Part shown: positions 1 through 64,000 of the stretch, one piece after another
How the letters are laid out: every line of letters begins with the position of its first letter
Numbering within the stretch: position 1 is the first letter of the stretch
DNA from: Hemileia vastatrix
Lineage: Eukaryota > Basidiomycota > Pucciniomycetes > Pucciniales > Zaghouaniaceae
Length of the DNA stretch: 64,000 nucleotides
Direction of reading: 5' to 3'
Assembly (NCBI GenBank): GCA_030280995.1
Contig: JASXTE010000017.1
Coordinates: 7,205,001 to 7,269,000, forward strand
Translations under genes and position numbers: made by a program
The notes under the pieces: generated by a model
Seen by the model: the letters and a program-made list of their open reading frames with translations, nothing else
Told to the model about the DNA's origin: nothing
Database searches by the model: none

Positions 1-1763
1 CTGCATCAATCCAAATGCATCAACATTGAATTTAATGAGTCAGCTTGCCATTAAGTACCCTGCTCCAAAAAGAGCTAAGAAAACACAAATCTCACTGATG
101 CCAAGCACCTATTCCATTTCTACTCATCATTTGCTCTTCTATGAAGAGTAAATCTATACTGTAAGTTTCTCTTCTTAAAATACTTTCTTTTCTTATTACT
201 GACACACTTCCCTCTTCTACTTACACCACGTGCAAACAGCCGATGTATCCACCGCTACATCTGCTGACGTAGCGGAAATGTATTTCAAAAGCTGGCCTGC
301 TACATCGGCTAATTTTTTCTCACAGTTATCAGGCATTCCTCCCCCCAAAAAAGTGAGATCCTGGTCACCTGAAACAGTACATTGGGTCATCGGATATGCA
401 ATATCTTTTGCTTGTGGCTGCCCTCCACTGTGAGTTTGTAAGATTACCCTTGCATTCTCCTGCTGTTAAGGTTAGTGTTAGATTTCTATCACTATTTCAT
501 TGCCTAAAGGTTAGCATTAGGCTAACCATAATTTTTTTTCACCATACTTTAAGTCAGTGCTACTGCTCTGGTATCTGGTTAAAGTGAAACTGGCCAAATG
601 AAGCAAAAATAGATAGGTGATCTCAGAAGCATCCAAAAAGGTAGAGCCTTTGACGCCTCACCCTTATTTTTGCTCAAGTTTTAGTAAAAGTTTTTAAAAA
701 AATTATTTGAAATTAAATTTTATGTCTTTTATAGTCAAAGATGGGTCTGGGTGCTGTTTGCTAAATAAAATGACTAGGTAGCTAAAATAACAAAAAAATT
801 TAATAATATTAAATGAAAAATAATATTTATGATAGAAGAAAATAAGGAAGAGCTATATAAAAAAAAGTGCAACAGTCATTTTAAAAGTAAAGAATGTTAA
901 GGTTGAAAAAAATATAATGAAAAAATGAAAAGCTCACAGAATAAACCATGAGTGGGTAGCTAGATAAAAAAAAAGGAAAAACAGAAAACAAAAAAAAACA
1001 ATAGTCAGTTTTAAGGAGAACAAGAGTGGGGAGAATTTTAAGAATAGAGAAAAGGAAAAAGAAAAACTTACATTTATGGCCAGGAGCAACAATATGGAAG
1101 AGAGGAAATTGAAGAAAAGAGTGGGGAAAGAGGGCAAATATCCGATGATCCGATGCACTGCATCAGGTGACCTGGATCTCAATTTTTGGGGGGGAGGAAT
1201 GCCTGGATACTGTGAGAAAAAATTAGCCAACGTAGCGGGCCAGCTTTTGAAATACCTTTCCGCTACATCACACTGACGTTGAGGTGGATACGTCGGCTGT
1301 TTACACATGGTGTTAGGAGGTCCCTCATACCCCATAACCTGCAATGCCTCCATATTTACACATTGAAATCATTATCCCAGGTATTGAAGATGACCCATTC
1401 TGGGCTACCACTCTTGGCGCCATTTTTTCATCCACTAGTGAGGATGAGCTCACCTAGCCTGAACAAGAGGCCACCCCTCAACCTACCAGTATGGACAATT
1501 GGTTTTCTACTCCTGCAACCTTTGTTGACCCATTTGAGGACATGGCTTCTTAAATTCACCTCCATTTCCCTGAATATTGGCAAGTCCTCAGTAGAGGTTT
1601 TGCAGCTCCTTACTACTGCAACATCAATCACGTCAATACTACCTTCAATTCCATCAACAACTATCTTGAAAACACTCCAGCTCTCAATGAACAGAATATA
1701 AAAAATCAATTTCCCCTAGTAAAAACTCTGAATTCAACTTACAACAATATCTATAATGATTGA
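1..1763 (+). pseudogene. Decayed two-exon gene of unknown family, split by a MITE
   Basis: I do not recognise the family. Frame 2 from the window edge is open to a TAA at 149-151 and has polar, coding-like composition (SQLAIKYPAPKRAKK). A canonical donor GTAAGT lies at 161-166, and a pyrimidine tract runs up to a MITE inserted at 224. Beyond the MITE, TTAG-GAGG at 1313 reads as the matching acceptor. From ATG 1344 a frame continues to TGA 1761-1763, interrupted by TAG 1455 and TAA 1551; it is acidic and polar (GIEDDPFW, FPEYWQVLSRGF, NSINNYL). The alternative stop-free frame at 1279-1701 is Leu/Ser/Thr-rich and looks like a shadow. The start is outside the window. That it is a dead gene rather than TE debris is inference. 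Confidence 0.4.
224..1312. mobile_element. 1.09-kb MITE with ~170-bp TIRs and TTA duplication
   Basis: Left end CACCACGTGCAAACAGCCG is mirrored by the right end CGGCTGTTTACACATGGTG. The inverted similarity continues inward about 170 bp on each side (224-400 and 1140-1312), including the shared GTAGCGGAAA and GAGGAATGCC tracts. TTA flanks both ends (221-223, 1313-1315). No transposase is encoded: the interior is AT-rich with no supported gene. The terminal 19 bp resemble the ends of the large Plavaka-like element at 4293-11616, which also makes a 3-bp duplication, so this is probably a non-autonomous relative mobilised by that type of transposase. PIF/Harbinger elements also duplicate TWA, so assignment by TSD alone would be ambiguous. 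Confidence 0.8.
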
Positions 1764-2598
1764 GAGTATACCTTCCTTGATAGGGGCTAACGTAAGTCTC
1801 ATCCTTTTCCTTATCTTTTCCTAAAATACTAATATCTTTTCTAATTCTTCCTTTTTCAGCATCTTTTCCTCTTTTTCTAATTTTATAATTTTTATCTAAC
1901 TGTAAAAAAGTTTTACCTAGTGTATTATTATTTTCTTTGTAAATATAAAAAAAATTAATTCCCAAGAAAACTCCCATTACCAATTATTGCTCATTATTAC
2001 TATGTGAGAGTGAGAGAATTACATTAGTTCTTAGGGAAAATAAAATTTCTCCTGAAAACTCTTCTTTGAATTCTTCTGGAATAACCCTGAGACAATTAAA
2101 AATCTTCCTACATAACTTAATTTGTTAGAACCTCATCTTCTTCAACATCATATTCTTGAAGTAAATTCAGATCTTCCCAAGATCTTGCATTATTTAGAAC
2201 TAACCTTATTTCCCAGTTAACCTTGATACACTTTACTCTTCTGCTCATTAGCATCCTTACTTGTATACTATTCAGCACTTGCCTTTCATTTTTTTCTTTT
2301 AAGTGCCTAGTTCTCCATAAATAGAACTTGTAATATGCAATCCTTCCTTATACAATCAACTACACTACACAAGTTCTAATTAGCCATGAACCAATACTGT
2401 TCTTTACCTAGAGATCAGTGTGGTGATTTTTTCTAACATCACAATTTTAACTGTATTTTCTATTAGCCTTGTGCATATTCTACCTTTAGACCTGCTTTCA
2501 ATAAATGCTTTTACTTTCATAAGAAATGTACCTTTTCTTATGAATGTCCTAATTCTCCTAATGGTTATATCCAGCTCCCTTCTGGAGATAACTCTAGC
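1764..2598. other. AT-rich stretch without a supported gene
   Basis: Short open frames occur here (for example around 2404-2637 on both strands) but they are hydrophobic shadows with no recognisable motif. I see no repeat of other parts of the window. Confidence 0.5.
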
Positions 2599-3113
2599 AC
2601 TCCTACTATAATAGCTAGTCCCAGTAGCACTACTCATCCTTCTTCTAAAACTTTACTTGCTGACAGTGCATCTCTCCCAAAGTACTCTCAGCAAGAAATC
2701 TTCAACCAACCCAAGGCAGAATCCCCTTTTCCTTCTGAAAAAAATGTTGCATTACAGGCATTTTCTTCATATGCTCCCAACACTGTGAGAGTACTTTCCA
2801 CTTATAGGCAGCCTACAAGTCTGGTAGCTAAGAAGTCCATCATTCTTACTTTCACATAATCTTTTCTAATTTCAATTTCTTCAAAGGTTTTAAGGAATCT
2901 ACTTGGTTATGATGGGTCCCCCAACCTCTCCCATTTGTGCGTTTGATGCAAATATTTTTGCGCCTTTGCCTCATATATGATGCCATGTCATTCTCATATT
3001 ATTGTGCTCCTGCCTTTTTCTGAAAATGAGTTGAATTCCCATTACCATCATATTAAAATGATAGGTCAACTAATGAATGAAATAAGTTCCTCATCAATCC
3101 CTAGTTTTCCCAT
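2599..3113 (+). pseudogene. Coding-like debris, unknown family
   Basis: One frame (codons beginning at 2599) stays open for about 85 codons with Ser/Pro/Lys-rich, coding-like composition (SKTLLADSASLPKYSQQE, SSYAPNTVRVLSTY). It then continues past a TAA near 2857 and a TGA near 2944 to the edge of the LTR at 3114. It could be the end of the gene disrupted at 1-1763 or an unrelated TE fragment. No domain is recognisable. Confidence 0.25.
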
Positions 3114-4196
3114 TGTAGACAATCCTATAGTACTAGCCATAGACCTTGACCAAGGGAGTTTGAGTAAAACTGGAGAGAAAAACCCCTTTCCATTTGAGAA
3201 ATACCAGGTGAGATTTATTTGCTAGAGCAATTTGTAGACTGTTACAATACCCCTTCCAACACACTTCTTGACTGCTTTACAAGTCAAGACAGTAGCCAAT
3301 AGCAGACCACTGAGAACCAAAGAACCTGAAAACCTGAAATGCAGAGAAATCCACACCAGAAAACCAAAACACTGTGCACTTGTTGCACAGAAAACAACAA
3401 TAATACTTGATTCAGGTTGCAAAGCTACACCAGAGAAAACAGTTTCCAAAGTTGAGTTAAATGAAGAACTAACCTTGCAACATACACAGCCAATTGTGGC
3501 CAAAAAACAGTGAAAACTGAGTGAGAAACAATGATATAATTACCAGATGGTTGTACAATAATTAAGGTTTCCCCGAACTGTCTTCTTCAGTATGTACACA
3601 CAGACCACCTATCTAAAAATCCATGCACAGCAAAAAAATTGGCGCTTTTGACAGCCAAACTGAATAAAACCCTCTAGAAACACTCCCCAGCCTTCTATAA
3701 CCAAGGCAGGCATCCCGCCTAGAGGCGGGAGGGCCTCTTTGAAGCCAGAAAACCACCAAAAACATCTTATAAAGCCCGAAATACTTAGAAAAATCCACCA
3801 TGACTACTAAAACCCTTAAAACACAAAATTAAGCTATGAAAACATTGTGAAATAAAATATAGAGCCAAATTAGCCCTACTTAATGGTACTAAGCACTTAA
3901 CCCTAAGACTTAAGTTTAGCCCGTAAAACACAAAAAACAAAATTATACAGCTATCTTTTAGAAATGAAAAATGAGGAAATAACCCCTTAAAGCTTGGAAT
4001 GTGAAAAATATCAAAAGGAAATCAAATATAGAGAAAGACTGGGGCTATCCAATGGCAGTACCCACATACCCATAGTCCCAAAAATTACGGAATAAAGCCA
4101 AAATAACAAGTAATTATTTTAACAATGTCAATGAAAACATACACAAACCACATCAAACAGACCAACAGAGGCCTCATCCAATGTTGGAAGACCATA
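3114..4196 (-). repeat. LTR of gypsy B1 (3' LTR)
   Basis: On + it opens TGTAGACAATCC and ends ACCATA just before the polypurine tract; in element orientation the canonical TG...CA ends are read in reverse. It aligns along its length with 34375-35398 (shared TATAGTACTAG, GACCAAGGGAGTT and GGCGCTTTTGACAGCC blocks) and more distantly with 46699-47577. It contains no gene; open frames across it are shadows. Confidence 0.85.
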
Positions 4197-4206
4197 TCCT
4201 CCCTCC
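4197..4206 (-). promoter_or_regulatory. Polypurine tract of B1
   Basis: On the minus strand GGAGGGAGGA lies directly against the 3' LTR. The same tract, with the conserved flank GAGAATGTCC on +, adjoins the LTRs at 13901 and 35399. This is the expected site for plus-strand DNA priming in Ty3/gypsy elements. Confidence 0.8.
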
Positions 4207-4277
4207 AATTTAGAATGTCCACATTCTCCTTCATCAGATCCAGCGTGTTCAGCTTTCTTTCAAAATCTCCCTCTGAC

Positions 4278-4292
4278 ATGGGCCCTTTCTAA
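4278..4292 (+). pseudogene. 5' tip of antisense ORF 1 of B1, cut off by the Plavaka insertion
   Basis: ATG at 4278 lies 82 bp inside the LTR, exactly as in B2 (35398 to 35480). Only four codons and the TAA target site remain before the transposon; the reading resumes at 11620. In B2 the equivalent codons begin the first C-x2-C pair, so the transposon landed inside the cysteine cluster. Confidence 0.6.
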
Positions 4293-4616
4293 CACCACGC
4301 GCAAAAAGCCGACAAAACTGCCCCCACGTTGCCCAGACGTTGGGGAAGGGTGCCATGTTGACTAAAACATGGACAGCCGCCACGTCAGCTAAATCCAAGC
4401 TCATATGTTGCTATGTGGGCTCACTTCATCTCATGGTAACTAAGATGAAATCTTATGCTCAATTCATTGCCTGCATAAATAAAAAATGTTATCAAACTTC
4501 AATAGGACTAATTACGTCTTTGAGAGAAACAATATGGCATCAAAAAAAAGTGCACCGCTTTATCAAGCTAATGACAAAACTAAACTACTTGTTTAACATC
4601 CACTGAGTGCGAAATT
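4293..4616 (+). repeat. Left TIR of the Plavaka-like element
   Basis: Inverted copy of 11281-11616. The outer ~20 bp and the inner ~270 bp match well; a 30-40 bp stretch near 4310-4345 has diverged. An 88-codon frame is open across both TIRs but shows no domain. Confidence 0.85.
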
Positions 4617-4839
4617 GATCTAAACAACAAAATTTATCCTTCAATCCTCATTTTTATTATACTTCATCACAAAAAAACTAAAAAATCACTTCTAAACTAA
4701 TATAATCGTTTCACTTGAGATGTGAGAACTTTATGGCTACAACAACACCTATAATATCCAACCAGCTAATGACGTTCAAGCACAACTTTTTTCACTCCAA
4801 GAAAGTTTAAATCATCGAGACCAAGTTATCGCACAACTG

Positions 4840-6642
4840 ATGGAAAAGGTTAAAAATTTAGAGCTTCAACAATCTACATCAGCACAGGGGGAGTTAAAAG
4901 GAAAGAAAAAGGCATCCACACCGAAATCAGCTTCTAAAAATCAAGAAAGTAGAAAAGGTAAAAACAAACAAGCTGCAGCTTCTACCTCTACTCCAGTTCC
5001 AAGTATACCACGGAGGCCAGAAACTTTAGAAAGACCGACCCACTCACCAAAGACTCCCAGGAACAATAATGAATCAATCAAACCCAACCCTCCTGCCTTG
5101 TCTTCAAAAAAGAACCCAATGCAAATTATTATGCGTGAGCAACCTGATGGGTTTGAAAAAACAAAAGTAAATTTTTACATTATAATCAGTTTGAATCTTT
5201 TACTCATAAACTTACCTTCATTGTTTTTAAGGATGCACTTTTTTCCATATTAGACTTTTGTGGGCTCTTTTTGAAACTCGTGCTTTTCCACCACCATCAA
5301 ACCCAGACAAGCGAATAGAATTTTATCAGCGATTTACATCAGCCAATGAAATTAAAAATACCCTTTCAAACAATAAATCTGCGGAGCTGATTTCAAAGGA
5401 AGAAATTGAAGTCCTGAGAGACTTGAGGACTGGCAATAAGAAAATTGGCAAATGTATTGTGTATCTATCCAAGTTTTTCTTGATATATATGCGCTCTTCT
5501 CTGGTGAAACTTGGCATTTGTCATTGGGCACCCGACTTTAATGAACAGCCTGATTCAATCTATAACAAGGCTTGCAGAACTAGTGCGCTAATGACCTTTC
5601 GACAAGCATTAATTTCAAATGCTTACAAGTATATGAACATCAACAAATCCCACATGGACAACTATGGCCTTCTTCAACAGGCCTAAAATCATTACATTCA
5701 CTTCATGATGGCTAAGCGTTATGTGACCAAATCTTAAAATAAAGGAAAGCACAATCAAGAAGAGGAAAGCGAAGTTATACAAAAGGCTCGTCAAAGGGTA
5801 AGTATTCACCTTGAAATCTATGGGAAAAAACACTTACTTTAATGTTATCATACAGCTTTGTGATGCACAATTCAAGTTTGCAATTAATAATATATTTCCT
5901 CTATGTTATAGAGAAATAATAGACTACCTTCAAGCTCATAGTGACAACGAATATTTTCCAAAAAAAAAATGTCTATTTAGTCAAATACTTGCCTTACCGT
6001 TCTGAAGCGGCCAATATTTTCTTTTGCCGGTTGGATTCTGAAATGAAGAGGAACAAAAAGATGGAAGGAAAATTCCCAAAACAACGTACACGCATTTGAG
6101 TAAAAAATCCTGAAGAAACGGCATTCCCAAAAGCCCCAAAAGGATTGACAATTGACTTTTATGATGCTGAATGGTATAAAAATTTACTTCCGGCCCAGAG
6201 GGAAAATTTAGCTAACAACGACAAGATAGCATTTTTGCCTGATCCACTCAAATCCATTCAAGGAAAACAACATCTTGATGAAAAGTTAAATGATAAGAAG
6301 TTCACTGAAAAACACTGGGACACTGCTACAAAAGATTATAATTTTGATCACGAAGAAGTAAATGAATATGACTTTGAGGAAGAAGTTGATGATGATAATG
6401 AAAATAAAAGTAATTATGGTGGAAGTGTCAGTCTTCATAGTAGCTCAGAGTTGAGTGAGAATGATTCTACATATAGTGAAGAAGAATCAGAAAGTTATGA
6501 AGACAATGATGAAAATCAACTTACCTCAAACGGAGTGGAAGATGTGGAAATGTTCGATCCAAGAGCAATAAATAAAGATCCAGAGGATGAAAATAACTTT
6601 AGAATGGGTTTACATGGCGTATTTTCTGATAATTGGTCTTGA
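4840..6642 (+). pseudogene. Companion gene of the Plavaka-like transposon, decayed
   Basis: A multi-exon gene readable in pieces. Residues from ATG 4840 form a Lys/Ser/Pro-rich linker; an intron probably runs from GTAAAT (5166) to an AG near 5250. A conserved block follows at 5258-5686 (ETRAFPPPSNPDKRIEFYQRF, CHWAPDFNEQPDSIYNKACR). After TAA at 5684-5686 the same frame resumes (NHYIHFMMAKRY), then an intron from GTAAGT near 5798. A further block, with frameshifts in the A-run near 5960, leads into PKGLTIDFYDAEWYK and FLPDPLKSIQGKQH (6145 on). The acidic C-terminus (EEEVDDDNENK) ends at 6642. I recognise this domain order from highly repeated rust proteins of unknown function. It converges on the transposase gene; a role in transposition is inferred only from linkage. 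Confidence 0.7.
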
Positions 6643-8234
6643 ATAAGTGGTCAAGTGATAAATGTAGTGGTATCTGGCGTAATGATATGTTTAGTAATAA
6701 GGTATTTTTTTGAGTATAGAATCAATTATCTAAAATAAACAGGTGAATTAAAATCGGAATATACATGGATAACGTCAAGAAAGACAGTGATAATGTGATT
6801 AATAGAGAGAGTTATGAATCGGAAGTATATCCTGCTTATATCAAGAATTGTAATAAAAAATGAAATTGTTTAAAAAAATTGAAAATAATTTAAAAAATTA
6901 TATACTTATTCTCAAACACCTGAACAACAATCAATAATTGAGATGGAAGAGGTATAAGCTTATATATAGCAGTAGCATAAGACAGTCAATGTCAAAAACA
7001 ATATTTAGAAACTTGAAAGAAATGCAAACGAGGGGCTGGAGAAACTTATAAATGTGGAAAAGCAGAAAATCCTAATTTGAAATTAATATTTTAGGTAAAA
7101 TCCAATCATATATGTTGGGGCAGTTTAAGAGCGGAAAGTTATTAAAAGCTGATTTTGATAAAAACAGGAAGTTGGTTCACTTAAAGAGAAAAAAACGCAT
7201 CAGGAGGTGAATACAAAGAGCATGATAAGTGATCTCATTTGGCTAAAAAAATTAGATGGGAGATTGGGTAAATAGAATTTTGGAAAAATGATTGGAGTTT
7301 TGTAAGGATTTAAATTAAGTTGTTTATTATTTTTAAGCTCAGAAATTTTCAAATAAATAATTAAAAGAATAATTACAATCAGAAATTTTCATTGCAACTA
7401 GTTTGAAGATACTGATAAACAGATTATATTTTTAATTTTATGAGCTTGAGGATGGGGTAAATAGTAGAAAAATGGCTCGCTCATGAAGCTCAAATGTCCA
7501 AAAGCAACTAAAAACATATTTTCTTGTTTTAAAGTTTAATATAAAATAAACTAGAATATGATTCAGGAGCCAGAGAGCCTTATGAGCGTGAAAAAGTAGA
7601 AAATCCTAATTTGTAGTTCTCATTGTAGGTATAAAAAAATTAGACTAGAAAATGATTCAGGAGCCAGAGAGCCTTATGAGCGTGAAAAAGTAGAAAATCC
7701 TAATTTTTAGTTCTCATTGTAGGTATAAAAAATATTATACTAGAAAATGATTCAGGAGCCAGAGAGCCTTATGAGTGTGAAAAAGTAGAAAATCCTAATT
7801 TGTAGTTCTCATTGTTGGTATAAAAAAAATTAGACTAGAAAATGATTCAGGAGCCAGAGAGCCTTATGAGCGTGAAAAAGTAAAAAATCCTAATTTGTAG
7901 TTCTCATTCTAGGTATAAAATGATGATATACATACTATTTTAAGTTTATTTGCAAGATCTGCATATTGTTTAAGGAAAATTTCCTTGCCATTTTGATAAA
8001 CCTACAGCGTGTCCACTAATTTAATTTGATTATCTTAAAAGCACCAATTGTTTCCGTTACTGATGTATTTGATCTCCTAGTTTGATTTAAATTTAGCAAT
8101 TGATATGTAGTTTTTCATTATATATGTTGCTACAGCACTTTGTTCTATGTCTGAATGTTATAAATCTTACACTTAATAGAATTTGTCGGCTACTCAACTT
8201 TCAACTGTAAGACAAAATTTAATGAAATAAAAAT
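6643..8234. other. AT-rich spacer between the two transposon genes
   Basis: No coding frame of convincing composition. It contains the tandem array at 7550-7918; the rest is unstructured AT-rich DNA. Confidence 0.6.
7550..7918 (+). repeat. Four tandem ~95-bp repeats
   Basis: Units start with GATTCAGGAGCCAGAGAGCC at about 7560, 7654, 7749 and 7844 (period 94-95) and end in TTCTCATTGTAGGTATAAAA. Copies are nearly identical. A single diverged relative (GAGGGGCTGGAGAAACTTAT... AGCAGAAAATCC) is visible near 7030-7080. The array lies in the spacer between the convergent genes of the transposon. Confidence 0.9.
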
Positions 8235-11127
8235 TTAAACATCTATTTCCATTTCCATGTTGTCTTTATCCATGACATATGCAGTAGTCGATATAAATAT
8301 TTGTAATGGGCTCAATAGTATTGAACGTCTTTTAACCCCCAAAACATATTGACCAAGTGCTCTATAGGCCACTGGGCCAGCTATCATTCTTTTGCTTACA
8401 ACCTTGATATTTCCAGCCCCTGTGATAGCCCTTCGATACACTCCTAACAATTTGAATATTTCACTAATTTCATTATTTTCTTGTACTTCATCCAAGACAT
8501 TGATGCAAACTACTATTCCTTCTTCTTCACCAAACACGTTTACCACTTTTAATACCTTTGCGAATTCTTGTTCTCCATTAGCAAAAACTTCGCAATAGTT
8601 ATTTGGTTTATTCTTTGAAATACTGCTGCCGTTATCTAATTTCAGACTTTGAAGCTCCTTCCCCCACTGATTTAGAATTTTTGATCCTTCCGGGTGTGGG
8701 AACTCAGAATAATGAAAAAGGTTGGGTCCATCTTGTCTATAAAAATATAATATATTATTGTAGAGCTGACCAGTCAATTCTATTTTTTTACTGATAGATT
8801 TATGACTTCTTGATTGATCATCCATATCATTTAGCAAATTCTTCCCCATCAGTCTTTGAAGTTGACAAAACCGACTCATTACTGTTGTTGAAATCTCAGC
8901 TTTTTATTAAAAACAGAACATAAGTTTTAAGTTTTTCTTATATTAGAAAAATAAGTACTAACATTTTTTTTATTTGTTTTTATTTTTTGAATTATGCCAA
9001 TCAATCGCTCACCATAGAATTCTGATATACTTACCAAAGGCACCCACCAGCTAAGTTGTTCTGGAATGTCCCAGGCGTAGTGATTATTAGGACGCTGGCA
9101 TAGCCCCTCCCATATAATTTTTGATGTTCTCATGTATTCGGCATATCTATCTGCAAATTGATTGGGCATATCGGCTGTTACTTCTTTCGAACTAACAATT
9201 TTTGTGCATTGAACAATTGCACAAAAGTTTTGAATGCTAAATTTCTCTTCTCTTAACTGACCCACAAAATCGATTCCATCTAGTATTGTATCTAGCCAGG
9301 CTAATGGTAGATGAACGGAAAACAAATTCATCCATTCACAAGCTTTCAATTTTTCATTCTTTGCTGTTCCGACCCCCTTAGGCACTATAACTTGTCTTAT
9401 TGCTTCAAGAAGTTTTTCCTGTTGCTATTTATCGTAAGTTCTATTCCTTATTCCACTTGACCTATTAGCTTCACTCTCACTTGATTCATACTCAGTAGCT
9501 GATCCATCTAATGTGCTATTATGAGACTTTTTGTTTTTGTTTTTAGGTTTGTGATTCCAACAATCTCGAAAGTGATGACTGAGTACACCTTTATACCAAT
9601 TGTGAAGTATTCCCAGAAAAATCGAATTAAAAGGATCCCAGTAACTGAGATGACTAAGCTCAGACCACCTCACTCCAGTTGCCTGAGTTAACCTTGACTG
9701 ATCAGCCAAAGTACATGCATCTCTCCATTGATGAGAAGTAAAAAGAGTATCTTCCCTTTCTCTCTTTTCACCAAGACTTAATTTACTAATATCTGATTTA
9801 TCTATATGACACCACAAGCAGGGCTTTGCAGAGGAATGAGATGAATATCCACCAACTTTATGTGTTGCCACTATGTCACCAATTAAAGCTACCAATTTAG
9901 CTGTCACAGTTCGACCATTTGGGAACAGGTGAGTTTCAATATGAATACCTTTTTCAATTTTAAGTAACATATCTACTAAAGGATGAAGAATGTTACTGAT
10001 AGTTGCCATATCAGGTTGATTAGGAGCTGGAATAATAGCTGCAAGAAAGGTATATTGACTCTTATGGTACATCCATGGTGGTAGATTTAGACAATACATT
10101 GCGACAACACCTATTGATACTATTTTTCCTGAAATTTTGTTTCCGTAGGGGTTGTAACAATCCACAAACAATGAAAAATCTAAGTTGAGGTCAGTAATTT
10201 TCTTGTTATTAGCAGGCATATCAATCAACAACTCCTTGTACGCATTTGATTGAAGATAATCGTGTATTTTTCCATCAGTTGTTTCTCCCGAATGGGTAGC
10301 CTGCTTTTCAATTTCATTCTCCACATTTGATAAGCCAAGAAGCCAGCCAAGCCAGTCACTAAAGCTTTTAAGAACAAAGCAAATTTTAGGTTTTCTGAAA
10401 CTTTGAAGATTTTCATTTTCAGTATCAAGCAGCAATTCATCAGGTGGGGTGATTTCTTGAAAGAGGTATTCATTGCAAACAGCGGATTGTTGTGTAGGTC
10501 GGTAGCCACACTTATCGGGAGAAATATAAGGATGGTACAAGCAATAAAATTTTGGGCAACAAACAAATTTTTATGTTTTGGGATTTATTTTTAGTCTAGT
10601 AGTAACCGTGCAGATGTCTTTTGGGATCTGGGATATGAAGTAAACTTCGGGTGGCAGGCGGCAGCAATTTCTGACAATGTAGGACATGCACTGAATAATA
10701 TAATTCATCTTCTTGCTACTGATACCACAAACTAGATTTAGCCAGGCAATGAATCCATAGATATGGCCTAAGAAAAACAATAAAAATTAGCCTGTTTATA
10801 TAAGTTGGAAGTTAAAGGTACCATACGTGGTGAGATTGATTTTTCATGATTAATATTGATATCTTCATCAGGAGTTGAAAACCTATGGCCATGGTCTGAT
10901 TTTGAAGCCTTGGGAAAATTAACTGCACTGTTGGATTCCAAAAGATTGAGATTTTGGAAAGATTCGATAAGGGTGCTTTCTACTAGTTGGTGTTTCCTCC
11001 AAGTGGTTTGATGTACGTAGCATCCCTTAATTTCCTCACCAGCCGAATTTAGTGTTGTGAAGTTACTGCATTTTTGACACTGAAAAAATAATGAAGAAAT
11101 TTTTGGTTCTTTGCTAGTATCATTCAT
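8235..11127 (-). pseudogene. Plavaka-type transposase (tnp2 family), decayed
   Basis: Exon 1 starts at ATG 11127 and carries a CQKC pair; an intron of about 59 nt (donor near 10826, acceptor TTAG at 10768) leads to HIYGFIAWLNLVCG. TAA at 10571-10573 interrupts the frame before a CCP...CGYR zinc-ribbon-like segment. The core (10540-9425) holds FSDWLGWLLG, the tnp2-type Asp block LFVDCYNPYGNKISGK, LPPWMYHKSQYTFLAAIIP, C-LWC, and TGVRWSELSHLSYWDPFNS followed by LHNWYKGVLSHHFRDCW, an HNW-x-GVL-x-HHFR form I associate with rust copies. TAG at 9425-9427 breaks it again; the C-terminal part (9385-8927, then 8879-8235) follows through a short intron. The order and length match an intact family member, so this is one gene with at least two nonsense codons. 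Confidence 0.85.
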
Positions 11128-11280
11128 TCTAGTAACAAGTTTTTTTACTGTTGAGAGGTGACTGAGTAGTTATAAGATAGATAATGGCAAGATTTTAAGA
11201 ATTATAGTGCAGCTTAAACCATAAAGAAAACCCTAATATATTTCTTAAGTGTTACTTATCTTAGTAGGGTGAAATTCTGC

Positions 11281-11616
11281 AAATTTTGCACTCAATGGAT
11301 TTTAAACAAGTAGTTTAGTTTTGTCATTAACATGATAAAGCAGTGCACTTTTTTTTGATGCCATATTGTTTCTCTCAAAGACGTAATTAGTCCTATTGAA
11401 GTTTGATAACATTTTTTATTTATGCAGGCAATGAATTGAGCATAAGATGTCATCTTAGTTACCATAAGATGAAGTGAGCCCACATAGCAACATATGAGCT
11501 TGGCTTTAGCTGACAAAGCGGCTGCCCATGTTTTAGTCAATGTGGCACCCTTCCCCAACATCACCTCATTGTCTGCACGACATGAGGCTGGTTTCGTCAG
11601 CTGTTTGTGCGTGGTG
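11281..11616 (-). repeat. Right TIR of the Plavaka-like element
   Basis: Inverted copy of 4293-4616. The ORF readable on the minus strand here mirrors the one in the left TIR. Confidence 0.85.
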
Positions 11617-11619
11617 TAA

Positions 11620-12212
11620 TACTGCATTAACAAAAATCTGATCTGCGCCATCACACCACCAGCTCATTTATACCAAAACTCCTGTGATGTATGCCAAACC
11701 AGAAAGAAGACTTGCTACAGACCAGGTCCATTATCATCTTCAACAGCTTCACCTTCACCTCAACCTGTTCCATCTTCCACCAGCACCTAAAGATCCAGGC
11801 AATCCATCCTGATACCCAGATTAGTCAACAAACTACACCCTTTAAAAAAGAGTTCCAACACCACCACAGCTATAAACAACACCATTCTTGGTCTATCTGA
11901 TGGTAAAAAAAACTTTTATTCCTTCCTTCTACTTTTAAAACTGATGACTTCTCAGTTCCTCCATCTTCTGCCAGTGATTATGACAATGTAGGATCCATTG
12001 AATCACCAACACCTAATCACTTGCCCACCATTAAGGCCAAGTTCCAACAACACTCCTCTGAAAAAAAACACCTTCTACTAAGCTACTTCCAATCCACTCC
12101 TGCTAGAAAACCACAGGACCTTGAGAAAAGGAAGGACTTCATCCACCAGTTCAAAGCTAATGCTGAACACTTTGTTTCATCTCTTGATTCTCTTCTGCCA
12201 CTTGACTCTTGA
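11620..12212 (+). pseudogene. Antisense ORF 1 of B1, main part
   Basis: Runs opposite to gag-pol. After the Plavaka target site the frame encodes the cysteine cluster remnant (SCDVCQTRKKT in the reading matching B2), then a Ser/Pro-rich linker, then an intron from GTAAAA (11903) to CTCAG (11955) at the same place as in B2. Exon 2 (11956-12212) is fully open: SSASDYDNVGSIESPTPNHL, then AKFQQHSSEKKHLLLSYFQ with STPA, then DLEKRKDFIHQFKANAEHF, ending TGA 12210. The C-terminal block recurs in the antisense ORF of gypsy A. Exon 1 has small indels and a TAA near 11789. No database family is evident to me. Confidence 0.6.
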
Positions 12213-12290
12213 TTGAAATTTTTGACTTAAAAATGAAAATTCTTGACCACTCTCCAGACTTCCTGAATGTAGCCAATCATGTGAAATTCC

Positions 12291-12690
12291 TCAGTTTACA
12301 GTCTTGGGGGACTTATCCTCAGTTTTAAGTCTTGGGGGACTAACACCCCTCATTTTATAGTCTTGGGGGACTCAAAAACTAAATTATAAAGACAGAACCA
12401 GAGATCAAACCATTAAAGACCAAAGAGATAAACTAACATTCTGGGGTAGCTTTTCTACAGAGCATCCAGCTCATCAGTTACCCCCACACTTGCCTTAACT
12501 AAATTCAGAGACTCCCCCTTTGGATGCCCTCTGCCAGAATTACACCAATACCACATTATCAGTTTATAGTCCTGAAGGACTCAACCATCAAACCATCCTC
12601 AGTTTATAGTCCTGGGCGACTATACCATTTTTCAGTTTAAATTCATGATGGACTGACGATAGAGTTAAGTTTAAATTCTTGATGAACTTT
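12291..12690 (+). repeat. Array of ~23-nt CAGTTTA hairpin repeats in B1 (H1 type)
   Basis: At least seven units CAGTTTAtAGTC-ttgggg-GACT: 12292, 12320, 12350, near 12560, 12599, 12636 and 12668. Each can fold as a 4-5 bp stem with a loop of TTGGGG type. Between them, 12443-12485 is an H4 stem (GGGGTAGC... with CAGTTACCCC). The order matches 36169-36580 in B2. Confidence 0.75.
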
Positions 12691-12785
12691 CCACACTTTG
12701 CATAAAAAGACAGGGCCAATTCCATGCTCAATACTCCACAACCAACCTATTGAACTTCCACTTTCTCTTCATCATCTACCCATTA

Positions 12786-13900
12786 TGGTAAGCTAAACTC
12801 TTAAAGTCGCCTTGCTGTAAGCAGAATCCGGAGGAGATATGTGGATTTAGCTGAAAACCCCGTCCTTCCAATAAAAATAACAAAATGGGAATTCTAAATC
12901 ACTAAGCTAACCAATCTACTTGAATCTGATTGATAAAAATAATGAAACTCTAAATAATTAACGCTTATTGAGATTTAAAGAAAGTGGCTGTTGATAAAAG
13001 AAATACTGATAACAACAATTAAGGTGTACCAGTGAAAGATCTGAAAAGATTGACTTTTATGTTTTTATAATAATTTGAATTTTTATGAGACAGCAATAAT
13101 CAAGTCCCAGCAATGAAGACCTTTCTAAAGATACCCTGTATGAAGTGTGATTTAAATTGTTGAGTAGTATTTCTAAAATGTTATATAAAATATAAAGTTA
13201 TAAGGGTATTACAAATTTATTTAATTTCTTGAGTAATAAAAAATGAGACCGTGGTGGTTAATGATTAAGCTGTATGATCTGTCCCCCCTCTCAATTTCGA
13301 GTTTGAGAGGCGCTTAAGTATTCCTAGTCACGTGCCTAAGTTTTCCCCTCCAGAGCTCTCCCAGAGTCAATCCGGAGCCCGTACGGAGCCGGAACAGAGT
13401 CCGTACGGAGTCTGTACGGAATCCGTCCGGACTTCCGGACTCAATTAGAACCTTAAAACTATAATAAAAAATCTAGAAAAATTACATATAATAGAGCTAC
13501 TGCCCCTTTACATACCAAACTAATTTTCGTAGTCTGCGCAGCTCTAATTAACCCGTGAAAATTCATCAAAGTTAAGTAATTTTTGAAAACATAAATATTT
13601 CTATAAAACTTTAAAATTCATTTAAAAATATAAGAAAAATAGTAAAAATTCTGGGAAAATTTCCCAAGGTTCTTGAGTGACTTGACTTGATACTTATGAA
13701 TTTTTCAGACCGTAAAAATAAGTTTTCTCCGTAAAAAAAATTGTATTTGTGTAGGCATTTGCTCGTGACCAATTTCTTCATATTTTAAACTCCAATAAAT
13801 TAAATAAAACCCTTTTATAAAAAATAATAACGCCAATCTTGCATGCCGTAATAACTCCATTTAGGTACTTAGGTGCCATACTAAACTTTAGGCTACCACA
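12786..13900 (-). repeat. 3' LTR of gypsy A
   Basis: Direct repeat of 24221-25302. It contains a GC-rich patch at about 13375-13440 built of repeated CCGTACGGAGT-like palindromic units; the other LTR has lost about 33 bp of this patch. It ends directly at the polypurine tract TCCTCCCTCC (+) at 13901. Confidence 0.95.
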
Positions 13901-13910
13901 TCCTCCCTCC
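13901..13910 (-). promoter_or_regulatory. Polypurine tract of gypsy A
   Basis: GGAGGGAGGA on the minus strand abutting the 3' LTR. The tract and the next ~14 bp (AATTGAGAATGTCC on +) are identical in B2 although the LTRs are unrelated in sequence, which shows how strongly this site is conserved between families. Confidence 0.85.
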
Positions 13911-14023
13911 AATTGAGAATGTCCCCATTCTTATAACTTTGCATAAGTGGTCGAACACAATATTCATCTTTAACCTTCAACCACCATCTTCTTTAATCAA
14001 CTATAAAATTCATCTTCATCAAT

Positions 14024-14717
14024 ATGTCTTCCAAAGAACTTGTCGCTCCATGTGAACTCTGCGCTTGATACCAGGTACCTTGTTTAATGTCCAACCCTAA
14101 TCTTCCTGGCAGGACAGCTTGTGACTTATGCCGTGTGAAAAAAGTCAAATGTAACCGGCCATTAGTTCCTTCTAAAAAAAACGTATATTTAGGACCAGCA
14201 GCTCTCCCTGATCCCTCAACTTCTAAAAAGCGATCCAAAATTCCTGTCTTCTTAAAACAAATAAGATCAAAAACAGCTTCAAAAGTTCAATCTTCATCAG
14301 CGGATCCCGGCCTAATTTTGCCTTCACAAGATCCTAATCCTATAACGCCAGTGCCCCCAACTAACTTTGCTGAGACTATGTTTCCTGGCTCTAAATGTAA
14401 GACCCTATTTATCTTACTAAAAAAAAACTTTTAATCAAAATTGACTAAACCTATGACTTAATAACGTATTTGAACTTCTAGCTGTCGAAATAACCAACAC
14501 TGATGATGTTGGTAGAGTGAAGACGGACTATATCAATCATTATCCAAATTTTCATTGCTATCTTTTTCTTGACTTTACTAACGAGTTGAAACGAAAAATG
14601 CTGGCCTATTTTCAAGAAACTCCAGCTAATAACCATGAAGACCTCATGAAAAGAAGAATTTTAATGCAAAGCTTTGATAATGATGTTGAACAATTTCAAA
14701 GAAATTATCTTTTCTAA
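14024..14717 (+). pseudogene. Antisense ORF of gypsy A: Zn2Cys6-like cluster plus YFQxTPA domain
   Basis: Opposite to gag-pol, 124 bp inside the 3' LTR. Exon 1 (14024-14396) reads MSSKELVAPCELCA, an in-frame TGA (14066), then YQVPCLMSNPNLPGRTACD followed by LCRVKKVKCNRP. Counting the stop as one residue, the cysteines follow C-x2-C-x6-C-x12-C-x2-C-x6-C, the spacing of fungal Zn2Cys6 binuclear clusters, with the basic R-x-KK-x-KC half placed second instead of first. A basic, Ser/Pro-rich linker follows. Intron 14397-14481 (GTAAGA...CTAG) joins in frame to exon 2 (14482-14717), which is open and ends NELKRKMLAYFQETPANNHE, DLMKRRILMQSFDNDVEQF. Without the single TGA it would be about 200 aa. B1 and B2 carry homologous ORFs in the same place. 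A DNA-binding role is inferred from the cysteines only. Confidence 0.7.
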
Positions 14718-15303
14718 CAGTATAACTTGATAAAATTTTGTTTTTGCTTGGTCTTCTTTAACTTTCATCATAAATGTTGTTTTCTTTCTTCTCTGGCTTG
14801 ATATAACATAAAATAAAATAACATAAATCTTGTGATGATTCCACTACTGAGAGCAAGGTTTGAATCCCTTCAGACTCCCATATACCAGTCTTCCTTCTAG
14901 TCACAGCATTGAGAGAGTGGATCTTCCTATGAGCCGAATACTCCTGATTCCAACCTCATAGGGCCCCCCACTGAGCCGAATTCTATGATTCCAATCTCGC
15001 CATAAGGTCCTCCAAGCTTCACACCAAAAATGGCCTAACACTGAGGCACTAAAAAAAATCATTCCCTAAAATCCAACTACCATCCTAACTTCTGATTCCT
15101 TCATCACAATTTTCAAACTTTGCTATACAGCAAACCCATAAAATACTTTTTCCAGGCTTCCAATAATAATTTCAACTTTAGACCATGTTAGGGCGCCACA
15201 AACTTCACCTAATTAACCATTATGCTTTCCTTGGCATCATCACCACCTAAAATTTTAACCTCCTAAAGCTTATCAGCACCCAATTCCAGAAATAATTGAA
15301 TAA
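14718..15303. other. Non-coding 3' region of gypsy A
   Basis: No gene. Two diverged near-repeats (GAGCCGAATAC/TTC...TGATTCCAA near 14930-14995) precede the hairpin array. Confidence 0.5.
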
Positions 15304-16118
15304 CCAGTTTAGAGTCATAGTTGACAGTGATAAATTAAAATATTGAATTGAGTTATCCAAACAAGATTGACATTCCGGTTTATAGTCTTGGTGGACCAAA
15401 CATATAATCGATTGCCAGTTTATGGTCTTGGTGGACCAAAGATCGTTTAGGTGCATAAATAACTTGATAAATTCCTAAATAAGGCCTAGGCTTGACCAAA
15501 GATTGAATAAATTTGATAATCCAGTTCAATGTCATAGTGGACCGAACATTTGATCGACAAGTAATCCAGTATAAGGCCATAGTGGTCCAATGAATGTTGA
15601 ATTATCCTGCAGATATTAATTTTCCAGTTTAAAGTCATAGTGGACTAAACAATGAATGAACTACCAGTTTAAAGTCATGGTGGACCAAACATTTAATCAA
15701 TAAGAAATCCAGTTTAAGGTCATGGTGGACCCAACAGCTTGATAATAGTCCAGTTTAGGGTCTTGGTGGACCTAACATTTGATAACACTCCAGTTTAAGG
15801 TCTTGGTGGACCTAACATTTGATTTATATAAAAAAAAAATCTGTCTCCGAAAATATCCATAAAATCTTGATCATCCTTGAAATTCAGTTTAAAGTCTTGA
15901 AGGACTAACAGCTCCAATATAAAATCTTTAATGAAAGTCTTGAAAATTAGCCAGTTTAAAGTCTTGGAGGACTAACAGCTCCAAAATTTGTATAAAACCT
16001 TAAAGAACGTCTTGAACAGTAGCCAGTTTAAAGTCTTGGAGGACTAACAGCTCCAAAATACGTATAAAAACCTTAAAAAACATCTTGAACAGTAGCCAGT
16101 TTAAAGTCTTGGAGGACT
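15304..16118 (+). repeat. Array of 14 CAGTTTA hairpin repeats in gypsy A (H1 type)
   Basis: Units begin CCAGTTTA or near it at about 15304, 15375, 15415, 15521, 15566, 15624, 15664, 15709, 15750, 15790, 15895, 15951, 16023 and 16096. Each continues into AGTC-ttggag-GACT or GGTC-ttggtg-GACC, a 4-5 bp stem with a six-base loop. Spacing is irregular (38-106 bp), and the DNA between units is AT-rich and, except for the last few units, unrelated. A further unit is at about 16840-16862. Confidence 0.85.
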
Positions 16119-16249
16119 AACAGATGTCTTGAAGTAAAATCCCATAGGTATTGAGTTCCCCTAGACTCTGTTTCCTGTCTAAACAAAATGAATAAACTAA
16201 AAAGAATGAAGACTAAAAAAAAACTAAGAAATATAATAATTTTGGTTTA

Positions 16250-16400
16250 TTTAATTAATTTTTTTTTATTTTATTATTTTATTTTTATTTTTTTTATAAT
16301 TATTTTATTTATTTTATTTTTATTTTATTTTTATTTTATTTTTATTTTTATTTTATTTTTAATAATATATATATATATTTTTTTTTTTATATATTTTTAA
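16250..16400 (+). repeat. T-rich microsatellite in gypsy A
   Basis: ATTTT/ATTTTT runs (A-rich in element sense). The tract sits between the hairpin array and the H3 block, the same position as the T-rich tracts at 26429-26530 (B1) and 38341-38960 (B2). Confidence 0.9.
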
Positions 16401-16522
16401 TTTAAAATAAAATATTTTAGAAAAGATAGTTTTGAAATAAAAGTTAAAATTTAATTTTAAAGAAAGATAAAAAAAAGTAATAAAAAATAATTATCAAAAT
16501 TAAAATTTTAAAAGATGCCCCC

Positions 16523-16970
16523 CGGCCATTTGATGAGCCGTACCCTCAACATCATACCCACATCCAAGTGCAACTTGATGTGGTTACACAATTTTAAGAA
16601 ATCGCAAAGAAAAGAAAATAAATGAAAGTCTTCAAAAGATAATTTTTATAATGATGATCACTGGGTGGGCTCCCTCCAATTTATAAAAATGATTAGAGAC
16701 CACCAGTGAGCATCACCTTTACAATAATTCATAATATAAATTAAAGAAAAGAAATCACAATCTACATAAAAAATCAAAAACAAAATAAAATAAAAAGAAT
16801 TTTGAATCCGGTGTTGAGAGCGGTGTCTCTTGATTCGTTCCAGTTTATAGTCTTAGTGGACTTCCTTTTATTAAAAGACAAAGCCAGGATTCAACTAGAA
16901 ACAGGAAAAATTTTGGAAACAAACATTATAAGGTAATTGTGTATAGATCAGCCAGCCCATCAATTACCCC
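16523..16970 (-). other. Conserved stem-loops H3, H2 and H4 in gypsy A
   Basis: H3: CGGC(16523)...GCCG(16540), followed by CCACAT-C-CAAG...CTTG-ATGTGG (16558-16583). H2: 16653-16714, GATGATCACTGG... pairing with ...CCAGTGAGCATC, inner TGG-GCTCCC against AGAGACCA. H4: 16930-16970, GGTAATTG pairing with CAATTACC. All three recur in B1 and B2 in the same order, with base-pair-preserving differences. They are drawn here as DNA; if functional they would act in element RNA. Confidence 0.7.
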
Positions 16971-17306
16971 CACACTTGCCAATATTAAATTAAGAAGGTT
17001 CCCCTGTGAACACTTCTTCCAATAAATTTTTAAAATTTTCCAACACTATCTTCACCCATATTTTAAAAATTTTAAATTTTGAAAATTTTCAATGAAGGTT
17101 TTCTCGCATTTTGTTATGTTTCATCACAGTTTCGTCGCCCATATGCAGTGTAACAATAGTAAAGTATTTTTGATAAAAATAAGAAGATAGTTTATCCTCG
17201 TTGCAGAGGAATCCATAAAATTTCGTAGATATCATAGTTTATCCTCGTTGCGGAGGTATAAATTTAATAAAAGTCATTAAAATTGTAGTTTATCCTCATT
17301 TCGGAG

Positions 17307-20300
17307 TTAGACTTCGGCACTCCTGGTGCCTCTAGGATAGAACCGTTTCACTTGATCGGCTGCTACCCTCTTCTTTAATACTACTCCATCCAACTCTTCT
17401 AGCACATATGAACCGCCGGAAACTTGCTCCTTGATTTTATATGGTCCATTCCAGCTATCTGCAAACATCTTTCCCCACTGACTTTCCAAACTCCTATTAT
17501 ACACCAAGACCATATCTCCTGGATTCAAAGGTTTCCTTAATCAATGTGCCAACCGCTCATCCCAATATCTAACTGATTGGTTTCTGATCTTCATCATCCG
17601 CGAATATGCCTTTTCTAAATATTCTTCTTTCTTTTCTAGCTGTATCATTCTTGCACACAATAATTCTTCAGTAGTTTTGACCGTGTCCCAGTCAACTCCA
17701 AGATATGATTCAGCTTCTAAATCAACCGGTAAAACTGCTTTCTGTCCAAAAACAAGTTCATAAGGTGAAAATCCGGTCGTCCTTTTTGCAGTGATTTGAT
17801 CAGCAAATAAGACTAAAGGTAAATAGTGCCTCCACTTTTCAGCACTTGTCCCACACATTTTAACTAAAGCATCCTTAATAACTTGATGACCTCTTTCAAC
17901 CATGCCTTCAGCTTTGGGATAATATGGGGTTGCTACCCTAACCTTTGATCCAACTTTCAATACGGCCTCTTTAAACTCTGTCCCAAATTCAGGACCTCCA
18001 TCTACCGTTACCAACTTCATCACCCCATACCTATATACCCAATTATTCAAAAAAAATTTTGCCACATTTTTGGCAGTTAAATTAATAATAGGCGCTGCCT
18101 CTACCCAACCAGATAAATCATCTCTGGCCACAATTAAATATTTATACCGTCCCTCTTTTATATGAACGGCATCTAAACTAACTCTTCCAAAGAGCGTATA
18201 TTCACTGGTTGTGCGTCCAGGTTCTTTCAGCCTTAAATAACTTCGTCTTTGACATTCTTCGCATGACTGAACCCACTGTTTAACATCCATCTTCATGCCA
18301 GGCCACCAAAATCGATCAGAAATTCTTCTAAAAGTTTCTCCAACGCCTCTATGCCCGAGATCTTCATGCAGTGATTTCAAAACTAATTCTTGCCCCTTCT
18401 CTTGAGTTATAACTACTTGAGGATTTGGATACCTTCTCCTCATTAAACGTCGACCAGATAGGTAAAAAGTAGATGACTTCCTCTTGATAGCCACCCATTC
18501 ATTGTCTTCACAATCTTCTGGCCTCTCTAAAGTCAACAAATATTTGACTAACAAAAAATAAAAACCAGTCTGACCCCAGACTTCATCTTGAAAATCGATT
18601 AATATAACATCAATAGGGACTTCTCTATCACCAATATCACCTGCACATGAATGAGCCAATAATCGTTGACCCCTAAGTAAATCTTTAATCGAGCTATGTC
18701 GACGTTTTTCTTCTGAACCTTTGGATCCTTTGTAAAGCGTATTTGAAAATACCTCTTTCTCTTTATCCACCCTTTTATTTAAATTCTCTAATTCTCCAAC
18801 ATATACACCATTCCTTAATTTACTACTATCCCACACTACCAATCCATCTTCCTCTACATACACCACATCTTCTTCTACCTCCTCTCTGCCGAATTTATCT
18901 ACACCTTTTCCAACACCTCTATTAACATAAAAACTATTTTCCAGTTTATCCTCTTGGTGGAGGTCATCATCACCATAATCTAAACACAATAGTCCTGCCA
19001 GTTTAACCTCATGGGGGAGGTATGGAAAGTCTTCAGCTCCTTTAGTGCTGGCTTTGATGATAGGTATATCTTCATCGAACTCTTCTGAGTCTGAATCTTC
19101 TTCAGTGGGTGGTCTCCTTGATAAACCATCTGGCATAGTAAAAGTTTTGCCAGGCTTATGAACTAAATCAAACAAAAAATGTTGAATAAAAGCTACCCAT
19201 CTCTTCATGGGTGCGTTCGGTAAACTTGGGGAATTAATCATCTGGATTAACGATTTTGCATCCACTTGCAACTCAAAATGTTGCCCCCACAAAATATGCT
19301 GAAGTTTCTTCAGTATTTTGGCCACACCACATAATTCCAATTTTGGTTGATAATATCTTGATTCGACCTCAGTAAATACTACAGATTCATACCTAACTGG
19401 CCTGATGTAACCAGCTTTATCCATCTGAGACAAAACCGCTCCAGCTGCAACCTGACTTGAATCAACTGCTAAATAAATTCTACCAGCATCTTTTCCATAA
19501 TCCAACTTGTGCAGGACTAAATCCTTCCCCACAACCTCCTTCAACTTCACAAAAGCCTTCTCACACTCTTCATCCCACTCCCAGTCTGCATCCTTTCTCG
19601 TTAACCGTCTCAATGGAGCTGCCAATGAAGAAAAGTCCTTCATAAACATTCTAACATATACACAAACGCCTAAAAACCCTCTAACTTTGGTCGTATTCTT
19701 GGGTCTTGGCCAGGACTGAATTTTGTTAACTTTCTTCTTGGACATAATCCTACCCTCTCTACATACCACATGGCCTAATATTTCTAAGGCTGGCACACAA
19801 CATGAAAATTTTGAGCCTGAAATAGTTAAACCAGCCTCTTCAATTCGAAACAAGATTCTTTCCAAAGTAATTGCAAACTCCCAAATGAATTTGCGTATCC
19901 CAGGATTCTCTTCCAACACCTGGTTATCATAGTCGGTTGTTGGTCCCTTAATTCCTCCATCATATATAAAGATTCCAGCATATTGTGGAATTTCATCTTG
20001 AAGGATCCAAGCCATCTGAGCTTGATAAACTGCAACCGAATTTGTTGCTCCTTGAGGTAATCTTGTTAACTGTAAACGTCCAAGTGGCGTATCAAATGTA
20101 GTTAGAGGCCTTGAGTCTGGATGTAACTCTCTCTCATCATATCCACCCATAATATCTCCCAAACCATAACACACTCTTCCTGCAAACGCTTCAACAAACT
20201 CTTCAGCACTAGGCGGTATCCCAGCATCCTTTATTGTAACCCTATTTAATTCCCTAAGATCATGAACAACTCTAAGCTTGCCATTCGGTTTCTTGATACA

Positions 20301-21290
20301 AAATACCAGACTAGAATAACTTGACGTTGATTGCTCATACAGTCCAGTGCGTATCCGTTCTCTGACAACTTCGATATAAGCTTCTTTCAATGCAGCGGGA
20401 ATAGGAATCGGTTTCTGCTGCCACGGTTTATGACATACCACAGGAATCTTGTAAGGCTCCCCATAGGAATGCTTCAACACACCCATCTCCTCTTCTACAA
20501 AAGCAATGGCCTTCTCTCACTTGACCATCACATCCAACAACAACTTCTTCTCTTCTCCAGACAACCAACCATCAGGTCCAAAATTAACAACACCCAGTCT
20601 CTCAAAAGTGATTCTTGACGTCTCAGAAAATTCAGGCGGATTCTTTACCAAGGGACTTTCATAAGGATCTCTTGATAACCTTGGTCTTCTCAAAGGTGGA
20701 TTTAATTCAGCAGGTAGCGGTTCATTAATAGGTCGAACTTTATTTGCTACTTTCTTATATTTGGCTGCGTCCACATCTAAATAAACTTGAGGTAAAACAT
20801 TTTCTTTTGTATCGCCATTAAAACTTTCATCAAATGAATCTTCTTCATTGCCAGAATCAGAATAAGAAAAATTAGAAAAATATTTTATTTCATTATTAAA
20901 TTTTACCCTTTTCTCCTTTCCCTCGTCTAATTTATAAACAGATTTTCCAACACCTTTGCTTCCCTTATCCAACAGTAAATCACCCGTAAATAAAGTCGGC
21001 AGTTTAACCTCTTGATGGAGGACCGGAATTGAATTTTCACAAAAATTATTTTTTTGTGTTTTAATTATACTGAGATTTTTTATCGGGATTTGATGAGATA
21101 ATTGCATTTTACCCTCTTGCTGGAGGTCAATAATAGAAGGTGATAATTTCAGTTTAACCTCTTGCTGGAGGCCATAAAACATACCCTTCCAATTTTTATC
21201 CAACCTAATTTGGCCCATATTGCCTTTTTTATTATTTTTAAATTTAATAGAAAAACTGGGTAAATCCAATAAACATATAGAAAAGTCCAA
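17307..21290 (-). pseudogene. pol: pol of gypsy A: RT, RNase H, integrase
   Basis: From 21290 the frame runs through a linker (residues ~1-170) and RT N-terminus, then TGA 20517-20519, the 981-codon segment 20486-17541, TGA 17541-17543 and the last 73 codons to 17307. All pieces share one frame. RT: YSSLVFCIKKPNGKLRVVHDL, LPQGATNSVAVYQAQM, then FIYDGGIKGP where B1 and B2 have FIDD, so the first catalytic Asp is lost. RNase H: IYLAVDSS, SRYYQPKLELCGVAK, FTMPDGLSRRPP. Integrase: HEDLGHRG...CEEC zinc finger, then SLDAVHI, VTVDGGPEF and EGMVERGH (D, D, E), ending in a GPY/F-type module (WNGPYKI...RFYPRG). No chromodomain is seen. Both TGA codons replace an Arg found in B copies (CGA to TGA would suffice). 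Confidence 0.92.
18941..19020 (-). repeat. Two H1 hairpins inside the pol reading frame of gypsy A
   Basis: CAGTTTA-CCTC-ttggtg-GAGG at 18941-18963 and CAGTTTAA-CCTC-atgggg-GAGG at 18998-19020, in the spacer between RNase H and integrase. On the minus strand they encode DLHQEDKLE and LPHEVKLA. Three more lie in the linker before RT (21000, 21105, 21150), encoding LHQEVKL, LQQEGKM and LQQEVKL. The stem is CCTC/GAGG here instead of AGTC/GACT in the non-coding arrays, with the same flank and loop. Confidence 0.75.
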
Positions 21291-21360
21291 AACCTATTTT
21301 CACTCCAAAGTAATATTAACAGAAAATAATTGAGAATCCACTTGAATTATCTCCAAGTGA

Positions 21361-21420
21361 GCTGACCTATTGCAATCGGGGATCTCATCCTCAGGAGAGA
21401 TTACAACATTAGAGTGATCA
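21361..21420 (-). other. Conserved hairpin at the protease-pol junction of gypsy A (H5)
   Basis: GAGCTGACC (+) is followed by TTGCAATC, a short loop region, GATTACAA and then TGATCAGCCC, so inner and outer arms can pair. The equivalent places in B1 (31797-31865) and B2 (44150-44215) keep the arms with changed sequence. It lies in the non-coding gap between the protease stop (21428) and the pol frame. Confidence 0.5.
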
Positions 21421-21427
21421 GCCCCTG

Positions 21428-22147
21428 CTACCCCAAAAAATGAGGGCTTTCATCCCTTTCCAACAAACATAATTCACCAGAAGCCGTCCGTTTTATATGC
21501 CGCTTCTTGGTGCAAACACAACACTGGCACAGAGTAGTAATCCCTGGCCGTGTTTCCCAACCTTCATCTCCAGGAGGCGCTAACCGCATATGTAACCTCC
21601 GCATATCTTCACCAGTGATCTCCAAACTAATCCCCATGCCAGCTTGATACCCTATCCTGTCCTCAAAATCAATCAAAAAAGGACCACCAAGAACAGTTTT
21701 GACTGCTCCTCTGGCCACATAAAAGTGAAACTTACCAACAGATCCACCAATGCCTAACCTGACATGCTCAGCTGTACCCATCAGCTCTGTTGCATGCCCT
21801 CCAATGCCTCTGAGGTTTCCCCCAGTGCCACTTTTAATTGGCAAGCCTATACTCGTTGCTTGCTCCAATGAAATTAAATTAATTTGAGACCCTGAATCGA
21901 CCAAGGCCTTTACTTCTTTACCATTAAGAGTTACCACCAGGTAACCCAGGGGAGCAGAAAAATGAGTATCTACATCTTCCCCAAACTTTTTGGCATTTTC
22001 ACAAATATATTCCACCTCTCCAGTGGAAACCCGACGCCTCGTCAAATGCTTCTTTTGCTTTTCAGCAAGCACCGGACTAATCGTAAATAACTCCCCCAAA
22101 GATAAGGGAATCTGCAGTTGATTCACCCTATTCAAAACTGCGTCCAT
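21428..22147 (-). CDS. Protease region of gypsy A
   Basis: Aspartic protease segment downstream of gag and in a different frame. Residues from ATG 22147 include RRRVSTGEVEYICENAKKFG, then the active site ALVDSGSQINLISLEQA (D-S-G intact), then the flap region RGIGGHATELMGTAEHV and VLGGPFLIDFEDRIGY, ending in a CQCC-V-C-TKKRH tail. The real coding region probably continues upstream of the ATG in the same frame, joining gag at the G-run near 22247. In B1 the equivalent gag and protease segments are in one frame. Function: processing of the Gag-Pol polyprotein. Confidence 0.85.
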   Translation of the reverse strand: MDAVLNRVNQLQIPLSLGELFTISPVLAEKQKKHLTRRRVSTGEVEYICENAKKFGEDVDTHFSAPLGYLVVTLNGKEVKALVDSGSQINLISLEQATSIGLPIKSGTGGNLRGIGGHATELMGTAEHVRLGIGGSVGKFHFYVARGAVKTVLGGPFLIDFEDRIGYQAGMGISLEITGEDMRRLHMRLAPPGDEGWETRPGITTLCQCCVCTKKRHIKRTASGELCLLERDESPHFLG

Positions 22148-22244
22148 CGCATTAGCTTGACCAGAAACTACTGGCCGCTCATACTGGACCTTTGATTTAA
22201 CAACCTTGGCCCTGGGTACCTCTTGAGGTCCAACCGAGCCATCT

Positions 22245-24041
22245 TCACCCCCCCATTATAACATCTTCACTTTCTATAACCCTAACTCCGTCACCAGCTT
22301 CTTGCACTAATCCTGATCCATCGCTAGTCCTTCTTACTCCCTCCATTGGGATGGGACCGCTAAAACTTGGTCTGGGTAGAGACGCCAACGGTACATCCTC
22401 CTCAGAATCCGAATCATCCTCTGGCATAGGCTCACCATTTAAATCAAACTTTCCATAACTAGGGGGCCCCATATCAGCAATCCCCTTCTGCATTTTATAT
22501 AATTCGTCCTTAGAGTAAGGGTTCAATTTGTTGGCGGCAGTTTGAGCACTAGAATTCTTGTCCTTAGAGTAAGGGTTCACTTTGTTATTGTCCTTGCCAG
22601 GATTAGCCCTCAATTGGCTCTGAATGCTACTTTTCGCCTTAGTAGCAGCTGCTCTTCTAGCAGCATTAACATCGTATTTGCCAGCCATACAGCTACCCTC
22701 CACCTGGGCAACCGTCGCCAGCTCTAAACTACCAAAAGAAGTAGAAAATGTGGCTTTACTGACCTCTTTCTCCTTGCCCTTGTCAGCTTTACCACCATTA
22801 CCATTACCATTTTTGCCACTCTTAGCATTAACATCTTCATCCGTCACCTCTTCAAATCTGGCTCTTCTTTCAGCCATTAAACTTCTTCTGACCAAATCAG
22901 AAGGAGACTGTCCATCACTGGGCTTGATGAACAAACCATCGGGAAATTTATAAACTTTACCATCAAATAAAAGTCGCCCAGCATCCATATCCTTATCAAG
23001 AGCAAAACAAACTGTTGCTCTGTGCCCTCTCCTATTACAATAGGAGCACACCTTTGGCTCATTGTAGCCACCTCTATATCCATTACTACCACCATTCCCA
23101 CCATTTCTCCCATTGCCTGGGAAGCGGTTACGGTTGTTATTGCCATTATAATTTCGACGTTCATACCCTCTAGACTGATAAGAAGTTGACGTCGACGAAG
23201 AAGCAATTGGGGCCTTATTGGCCTTCTGGGTTTCTTGAACAAATATTTTTAATTGTTTCGTTAAATCGGCCAGGTGATCGACCATCTTATTATCTACATT
23301 ACCCTCAACTTTAGCAGCAGGTAATCCCATTTGAGCCTTCTTGGCCTCCTGGGCTTTGAACATAATATTGTTGTTTTCGGCCAAAACTTCGCTAACCTTG
23401 CTAACATATTGAGTGCATGACTCTTGATATTTGTCCAACGCCAATAACTTTAGATGGGCTTGAATGTTGTCCTTGATAACCTCCAGAGCCGGCAGTTTCT
23501 GCTCACCATTAGGCAGTTCCTTCATCAAATCTTTTCTTGAAAGATCATTCAAGACGTCCATACAAATATCCCTGCTGCATGCTGTCCAAAACAAATCTTT
23601 TGCTTGGTTCTCATGCACTAACTCGTCCACCAGTATGAGATATTCCACCACTTCATCAAACTGAACACAGAGCTTTTTGAAGTCAGCCATAGAAGAAACT
23701 CCACCTTTTGCTTTCCAGTCTCCAACAATTTTATTGAGGTCCATCATAGTAAACCTAACACCCCATCTATCAACCATAGATTTAGAAAGCTTAACCCAAT
23801 CCTTGTCCTTGAATGCCTGCATAGCAATAACCTCTTTTTCCAGCTCCCTATCAGCAATAAAAAATCTAACTTGCTTCACCATGTCCACATGAGAAGCACC
23901 ATCAACAGCAGCAGCAGCTTCATACCTGCTAATGAACCATTTAACCTCAACCACATCAAACTTTGGGCCATCCCAAGAAACAATTCTAACTGAGGGAGTA
24001 AGAGGGTTAGAAGATCCAGAAGCAACAGCAGAAGAAGACAT
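22245..24041 (-). CDS. gag: gag of gypsy A with CCHC zinc knuckle
   Basis: A 598-aa open frame from ATG 24041 to TGA 22245. The N-terminal half is a helical capsid-like region (WFISRYEAAAAVDGASHVDM, VDRWGVRFTMMDLNKIVGDW, LPALEVIKDNIQAHLKLLAL). A Gly/Asn/Arg-rich linker leads to one CCHC knuckle (CSYCNRRGHRATVC, C-x2-C-x4-H-x4-C) at about residue 340, followed by KVYKFPDGLFIKPSDGQ. The acidic C-terminus ends GGG-GGG-TGA; a +1 shift there enters the protease frame. It is the least damaged gag in the window. The 5' LTR and PBS lie 150 bp upstream. Confidence 0.92.
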   Translation of the reverse strand: MSSSAVASGSSNPLTPSVRIVSWDGPKFDVVEVKWFISRYEAAAAVDGASHVDMVKQVRFFIADRELEKEVIAMQAFKDKDWVKLSKSMVDRWGVRFTMMDLNKIVGDWKAKGGVSSMADFKKLCVQFDEVVEYLILVDELVHENQAKDLFWTACSRDICMDVLNDLSRKDLMKELPNGEQKLPALEVIKDNIQAHLKLLALDKYQESCTQYVSKVSEVLAENNNIMFKAQEAKKAQMGLPAAKVEGNVDNKMVDHLADLTKQLKIFVQETQKANKAPIASSSTSTSYQSRGYERRNYNGNNNRNRFPGNGRNGGNGGSNGYRGGYNEPKVCSYCNRRGHRATVCFALDKDMDAGRLLFDGKVYKFPDGLFIKPSDGQSPSDLVRRSLMAERRARFEEVTDEDVNAKSGKNGNGNGGKADKGKEKEVSKATFSTSFGSLELATVAQVEGSCMAGKYDVNAARRAAATKAKSSIQSQLRANPGKDNNKVNPYSKDKNSSAQTAANKLNPYSKDELYKMQKGIADMGPPSYGKFDLNGEPMPEDDSDSEEDVPLASLPRPSFSGPIPMEGVRRTSDGSGLVQEAGDGVRVIESEDVIMGG

Positions 24042-24194
24042 CCCAATAAGTAATGAAAAGCGTTAACAATCGATAAAATAACAAGCCTCTTGCAGGCCAA
24101 TAACAAAGAACCAATTAGAGTTCCAGAAAATAAGCCTCTTGCAGGCTAATAACGTTCTTGATCCAAGTAAGTCTTTAAAGAAAGCTAGAGAAAT

Positions 24195-24216
24195 CGAAAC
24201 CCCACGTTGGGCGCCA
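24195..24216 (-). promoter_or_regulatory. Primer-binding site of gypsy A
   Basis: Minus strand TGGCGCCCAACGTGGGG, starting 4 nt inside the 5' LTR, complementary to a tRNA 3' end with CCA. The primer tRNA cannot be named from sequence alone. B1 has a near-identical site at 34352-34370. Confidence 0.85.
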
Positions 24217-24220
24217 ACTA

Positions 24221-25302
24221 TGGTAAGGTAAACTCTTACAGTTGCCTTGCTGTAAGCAGAATCCGGAGGAGATATGTGGATTTAGCTGAAAACCCCGTCC
24301 TTCCAATAAAAATAACAAAATGGGAATTCTAAATCACTAAGCTAACCAATCTACTTGAATCTGATTGATAAAAATAATGAAACTCTAAATAATTAACGCT
24401 TATTGAGATTTAAAGAAAGTGGCTGTTGATAAAAGAAATACTGATAACAACAATTAAGGTGTACCAGTGAAAGATCTGAAAAGATTGACTTTTATGTTTT
24501 TATAATAATTTGAATTTTTATGAGACAGCAATAATCAAGTCCCAGCAATGAAGACCTTTCTAAAGATACCCTGTATGAAGTGTGATTTAAATTGTTGAGT
24601 AGTATTTCTAAAATGTTATATAAAATATAAAGTTATAAGGGTATTACAAATTTATTTAATTTGTTGAGTAATAAAAAATGAGACCGTGGTGGTTAATGAT
24701 TAAGCTTTATGATCTGTCCCCCCTCTCAATTTCGAGTTTGAGAGGCGCTTAAGTATTCCTAGTCACGTGCCTAAGTTTTCCCCTCCAGAGCTCTCCCAGA
24801 GTCAATCCAGAGCCCGTACGGAGTCCGTCCGGACTTCCGGACTCAATTAGAACCTTAAAACTATAATAAAAAATCTAGAAAAATTACACATAGTAGAGCT
24901 ACTGCCCTTTTACATATCAAACTAATTTTCGTAGTCTGCGCAGCTCTAATTACCCCGTGAAAATTCATCAAAGTTAAGTAATTTTTGAAAACGTAAATAT
25001 TTCTATAAAACTTTAAAATTCATTTAAAAATATAAGAAAAATAGTAAAAATTCTGGGAAAATTTCCCAAGGTTCTTGAGTGACTTGACTTGATACTTATA
25101 AATTTTTCAGACCGTAAAAATAAGTTTTCTCCGTAAAATAAATTGTATTTGTGTAGGCACTTGCTCGTGACCAATTTCTTCATATTTTAAACTCCAATAA
25201 ATTAAATAAAACCCTTTTATAAAAAATAATAACACCAATCTTGCATGCCGTAATAACTCCATTTACGTACTTAGGTGCCATACTAAACTTTAGGCTACCA
25301 CA
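24221..25302 (-). repeat. 5' LTR of gypsy A
   Basis: Direct repeat of 12786-13900, about 98% identical apart from the shorter CCGTACGG patch near 24815-24835. It would contain the promoter for gag-pol, but I cannot assign a TATA box with confidence. Confidence 0.95.
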
Positions 25303-25364
25303 CCATCACTGATAAAAATTTTCTTCTTATCTCTTTTCGCATCATTGTTGTCTCATCACATATC

Positions 25365-26252
25365 ATGGCTCAATCTTCTGCTTTTGACCCAGATCCTCCT
25401 TTCTTCACTACTCCAAAAGTCTATGCTTGAAAACAGTGTATCCACATGTGCAGACCTTGCACTTTCACTCTTCCAACTCCTGAGGCCAAACTCTACAACA
25501 GGGCCTGTGATTCTTGCAACTCCAAAAAACAATTTGACAGAGACCCCAATTATCTTATACCACCACCTTCACCTTCACATAAATATATCTCCAGATACCC
25601 TACTATATCCTTAGAATTTAGTCCTGCTTCTTCTTCTTTAACTTCAGCTCCATCCAGAAGATCCCTGGTACTCCACCACTAGTACCAAACCAAACTGAAT
25701 CAAGCAACAGTATTAAAAACAAAAACAAAAGCCCTGCTGCTCCAACTAGGCCACAGGAACAACTTCATCCTAGTTCATATTTTCAACACCATTTAGAGGA
25801 TGACCAAGAAAATCTATACTTCCATTCAAAATCCTTCAACAATCCAAATTTGGGCTGCTTACAAATTTGATGAGCTTCCAATCTGTAAGTACCAAATTAA
25901 TCAATCCAATTTCTTCAACAGAAAAAAATTACTGATCCAATTATTCTGTTTAGTTGGCACCCTGCCTTGTGAAGCTACTATTTGGATTGGCCAACCTCTA
26001 GAAACCACATTGACACTGGATTACATCAATATTAAGAAACACCTAAGTAAGATGTGTTCAAAAATGCTAAAAGCCTTTGCTCTTCATGGGCCATTGAATG
26101 AATTTGAAAAGAACCTGAGGAAAAAACTTCTTGATGACCACTGGAAGATGTCTAGGATAATTAAGCACACCTTCCAACACTCCCTCCCAGCCTCTTCTAT
26201 TTCTACCCAAAATTTACCTTCAAATCCTGTTCCTGAAAATTACAATCCCTAA
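25365..26252 (+). pseudogene. Antisense ORF 2 of B1
   Basis: ATG 25365 opens MAQSSAFDPDPPFF...VYA, then TGA at 25428 where B2 has TGC (Cys), then KQCIHMCRPCTFTLPTPEA, LYNRACDSCNSKK. The cysteines repeat the C-x2-C-x6-C...C-x2-C-x3-KK plan of antisense ORF 1 with a 15-residue spacer. A Ser/Pro-rich region (shorter than in B2) ends in a stop near 25680. An intron from GTAAGT (25884) to TTTAG (25953) joins in frame to the C-terminal block GTLPCEATIWIGQPLETTLT, LDYINIKKHLSKMCSKML, KAFALHGPLNEFEKNLRKK, ending 26252. The same block is in B2 at 37850-38123. No known family recognised. Confidence 0.6.
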
Positions 26253-26428
26253 ACTCTCTCCAGAAGACTACACCACAAGGAACACAGTGCTTCCTCCAAT
26301 CCCAACAAGAAACAAAAACACCAGCATAATCCGGACCAACCGTCAGAAGCTTCTTCTTCCAGACATTAATAAAAAAAAGAAATTAATAATTCACTAAACA
26401 GAGAAAACAATAATAATTAGCAGATATA

Positions 26429-26530
26429 TAAAAAAAATTTGTTTTTTATTTTTTTTATTTTATTTTTTTATTTTTATTTTTATTATTTTTTTATTTTTTA
26501 TTTTTTTAATTATTTTATTATCTTTAATTT
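26429..26530 (+). repeat. T-rich microsatellite in B1
   Basis: TTTTTATTTT-type tract following antisense ORF 2, in the position of the much longer tract in B2. Confidence 0.85.
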
Positions 26531-26674
26531 TTACAGATTGCTACTTAAAAATACTAAAATACTAAAACAAACTTGAAAAGAATTAAATAAATTTCCCGAA
26601 AAATATGAGAGCTGAGAAATTAAAACAAAATGAATAATAATATGATGAAATAAATAATAATTACAAATGGTATT

Positions 26675-27602
26675 CCTCAGCCAATTGATGATCTGATCCT
26701 CTGATACCTTACCCATATCTAAGTGCACCTTGATGTGGATACACCTTTAAATAATTTTTAAATTATTTGAGATAGAAATAAATTATGAATAATAATAGAA
26801 AGATAAAATGAAATGAATATAAATTAAAGTAAATAATAAAAAAGAAATAAAGATAAAAAAGAAAACAGTGCTTCCCGGCAAATTGATGAGCCTTTCTCCA
26901 CCAATGCTTGCCCACATCCAGGCAACCCTGATATGGTGACACCATATAATTTAATTTTGAGATTTTTTCCCTCTTTCCATCCTAATAACCCCCATTGACA
27001 ATTAAAAGAAAAAAAGAGGAAAAAGAAAATAATCTAAAACTACTATATAACACAACCATAGAAAGAAAAAGAAAAAGTCCAGCACCATAGAAAGGCCAGT
27101 CCAAGGAAATGATAACTGGGTGGGCTCCCTCCAATAAGTAAAAATGATGGGAGACCACCAGTGATCCACTACCAATCTAAATAGACCAAAAAAACCAGTC
27201 CCAAGCCAGTTTAAAGTCATAGTGGACTTGAAACCTGAATAAAAAAAACCAGAACTAGGATTAAACTAGGACAAACAAAATACTTGAAACAGACATTATG
27301 GGGTTACTGTTCAAAAGATAATCCAGCTCATCAGTTACCCCCATACTTTCCAAGATAAAATCTAGAAGCCCCCCCTGGGTACCTTTAAACAAAAAACACA
27401 AAATCCAGCACAATTAATCAAAACCAATAAGCATGAAGAGTCCAGCACTTGAAGACTGAAAGAATTTTCAGTTTAAAGTCATAGAGGATTAAAACCTGTG
27501 AAGAGAAACTAATACTAGGGTTCAACCAAATTAAGAGAAGGGGTTGGAAACAGACACTCTGAGGTAACTGTTGATAGAGCATCCAGCCCATCAGTTACCC
27601 CT
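26675..27602 (-). other. Conserved stem-loop block of B1 (H3 twice, H2, H1, H4 twice)
   Basis: H3 at 26676-26738 and 26873-26936 (each a CAGC/CGGC mini-hairpin followed by a CCACAT...ATGTGG stem), H2 at 27111-27166 (GATAACTGGGTGGGCTCCC pairing with GGGAGACCACCAGTGATC), H1 units near 27206 and 27469, and H4 at 27300-27342 and 27561-27602 (GGTAACTG with CAGTTACC). No gene in this 1.4 kb. Open frames across it are shadows. Confidence 0.65.
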
Positions 27603-27738
27603 ACACTTGCCAAGATCACATCTAGAAGCCCCACTCATGGGTACCTTCTAACAAATAAGTTTCCAACAAAACAGATGCATAGCATCACCCAAAATCCAAA
27701 ATTTAAAGACTGGTCCATAGTTTATCCTCATTTCAGAG

Positions 27739-30700
27739 TCAATCTTCTTCTATTCTAGTGCCTCTTGGGTAAAATCTCTTCACCTGATCAGCAGCCACTC
27801 TCTTCTTTAATACTGCACCATCTAACTCCTTTAAAACATAAGAACCTCCAGAAACCAGAGATCTGACTCTGTAAGGCCCATTCCATCTGTCAGCAAACAT
27901 TTTTCCCCACTGACTCTCCAAACTTCTATTATACACCAAAACCAAACAACCAGGTTTCAAGGGATTCCTGAGTCTATGAGACAACTTCTTGTCCCAGTAT
28001 CTGACTGATTGATTTATTATCTTCATCATTCTAGAGTATGCCTTCTCTTGACATTCTTCTCTACATTCCAACTGTTGCATCCTGGCACAAAGCAAATCTT
28101 CTGTTGAGCCCAAATCATCCCAATCAATTCCAAGATAAGAGACAGCTTCCAATTCCACTGGTAGAATAGCTTTCTTCCCAAACATTAATTAATAAGGAGA
28201 ATAGCCAGTTCTCATTTTAACAGTGACCCTATCAGCAAATAACACCAAGGGTAAATAATGCCTCAAATTTTCAGCACTATCTCCACACATATTCACCAAA
28301 GTATTCTTGATAACTTGATTGCCTGTTTCAACCATGCCTTCAGCTTCATGATAAAAGGTGTAGCCACTCTTCCTTTAGAACCAATACTTGCCACAACTTT
28401 TATGAATTCAGCTCAAAACTCTGGCCCACCATCAGCAGTCAAAAACTTCATCAACCCATATCTAAACACCCATTTTTTCTTTAAAAACTTTTCCACATTT
28501 TTGGCACTCAAATTAACCAGAAGCACTTCCTCAATGCAACCAGACAAATCATCCCTGGAAACAATCAAGTATTTATACCTTCCCTCTTAAATATGGACAG
28601 CATCCAAACTGACTCTTCTGAACACAGTTAATTTGCCAGTAGCATTGCCAACCTCTTTAGGTTTCAAGTGATTTCTTCTTTGACATTCTTCACAAGATTG
28701 AACCCAACCCTGTACAGAAAACTTCATACTGGGCCACCAAAATCTATCTGTTACTCTCCTATAAATGTCCAAAGCCTCTATGACCAAGGTCTTCATGCAA
28801 AGTGTTAATCACAACTTCTCGCCCCTTCTTCTGAGTCACCACTTTTTGAGGATTTTGATTTCTCCTCCTCATCAACCTTCTTCCTGGCACATAGAATCCA
28901 TGACTCTTCTTTATGATTGCCACCCAAGTATCATCATCACAAATATCTGGCCTCTCCAAGGTTAACAGATATTCAACCATAGTAAAATAAAACCCAGACT
29001 GACCCAAGGTCTCATCTTCAAAATCCAAAAAAACAACATCCAAGGGTACAGCTCTGTCATCAAAATCTCCAGTGTGCACATGAGCAACACAACCAGCCCA
29101 ACCAGTACACCAATCCCTTAATTTTGGTACATCCTTTTCTTTCCACTGAATCTTAAGAGAATCCAGTTCACTAAAAAAATACCATTCTCTTAATTTGAGC
29201 CTTCTCAAACAACAGCCCCATCTTCATCAACAAAGAAATCCTGATAACAAGAATCAGGATCAAATACAGCCAGTTTAACCTCTAGGGGGAGAAAAGAAAA
29301 ATATTCCAGTTTAGCCTCATGGGGGAGGAGAGAAAAATCTTCTGCACCCTTTGTGCTGGCACTAACCACTGGGAAATCTTCATCAAATTCTTTAGAATCA
29401 GAATCTTAATCTGTGGGTGGTCTACTTGAAAATCCATCAGGAATCGTAAATGGTTTTCCAGGTTTGAAAAATGCTGAATAAATTCCACCCACCTAGTCAT
29501 TGGAGCATTTGAAAGACTAGGTGTGTTGATAATTTGAACCAGAGATTTTGAATCCACCTGCAGCTCAAAATTCTGTCCCCACAAAACAGTTTGCAGCTTC
29601 TTCAAAAATTTTGCTACACCACACAATTCCAACTTAGGTTGAGAATATCTAGATTCAACCTCATTAAATACCATGGACTCATACCTTAATGGCCTGACCC
29701 TCCCAGTTTTATCTTCCTGAGACAAAACAGCACCATCAGCAATACAACTTGAGTCCACTTCCAGATGAATTTTTTCAGCTCCCATACCATAATCCAACTT
29801 GTGAAGAATAATATCTTCACCTACCACCTTCTTCAGCTTCTGAAAAGCCTCTTCACACTATTCAGTCCATACCCACCCTGCATCTTTCCTGGTCAACCTC
29901 CTTAAAGGTGAAGCCAACAAAGAAAAATCTTTAATGAAAACTCTGACATACACGCAAAACCCCAAAAATCCCCTTACTTCAGTAGTATTTTTAGGCCTTA
30001 GCCATGACTGAATTTTATTAAACTTTTTCTTTGCCATAATATTTCCTCTTTACATATCACATGACCCAAAATTTCCAGAGAAAGAACACAACAACAAAAC
30101 TTTGGCCCAGAAATGGTCAAACAAGCCTCTTCAATCATAAAAAATACTCTCCCTAGAGTAATTGTGTATTCCCAAAAAAGCTCCTTATACCTGGGTTCTC
30201 CTTTAGCACCTCATTCCCATAATCAGTGGATGGTCCTTTGATTCCACCATCATCAATAAAAATACCAGCATGAGTAGGAACCTCATCCTGTAAAAACCAA
30301 GCCATTTGTGCTTGATATACTGCTACTGAATTAGTTGCTCCTTGAGGTAATGTAGTGAGCTGAAGTCTTCCCAGAAGAGTATCAAAGGTTGTGAGTGGCC
30401 GTGAATCAGTGTGAATTTCCCTTTCATCATAACCACCCATAATATCACCCAAACCATAACACACCCTTCCAGAAAAAGCTTCCACAAAGTCCTCTGCACT
30501 TGGAGGCATACCAGCATCCTTGATAGTGACTCTATTCAAGGCTCTAAGATCATGCACCACCCTCAGCTTCCCATTCTGCTTCTTTACACAGAAAACTGGA
30601 CTTGAATAACTAGATGTTGATTTTTTGTATAAACCAGTCCTGACTCTCTCCCTAACAATCTCCACAAAATCATCCCTGATAGCAGCTGGAATTGGAATAG

Positions 30701-31256
30701 TTTTGATTTGCCAAGGTTCATGACAAACCACTGGAATCAAGTAAGGTTCTCTATAAGAGTGTTTAAACACACCCCTTTCCTCTTCAAAAAATTCCACCTC
30801 TTTCTCCCTCAGCACAGTAACGTGGAAAAACAACTTCTTTTCCTCATCAGAAAACCACCCATCAGGACTTAAATTAACAGCTTTCAACCTTTCCACAGTC
30901 ACTCTAGAAGTTTCCACAAAATCAGGATGCTTCTTCACCAGAGGAGTACAGTACGGATCTCTTGACAAAGGAGGTCTCTTCAAAGGAGGGTTCAAAACTA
31001 CAGGCATATGCTCATTGACAGGCCTAATCTTCCGTGCAACCTTCTTATACTTTGCAGCTCCACCTTCTACTTTAGGGATCTTCAGGAGATCTTCACCACC
31101 AGACCTGGAACAAAAAACAAGGGTTTCCCCATTTCTCACATGTGTGGCCAAGGTAATGTTTTTGAAAGGTGTAGAAGAAACCCTAGCAGTGCACAGTTGG
31201 GAGGACTTACTTTTTTTCCACAATCTCACCACTCCACAACTTTTCCACAATTCCAC
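27739..31256 (-). pseudogene. pol: pol of gypsy B1, heavily decayed
   Basis: Pieces in order on the minus strand: linker and RT (31256-30153) with YSSPVFCVKKQNGKLRVVHD, LPQGATNSVAVYQAQM and an intact FIDDGGIKGP; RNase H (29827-29282) with IHLEVDSS and SRYSQPKLELCGVAK; integrase zinc-finger area (29208-28759) with LHEDLGHRG; CEEC (28796-28587); integrase core lost between about 28590 and 28190 to frameshifts; C-terminal GPY/F module (28185-27739) ending RFYPRGTRIEED. H1 hairpins sit at 29271 and 29306, where A and B2 also have them. Several frameshifts and stops; not functional. Confidence 0.88.
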
Positions 31257-31796
31257 ATCTTCATCCTCACTTCTATCTTCTAAATATTCAAATCTTGATT
31301 CATCTGCTGAATCACATCTTCTATATTGTGAAGTTTATCCTCATGCTGGAGGCCCAAAACTTGATCTTTATGATCTTCACAAAATAATTCTTGTCTTCTT
31401 TCTTGATTATCTTCAGATTTTTTTATTGATTTTCTTCAGTTATCTTGAAATTTTTATTTTATTTTCTTGAGTTCTCTTCTGTCCTACAAAAATAACCAGG
31501 GGTTTCCCCAAAGCTCACAGTCCTGGCCAAGGTAATGTTTTTGAAAGGTGTAGAAGAAACCCTAGCTTTGCACAATTGGGAGGACTTACCTTTAGACCCC
31601 AATCTCACCACTCCACATCTTTTACGCATATCTTTCAATAAAGATATATAGCCAATATTCTTATTTTAACTTGAATTAAAAATATTTGAGAGTTTTGAGA
31701 GAGAAAAGATACTTGATAAAAAACTTGAAGAATACTTGCAGAGAAGAGAAACATTAAAAAGAGAAAGTTGAGAATCCACTTGGTATATCTCCAAGG

Positions 31797-31865
31797 GAGC
31801 TGACCTACTACAACCATGGATTTCCTCATCTTGGGGAGTGATTGTAGTACTAGGGTGATTAGCCC
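31797..31865 (-). other. Protease-pol junction hairpin of B1 (H5)
   Basis: GAGCTGACC, ACTACAA (31807-31813), loop, TTGTAGT (31842-31848), GATTAGCC. Counterpart of 21361-21420 and 44150-44215. Confidence 0.45.
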
Positions 31866-31868
31866 TCA

Positions 31869-32852
31869 TCAATCTAAAAAAGACAAACTCTCACTAGAGC
31901 CTGAGGCGCAATCCAAAAAACCAGAGGCAGAACCCACTTCTCTTCTTCTCCTACAACTGTCCATGCACTGGCACATTGAAGACAAACCAGGCCTGGTTTC
32001 CCAATCATCATCTCCAGGAGATAATAACCTCATGTGAAGCCTACTTTCATCTTCACCAGTCAACTCCAAACTGATTCCCAAATCAAATTGATAGGCAATT
32101 CTTGCTTGAAAATCCATCAAGAATGGCCCACCCAAAACAGCTTTTAATTTTCCTTTGACAATATCAAAATGAACCATCACTGAGGCTCCACCAACATCTA
32201 ACTTCACAAACTCAGATGTTCCAACCAATTCAGTGATATGGCCACCAATACCTCTCAAATCTACACCAATACCTGTTTTGATGGGGAGGCCCAGATGAGT
32301 AGCCTAAAACAAATAAATCAGGCTAATCTGATAAACTGATTCCACCAATGCCCTAGCCTACCTTCCATTCAGAGTGACATTGACATAATCCAGAGTTTCA
32401 GAGAAATAAGTTTTCAACCCCTTTCCAAATTTCTCAGCTGAATCACAAATGTATTCAACCTTACCAGAAGAAACCCTTCTCCTGTTCAACAACTTTTTCT
32501 GCCTATAAGCCAACCCAGGACTGATAGCATAAAACTCCCCATAAGTAAGGGAAACCTGACCCTTATTCATCCTTTCCAGAACAGAGTCCATAACATTTAC
32601 TTGTCCAGAAACCCCTGGCCTCTCAAAGTGAGCCTTCTGCTTCACTACCTTGGTCCTAGAAACTCCCTGAGGACCAGAACCACCAACAGACTTACCATCA
32701 ACAGGAATCAAAACAGATCCCTCACCAGAACCTCTAACTCCAGAAGGCTTTGGCAATGAAACCAAAGGGACATCCTCCTCAGAGTCAGAATCAACATCCA
32801 TAGGCATTGGCTCACCATTTATGTCCAATGCTTCAAGACTAGGGGGGCTCAC
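31869..32852 (-). pseudogene. Protease region of B1, active site lost
   Basis: Two pieces, 32852-32358 and 32258-31869. The first joins the gag C-terminus to the protease N-terminus in one frame (SDSEEDVPLVSLPKPSG...RRRVSSGKVEYICD). The active site DSG of gypsy A is replaced by ESVYQ between the pieces, with stops nearby. The flap side survives: RGIGGHITELVGTSEFV, VLGGPFLMDFQARIAY. Confidence 0.8.
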
Positions 32853-32867
32853 ATCAGCTACACCCTT

Positions 32868-34255
32868 CTACATTTTATGCAGCTCCTCTTTGTTGCACTT
32901 CTTCCTAGCTGCACTAAGCTTAGGATCCACCTTTAAAGCCTTAGGCTTTGGTTGAGCCTGGGAACTTCTCTTAGGCCTTCCCACCTTTCCTGCCTCTACA
33001 TCATAAACACCAGACAAGTGTTCCCCACTTGACTTTCCACCACAATAATGCAACTCCAAACCACCAAAGAAAAATGTAAATGAGACTCTATTAGCCTCCT
33101 TTACCTTTACCTTGCCTTCATCTCCACCTTTACCAGAAGACAAAGCCTTATTGGGAAACTCTTCAAACCTTGGCCTCCTTGTTTTGACATTATGTCTCCT
33201 CCTCAACAAGTACACTGGAGCCTGACCATCATTAGCCTTCACAGAAGTACCATCTGGGAACTTGAACACTTTCCCATCAAATTCCACCTTCCCTTCAGAC
33301 ACATCCTTATTCAGTGACCAACAATCATTGGACTTGCAGCTGTTCCTGCTGCGATAAGAGCAGACCCAAGGATCACTCCTACCAGCCCTCCTATCAAAAT
33401 ATCTAGTCTGAGAAGGAGCCTTATTGGCCTTTTGACCCTCCTGAACAAAAAAATGTAGCTGTTTTATCAGATAAGCCAACTGCTCCACTACTGGATCAAC
33501 CTCTTTAGGCTTCTCAGGAGCCTTTCCCTTGGTCCCACTTTAATTCTTCTTAGATTCCTCCACATCTTCAGAAAAAGCTCCACTGACCTTTCTAACATAT
33601 TTGGTGCTAGCTGCCTGGAAAGAATCCACTGTTAATAGTTTCAGATGACTCTTCACAAACTCCTTTTCCACACAAAAAGCAGGCAATTTCTGATTCCCAT
33701 TATAAAGAATCTTCAGCTTATCCTTTCTTTCCAACTCCTTCAGCACATTAATTCTGACATTCCTGGCCAGAGCAGACCAGAAAATATCCCTTTCAGAGTC
33801 AGTACTCTCCAACTCCTGAATATCCACCAAATAATCCACCACTGGCTCCAACTGAGCCAGAAACTTCCTATAAGTATGGAGGTTGTTGACCCCTCCATAA
33901 TATTGCTATTCACTTGCAATAATATTGAGATCCACCATAAAGTACCTGGATCCACACCAGTCTGTATCTACAGACACAACATTTTACAATCCTTTTTCCT
34001 ATAACCCTCCATTGCATCAACCTCCTTCACCAGAGCCCTGTATCCAATATAAAAGGTGACTTGCTTCACCATGTCCAGGTGAGAAGCACCATCCACATTC
34101 TCAGAAGCCTCAAACAGCTCCAGGAACAACTTCACATCCTCCCCCATAAACATATGCCCCTTCCAGGACCTGATCCTGACAGAAGGCCTTACAGAAACAG
34201 GATTACAATCCTCAGCAGTATCAACAGTGCCACTACCACCACTAGATAAAGAGGG
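32868..34255 (-). pseudogene. gag: gag of B1, decayed
   Basis: Homologous to gag of A along its length: NVDGASHLDMVKQVTFYIG (near 34100), VEKEFVKSHLKLLTVDSF, then the knuckle region (WVCSYRSRNSCKSNDCW), in which the CCHC pattern is blurred, then VFKFPDGTSVKANDGQAP. Broken into at least three frames (34153, 33851, 33488 starts). No clear start codon remains; similarity begins near 34255. Confidence 0.82.
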
Positions 34256-34351
34256 TCAAGAAGCCACAGTCCAATAGATTCTAGAAAACCAATCTCCAAC
34301 AAAAGAAGAGAGTCCAAAAGTAACAGAAAGTCCAAAAAGCTAACAAATTCT

Positions 34352-34370
34352 CACCCCACATTGGGCGCCA
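34352..34370 (-). promoter_or_regulatory. Primer-binding site of B1
   Basis: Minus strand TGGCGCCCAATGTGGGG, one substitution from that of gypsy A, starting 4 nt inside the LTR at 34375. Confidence 0.85.
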
Positions 34371-34374
34371 GAAT

Positions 34375-35398
34375 TGTAGACAATCCTATAGTACTAGCTA
34401 TAGGCCTTGACCAAGGGAGTTGGAGTAAAATTGAAGAGAAAAATCCCTGTCCCTTTGATAAATACCAGGTGAGATTTACTTGTAACAGCAAATTAGATAC
34501 TGTTACAATACCCCTTCAAACACACTTCTTGACTGCTTAACAAGTCAAGAAATCAGCCTAGATAGATCACAGAGCAAAGAGAACCTGAAATGCAGAAAGA
34601 TCCACACCAGAAACCCAAAACACTGTGCACCTAAGAACAGAAAACAGCAATAATACTTGATGCAAGTTGCAAGCTACACCAGAGAAACCAGTTTCCAAAG
34701 ATAAGTCAAATGAAGAACTAACCTTGCAACAAACACAGCTAATTGTGGCCAAAAAAAAGTGAAAACTGAGTGAGAAACCAGGATAAAACTTCAGGATGGT
34801 TGTATGATAATTAAAGTTCCCCCAAACTGTCTTTTTTTATTTTTCACTGCAACTAATTTTGGCGCTTTTGACAGCCAAATTGAATAAAAACCCTCTATAA
34901 ACACTCCCCAGCCTTCTATAACCATTGCAGGAGGACCTCCATGAAGCCCAAAAACCACCAAAAACATCTAATAAAGCCCAAAATACTTAGAAAAATCCAA
35001 CACAACTACTAAAACCCTTCAAACACAAAATTAAGCTATAACAACATTGTGAAATAAAATATAGAGCCAAATTAGCTCTACTTAATGGTACTAAGCACTT
35101 AACCCTAATACTTAAGGTTAGACTGTAACACATGAAAAACAAAATTAAACATCATTTCTTTAAGATATAAAAAATGAGGAAATGACCACTTAAAACTTGG
35201 ACTATGAAAAATATCATCTGGACATCAAATATAGAGAAAAAACAGGGCTATTCAATATTAGTACCCACATACCCATAGTGACAATAATCACTGAATAAAA
35301 CCAAAATAATGCCTAATCCTTTGACCAATGTTAATTAAGACATACACAAACAGCGCCAAACAACCCAACAAAAGCTCTTCAAATGTTTGAAGACCACA
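34375..35398 (-). repeat. Middle LTR shared by B1 (5') and B2 (3')
   Basis: Opens TGTAGACAATCC and ends GACCACA on +. On its left is the PBS and gag of B1; on its right (35399) the polypurine tract and 3' region of B2. It is closer to the LTR at 3114 than to that at 46699. Confidence 0.85.
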
Positions 35399-35408
35399 TC
35401 CTCCCTCC
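35399..35408 (-). promoter_or_regulatory. Polypurine tract of B2
   Basis: GGAGGGAGGA on the minus strand against the middle LTR. Confidence 0.8.
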
Positions 35409-35479
35409 AATTGAGAATGTCCACATTTCTCTTCACCAGATTCACAACGTTCAGTCTTCTTCCAAAATCTGCCTCTGAT

Positions 35480-36090
35480 ATGGGCCCTTGCCAATACTGC
35501 ATTTACAACAATCTGATCTGCGCCATCACAACACCAGCTCATCCATACCAAACCTCCTGTGATGTCTGCCAATCCAGAAAGAAGACTTTCTACAGCACTG
35601 GTCCATTATAATCTTCAACAGCTTCACCTGCACCTCAACCTGTTCCATCTTCCACCAGCATTAAAAGATACAGGCCATCCAGCCTGATACCCAGATTATT
35701 CAACAAACCACACCCTTCAAAAAAGAGTGCCAAAACCACTACAGCAATCAATACCACCATGCTTGGTCCATCTGATGGTAAAAAATTTTATTCCTTCCTT
35801 CTACTTTTAAAACTGATGACTGCTCAGTTTGTCCATCTTCTGACAGTGATGATTAAAATGTAGGATCCATTGAGCCACCAACACCTAACCACTTTCCCGC
35901 CATTAAGGCCAAGTTCCAACAACACTCCTCTGAACAAAAACACCTTCTAATAAGCTACTTCCTATGCACTCCTTCTAGAAATCCACAGGACCTTGAGAAA
36001 AGAGACACCTCATCCACCAGTTCAAGGCTAATGCTAAAAATTTTGTTTCATCTATTGATTTTATTCTTCCACTTGAATCTAGATTGAAGT
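35480..36090 (+). pseudogene. Antisense ORF 1 of B2
   Basis: ATG 35480, 82 bp inside the LTR. MGPCQYCIYNNLICAITTPA continues HPYQTSCDVCQSRKKTF: cysteines C-x2-C-x6-C-x12-C-x2-C, exactly as in gypsy A, with the sixth Cys absent. TAA at 35609-35611, then the same frame continues basic and Ser/Pro-rich (RYRPSSLIPRLFNKPHPSKK) to the conserved donor at 35778 and acceptor CTCAG at 35827. Exon 2 matches B1 exon 2 (HFPAIKAKFQQHSSEQKHL, then SYF-x-x-TPS) with one TAA near 35855 and a frameshift in the last third. Confidence 0.6.
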
Positions 36091-36168
36091 TTTTGTCTTA
36101 GAAATGAAAATTCTTGACCACTCTCCAGACTTCCTTAATCTAGCCAATCATAAGAAATTCCTCAGTTT

Positions 36169-36580
36169 ACAGTCTTGGGGGTCTTATCCTCAATTTTAAG
36201 TCTTGCGGGACTAACAGCCCTCATTTTATAGTCTTGGAGGACTCAAATTCCTCAGTTTATAGTCTTGAGGGACTCAAAAACTAAATCATAAAGACAGAAC
36301 CAGAGATCAAACCATTAAAGACCAAAGAGATAAACTAACATTCTGGGGTAACTGTTCTACAGAGCAGCCAGCTCATCAGTTACCCCCCCACTTTCCTTAA
36401 CTAAATTCAGAGACTCCTGCTTTGGATGCCCTCTTCCAGAATCACACCAACACCACATTATCAGTTTATAGTCATGAAGGACTCAATGATCAAACCATCC
36501 TCAGTTTATAGTCTTGGGGGACTATACCATTTTTCAGTTTAAAGTCATGATGAACTGACCATAGAGTTAAATTTAAATTC
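36169..36580 (+). repeat. H1 hairpin array of B2, with one H4 stem
   Basis: CAGTTTA/AGTC...GACT units near 36169, 36198, 36222, 36255, 36461, 36500 and 36534, co-linear with 12291-12690 of B1. An H4 stem at 36345-36385 has a perfect GGGGTAACTG with CAGTTACCCC. Confidence 0.75.
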
Positions 36581-36742
36581 TTGATGGACTTTTCACACTT
36601 TGCATAAAAAGACATGGCCAATTCCATGCTCAATACTCCACAACCAACCTACTGAACTTCCACTTTCACTTAATCATCTACCCATCAATGATAAAATTTT
36701 CCTTTTATCTCTTTTCTATTCATTGTTTTCTCATCACAGATG

Positions 36743-38123
36743 ATGGCTGTATTTCCTGATTTTGACCCAGATCTTCCTTGCTTCACTGCTCCAAAGGACT
36801 ATGCTTGCAAAAAGTGCATCCACATGTGCAGAACTTGCAATTTCACTCTTCCAACCCCTGTTTCCAAAATCTACAACAGGACCTGTGATTCTTGAAACTC
36901 CAAAATGAAAAAAATTTGACAAAGACCCCAATTATCCTATACCACCATCTGCAACTTCACATAAATACATCTCCAGATACCCTACTAGATTCCCAGAACT
37001 TTGTCCTGCTTCTTCATCTTTATCTTTTGCTCCATCCAGAAGATCCCAGCAATCAGTTCCCAGAACACTCTTTAAAAGACCTTCTTTATCCTCTCAAGAA
37101 ACTGCCTTTATCTCTGCAAATTTAGCACAAACAGCTCCAAAATCAGCTCCCAGGCGGCCCTCCCACCTTGCTAGAAAGCAAAAATAAGGCTCAAAATCTT
37201 CAAATTCATCCAGAAAACTACTAAATTCAACCAAAAAACACCAATAACTCCACGCAACAACCTCCTAGTGCTCCCAGAGAAATGGGGTCAAAGTTTTCTA
37301 CATCTAAAAATGCAAAAAATCCAAAATCTTCTAGAAGACCTTTTAGAGGGCCCCAATAAGACACCAGAGCACCAGACACTGCTTCCAGAAAATAATCTCC
37401 CTCTTAACCAAGAAAAATCAACTACACCTCTGCTCTTCCAGCCAATTATGCATCTAACAGTTCAATTTATTCCAGCACTTCATCCAGAAGAGACCAATCA
37501 GCTTCCAGGTCACCTTCTTCTTCTCCATCCTACAACAACCCTGGTACTCCACCACCATTACCCAATCAAACTGAACAAAGCAAAAATATCAACAACAACA
37601 ATAAAAGTTCTACTTCTTCAACTAGGCCAAGGAAAAATCCTTATCCTAGTTCATATTCTCCACACTATTTAGAGGATGGCCAAGAAAATCCATATCTCCA
37701 CCTGGTTGATCCTTCTACTATCTCCATTCAAACCTTTAAACAGTCCAAATTCCGATTGCTTACAAATTTTATGAGCTTCTAATCTGTAAGTACCAAATAA
37801 ATTAATCCAATTTATTCCACAGAAAATAATTACTGATCCAATTCTCCTGTTTAGTTGGCACCCCACCTCCTGAAGCTACTATTGGGATTGGCCAACCTCT
37901 GGAAACCACATTGACACTGGATTATGCCAATATAAAGAAACACCTAAGTATGATGTGTTCAAACATGCTTAAGGCCTTTGCTCTTCATGGGCGGCTGAAT
38001 GAATTTGAGAAGAACTTGAGAAAACAACTTCTTTACGATCACTGGAAGATGTCCAGGATAATTAAGCACACCTTCCAACACTCCATCCCAGCCTTCTCTG
38101 CTTCCACCCAAAAATTACCTTAA
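36743..38123 (+). pseudogene. Antisense ORF 2 of B2
   Basis: MAVFPDFDPDLPCFTAPKD, then YACKKCIHMCRTCNFTLPTP, then NRTCDS and TGA where B1 has TGC. So B1 and B2 each lost a different cysteine of the cluster to TGA. A long Ser/Pro/Gln-rich middle (37000-37680) is broken by stops and indels; in B1 about 650 bp of it is missing. The intron (GTAAGT near 37784) and C-terminal block (LDYANIKKHLSMMCSNML, KAFALHGRLNEFEKNLRKQ) are kept, ending at 38123. Confidence 0.55.
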
Positions 38124-38340
38124 AATCCAGTTCCTGACCATTACAATCCCTACACTCTCTCCAGAAGACTACACCACAAGGCACACAGTAAATCCTTGAA
38201 TACCAACAAGAATAAAAAACACCATCATAATCCAGACCAACCATCAGAAGGTTCTTCTTCCAGACATTAATTATAGAAAAAAAGAAATTAATAAATTACT
38301 AAATGGAGAAAACAATAATAATCAGCAAAGATATAAAAAA

Positions 38341-38960
38341 AAAATTTTTTTTACTTTATTTTTATTTTAATTTTAATTTTAATTTTATTTTTTATTTTTT
38401 ATTTTTTATTTTTTATTTTTTATTTTTTATTTTTTATTTTTTATTTTTTATTTTTTATTTTTTATTTTTTATTTTTTATTTTTTATTTTTTATTTTTTAT
38501 TTTTTATTTTTTATTTTTTATTTTTTATTTTTTATTTTTTATTTTTTATTTTTTATTTTTTATTTTTTATTTTTTATTTTTTATTTTTATTTTTATTTTT
38601 ATTTTTATTTTCATTTTTATTTTTATTTTTATTTTTATTTTTATTTTTATTTTTATTTTTATTTTCATTTTTATTTTTATTTTTATTTTTATTTTTATTT
38701 TTATTTTTATTTTTATTTTTATTTTTATTTTTATTTTTATTTTTATTTTTATTTTTATTTTTATTTTTATTTTTATTTTTATTTTTATTTTTATTTTTAT
38801 TTTTATTTTTATTTTTATTTTTATTTTTATTTTTATTTTTTTTTTATTTTTTATTTTTTTTTTCTTTTTTATTTTATTTTTCTTTTCATTTTTTTTTCTT
38901 TTTTCTTTTCATTTTAATTTTAATTTTAATTTTTTATTTTATTTTTTTATTTTTGACAGT
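38341..38960 (+). repeat. 600-bp (T)nA microsatellite
   Basis: Period 7 (ATTTTTT) from about 38385 to 38585, then period 6 (ATTTTT) with two ATTTTC variants to about 38840, then irregular T-rich sequence. It keeps a 204-codon Phe/Tyr/Leu/Ile frame open, which is a by-product of the repeat. Confidence 0.97.
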
Positions 38961-39099
38961 TCCAATAACTACGTATAACTACTAACATACTAAAGAATTA
39001 TACTTGAACAGAATTACAACCATAATGCTCAGAAAAATATGAGAGCTGAGAAAAAAAAATGAATAATAATGAAATAAAATAAATGATAAATACAAATGA

Positions 39100-39997
39100 T
39101 ATCCCCCAGCCAATTGATAAGCTGATCCCATGATACCTTACCCACATCCAATTGCACCTTGATGTGGATAAACCTTTAAGAAATTTTTAATATTTGAATA
39201 ATTGTGAACTGAAATAAAATATAAAAAATACTTAAAATAAAAAATAAAAAAATAAAAGAAACTAATAAATAATAACAAAAAAGAAAAATATCATTTCCCA
39301 GCCAATTGATGAGCTGTTCCCCACCAATGATTTCCCACATCCAGATGACCCTGATGTGGTAGATCCAACTATTTTTATTATTTTTTATTTTATTTTGTAA
39401 TTGAAGGTTACTTTATAAAAAAAAGAAAAAGGAAGTAATCTAAGACAAATACAATTTTATTCCATCACAACAGATCACAGAAGCTAATCCAGGTCCAAAG
39501 AAAGGATCACTAGGTGGGCTCCCTTCAAGAGGTAAAAATGATGGGAGACCACCAGTGATCCACCACCAACAAAGAACCAAGAGCCAATAACCAAGGAGCT
39601 TTTCCACTACAGCTTAAATTCATAGAGGACTAAAAACCTGAATAAAAGCAGATAATTAGGATTCAACTAAATAAAAACAAGGATTTGAAACAGACATTCT
39701 GGGGTAACTGTTACACAGAGCTTCCTGCCCATTAGTTTCCCCCACACTTTCCAATGTGAAATCTAGAAGCCCCCCTTGGGTACCTTCTAAATAAAAAACT
39801 TTCACCTCACAATTCAACCAATCAACACAAAAACCACCAGGCAAATGTCCAGCTCTTGAATACCACAGAAATCCAGTTTTAATTCATAGAGGAATAAAGA
39901 CCTGTTAAAGAAGACCAATGCTAGTGTTCAACTAAATTAAGAGACAGGGTTGGAAAGAGACAGTCTGGAGTAACTGTTTTACAGAGAAGCCAGCCCA
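39100..39997 (-). other. Conserved stem-loop block of B2 (H3 twice, H2, H1, H4 twice)
   Basis: H3 at 39105-39167 and 39298-39359; H2 at 39504-39561 (GGATCACTAGGTGGGCTCCC pairing with GGGAGACCACCAGTGATCC); H1-like units near 39610 and 39870; H4 at 39701-39742 and 39965-39998. Same order as 26675-27602 of B1. No gene here. Confidence 0.65.
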
Positions 39998-40147
39998 TCA
40001 GTTACCCCCACACTTTCCAAAATAAAATCTAGATGCCCCCCATGGGTACCATCTAAAAAAAAAGCTTTCAACACAAAAGGTGCACAGAATCACCAACAAA
40101 ACAACCCAGTAAAAAGAATGATTCATAGTTTATCCTCATTGCAGAGT

Positions 40148-43100
40148 TAGTCTTCTTCCCTTCTTGTGCTACTGGGATAAAACCTCTTAACCTGGTCAGA
40201 AGACACTCTCTTCTTCAAGAATGCCCCATCCAATTCCTCCAATTTATATGATCCACCTGAGAGCTGAGATCTGACTCTCTAAGTACCATTCCACTTGTCA
40301 GAGAACATCTTGTTCCACTGACTCTCCAAACTCCTATTATACACCAATACCAAGCACCCAGGCTTTAAAGGATTCCTCAGCCTGTGAGCCAACCTCTTAT
40401 CACAATATCTAACTGACTGGTTCCTGATCTTCATCATCCTTTCATAAGCTTTTTCATGGATTTCCTCCTTTCCTTCAATCTGCTTCATTATAGCACATAA
40501 GAAATCTTCAGTTGAAAAAACTTCATCCCAATCAATTCTGCAATAATAAAATGCCTCCAAATATACTTGTAAAACTGCCTTCTGACCAAAAATAAGTTCA
40601 TAAAGTGAATATCCAGTAGTTCTCTTGAAAGTAATTCTGTCAGCAAATAAAACCAAAGTTAAATAATGCCTCCACTTTTTAGTACTATCTCCCCACATAT
40701 TGACCAAAGAATCTTTAAAAACTTAATTCCCTCTTTCAAACATGCCTTCAGCTTCAGGATAATAAGGAGTATCCACTTTTATCTTGGACACAACACTAGT
40801 AACAACCTCCTTGAATTCATCTCCAAACTCAGGCCCTCCATCAACAGTGACCAATTTCATCAGCTCATACCTATAAATCCACTTCTTCTTCAAAAACTCT
40901 GCCACATTCTTGGCATTCAAGTTAACCAGAGGCACTACCTCAACTCAACCAGATAAATCATCCCTGGCCACAATCAAATATTTATACCTTCCCTCCTGAA
41001 TATGGACCACATCCAAACTACTCTTCCAAATACAGTTTATTCTACAGTGCATGACCAATTTCTTTTGGTTTCAAGTGACTTCTTCTTTGACACTCTTCAC
41101 AAGATTGGACCCAAACCTGCACATTCAACTTCATACCCGGCCACCAAAATCTGTATTATACTCTTCTATAAGTCTCCTCAAAGCCTCTATGACCAAGTTC
41201 TTCATGCAAAGACTTCAAAACCACCTCTTTACCATTCTTCTGATTCACCACTACTTGCGGATTTGGATGCCTTTTTCTTATTAACCTTCTCCCTGACACA
41301 TAGAATACAGGACCCTTCTTCTTGATTTCCAACCAAGTATCATCACCAAAGCTATCTGGCCTCTCCAAGGTCAACATATATTCCACCATAAGAAAATATA
41401 ACCCAGACTGACCCCAGGTTTCTTCTTCAAAATCCACCAAAATAACATTTAAGGGCACAACTCTGTCATCAAAATCACCAGTATGCACATGGGCCAATGG
41501 ACCTGCCCATCCAGGAAACCAATCTTTAAATTCAAGCACATCCTTCTCTTTCCACTGATTTTTTAAAGAATCCAGTGTACAAACAAAAACACCAGTTTCT
41601 AAATTTGAGCCATCCCAAACAACAGCCCCTTCTTCATCAATACAAATATCCTTATCACCAGAATCAAGAGCAGTTCAAGACAGTTTAATCTCATGGGGGA
41701 GGGCTAAACCATCATCAGGAAGACAATTAGCACCAGCCAGTATAACCTCATGGAGGAGGGTTGAAAAATATTCAGCACCTCTTGTGCTGGCATTAGCCAC
41801 TGGAACATCTTCATCTATATTTTTTGATTCTGAATCTTCATCTGTTGGTGGTCTTCTTGACAATCCATCTGGCATTGTGAAATTTTTCCCTGGATTATGT
41901 ACCAAATCAAAGGAGAAATTCTGGATTGATTTAACCCACCTAGTCATAGGGGCATTTGGAAGACTAGGAGTGTTGATCATCTGCACCAAAGATTTAGAAT
42001 CCACCTGCAGCTCAAAATTCTGCCTCCAAAAAAATTCTGCAACTTTTATAAGATTTTGGCCATGCCACAGAGCTCCAACTTTGGCTGAGAATACCTGGAT
42101 TCTACCTCACTAAACACCACAGATTTATACCTGACTGGCCTGACCTTCTCATCTTTATTCTCCTGAGACAGAACAGCACCAGCAGCAATATAACTTGAAT
42201 CCACAGCCAAATAAATCTTCCCAGCGCCAACACCATAATCCAACTTATGCAAAACAATATCATTCCCTACCACTTTCTTCAACTTCCCAAATGCCTCTTC
42301 ACAATCATCATCCCACTCTCAATCAGCATACTTCCTGGTTAACTTACTTAAAGAATCCATAAACAAAGAGAAGTCCTTAATAAACATCCTCACATAAACA
42401 CAAACACCTAAGAATCCCCTGACTTCAGTGGTATTCTTTGGTCTTGGCCATGCTTAAATTTTATTAACCTTCTTCTTTTCCATAATCCTACCCTCCTTGC
42501 ACACCACATGGCCCAAAATCTCCAATTCTGGTACACAAAAAAATAGCTTTGACCCAGACACAGTCAATCCAGCCTCCTCTATCCTAAACAAAATCCTCTC
42601 CTGTGTTGCAGAATACTCCCATATAAACCTCCTAATACCAGGTTTTTCCTTCAATACTTCATTACCATAATCAGATGTTGGCCCTTTAATTCCACCATCA
42701 TCAATAAAAATACCAGCATAACATGGTACTTCATCCTGAAAAATCTAAGCCATCTTTGCCTGGTAAACAGCAACAGAATTAGTAGCTCCTTGAGGTAACC
42801 TGGTCAATCGAAACCTTCAAAAAAGAGTCTCAAAAGTAGTAAGAGGCATAGAGTCCACATGGAGTTCCCTCTCATCATAATAGCCTATAATATCACCCAA
42901 ACCATAACACACCCTTCTAGAAAAAACCTCCACAAAATGCTCTGAACTTGGTGGCATTACAGCCTCCTTGATAGTCACTCTACTCAAGGCCCTGAGATCA
43001 TGAAACAGCCTAAGCTTGCCATTCTGCTTCTTGACACAGAACACAGGACTAGAATAACTTGAGGTTGAATGTTTATACAGCCCTGTCCTGACCCTCTCCC

Positions 43101-43695
43101 TAAAAATCTTCACAAAATCATCCCTTATAGAATCAGGAATTGGAATTGCTTTGCTTTGCCAAGGCTCATGACAAACCACTGGAATAAGATAAGGTGAGCC
43201 ATAAGAATTCTTTAACACACCTCTTTTCTCCTCCACAAAAGAAATTTCCTTTTCCCTTGACACCATCACATACAACAACAACTTCCTCTCCTCCTCAGAT
43301 AACCATCCATTAGGACCAAAATACACCACCTTTAACCTTTCCCCAGTAATCCTAACATTTTCCACAAAATGAGGTGGATTCTTCACTAAAGGTGTCACAT
43401 AAGGATCTCTTGACAAAGGAGGCCTCTTCAAAGGTGGTTTCAGTCCAACTGGAATAGGCTCATTGAAAGGCCCAACCTTCACTGCTACCTTTGTGTATTT
43501 AGCAGCATCCACTTCCAAATCTTCATTTTCAACAGGGACTTCTTCAAATTTCCTACAAAAATTAAAAGGGGTTTCCCCAATTCTCACAGGAGTGGTCAAG
43601 GTAATGTTTTTGAAAAAGGTAGAAGAAACCCTAGTGATGCACAATTGAGAGGACTTACTTGTAGACCCCAATTCACCGCCCCAAAACTTTTCCAT
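40148..43695 (-). pseudogene. pol: pol of gypsy B2, decayed
   Basis: Linker and RT N-terminus (43695-42817) with YSSPVFCVKKQNGKLRLFHD; FIDDGGIKGP retained near 42705; RT thumb (42654-42454); RNase H (42282-41675) with IYLAVDSSYIAAGAVLSQE and FTMPDGLSRRPP; H1 hairpins at 41681 and 41737; integrase (41539-40279) with LHEELGHRG, VTVDGGPEFG and EAEGMFERG; GPY/F tail to 40148. At least eight stops or frameshifts. Confidence 0.86.
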
Positions 43696-44149
43696 TCCAC
43701 ATTCCCATTTTCCTCCTCACTAACAACCTCAATTCCATCACTCCCTTCATCTCTTCAACCAAATAATCTTTAAATAATTTTTTTTGATCTTCTTTCTTCT
43801 TTATCTTCAGCGTTTTTTCTTTTTTTCTTGATGGGGTGCCCTCCATAAAATAGAATCCAGGGTTGAAAAATTGCTCACATGTGTGGCTAAGGTAATGTTA
43901 TTTGAAAGGTGTAGAAAAAAACCTAGCAGTGCACCATTGGGAGAACTTACTTTTAGACCCCAATCTCACTGCCCCAAAGCTTTTTCATTCAACAGACTTA
44001 TACCTCATCTTTTCTCTTGAACTTGAAATAAAATTAATCTAGAAAACATTAAATTAACAGAGACTTGATAAAAAACTTGAAGAATACTTGCAGAGAAGAG
44101 AAACATTATACAAAGAAAGCTGAAAATCCACTAGGAATATCTCCAAATG

Positions 44150-44215
44150 AGCTGACCTACTACAACCTGGATTTCCACTGAAAGGGGAAAGGTTGCAGTA
44201 CTTGGGTGATCAGCC
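44150..44215 (-). other. Protease-pol junction hairpin of B2 (H5)
   Basis: TACTACAACCT (44158-44168) pairs with AGGTTGCAGTA (44190-44200) with one mismatch; GCTGA and TCAGC pair outside it. Counterpart of the A and B1 hairpins. Confidence 0.5.
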
Positions 44216-44219
44216 CCAC

Positions 44220-44928
44220 CTACTCTAAAAAATTAGGCTCTCCATCAGAGCCTGATCCAGCTTCTAAAAAACCAGAAGTAGCCCTATATTCCCTTCTCCT
44301 CTCACAACAATCAGGACAATTACACATAGAGCTAAGACCAGGCCTGGTCTCCCAGCCCTCTTCACCAGGTGAAGATAACCTCATATGCAGGGTCCTTTCA
44401 TCCTCCCCTGTCAACTCCAGGTTGATACCCAATACTGGCTGCAAAATCCATCAAAAATGAGCCACCCAAAACTGCCCTAAAAGTGCCTTTTGCAATATAA
44501 AAGTGCACCTTCCCAGAAGCTCAACCAGCATACAGCTTCACAAGCTCTGCTGTTCCAACCAATTCAGTCACATGTCCACAAATCCCTCTCGAATTTGGGC
44601 CAATACCAGCTTTGATGGGGAGGCCCAATCAATTTTTCTCAGATAAAGAAATAAGATTGATCTGAGAACAAGAATCAACCAAAGCTCTGTTGGCCTTTCC
44701 ATTCAGAGTGACATTGAAAAAAACCAGAGGAGCAGATAAATAAGTCTCCAAATCATCCCCAAACTTCTCAGCAGAATCACACACAAGCTCCACCTCTCCA
44801 GAAGGGACCCTTCTCCTGTACAACATCTTCTTTTTCTTCTCAGCCAAACCAGAACTGATATCAAACAACTCCCCATAATTTAAGGATATGATTCCTTGAT
44901 TGATCTTCTCCAACACAGAATCTGTCAC
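44220..44928 (-). pseudogene. Protease region of B2
   Basis: From 44928: MTDSVLEKINQGIISLNYG, RRRVPSGEVELVCDSAEKFG, then ALVDSCSQINLISLSEK, where the DSG of gypsy A has become DSC, then a frameshift near 44640. The C-terminal piece (44444-44220) keeps LELTGEDERTLHMRLSSPGE and a CNCPDC tail. Confidence 0.8.
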
Positions 44929-44945
44929 ATTAACTCTCGCTGCAA

Positions 44946-46584
44946 CTACTGGCCTCTCAAAATGGGCTTTGGTTTCACCACCTTAGGGCTTGATGCCTCT
45001 TGAGGTTCATTACCTTCATTCATAGGTTTCTTGACCACAGGAACTAAACCAGATCCATCACTTGTGACCCTGTCCCCACTGGGCTTTGGTAAAGAAGCCA
45101 AAGTAACATCCTTCTCAGAGTAAGAATCCAAATCCATTGGCATTGGATCCCCATTCAGATTATAGGCACCATAACTTGGTGGGCCCATATCTGCCATTCT
45201 TTTCTGCATTTTGTACAGCTCCTCCTTGCTTAACTTCCTCCTGGCTTCCACCTTTAAATCCACCTTGGGAGCCTTGGATTTAGGCTGAGCCTGTGTAGTG
45301 CTCTTGGGCCTACCCACTCTCCCAGAATCAACATCATAAACACCATCCAAAATTTCCCACCTTGACTATCCTTCACAAGAATACAACTCCAAACCACCAT
45401 AAGAAGTAGAAAAAGAGACCTTATTGACCTCCTTCCCTTTCCCCTTAACATCAAAATCCTTCATACCAGGAGACTTCCTCTCATCAGGAATCTACTCAAA
45501 CCTGGCCTCCTCTGATTGGGGCCACCCCTTCTCCTGACCAAATCCACAGGAGCCTTCACCTCACTGGACCTCACAAAAGAACTATCAGGGAACTTAAACA
45601 CCCTCCCATCAAATTCCACCTTTCCTCTGATACATCTCTGTTCAGAGACCAACAATCATTTGACTTGTCCCCCCTCCTACTAGAATAGGAGCATACTCAA
45701 GGATCACTACTACCACCAGCCCTCCTCTCAAAAGGCTTGGCCTGCTGTATTGGGGCCCTATTCACCTTCTGAGTCTCCTGCACAAAGATGTGCAACTGCT
45801 TGGTTAAATCCACCAGTTACTCCATAACTGGGTCCTTCTCCTCTTTAGAAACCTTCACCACCTTCTCCTCCTTCTTCACCTTAAATTCCTCTTCATCCAA
45901 ATCCTCACTGACTTTGCTGACATACTTGTCACACCCCTCCTGATAGTTGTCCGCAGACAATAGCTTCAAATGGGCCTCCACAGCCTCCTTCACCCTTTCA
46001 AAGGCAGGCAACTTTTGTTCCCCATTAGCCAGAGTCTTCCTCACCTCTTTCTTTGAAAGCTCCTTCAACACATCCATTCTGACATCCCTAGCCATGGAAG
46101 ACCAAAAAACATCCTTGGAAGCATTTTCATGTGCCAACTCCTCTACTTCCACCAAATACTCCACCACAGGGTCAAACTGCAACAGAAACTTCCTTTAAAT
46201 GTACAGGTTACCCACACCACCATAAGATTTTCATTCACTGACCACCTTATTCAGATCCACCATAGTAAATCTGACCCCCCATCTATTCACCATCTCCCTA
46301 CACAACAACTTCCAATCCCTCTTCTTGTAACCAGACATTTCTACCACCTCCTTCTTCACTGTCCTATCCCCAATGAAGAAAATGATTTGCTTCACGATAT
46401 CCAGGTAATAAGCACCATCTACCCCAGTAGCAGCCTCATTATTCTCCAAAAACTACTTCACATCTTCCCCATCAAACTTGGTCCCATCTCAAGTTTTAAT
46501 CCTAACACACTCCCTAACCACCACAGCAGGAGGGCCTCCCTCTCCACTGATAGTCACCAAAGGAATAGAGGAACCAGAAGCCAT
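44946..46584 (-). pseudogene. gag: gag of B2, decayed
   Basis: ATG 46584 opens MASGSSIPLVTISGEG, close to the MSSSAVASGSS start of gag A. Capsid-like pieces at 46449-46231 and 46182-45817 (FDPVVEYLVEVEELAHENAS, VEAHLKLLSADNY). The knuckle is unclear near 45680. The C-terminal part (45350-44946) carries MADMGPPSYGAYNLNGDPMP. Several stops and frameshifts. Confidence 0.82.
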
Positions 46585-46698
46585 ACCTCCAAACCAAAAT
46601 CACCAAGTTGAAAAAAAAACCTCTACCAAAGGGCCAACCAAAGATAACAAGGACTCCCAAGAACTAGAAGGTCCTTCCCCCATGTCGAGCACCCAAAA

Positions 46699-47577
46699 TG
46701 TAGACAATCCTATAGTACTAGCTATAGGCCCTGACCAAGAGAGTTGGAGGATACCCAGAGAGAGAATCCCCTGTCCCTTTAGAAAAGTAAAGTGAGATTT
46801 ACCTACTAAAGTAAATTGAGTCTTAATTGCTAAAACCCCTTTTTAACACACTTGACTGTCTGATCAGTCAAGGAAGTAGTCCCCAGACAGACTACCACAT
46901 CAAAGAACTGAAATGTAGATCAATGTCCACACCAGAGAAAGCAAGATACTTGATGTAGGTTGCAAAGCTACACCAGAGACAGCAAGATACTTAATAAAGC
47001 TTGCAAGACTATACCAGAGAAACAGTGACAAGAGTTGAGGTCAAGTAAGAACTAAGCTTTTCACAACCCAGCCAAAAGATGCCACAAAGCACACAAAAAC
47101 AGTGAAGCACAGAGATTCAAGATATACCAGATGGTTAATGATAAACAAGAATTCCCTTTTACTTGCTTAACTCTCACACACACAGACTACCCTGGCCTTT
47201 TCCCAGCCAAATCCAGCTTTCCCACCTTCCTAAATGCATAAAAGTGCCTTTAGGAACTTCCACATGCACAGATGGGCAGCACCTTTTGAGCCCTTAAATG
47301 CCCAAAAAAACCCATAAACACCCTCTAAAACAACAAACAACAGTAACTACACTTAAAAACAAGCTAATCACACACAACACATACCAAAATGAAGAGAGAA
47401 AAAAGAGCATTAAGCTGAAACATAATAAGTGACCCTAGATTAGGCCTCCAAAATCACAACTAATTACCTAACATCTAACAAAATACCAATAACAACACCA
47501 TAACCCCAACTATACCCTACATACCAACCACCCCCAAATACGCACTCCAAAGGCCTACCCAGCTTTGGACAACCACA
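46699..47577 (-). repeat. 5' LTR of B2
   Basis: Opens TGTAGACAATCCTATAGTAC, as do the other B LTRs, but diverges strongly afterwards and is shorter (~880 bp); the end is set at ACAACCACA by analogy. The adjacent PBS on the left (46680-46695) is a corrupted form of the TGGCGCC site. Confidence 0.7.
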
Positions 47578-48684
47578 ACATTACATTTTTTTATACTGTA
47601 TTAAATCCAATTTTTAGTGAAACAAGAATATTATACTATTTGTGACATACAATTCTTTATACTTAGTTAATATAGTTTAAAACAATATTGAGTACATAAA
47701 TTAACTACTTGTACTTGTACTAGTATAGTAATTATTGAAATTTAAACAAGTAAGTATTTTAATAAAATCACTATGTTATTAAAATAATGAAGTTAAATAT
47801 TTACTTGTTTTAATCAATTAATTAATTTATTTATGTATTTATTTATTAATTGATTTATGAGCCCCATTGTGAGTACAAAGAGTGCTCAATAACTTCTTAT
47901 TGTAAAGTATTTTATTTTTATGATTTGATATATATAACTAAATAATTAACTAATTACATTATAAGTTGATGTTATTATTTATAATAATTTGTAATTATTC
48001 AATTATTAATTTATAATCATTAAGTGCATAAAAACAAGCGAACGTTTTTATAGAATATTTTTATATTTTATTTAAATGAATATAAAGTATGTATAATAAT
48101 AAAAGTAACATAACAATTTGTTTTAAAAGAATAATGTTATATGATTTTATTTTAATATAATCTTTAATTTGTATATATTTAAATTCAATTTGTCTCTTAT
48201 TGTATTTTAACATGAGATTTTACTTGACTCTCAGTATAGCCTGGCTGACAGGTTTTGTAAAGCACCAGGTACCAGGGTTAAAGTTAGGATATGGAGGGAG
48301 AAAAATGGGAAATTTGATAGTAGTGGTCATACAATGTCTTTTGAGGTTATTGTATAAATTTAGTGAAAGAGAAACAAGTGGGTATACAAAATAGAAAGCA
48401 GAAAACACTATCTAGACATCTAGATAGCTTTTCGTTACCTTGAGTAATGGTTGAACTAATTTAAGCCTTATTGCAACATCAGATTAAATGAGTTAAAGAC
48501 TAATCAATTATTTTACATGTATCGGTATATATTTGTGTTGTGGATTTCACAGTCTTGGTGTTTGAATGAGTCATGCAAGATGTGTTGAGTGGTGTGGCAG
48601 AAAGGACGCTATGCAAAGTGATCAAAGGCGAAGTCTGATGGGCCTCAAACTTTGGCAGGTCGACGATCACCCTGTGCCACCACG
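47578..48684. other. AT-rich intergenic region upstream of the Pil1 gene
   Basis: Very AT-rich to about 48200, then mixed composition. Short frames (48200-48394) have no coding signature. Base composition rises in GC at about 48640, just before the Pil1 start. Confidence 0.6.
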
Positions 48685-49883
48685 ATGTCCCATCCTCCGG
48701 CCTCGAGTTCAGCTCCTTCCAAAGGCTCGACGACGGCGAGATTTGGCGGGATGCTGTCCTCGCTAGCCGAAAAGGCTCACAGTCAACTCAGCAGTTTCCA
48801 CGTGACCGAAATTCCGCACAGTCTGCGTCATGCTCAGGCCGCATTCGATCCCCGCCAGTCGTAAGTGTCCGCGCATTTGCAGATTCAGTCCTGCGATCGA
48901 GCTGACGTCATTTCTTGGCACCCAGGCTTTACACGCTCAAATTGCAGCTCATGATTAAGGCACACAAGGGCGTCATTGTCGACTTTGGGTCTCTTGGGCG
49001 AGAGTATCATTCATTCTCAAAGCAGATCTATCTTTGGGCCAAGGAACAGGACGGAGAGGATCTGCAGGATGTTGGTGACAGGTTGGCTCCATTCCTCTGT
49101 ATCTGCCAAAATATTCCGCTGAATAGAATGGTTGGCGTTCAGACTGGCCTATCTGACCTATAAAACCGGCGATTTGCAGCACGATTATGCCAACCAACTT
49201 GAGGCTGCTCGCGCAGACTTGAAAGACATCCGTAACTTCGAGGTCTGTCATCTTCCTTGTTTTTGCTCCCACTTCTCCATCGGGTGTTGACTTTGACTTG
49301 GCAATCATTAGAATGAACTCACTAAAAACGTATGTTAGCCCATTTATCAAGTGTCTTTCTTTTTGACTTCATCCTCATCCCTCTATCTAACAATCTTCAA
49401 TCATTTTTTAGAGAGACCGCCGTAAACTCCTTGAAACCCAAATCGCTAAACTAAATGCTGATCCAAAACACAAGGCTGACCATCAATCTAGGCTCAACAC
49501 TCTCAATCAAGAACTTAATTCCGTTATTCAAGAATCTTCTACATTTGAAGCCTCTTTGGAAGCTTTGAAGCGTCGAAAACTTCTCAAATCTTACAAAGCT
49601 CAATTTCAAGCCATGAGGGTTTTGGGTGAGAAAATGGCCATGTTGGCTGGTTATGGCGAATTGTTGATGGACGAATTGGATGATTCAAAGATTCAAAGCC
49701 CTAATGCTCAGTATGATGGTAAAGAAAGAACTGCATGGATTCGTGGTGCGGTAGCTGACAGTTTAGATGGCTACGCCGGTCCGCTCATACCGTCGCCTCA
49801 ATTAGGCGGTGCTCCCACTGGTTTGCTGGTTACAACTGACACTCCATCACACTTGAATCGAACCAAGTCGGATACTAGGTTAG

Positions 49884-49922
<39 letters not shown>

Positions 49923-50520
49923 ATATTTTATCTCGCTCAATATAAATAATCGTATGTTTACCAACTAACTTTGAGAAATCGAACTCTAATTCTTCAGATC
50001 TTTTGGTGAAACTCATCGTAATGAGCTCGCCAGCATGTCCACTCCATCACTATCAAGCGGTCTAGACAGCATTCGACCAAATTTTCCTCATGCTCCTTGT
50101 AGATCACCTGGTTCTGCATTTGATCCACTTTCAGGAAGCACTTTAAATCATACACCGATCACCATGCCTATTGAGTCGCCTTTCTCTTCCTCAAATGCGC
50201 CTCATCTGCCGTCCAGGCCACTTGTTGCAGGGTCTCCCAACAGATCTGAGCCTGTTGAAGACCCAATTGCTGTTCATCCGCCAGTAGGCGACGAGCCAAC
50301 TGTAGTAGACGTTGGAGGTAAGGTGCTGACAGGGATAGGTGGGCCTTCTACAGGGCAGTTTCCTGTTAGAAACAAACCTGTTAGTAAAGCGGAAGAAGCC
50401 GGTATCACATCCACCGGTACTGATGCGCAAAGATCATCTGAGGGTGCAAACGTTTCGCATGGTTCTACACAGGATGAAAGTTTGCCTGCGTATACTCCTC
50501 AAGATGATGGTCACCATTGA
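48685..50520 (+). CDS. PIL1: Eisosome core protein of the Pil1/Lsp1 family
   Basis: Pil1 and Lsp1 are BAR-domain proteins that build eisosomes, furrow scaffolds under the fungal plasma membrane. My model has six exons: 48685-48860, 48926-49081, 49143-49242, 49312-49329, 49412-49878 and 49998-50520, joining in frame to 479 codons. The start is the first ATG in frame (48685). Family features: AQAAFDPRQS near the N-terminus, KQIYLWAKEQDGEDLQDVGD, RLAYLTYKTGDLQHDYA, DLKDIRNFENELTKN, RDRRKLLETQIAKLN and MAMLAGYGELLMDELDDS; the BAR region spans about residues 40-290, followed by a Ser/Pro-rich tail as in other members. Intron 2 has a weak donor (GTTGGC) but restores the conserved RLAYLTYK reading. 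Intron 5 holds a ~36-nt T-run. No stop or frameshift is seen: the only clearly intact host gene here. Confidence 0.93.
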
Positions 50521-50910
50521 GAATACGTAATCTGAGTTCAAAGCCAACAACCAAGCTCGCGATCGCTGACTCAAATCTTGTTTGTGGCTTTGTTTTTCAA
50601 ATTAATATTGATTATGTATGATGTAATGCTACTTCAACAGGAACAGTTTTTCAAAAAACGAACAACAAAAACAGATCAAGAACCAAACTTTTAAAGATAC
50701 TGCAGCCATATATTAATGTCTTGCCCCAAGAGATGAAATTCATGTCCAGTATGAAATTTATCCTGCTTTAATTAGTTTTGCTTGTTGTTGGTTAGCCTTG
50801 TAATACTACTCTACTAGAGATATGAAATTTATTCAAAGCAAAAAATTTATCAGATCAAGGGTTGATCATTATTATACGTACACATGACTCTAGTATTGCA
50901 CTATCAGCAT
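50521..50910. other. Downstream region of the Pil1 gene
   Basis: No gene. Probably the 3' UTR and intergenic DNA; no poly(A) signal can be singled out. Confidence 0.5.
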
Positions 50911-50916
50911 TTGAGC

Positions 50917-51060
50917 GACGTTACACGTGTAACGTCATCCAGACGATCAACGAATGTGCGCACTTCAACCCACGCACAATGTGTAACGTCATTTGCGCCA
51001 TTTTGCATTAACTCAATTCATCTGCGCTCTGTGGAATCCAATGTCACATTGTGTAACGTC
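50917..51060. promoter_or_regulatory. 20-bp perfect palindrome and two further GTGTAACGTC half-sites
   Basis: GACGTTACACGTGTAACGTC at 50917-50936 is a perfect inverted repeat. The half GTGTAACGTC recurs at 50981-50990 and 51051-51060, the last two preceded by CAAT or CATT. CG-rich for this AT-rich context. Could be protein-binding sites or the end of a small transposon. Confidence 0.6.
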
Positions 51061-51159
51061 TTTTTGAACATGTGCAATGTCTATTGTGATCTGTGTAACA
51101 CCAATTTGAGTATCATACACCACGCAATATTTGGGAGGGACTTGCTAGCAAGTCTTCAA

Positions 51160-51245
51160 CATGAAGTCAGATGGAACTCAGATGGAACTCAGACTGAACA
51201 CAAACTGAACTCATACTGAGCTTTATTTTGAACTCAACTTGAGCT
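51160..51245 (+). repeat. Degenerate short repeats of GAACTCAGA type
   Basis: About eight imperfect copies of a ~10-13 bp unit (GATGGAACTCA, GACTGAACACA, AACTGAACTCA, GAACTCAACT). Confidence 0.6.
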
Positions 51246-52298
51246 CTTTACCAGGGATGGATGATTCTTTACTGAAAGGATTGTGAGATTTGAATGCAAA
51301 ATTAATATCAAGATGCAAAGGAGAACTTAATAATCTGATTAATTCAAAGTATTTTTTCAATGAAACATACTTCAATGTTAATTTTGGATTGAACATGATC
51401 AATCAAAGGGTTAAAAACAAGTTACATTATTCATTTCAAACATATATCACTATTCACCTGTTTAATGATTTCATTAATTTTTTAATTTTTTTCATTTTTT
51501 TTATTTATTTTTTATTTATTTATTTATTTATTTTTTATTTTTTTTTTTTGGAAAACAAATAATAGACAATCAGAGACTTATTTTATTGAAAATTTATGTT
51601 AACTCAGAACTTGAAACTTTGATTATCAAATTAAAACTTTGAAAACGCATGTTATCTTCAATGTATATGAATAAGTTTTAATTATGCAATATATTTATTT
51701 TCAGTTCAATGGAGTTATCTAAAAAAAAACCCATTAAAATCATAAAAAAATCTTAAATTTTATATCCTAGAATACAGTTGAAAACACACATCACTAAAGA
51801 AATCAAATATAAGACTTTGTTCTTTCCTAATTTCTGACTCAATGAATGACTCTCAAACCTTCTTTAAACTAACCAATAATTGAGACATTATTTAATTATC
51901 TTTCTTAATGGAAGTCTAATTCTTATGATAGTAGAGTTTAATGAAGTTTTTGAGGTTTGTAAATACAAAAAGATGTTGAAAAGTAAATTAAGCTGATTCA
52001 TGCCTTTTTTTAACTTCAATCCATTCCTCAATTACTAAGTGATTCCATACAATCAATTTATTAAAAGAAATAGATAGCTAATCATGGAGCTTTTTGTGAT
52101 ATATTTTATCTTCATTTCATAAGCATAATATGAGCTGGTAGAGTTAACTCATGAATTGAAAAAAAAAAATCACTACTTGGTAAATTTTTAATGTGACAAA
52201 AAGACATTTCAACAAAATTAAAAATTTTAAAGATAAAATAAATATAAATATATAAATGTCTTCAAACTGTCATTTTTAACCTAAAGCATGCATGAATA

Positions 52299-52349
<51 letters not shown>

Positions 52350-52673
52350 GGATAATAAAATTGTTCACCTGGCAATATGAACCACATTTTTTTTTAAATT
52401 ATTTCTCATGTGAAAAGAGGTTTTTAAACTTTAATTTTAGATCATATCATTTTTTCAAGGACTCTTTCAATCATGTGGAAGGGGTTTCTTTTTTTATCAT
52501 TCTATCAGTTTCTTATTGATGATCTACAATATGACATCTATGTTGTACAAAAGATACAATGTCCTTTTTTAGTTATTCACATGGGGAAAAAACTAGCATT
52601 AAAAGGATTAAATTTGGGTTAATATGAAACTTATTACATATTCTAAATTAAAATATATAATACTTCACTTTTA
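51246..52673. other. AT-rich stretch without a gene
   Basis: Contains T-rich tracts at 51470-51550 and 52316-52348 (the latter after an (AT)n run). Open frames here are low-complexity. Confidence 0.6.
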
Positions 52674-53062
52674 TCAGCCTAGGTATCCCCAGGACTGAGT
52701 ATTTCTTATGCTTATAATAAGATAACCTTTATTACATTAATCTTATAAGTAAAAATTATGGTTATAATACTTATATGTATGGTTATTATGCTTATATATA
52801 TATTTATTACACTATTAAATGACTTATATAAGTTTTTATATAGCTTATCCATAGCCTTATAATACTTGTCAAGGTGTTAATGGAGTCATAATATACTTAT
52901 CTTAAGTGATATTAAGTAATTATAGACATACATAAGCTTATATGTATCATAAACCTCATTTTCAGTGAGATATGTAGTTATATTATGTATATATAGGTCT
53001 ATAAGCAGGTTTCAACCTCTAAATAGCCTATAAGCTTTATTTTTCTGCTTATTTTAGGTCAT

Positions 53063-53348
53063 ATGGACATATTCAATGGACTCACAATGCCTACACAAGC
53101 ATATACACCTTTTTCAGGCGCATATATCCAGTTTTGGACAACTTAATCTGATTCCCTTGATGGATTTTCACAGATTTTTTGGTTGGGATATGATTACTGT
53201 GTTAATATGGATGCTGGGAGATGTTATTGGGGGCTTGGATAGGTTGATTTGGGTCCTTTATATGCTTTGGGTTTCATTCTATACTCTTTGGATGAGTTAT
53301 TTTACCTGTTTCTTTACGGTATCTGCTTTTATCTGTTTTCTCTATTGA
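53063..53348 (+). pseudogene. Left-arm copy of an unknown small ORF
   Basis: MDIFNGLTMPTQAYTPFSGA, preceded by TTTTAG as if an exon start; a frame change near 53132 leads into LIWMLGDVIGGLDRLIWVLY. Function unknown; homologous to 54454-54224 on the other strand. Confidence 0.35.
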
Positions 53349-53667
53349 TGGTATGGGTTTATGATATCATTAATTGTGATGGAGGGACCTTACTGGAGGT
53401 CTAGATATTAAAACTGCTCAAAGAGGATGCCATTGGGAGGTGATGGGCCCTCACAGTGCTGTAATTTCCAGGGAGAGCAGTGACATCATCTGGATTGAAG
53501 TTCTGTGCACTCCAGTGGATTTTGGTATAAGTAAGGGAGAATTTGACCAGTTGTTGATCATCAATTACTTACTAAAATTTAAATAAAAATTATAACACAA
53601 TTATTATCATATAGAAATATATTTTAAAGCATTTATAAATTGATATTATCTTTACATTAGCTATAAC

Positions 53668-55032
53668 TGTCAGTCTATCTAGTATATAAGTATAATTTAA
53701 TAGTATTTATTAATGGTCCTACTACTTATTGATAAATTATTTAGTGATTAAACCTCAGGGGAAGACTAATAAAATAGTTATACTCAATTTAAACTCACAA
53801 TACTTGGATTTAAATGCATGCTAATGGTGGAAAATAGATAAATAGAATATAGTCATAGCTTATATAATGATAATATCAATTTATAAAGGCTTTATAATAT
53901 ATTTATAAATTATAATAATTGTGTTTAAATGTTTAATTGGATTGTAGTAAGTAAGTGATGTCTAATAACTGTCAATATTCTCCCTTACTTATACCAAAAT
54001 CCACTGGAGTGCACAGACCTTCAATCCAGATGATGTCACTGCTATCCCCAGAAATTACAGCACTGTGAGGGCACATCACCTCCTTATGGCGTCCACTTCA
54101 AGCAGATTCAACACACAGACCTCCAGTAAGGACCCTCCATCACAATTAATGATAACACAGACCCATACCATAAATAGAATAAACAGATCAAAGCAGATAC
54201 CATAAAGAAACAGGTAAAATAACTCATCCAAAGAGTATATAATGAAACCCAAAGCATATAAAGGAAACAAATGAAATATCCAAGCCCCCAATAACATCCC
54301 CAAGCATCCATATTAACCCATCAATGACCTCCCAATCTATAAATCTGTGAATATCCATCCAAGGAAGCAAATTAAGTTGTCCAAACTGAGTGTATGAGCC
54401 TGAAATAGATGTATATTCTTCTTTAGGCATTGTGAGTCCACTGAATACGTCCATATGACCTAAAATAAGCAGAAAAAGAAAGTTTATAGGATATTAAGAG
54501 GCTAAAACCCACTTATAAACCTAAATATACATAATATACTGCATATTTCACTGAATATGAGATTTATGTATACATATAAGCTTATATATGTCAATAATTA
54601 CTTATTATCACTTACAATAAATATATTATGACTCCATCAAAGCCTTAATAAGTATTATTAGGCTATGGATAAGCTATTTAAACTACTATTATTTTTATAA
54701 TAGTGTAATAATTATATATATATGTAATATAATCATATATATTATTGTTTTAACCATATTTTTAAGATATAAGCTCAATGTAGTTAAGGTTATCTTATTT
54801 TAAGTATAAGAAATACTCATTCCTAGGGATATCTAGGCTGACAATAACTATATTTTATTAACCTATTTTCCACCACTAGCATGCACCAATCCAAATATTG
54901 TGAGTTAACACTGAGCATAACAATTTTATTAGTCTTCCCCTGAGGTTTAATCACTAAATGATTTATCAATAAGTAGTTGGACCATTAATATTTACTATTA
55001 AATCATACTTAGATACTAGAATACACTGACAG
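53668..55032. repeat. ~185-bp inverted pair flanking the right arm
   Basis: 53668-53850 and 54846-55032 are inverted copies sharing TTAGTGATTAAACCTCAGGG and a GCATGC...GTGGAAAATAG tract. They make the order arm, centre, inverted arm, inverted centre. Confidence 0.7.
54224..54454 (-). pseudogene. Right-arm copy of the unknown small ORF
   Basis: A 76-codon open frame: MDVFSGLTMPKEEYTSISGS, YTQFGQLNLLPWMDIHRFI, LIWMLGDVIGGLD, ending in hydrophobic sequence. The better-preserved of the two copies. No recognised domain; could be an exon fragment captured by the foldback element. Confidence 0.4.
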
Positions 55033-55187
55033 CTTTCATGATGCTCAAATATAAACTAAATAAAATGGTTCAGGTAACTGAGTTTTGAAACATTTTATTA
55101 CAACATTTTAACCAGACAGATTTTTATCTCTCTTTTTTTATGTTTTCAACCTCTTAATCTTTTTTATAGTAACAAACCAGTTTCATC

Positions 55188-55737
55188 ATGCCCCCCCAGA
55201 AAATCTAACACTCAAAAGGTAACTCAAAAAAATGCTACATCACAAAGGTCTTCCTGTAATGCAAGCCAATCACCTGAGAAATCAAAGTCTGGACAGCAAA
55301 AAAAAGGAAGATTGTCTCATCATCATCAACTTCCTCAAAATTAATACAAATCATGATGCATGTTTTGGAAGTGAGAAGTTAACTCAAATCAGATTTCCAC
55401 CTTCATCAAAGGTCAATGGCTTCTTGTTAATGGGAAATGAATTAAAAAAGAAAAAAACATGGAGAATCAACATCAATCCTAAGCAAATGAAGGAGAGGTT
55501 CAAAAGTTATTAATCAAAAAATAAAAGGGCTCATTTGGCTTCCACTTTCAGTGGCTTTTTAATTGATGATAATGATTTGGAAATTGGAATTACTACTGTT
55601 TCAAAAAAGCTCAATGTTATGTGTCCTTACTATGGGGGAATGGATAATCTTTTTGATTCCCAAGTTGATTTCAACCCTTTATTTATACACAATAAAACTA
55701 AGGGTATACCCTCTACTTCTTTAACCATCCAATAATC
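55188..55737 (+). pseudogene. Wrecked paralogue of the gene at 57178
   Basis: ATG 55188 opens in a run of C and a frameshift follows. Recognisable blocks are DCLIIINFLKINTNHDACF, FPPSSKVNGFLLMGNELKKK, INPKQMKERFKSY (then a stop at 55511), and GFLIDDNDLEIGITTVSKKL, MDNLFDSQVDFNPL, which align in order with 57290-57670. Exons 2 and 3 of the paralogue are absent. At least two frameshifts and a stop. Confidence 0.7.
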
Positions 55738-56796
55738 ATCCTGACACATCTTATTGGCCAGTCGTCTATAAAAAAGAGGAGAAAGAAGGAGAAACGGAGA
55801 GCAGGAAAAAAAAGGTAATATAAAGCGGATTGAAATAAAATAATAAAGTGCTATAATTATTTCAAAAGGGAGGAAACGAGTAGACTATAAGTACTTTATA
55901 CAACAGTGAGGTTTAATAAATTTTAATATAATTAGTTAATAAGTATATATTTTTAATGCACGGTAAACACTGTTATTATTATTAGACTTATTTCAGCCTT
56001 AAATTATGTATATGAAATTTAAATTAGATTTATAATACTAATACTAATAATAATAAACTTATTATATTAAGAATATATTCAAGATTGAGTGTATAAAAAT
56101 GATGGGCTAAAGGGGATTACCCAAGGCCCTTTTTTAGACCAGGGGACCTCTGAAGCGCCACAAATCAGTATATACAAAATAGTAATAGGCTAAAACAAGA
56201 ATATAAAAGAATAGAAATGAAATATAGATATTAAGAGAAAAACATGAAACAATTAACTAAACCCATGAATAAGTAACTAGTTTTCCCACCATAATTTCCC
56301 AACCCAGTTAATTAAAATAGTGAGTAACTAAGTAAGCCTGAAACATAAGAACTGTGAGAAAAAGAATCCAAAACAGATATTAAAGTAGGATGTAAAGGGT
56401 TTAATTAAAACAATTAGAATTATTTTGACACCAAAATTCATGTAATCAATTCAATTCAGTATAAAGCAATTTTAATTAATTTTTTTAATTATTTAATTAA
56501 TTCAATAATCAATTTAAATGTAACATATAGTTAATTTAATGATATTTCTGATTTAAAGTGAGAGTTTTAATACCATATTATTAAATAATTGTTATAATTT
56601 ATTTACTAATCTTACTGACCCAATTAAGGGTCAAAAAAAAGCATCGAATATTATTGTTTAATAATGTATGAAAAAGGTTTATTTAATATAAAAATTTAAT
56701 TACATTATCAGTCAATTTTACACTTATAGTTATAATATATGTTTATAATAAATTAAGTATAAATTTGTATATATTAGGCAGTATCAATGTTGACAG
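55738..56796. other. AT-rich stretch without a gene
   Basis: No coding frame and no repeat of other parts of the window recognised. Confidence 0.55.
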
Positions 56797-56871
56797 ATCC
56801 GCAATTAATTTAATTGCGGATAATCTGCATACCCCAATTATCTTCCGCAATTATTTTTGCTAATAATTGGG
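56797..56871. repeat. Two adjacent palindromes
   Basis: ATCCGCAATTAA and its perfect inverse around one central T (56797-56821), then CCCAATTA...TAATTGGG (56833-56871). May be the end of a small foldback or a cruciform-forming site. Confidence 0.6.
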
Positions 56872-56925
56872 TTATTAGACACTTTATGTGTCAATGTTCA
56901 CCTCTTATCCGACATTTTTTTACTC

Positions 56926-57010
56926 AATTTTTCATAACCACATCTTGGACAACTTTCTGTCATAACCACATTTTGCACAACTTTCTGCCATAACCACATC
57001 TTGAACTACT
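56926..57010 (+). repeat. Three ~28-bp tandem repeats upstream of the gene at 57178
   Basis: CATAACCACATCTTGGACAA followed by CTTTCTGT, repeated with small changes three times; the last copy ends at the GGATATGCC at about 57013. Confidence 0.75.
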
Positions 57011-57177
57011 CTCTGGATATGCCTTCTACCATGCTGAGCACTCCCATTCTCATCCCATCCTGTTCATTCTATCCGCTCAGAATTTCTCCCCATTTCATCT
57101 ACTTGATTTTGCTCCTTTTCATCTCACTCTCTCATCTGCTTGTTTCTGCTCCTTTTCATCTTCATTTATATTTTAAC

Positions 57178-58526
57178 ATGCCTCGTCGTCCTAGATCCTT
57201 TTAAAGGCAGCCATTACCCAGTTGTTCTTCAAATCCCACTACTCCATCTTTCCCTCGCTCAGCCAAGAAATCCAAGACCATTCAATTAAAAAATGATGGT
57301 CATCTCATTCTAATCAACTGGCTGAAAATCAAATCTAACTATGATTCTTGTTTTAGTACTGAGTATTCAACTAAAGTAGGACGGCCCCCAGCTTCAAAAG
57401 TTAATGGCTATCTTTTAATGGAAAATGAATTAAGGAATAAGACCAAGGGACGGATTGATCTTTTGCCTAAACAGATGTCTGAATGCTTCAAGCATTACCG
57501 AGCTAAATACAAGAAGGCAAAGGCTCTTTCATCTTCCACTGGTTTTGGGGTTACCGACATTGATATAACTAAGGGTATCAAGTCCATAGATGATAAACTT
57601 GATTCCTTATGTCTTTACTTTAAAGAGATGGATGCAATTTTTGGAGAGCGAGCCGATGTTAATCATGTAAACATTTTGGATGGAGAAGATCCTATCTCCG
57701 AACATGATGTTGAAGCAAATCTTTTCCCATCCTCTTCCTCCACTCAAGCCTCCCCTCATTTGAATGAGACATATCTAGATAGCTTTTCTGTAGATCCTAT
57801 AGGTGATTTAACCCAACCAAATCTAACTCAGGTCTGTTTCTTTTTTCTTTTATCTTATCATTTCTATTTTTTATTTACTTATTTTTTTCTTATTTCTTAA
57901 AAGGCTAATGAACAAACCCAGGATCCTCAATCAACTGAGTCTGAAGCTAGTGACAATGATGAGGAGGAAAATGCTATGTTGAACAAAAAGCGAAGGGCTT
58001 CAAGTAGTCTAAATTTCCACTCCCAAAGAAGACAAAAAAGTGATACTTCATCACAAACCCCTTTTTTGTCTATGGAACAATTTTTAGAGAAACGTGATGC
58101 TAGTAAGCTATACCATACCTCTTATTACTTTACTCTACTTTTCTTCCACTTTATATTAACTTTTATTATCACTCTAGAACAAGTAGAAATTGCTAAAGAT
58201 ACTCTAAGCTTTGAAAAGAAGAAATATGAGCTCTCTTTAAGGAGGGATGATAGGCTACAAGATTTGGAAGAGAGGAAGTACGAACTCTCTTTATGGAAGG
58301 ATGATCGGTCCCAAGATTTGGAGGAGAAGAAGTTTGAGTTAGCTCTAAGTATTGAAAAATCAAAAAAGAGGAGAAAACACTCAAACATCAAAAACTATTA
58401 GAGCAGATGAAATATAAGTTTGATCATGAAGAAAATTTCAAAAAGAAAGATTTCTTGATAGAATGTGTTAAAGCTAATAAATCTGTTGAGGAAATTGAAC
58501 GTTTAAAGAAATTGTTGGATGACTAG
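57178..58526 (+). pseudogene. Three-exon gene of a rust-like family; trihelix-like N-terminus and coiled-coil C-terminus
   Basis: Exons 57178-57831, 57904-58102 and 58178-58526 join in frame (introns GTCTGT...AAAG and GTAAGC...CTAG). The N-terminal domain, with LILINWLKIKSNYDSCF, GRPPASKVNGYLLMENELR, KGRIDLLPKQMSECFKHYRA and KYKKAKALSSSTGFGVTD, has the W/helix spacing of Myb/SANT-like trihelix domains (inference). Then KLDSLCLYFKEMDAIFG, an acidic middle and a basic RRQKS patch. Exon 3 has three 16-residue repeats of KYELSLRRDDRLQDLEE type, a coiled coil. Two lesions: TAA at codon 9 (57202) and a one-base frame change in the A-runs near 58355-58368, beyond which EEIERLKKLLDD ends at TAG 58524. 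Otherwise well preserved; a downstream start would avoid the first lesion. A paralogue lies at 55188. Confidence 0.6.
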
Positions 58527-58689
58527 TTTGTTTTATTTCTCTCACACTTCAACTGTTCATATTTATTTGTGCATAAAATTTACAATAATTTCCTGTATTT
58601 CATTACTCTATCAATCATTACTTGAATTTTTGTATTTTAATGTTAAATATTATTTTTTTAAAAAAAAATTTCATGTCTCCTTTGAAAAT

Positions 58690-59108
58690 TTGACGATCCC
58701 CCACCCCTGGATTTTTTTGAAGTAAGGGGTGGGTATCACCAAAATTCTTTCATGTCATGAATCTTGAAAGTCTTATATGAAACTTTGGCTTTACTACCCC
58801 CTGCATTTTACCGGTATCCCAAAAATTCTTTCATGTCAAGAATTTCACAAGTCTTATAAGAAATTTTGGCAAAACCCCCCATGGATTTTATTGAAGTAAG
58901 GGACGGGTATCACCAAAAAATTTTCACCAAACTATTTACAAGCCAAAAAAATTCTATATCAGTTTTAAAAAATTGGCAATACTCTCCCCTGCATTTTATT
59001 GAATCAAGGGGTGGGTATCACCAAAATTTTTCTAAGTCATCAATTTCACATGTCAGATTTGAAAATTTGTCAATACCCCCCCCTGCATTTTATTGAAGTA
59101 AGGGGTGG
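58690..59108 (+). repeat. Four degenerate ~105-bp tandem repeats
   Basis: Unit: TGAAGTAAGGGGTGGGTATC, then ACCAAAATT, a variable AT-rich part with TTTCATGTCA and GAAAATTTG, then CCCCCTGCATTTTAT. Starts near 58690, 58800, 58885 and 58990, with a final partial copy near 59090. Lies just 3' of the gene at 57178. Confidence 0.8.
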
Positions 59109-59448
59109 AAGTCATCTAAATTTAATATAATTACATAAGTTATTAAATAAATATCTAATATATATCAATTTCCTTAGTTTAAAGTAATGACAATTCCTCA
59201 AGCCAAAATGCAGATCAAGTCTAGAAACTAAGTTTGGGACTTTCCACAGGTATAGGCTAGAGGAACCCCATGAAACAAGTAAATGTTATCATGATTACCT
59301 GTTATACAACCAAAGGTTGTTGGCTCATCACATTACTTGAGAAAATTGATAAATATAAAATATTTATTAAAAATTTATGAAAAAATATAATTTTTTTGAT
59401 GACAACTCTAATCCCCATACTTTTTAGGTAAAATCTGGATCTCTGTTA

Positions 59449-62103
59449 CTATAAATTCTGTAACCGTGATAAGACAATAAGTTTGCTATGTTTCAAACTA
59501 TATTGAGGCTGACTTACCAACTTCAAAGGAGATATGGCTATAGAATTGTTAGTAATATCTTTAATTATTTCAGCATGTTCCACTGAAGATAAATCCAATA
59601 CACATTCTTCAGATATATTATCTAAATAATGGACATCCTGTTCCAACATTAAAACATCTTTAACAGATTCATTGTCATAGGAGATATTACTTTCACAGTC
59701 ACTAGAAGAATTTTTGATATCAATTTCAGTTTCATCAGTTTCATCATTTTGTTCAACAAGATGAATTTTCTTGTCACAAACATGACCCTTTTTCCATGAT
59801 TTGTTACATTTATAAAAAGTATTTGTTGCATATTTTTTAGGTGCAACTGGGGCAGAGGGTTTACCAGATTTTTCTGGGGGCTTTGTAGAGGGTTTATTCT
59901 GATCATGATAAGATTTTCCAAGGTAATTCTTTGGTTCATATCTATGGTTGAGCAGTACTTCATTACAGATATTAATGAAAGAAGACTTTTCCTTCACATG
60001 CTCAGTTCTAGCTACAATTAAATTTCTAAGAGAATTTGTTAATTTATACAAGATTTTATCTCTCCAAATATCATAATCCATCTTTGGATCAATTGCTCTC
60101 AAGATTTTTGTTACTTTCATAAGAAAAACAATGGGTTTTTCAACAGAGGAGGATACATATCTAGTATTCTCATACAGTCTTTTCTGAGCCAACCTGAATT
60201 TTGAATCACAAAACTGATTCTCAATCAAGGATTTCCAATCATTCCATGTATAATGGTTGTTATCTAATAGAACAGATTCATACCACATCAAGGCTACATT
60301 GGAAAATAAAGAAATTAGCTTAGAAACAATTTCCTCATCAGGTATTTTATAAGATCTTTTTAAATTATAAATTCTTTGGATAAAGTGTTGCCAATCAGAT
60401 GAAGAATCACCATCAAAGGTAGGATATTGGTCAAATTTAGGCCAATTTTTCTGACTACTGGGATGGTCCATCCTTTGGGTTGAATTATTTATCATTAATA
60501 ATTCCTGAAGTTTAGCCAGGTGTTCAGAAGTTTCATTATTTTCAGAAACAGCTGTCACATGACCATCACAAGATTATTTGCTAGTAGCAAAATATTTTAC
60601 AGACTCATTGTCAGTTTGTTTAATGGCTGAAATATGAGGAAGAAAAGAGGAACTCTGTTCAGGTTCTTTTCCTTTATTTTTATGCAGCTTATGGGCAGAA
60701 TTCTCATTCACCCTATAATTATTGATGGTTAAGGCTGAAATTTTTTCCTGAAGGTCAGCCACATAGTTTTTTATCCTTGGAATTTCAGACATCTGGTCAT
60801 TTGCTTTTGCAAGAGATAAAACATTTCTGTCCTCAGAAACTGTGTGTTTGGCAGTCAGTGCATGGAAATCATTTTTTAGCTTTTTAAACTCATTTTGTAG
60901 AGATTTAATTTCACTTTTTAATGAATAATTTTCCTCAATAAGGGGTTTCAATTCACTCAAGGTTTTATGTAGATTGATTTTCTTATCAAAGATAGATCTA
61001 TGGCCACTCCTTATTTGTTTTTGTTGGCTAAGAACAATATTCAAGGTTTCTTTGATTTTAAAATAAGCTGTATCTTGTACAGAAGAACTTACTTTACAAT
61101 GCAAGTGCAAATTATTTACTCTATCACTCTCATGTATTAACACATCTCTTAAATGTTTGTCTTTTACAACATTAAAATCAAGGGTATCTTTCAATATTTC
61201 TTCAGAAGTTTTCTCAATTAAAGTGTAGACTTCAGGAGAAACAGAATCATTCTTAATTTCAAGAGAAGGATTAATTAAAGAATTAGAAGTCAAATTTAAA
61301 GGTTCATCAAATGATAATTTTCTAATTACATCATTTGGGCTACTTATTAAAGGAAGTTGTATTTTTAAGGGTTTAACTGTTCTTTCACCAGGATCCACAA
61401 TATTACCTGAAGAAGATTTGTTATTACACATACCAACATGTTTATCAAACAAATTACTCACCATGGCAAGGTAGGAAACTTCTCATGTGCTTTCTTTCTT
61501 CTGCCTCCCTGATTAAGATGGGGCTGAGGAGATGGATGGTAGGTTGGTGTCCTGGATGGGCCAGGGTGGTGAGCTGTTGGTTGCTGAACATTCTGCTGGT
61601 AATGGCTCATCAAGTAATCCCATTTCCACTGCTCCACCTGCAGAGTGCTTTGATTTTGTGTGAAGGAGCTGGGTACTTGATTGGACTGAGTTTGAGGCTG
61701 ATGCTGGGAGGCTGGGAAGTGAGGAGTTTGAGCCTGTTTAGGATTTAATAATTCCTGCATCTGCTGCCACAGTGCATCTACTCTTGCCTTGTACTTTATA
61801 CTTTCTGCTCTCAGATCTTTGATGTGACTGGACAGGTTGTTTACTTGTTGAGTCAGTGGTATCTTTTTTATTTTTATACCTTTGAGTTGATTTTCCAGAT
61901 TTATTAGAGGTTTTACTTCTTTCAGAGGTGTTTGGTGAGGGGGGTTTGCCACTTCTCCTGCCATTTCCACGTCCTGAAGGTTTTTTGTCAGCTGAATAAT
62001 TTTTGTAAGTTAATTTAGAAGAACCTACAGATTCAGTGTCATTATCCACTTCAATCTCATCCACATGTAAGTTATCCATTCTGTTAGCCAAACTACTGGA
62101 CAT
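59449..62103 (-). pseudogene. gag: gag of a third gypsy family (C), truncated element
   Basis: From ATG 62103: MSSSLANRMDNLHVDEIEVD and a Ser/Lys-rich part; a frame change within 61970-61740 leads to a coiled coil (KDLRAESIKYKARVDALWQQ) and a Gln/Pro-rich stretch ending W-TGA at 61458, which overlaps ATG 61464. The next frame (61464-60574) is a coiled coil of about 296 codons ending TAA, in frame with 60558-59449. That last part is a retrotransposon gag capsid (NWPKFDQYPTFDGDSSSDWQ, VALMWYESVLLDNNHYTW) with a knuckle remnant (KCNKSWKKGHVC). No protease or pol follows; the sequence ends in AT-rich DNA and tandem repeats. Unlike the gags of A and B. Whether the three frames were once one ORF or were linked by splicing is unclear. 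Confidence 0.7.
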
Positions 62104-62524
62104 TAAAACTGTTAAAATAGAATCAAAATTATTTAATGATTCAAATTGTTATTTCAAAATAAAATATAATTTATTGAATTTTTAACAAAAGAATTTTTTT
62201 ATAATTTTTATCAAAAATTCAATTAATTAACAAAAATGTAATACATAAATGTAAATACAATTATTTTTTAAGAATTAACAATAATTAAAATGGGACCAAC
62301 CAACAAAGGTTTTATAAGTCAACCAAAATAATTAGTACCAAAAATTAATATAATGGTAATATTGGTACTAAGTACTGAGTACTATTATGGTCAACCAATA
62401 AACAAAAAATAATAATAAAATTAATTTAATAATTTATTAAAAATTAATTGTCTTCTAGGACTAAGAGTTTTACTCTATTATGGTCAACTAGGAAAAAAAA
62501 TTAAAAAATAATGAAAACTAACAT
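62104..62524. other. AT-rich region upstream of gag C
   Basis: No LTR or PBS recognised. A ~100-bp near-repeat containing TACT...TATGGTCAAC(C/T)A appears twice (about 62365-62395 and 62460-62490). Confidence 0.4.
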
Positions 62525-63612
62525 TGTCAGCCTGTATATCCCCAGGACTGAGTAAAAAGTACTTATAAGTTATTTTAAACACATGAACTATACATGGGAA
62601 CAATAAATGAGAGTACACAAACAGTATACATAAGTAAAATTATGATAATACACAAATAATGCCATTATAACACCTTATATACATGCATATATCCACCTTT
62701 TATAAGTCTTATGTACTTAATATTCAGTTGGAATATGTTAAGGTAGCCTTAAGAACCTTAATTATAAGGCTACATAATTTTTAAGTACACTTAAAGCTGT
62801 TATTTACATTGTTTTATGCAAAAAACAAGAAATGCGCTTTATTTAACTTAAAAGTTGACTATATGCGCTATAAATTTGAGAATATCAAAAATGCACTTTG
62901 ACAGATCAATCTGTCTCATCTAGGACTATTGATTTGGATACTTAAATACATAAAAATAACACTTTTCAAATTTGGTGTTTTTTATGCCAGAAATGGCTTC
63001 TGTGTACTGGCCACATACTACCTGCATTTTTCCTGTGTGAATAGCTTCATTTTTAGAAAATTTATCTTTTTCACACTATAATTACCCCACATTCTAAGCC
63101 CACTGTGGGGAAACATGCTAAAATAGGCAACAGGCGCTTATTTAGTGTCATAGCTTAATTAATAATGCATTGACCCTGTTTATATGCACTAAGTTCATTA
63201 ATAAACTCACTCTTGGCGTCTTATTTCATCACCACGCTTAAATTTGCCTAAAATTAATCAAGGATTTACCCATGCAAGCGCCTGCCAAGGACTGCATGTT
63301 GTAACCCCACATCTCACGCTCTTTTTTGAGTTTTTGGGTGGTTTGTCAGTCAATATTGGTCATTTTTGAATGGGAATTTCACATAGTATAATGTCAGTAT
63401 TAGCCCCATAACTTCTACAGTGAATCCTTCTTATTATTAAGCTATTATTAACCTTAAAAACTCCCTCTTGAGTCCTTTATATTATTTTTTAATACACATA
63501 TACTCTCTTTTTATCTTATTCTTTAATTTTGATGGATTTTCCTTATTATTACAGGATTTTGACGGTTTTTACTCTTCTAATTATGTCATGAGTTACTGGG
63601 GATATTGATGAG
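62525..63612. mobile_element. Possible 1.1-kb element sharing the end of the foldback at 52674
   Basis: GTCAGCCTGTATATCCCCAG at 62525 continues GACTGAGTA, nearly identical to the left end of the foldback. A weaker inverted match (GTTACTGGGGATATTGATGA) ends near 63612. The interior is AT-rich with no transposase. The right boundary is uncertain. Confidence 0.35.
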
Positions 63613-64000
63613 AATGTCTATTAGTTGGTTTGAGGCTTTATTAACTGTGTATTGGAGTGGTACATCAAGGGATTCATTAGGGAAATCAGTGTGTATAAAA
63701 GGAGGAGGTTTTTGGGTCTTGTTTCTACATTCTTTATCATTACAATTAAAACATATAACCAATAAAATTACAATACATATCAATAGTACTTATAAAGTCT
63801 TTGAATAGTATTTGAATTATTAAATCTATTTTTCTACCAACTATAAAGATTGTAAGCCATATATAATTAGTGAGATTAGAATTACTGTGACCCTTATATT
63901 GAGTTATATTTTAATACTTATTGGATTTGTACTACAGTATTCATATAGGACCATTAAAATCTTGTAGACAAATGACCATTCAAGCTAGTTCACGTCTCTG
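63613..64000. other. AT-rich end of the window
   Basis: No supported gene. A short minus-strand frame (63783-63586) ends in hydrophobic sequence and overlaps the putative element end. Confidence 0.4.

What the first reader, a model, noticed from the sequence alone, without database searches (positions are those of the whole stretch)
14024..14717. A conserved antisense gene with a Zn2Cys6-like cluster between pol and the 3' LTR of rust gypsy elements
Seen: A (14024), B1 (4278/11620) and B2 (35480) each carry, opposite to gag-pol and 82-124 bp inside the LTR, a two-exon ORF with the cysteine plan C-x2-C-x6-C-x12-C-x2-C-x3-KK. In A a sixth Cys follows after six residues. After an intron at an equivalent place comes a C-terminal domain with LxYFQxTPA and DLxKRx[FL] motifs. 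A and B have unrelated LTR sequences, so shared spacing and domain order point to selection on the protein. Known: the spacing equals fungal Zn2Cys6 clusters, but here the basic R-x-KK-x-KC half is second, a permuted order. Some plant gypsy lineages (for example Grande, Retand) have antisense ORFs in this place, but I know of no such zinc-cluster protein in fungal ones. Inference: a DNA-binding regulator expressed from a reverse LTR promoter.
Basis: partly seen in the sequence, partly recalled or inferred. Interest (0 to 1): 0.92.

Follow-up and report, generated by a model that had tools for sequence, protein, structure and literature searches.

The report
Antisense zinc-cluster genes in fungal retrotransposons
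Retrotransposons in this very large genome carry, on the strand opposite to their own replication genes, one or two small genes (apparently with one intron each) for a probable DNA-binding zinc protein whose two halves are in swapped order; comparisons suggest selection to keep them working, so the elements may make their own regulator.

Summary
All three window copies are broken (A: TGA at codon 15; B1: stop and DNA-transposon insertion; B2: stops, frameshift), but the host genome holds intact relatives: of 20 A-family loci with start and splice anchors (of 30 fetched by protein similarity, so biased), 16 encode a 202-residue spliced protein. The cluster is C-x2-C-x6-C-x12-C-x2-C-x6-C. Its second triplet passes Pfam Zn_clus but matches only profile positions 1-15; B2's first triplet weakly matches 18-35, so the halves are reversed. 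B-type elements carry a second antisense gene with the same plan (x15), intact (500 aa) in locus L041. L041, not chosen by protein similarity, gives dN/dS 0.13-0.42 against B1/B2. A and B gene 1 are homologous in both exons, in the coding frame only. Against: no codon bias between B1 and B2 gene 1; shared variants among A copies are not more synonymous. Exon 2 is predicted to be a helical hairpin. A LTRs hold an 11-bp-phased CGG array, a candidate target; B1/B2 LTRs do not. DNA binding, splicing and antisense promoter are inferred. Antisense genes are known in plant Retand and Botrytis Boty elements; this zinc-cluster type was not found in my literature searches.

The parts
14024..14396 (+). 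A gene 1 exon 1: permuted zinc cluster (CELCA*YQVPC-x12-CDLCRVKKVKC); in-frame TGA at 14066
   Evidence: open in many genome copies
14397..14481 (+). A gene 1 predicted intron, GT-AG, phase 1 (most of it lost by an 82-bp deletion in a 7-locus subfamily)
14482..14717 (+). A gene 1 exon 2: predicted helical hairpin with LAYFQETPA..DLMKRR
12784..13898 (-). A 3' LTR (gene 1 starts about 126 bp from it); 5' LTR at 24219-25301, 95.3% identical
13371..13440 (.). CGG/CCG cluster in the A LTR with an 11-bp unit around CCGTACGGAGT; candidate operator
17541..24041 (-). A gag and pol reading frames (protease, RT, RNase H, integrase)
4278..4292 (+). B1 gene 1 start, cut off by a DNA transposon
11618..12212 (+). 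B1 gene 1 remainder (CDVCQTRKKTC; a stop in exon 1; intron 11903-11955; exon 2 open)
35480..36090 (+). B2 gene 1 (CQYC..C..CDVCQSRKKTF; intron 35778-35827; stops and a one-base gap); end approximate
25365..26361 (+). B1 gene 2, second antisense gene (TGA where L041 and B2 have the first Cys of the cluster; intron 25885-25953); end approximate
36740..38270 (+). B2 gene 2 (CKKCIHMCRTC-x15-CDS*NSKMKK; intron 37786-37854; stops and frame changes); end approximate
15417..16120 (+). 9 direct copies of a motif near AGTTTAAAGTCTTGGAGGA between A gene 1 and pol; also 12561-12650 (B1) and 36254-36520 (B2), between gene 1 and gene 2

Best explanation
These gypsy-type elements carry accessory genes on the strand opposite to gag-pol, just inside the 3' LTR: one seen in A, two in the B-type copies. 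Each is predicted to be spliced once. Each encodes a protein with an N-terminal binuclear zinc cluster of the Zn2Cys6 kind in which the two Cys triplets stand in reversed order, followed by a C-terminal domain (a helical hairpin in gene 1). Shown by computation: coding frame, homology, open copies, low dN/dS between B-type copies, Cys plan, and Pfam match of the basic half. Inferred: zinc and DNA binding, splicing, pairing of proteins through the hairpin, and transcription from a reverse promoter in or near the LTR. The most likely job is a trans-acting regulator of the element's own LTR, working like antisense regulators of retroviruses or as proposed for plant Retand antisense proteins. In A the likely target is the 11-bp-phased CGG array in what should be U3.
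For: A 202-aa spliced frame in 16 of the 20 loci with both anchors, out of 30 fetched. Pfam Zn_clus 25.8 bits over a cut-off of 21 for an open copy. PPR1 best solved chain (E 0.003), GAL4 next of its kind (E 0.36). dN/dS 0.26 and 0.36 (gene 1), 0.13-0.42 (gene 2) between L041 and B1/B2. A-B similarity in the coding frame only, pN 0.42-0.44 with pS 0.72-0.83. GT-AG introns of phase 1 in gene 1 of A, B1 and B2 and in gene 2 of L041 (arithmetic). A subfamily that lost most of the intron kept one open frame in 6 of 7 loci. Helical hairpin model, 34 of 77 residues at pLDDT 90 or more. CGG cluster of the A 3' LTR reached by 0 of 1000 dinucleotide shuffles.
Against: No expression, splicing or binding data. 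Gene 1 of B1 and B2 differs evenly over codon positions, and its exons (88% identical) are more diverged than intron (98%) and 3' flank (93.5%) (Fisher p 0.0008). The N-terminal part of gene 2 gives dN 0.15 against dS 0.11 between B1 and B2. Among 30 A loci, shared variants are no more synonymous (7 syn, 12 nonsyn) than singletons (24, 37), and pN/pS is 0.90 within the deletion subfamily. The LTR stretches at 34373-35398 and 46640-47140 have no CGG/CCG and B1's has 6 without a cluster. Clusters of 7-8 in 120 nt occur in 3 of 11 loci around another gypsy group. The fold model of the cluster is weak (mean pLDDT 71.5) and matched nothing in PDB. Gene 1 and gene 2 C-terminal parts are not detectably related. 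Full-length gene 2 has no Pfam hit.
Confidence: 0.55

Rival explanations
1. The protein works on RNA or in the particle: a Tat/Rev-like RNA-binding factor or nucleic-acid chaperone that uses a small basic zinc cluster.
For: Small basic cluster; no LTR target is evident in B1 and B2. The A gag frame has a CCHC-type zinc knuckle (CSYCNRRGHRATVC, read), so zinc-based nucleic-acid binding is in use in these elements.
Against: The basic half in A is the CxxCRxKKxKC form of DNA-binding Zn_clus; gag already offers a knuckle of its own.
Confidence: 0.18
2. The protein guides integration or represses rival copies (copy-number control, superinfection exclusion).
For: Many related places in the genome (12980 first-look candidates, 150 scored); in gene 1 the B1-B2 exons differ more than intron and flank, as diversifying proteins can.
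Against: No chromatin-reader domain among the Pfam hits; the exon excess rests on one pair of decayed copies.
Confidence: 0.14
3. A captured fragment of a host Zn2Cys6 transcription factor without a role in the element.
For: Pfam Zn_clus match. Host Zn2Cys6 genes were not searched for.
Against: Reversed triplet order, presence in A and in three B-type copies, two genes with one plan, dN/dS 0.13-0.42 between B-type copies.
Confidence: 0.06
4. The antisense transcript, not the protein, matters (RNA interference or transcriptional interference); the frames are incidental.
For: A known possibility for antisense transcripts (PMC7264820, passages); no codon bias between B1 and B2 gene 1.
Against: Frame-specific protein similarity, low dN/dS, open copies.
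Confidence: 0.04

Closest known systems
Plant Retand-lineage gypsy antisense ORFs (TRP28, PF04195)
   Different: Different domain: no PF04195 hit among those listed at E up to 1 for gene 1 and gene 2; zinc cluster and intron here, while the words zinc and intron do not occur in that paper's main text
Botrytis Boty-like elements with antisense gene brtn
   Same: Fungal element with an additional antisense gene (title in the reference lists of PMC7264820 and PMC8365987, and a methods passage of the latter)
   Different: brtn sequence not seen; relation cannot be judged
Fungal Zn2Cys6 transcription factors (GAL4, PPR1; PF00172)
   Same: Two C-x2-C-x6-C triplets, CRxKKxKC basic half in A
   Different: Triplets in reversed order; proteins of 202 or 500 aa; encoded in a retrotransposon
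HTLV-1 HBZ (named in a PMC11963269 passage; workings recalled)
   Same: Antisense-coded regulator of a retroelement; its place by the 3' LTR is recalled
   Different: HBZ is a bZIP protein (recalled), not a zinc cluster

Membership tests
Zn2Cys6 transcription factor (PF00172) | Six Cys as two C-x2-C-x6-C triplets | tested here: met
   Open A copies; gene 2 of L041. Gene 1 of B2 and of L041 each lack one Cys
Zn2Cys6 transcription factor (PF00172) | Pfam score above the gathering cut-off | tested here: met
   A gene 1 only, 25.8 over 21 bits. Not met by window A (19.5), B2 gene 1 (15.9), a 70-aa piece of gene 2 (13) or full-length gene 2 (no hit)
Zn2Cys6 transcription factor (PF00172) | Basic triplet first, second triplet after it (match along the whole profile) | tested here: not met
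   Match covers profile 1-15 only and lies C-terminal; first triplet of B2 matches 18-35; no Cys follows the second triplet in A exon 1
Zn2Cys6 transcription factor (PF00172) | Binds two zinc ions and CGG-type DNA (recalled) | not testable with these tools
   No binding data; the CGG array in A LTRs is circumstantial
Antisense accessory ORF of LTR retrotransposons (aORF-3R) | Conserved ORF between pol and 3' LTR, antisense to gag-pol | tested here: met
   Window A, B1 and B2; 30 of 30 fetched A loci have the LTR tail and the 3' flank
Antisense accessory ORF of LTR retrotransposons (aORF-3R) | Present in all or most copies of the element | tested here: inconclusive
   Loci were found through the gene itself; an unbiased sample was not obtained
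Antisense accessory ORF of LTR retrotransposons (aORF-3R) | Antisense transcription | not testable with these tools
   No RNA data
Retand TRP28 | PF04195 domain | tested here: not met
   Not among hits at E up to 1

The most novel reading that the evidence does not exclude
A lineage of gypsy elements evolved its own family of transcription factors: circularly permuted Zn2Cys6 proteins made from spliced antisense genes, present as two genes in B-type elements, which in A bind a CGG array that expands and contracts in the LTR, so that regulator and number of targets co-evolve inside one mobile element.
Probability: 0.3. Interest if true: 0.85.

Novelty: new variant of a known kind. Interest (0 to 1): 0.64.

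Why it matters
The function of antisense accessory genes in LTR retrotransposons is called unknown in the two papers read in part here (PMC7264820, PMC11963269). This family has a recognisable DNA-binding-like domain, open copies, measurable selection and, in A, a concrete candidate target in the LTR, so the question becomes testable. A permuted Zn2Cys6 cluster would also show that the two halves of this fungal domain can be swapped.

Tried and rejected
Processed-copy idea: seven A loci matched the spliced protein in one frame, which at first looked like reverse-transcribed spliced mRNA. Alignment showed one shared 82-bp deletion, set off 20 bp from the predicted splice site, inside ordinary elements. 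Rejected: it is one subfamily, not evidence of splicing.

Homologues elsewhere: three protein-database searches gave nothing (19 candidates, none at E 1e-3; 3205 candidates, none at E 1; no candidate). Viral contigs with pol and with gene 1 and genome contigs with pol gave no relatives. Whether these collections hold close kin of the host is not known.

Homology of the C-terminal parts of gene 1 and gene 2: not found. Fold search of the cluster model: no match. A first dN/dS run on exon 2 used a wrong frame for B1 and was redone.

Searches behind the statement that this type was not found in print: (open-access full text only), with (permuted clusters; large rust genomes) beside them. For these I saw listings of the best rows, not every paper; passages were read in PMC11963269, PMC7264820 and PMC8365987.

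Full report
What was checked. The window lies at G000:C50:7205001-7269000 of an unnamed 748-Mb genome in 791 contigs. A, B1 and B2 have their gag-pol on the minus strand. A has gag, protease and RT/RNase H/integrase frames, LTRs at 12784-13898 and 24219-25301 (95.3% identical), and sits inside B1 with an apparent 4-bp duplication CCAT. The A antisense gene is on the plus strand about 126 bp from the 3' LTR: exon 1 at 14024-14396, a phase-1 GT-AG intron at 14397-14481, exon 2 at 14482-14717.

More than chance. The six-Cys plan occurs once in six frames of 64 kb (in A, read across its stop) and the five-Cys-KK form once, in B2. Sixty mononucleotide shuffles in 200-nt blocks averaged 0.0 for the exact five-Cys-KK plan and 0.15 for the five-Cys plan without KK. 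A and B are alike only in the coding frame: exon 2 (A with B1) scores 106 against at most 46 for other frame pairs, exon 1 (A with B2) 90 against at most 35; for exon 1, 0 of 1000 shuffled proteins reached 90. BLASTP of A exon 2 with B1 exon 2 gives E 1e-13 and 35% identity over 65 columns.

Open copies. A search of the own genome with the stop-free A protein gave 12980 first-look candidates, of which 150 were scored. Thirty loci were fetched; they are the best by protein similarity and so biased towards open copies. Twenty had both the start and the splice anchors; 16 of these encode 202 residues and four stop early, at 12, 14, 14 and 168. In all 30 the LTR tail and the 3' flank are present. 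Seven of the 30 share an 82-bp deletion that removes most of the intron and fuses the exons in frame. In six of the seven no stop lies inside the match; one has a TAA. Of the six, L013 opens only after a TGA at codon 15, L010 lacks the usual start, and L015 has Phe for one Cys.

A second gene. B1 (25365) and B2 (36740) carry another antisense gene with the plan C-x2-C-x6-C-x15-C-x2-C when both copies are compared (each has a stop at one of the Cys) and an intron before the C-terminal part. L041, fetched as the flank of a control locus, is a third B-type copy (74-79% DNA identity to B1/B2). It has gene 1 with a shifted start and one Cys changed to Gly, and gene 2 open throughout: 500 residues after removal of a 68-bp intron, with all six Cys (CKQCIHMCRPC-x15-CDSCYSKKKKC). 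In the three other 6-kb control flanks (L039, L040, L042) the cluster pattern was not found in six frames.

Selection. L041 was not chosen by protein similarity. Against B1 or B2 it gives dN/dS 0.26 (gene 1 exon 2), 0.36 (gene 1 exon 1), 0.16 and 0.13 (gene 2 exon 2), 0.20 and 0.42 (gene 2 N-terminal part); against A it is 36-39% identical in protein with dS saturated. B1-B2 gives 0.34 for gene 2 exon 2 but dN 0.148 against dS 0.115 for its N-terminal part. A against B: dN 0.63-0.67 with dS 2.3 or saturated. Against constraint: gene 1 in B1-B2 shows even changes over codon positions, and exons more diverged than intron and flank. Among A copies pN/pS is 0.31 for 23 intron-bearing loci (biased), 0.90 for the 7 deletion loci and 0.50 between them, and shared variants are not richer in synonymous changes (7 to 12) than singletons (24 to 37). 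Decay after insertion may explain part of this.

The domain. An open A exon 1 scores 25.8 bits against Zn_clus (cut-off 21), but only on profile positions 1-15, matched by the second triplet; window A after its stop scores 19.5. The first triplet of B2 matches positions 18-35 below the cut-off (15.9 bits, E 0.014). A 70-aa piece of gene 2 matches positions 2-16 at 13 bits with its second triplet; the whole gene 2 protein has no hit. Among solved chains PPR1 is best (E 0.003) and GAL4 follows (E 0.36). No further Cys follows the second triplet in A exon 1, so the order is reversed rather than shifted. The swap is plausible because the two triplets of GAL4 are pseudo-symmetric and share two bridging Cys (recalled). 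AlphaFold2 gives exon 2 as a helical hairpin (residues 21-45 and 51-76; mean pLDDT 75.7, 34 of 77 residues at 90 or more, two sequences). The cluster model is weak (mean 71.5, three sequences), has helices at residues 3-10, 12-16 and 26-39 beginning near each CxxC, and matched nothing in PDB.

Candidate target. The window is poor in CGG/CCG (252, against 708 by base composition), yet the A 3' LTR has 14 within 120 nt (0 of 1000 dinucleotide shuffles; 5' LTR 7, reached by 6 of 1000). In the four genome copies measured, CGGAG repeats at 11 bp or 22 bp; over 30 loci my unit count runs from 2 to 12, and 29 of 30 have a 120-nt window of 7 or more. The L041 LTR side has 8 (1 of 1000 shuffles reaches it), as a GC-rich patch without that unit. 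B1 has at most 3 and the other two B LTR stretches none. Three of 11 control loci of another gypsy group reach 7 or 8 (two of the three are near-identical copies), without the 11-bp unit in the stretches printed. CGG binding by Zn2Cys6 proteins is recalled knowledge. A second shared feature is a direct motif near AGTTTAAAGTCTTGGAGGA, its pattern written after reading the sequence: 9 in A (between gene 1 and pol), 2 in B1, 3 in B2 and 5 in L041 (between gene 1 and gene 2), none on the other strand of the window, none in three control flanks or in 27.9 kb of other-gypsy loci.

Verdict. A real, conserved antisense gene family of a known general kind (antisense accessory ORFs; plant Retand, Botrytis brtn) with an unusual domain. 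Mechanism: probably a self-encoded regulator of LTR transcription; not shown.

Noticed in passing
window 15417-16120, 12561-12650, 36254-36520; L041 3473-3860: A directional repeat near AGTTTAAAGTCTTGGAGGA lies downstream of gene 1 in A, B1, B2 and L041; the pattern had no match in the control loci examined.
   Followed up: partly
window 4293-11616: A CACTA/Plavaka-like DNA transposon (Transposase_21 above and Plavaka just below the Pfam cut-off; terminal inverted repeats about 330 nt; apparent TAA duplication) is inserted in B1 gene 1.
   Followed up: partly
window 3112-4295, 34373-35497, 46699-47136: B1 and B2 appear to share one LTR between them (LTR-B1-LTR-B2-LTR), a tandem arrangement.
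   Followed up: no
window 16240-16440, 26430-26560, 38303-38950: A TTTTATTTT-rich low-complexity stretch lies at a like place in A, B1 and B2, between the antisense gene(s) and pol; it is longest in B2.
   Followed up: no
L009-L015: A seven-locus A subfamily with a shared 82-bp deletion turns the two-exon gene into one frame.
   Followed up: yes
A codon 15 (14066); L013, L021, L023: TGA at the same codon in 4 of 31 copies aligned; the codon reads Arg in most of the proteins printed.
   Followed up: no
L029: On the other strand from its A-type gene, locus L029 holds a B-type gene 2 stretch with CDSCYSKKKQC.
   Followed up: no
window 52979-55020: Long nested inverted repeats (arms of 425 and 156 nt, 87% complementary).
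   Followed up: no
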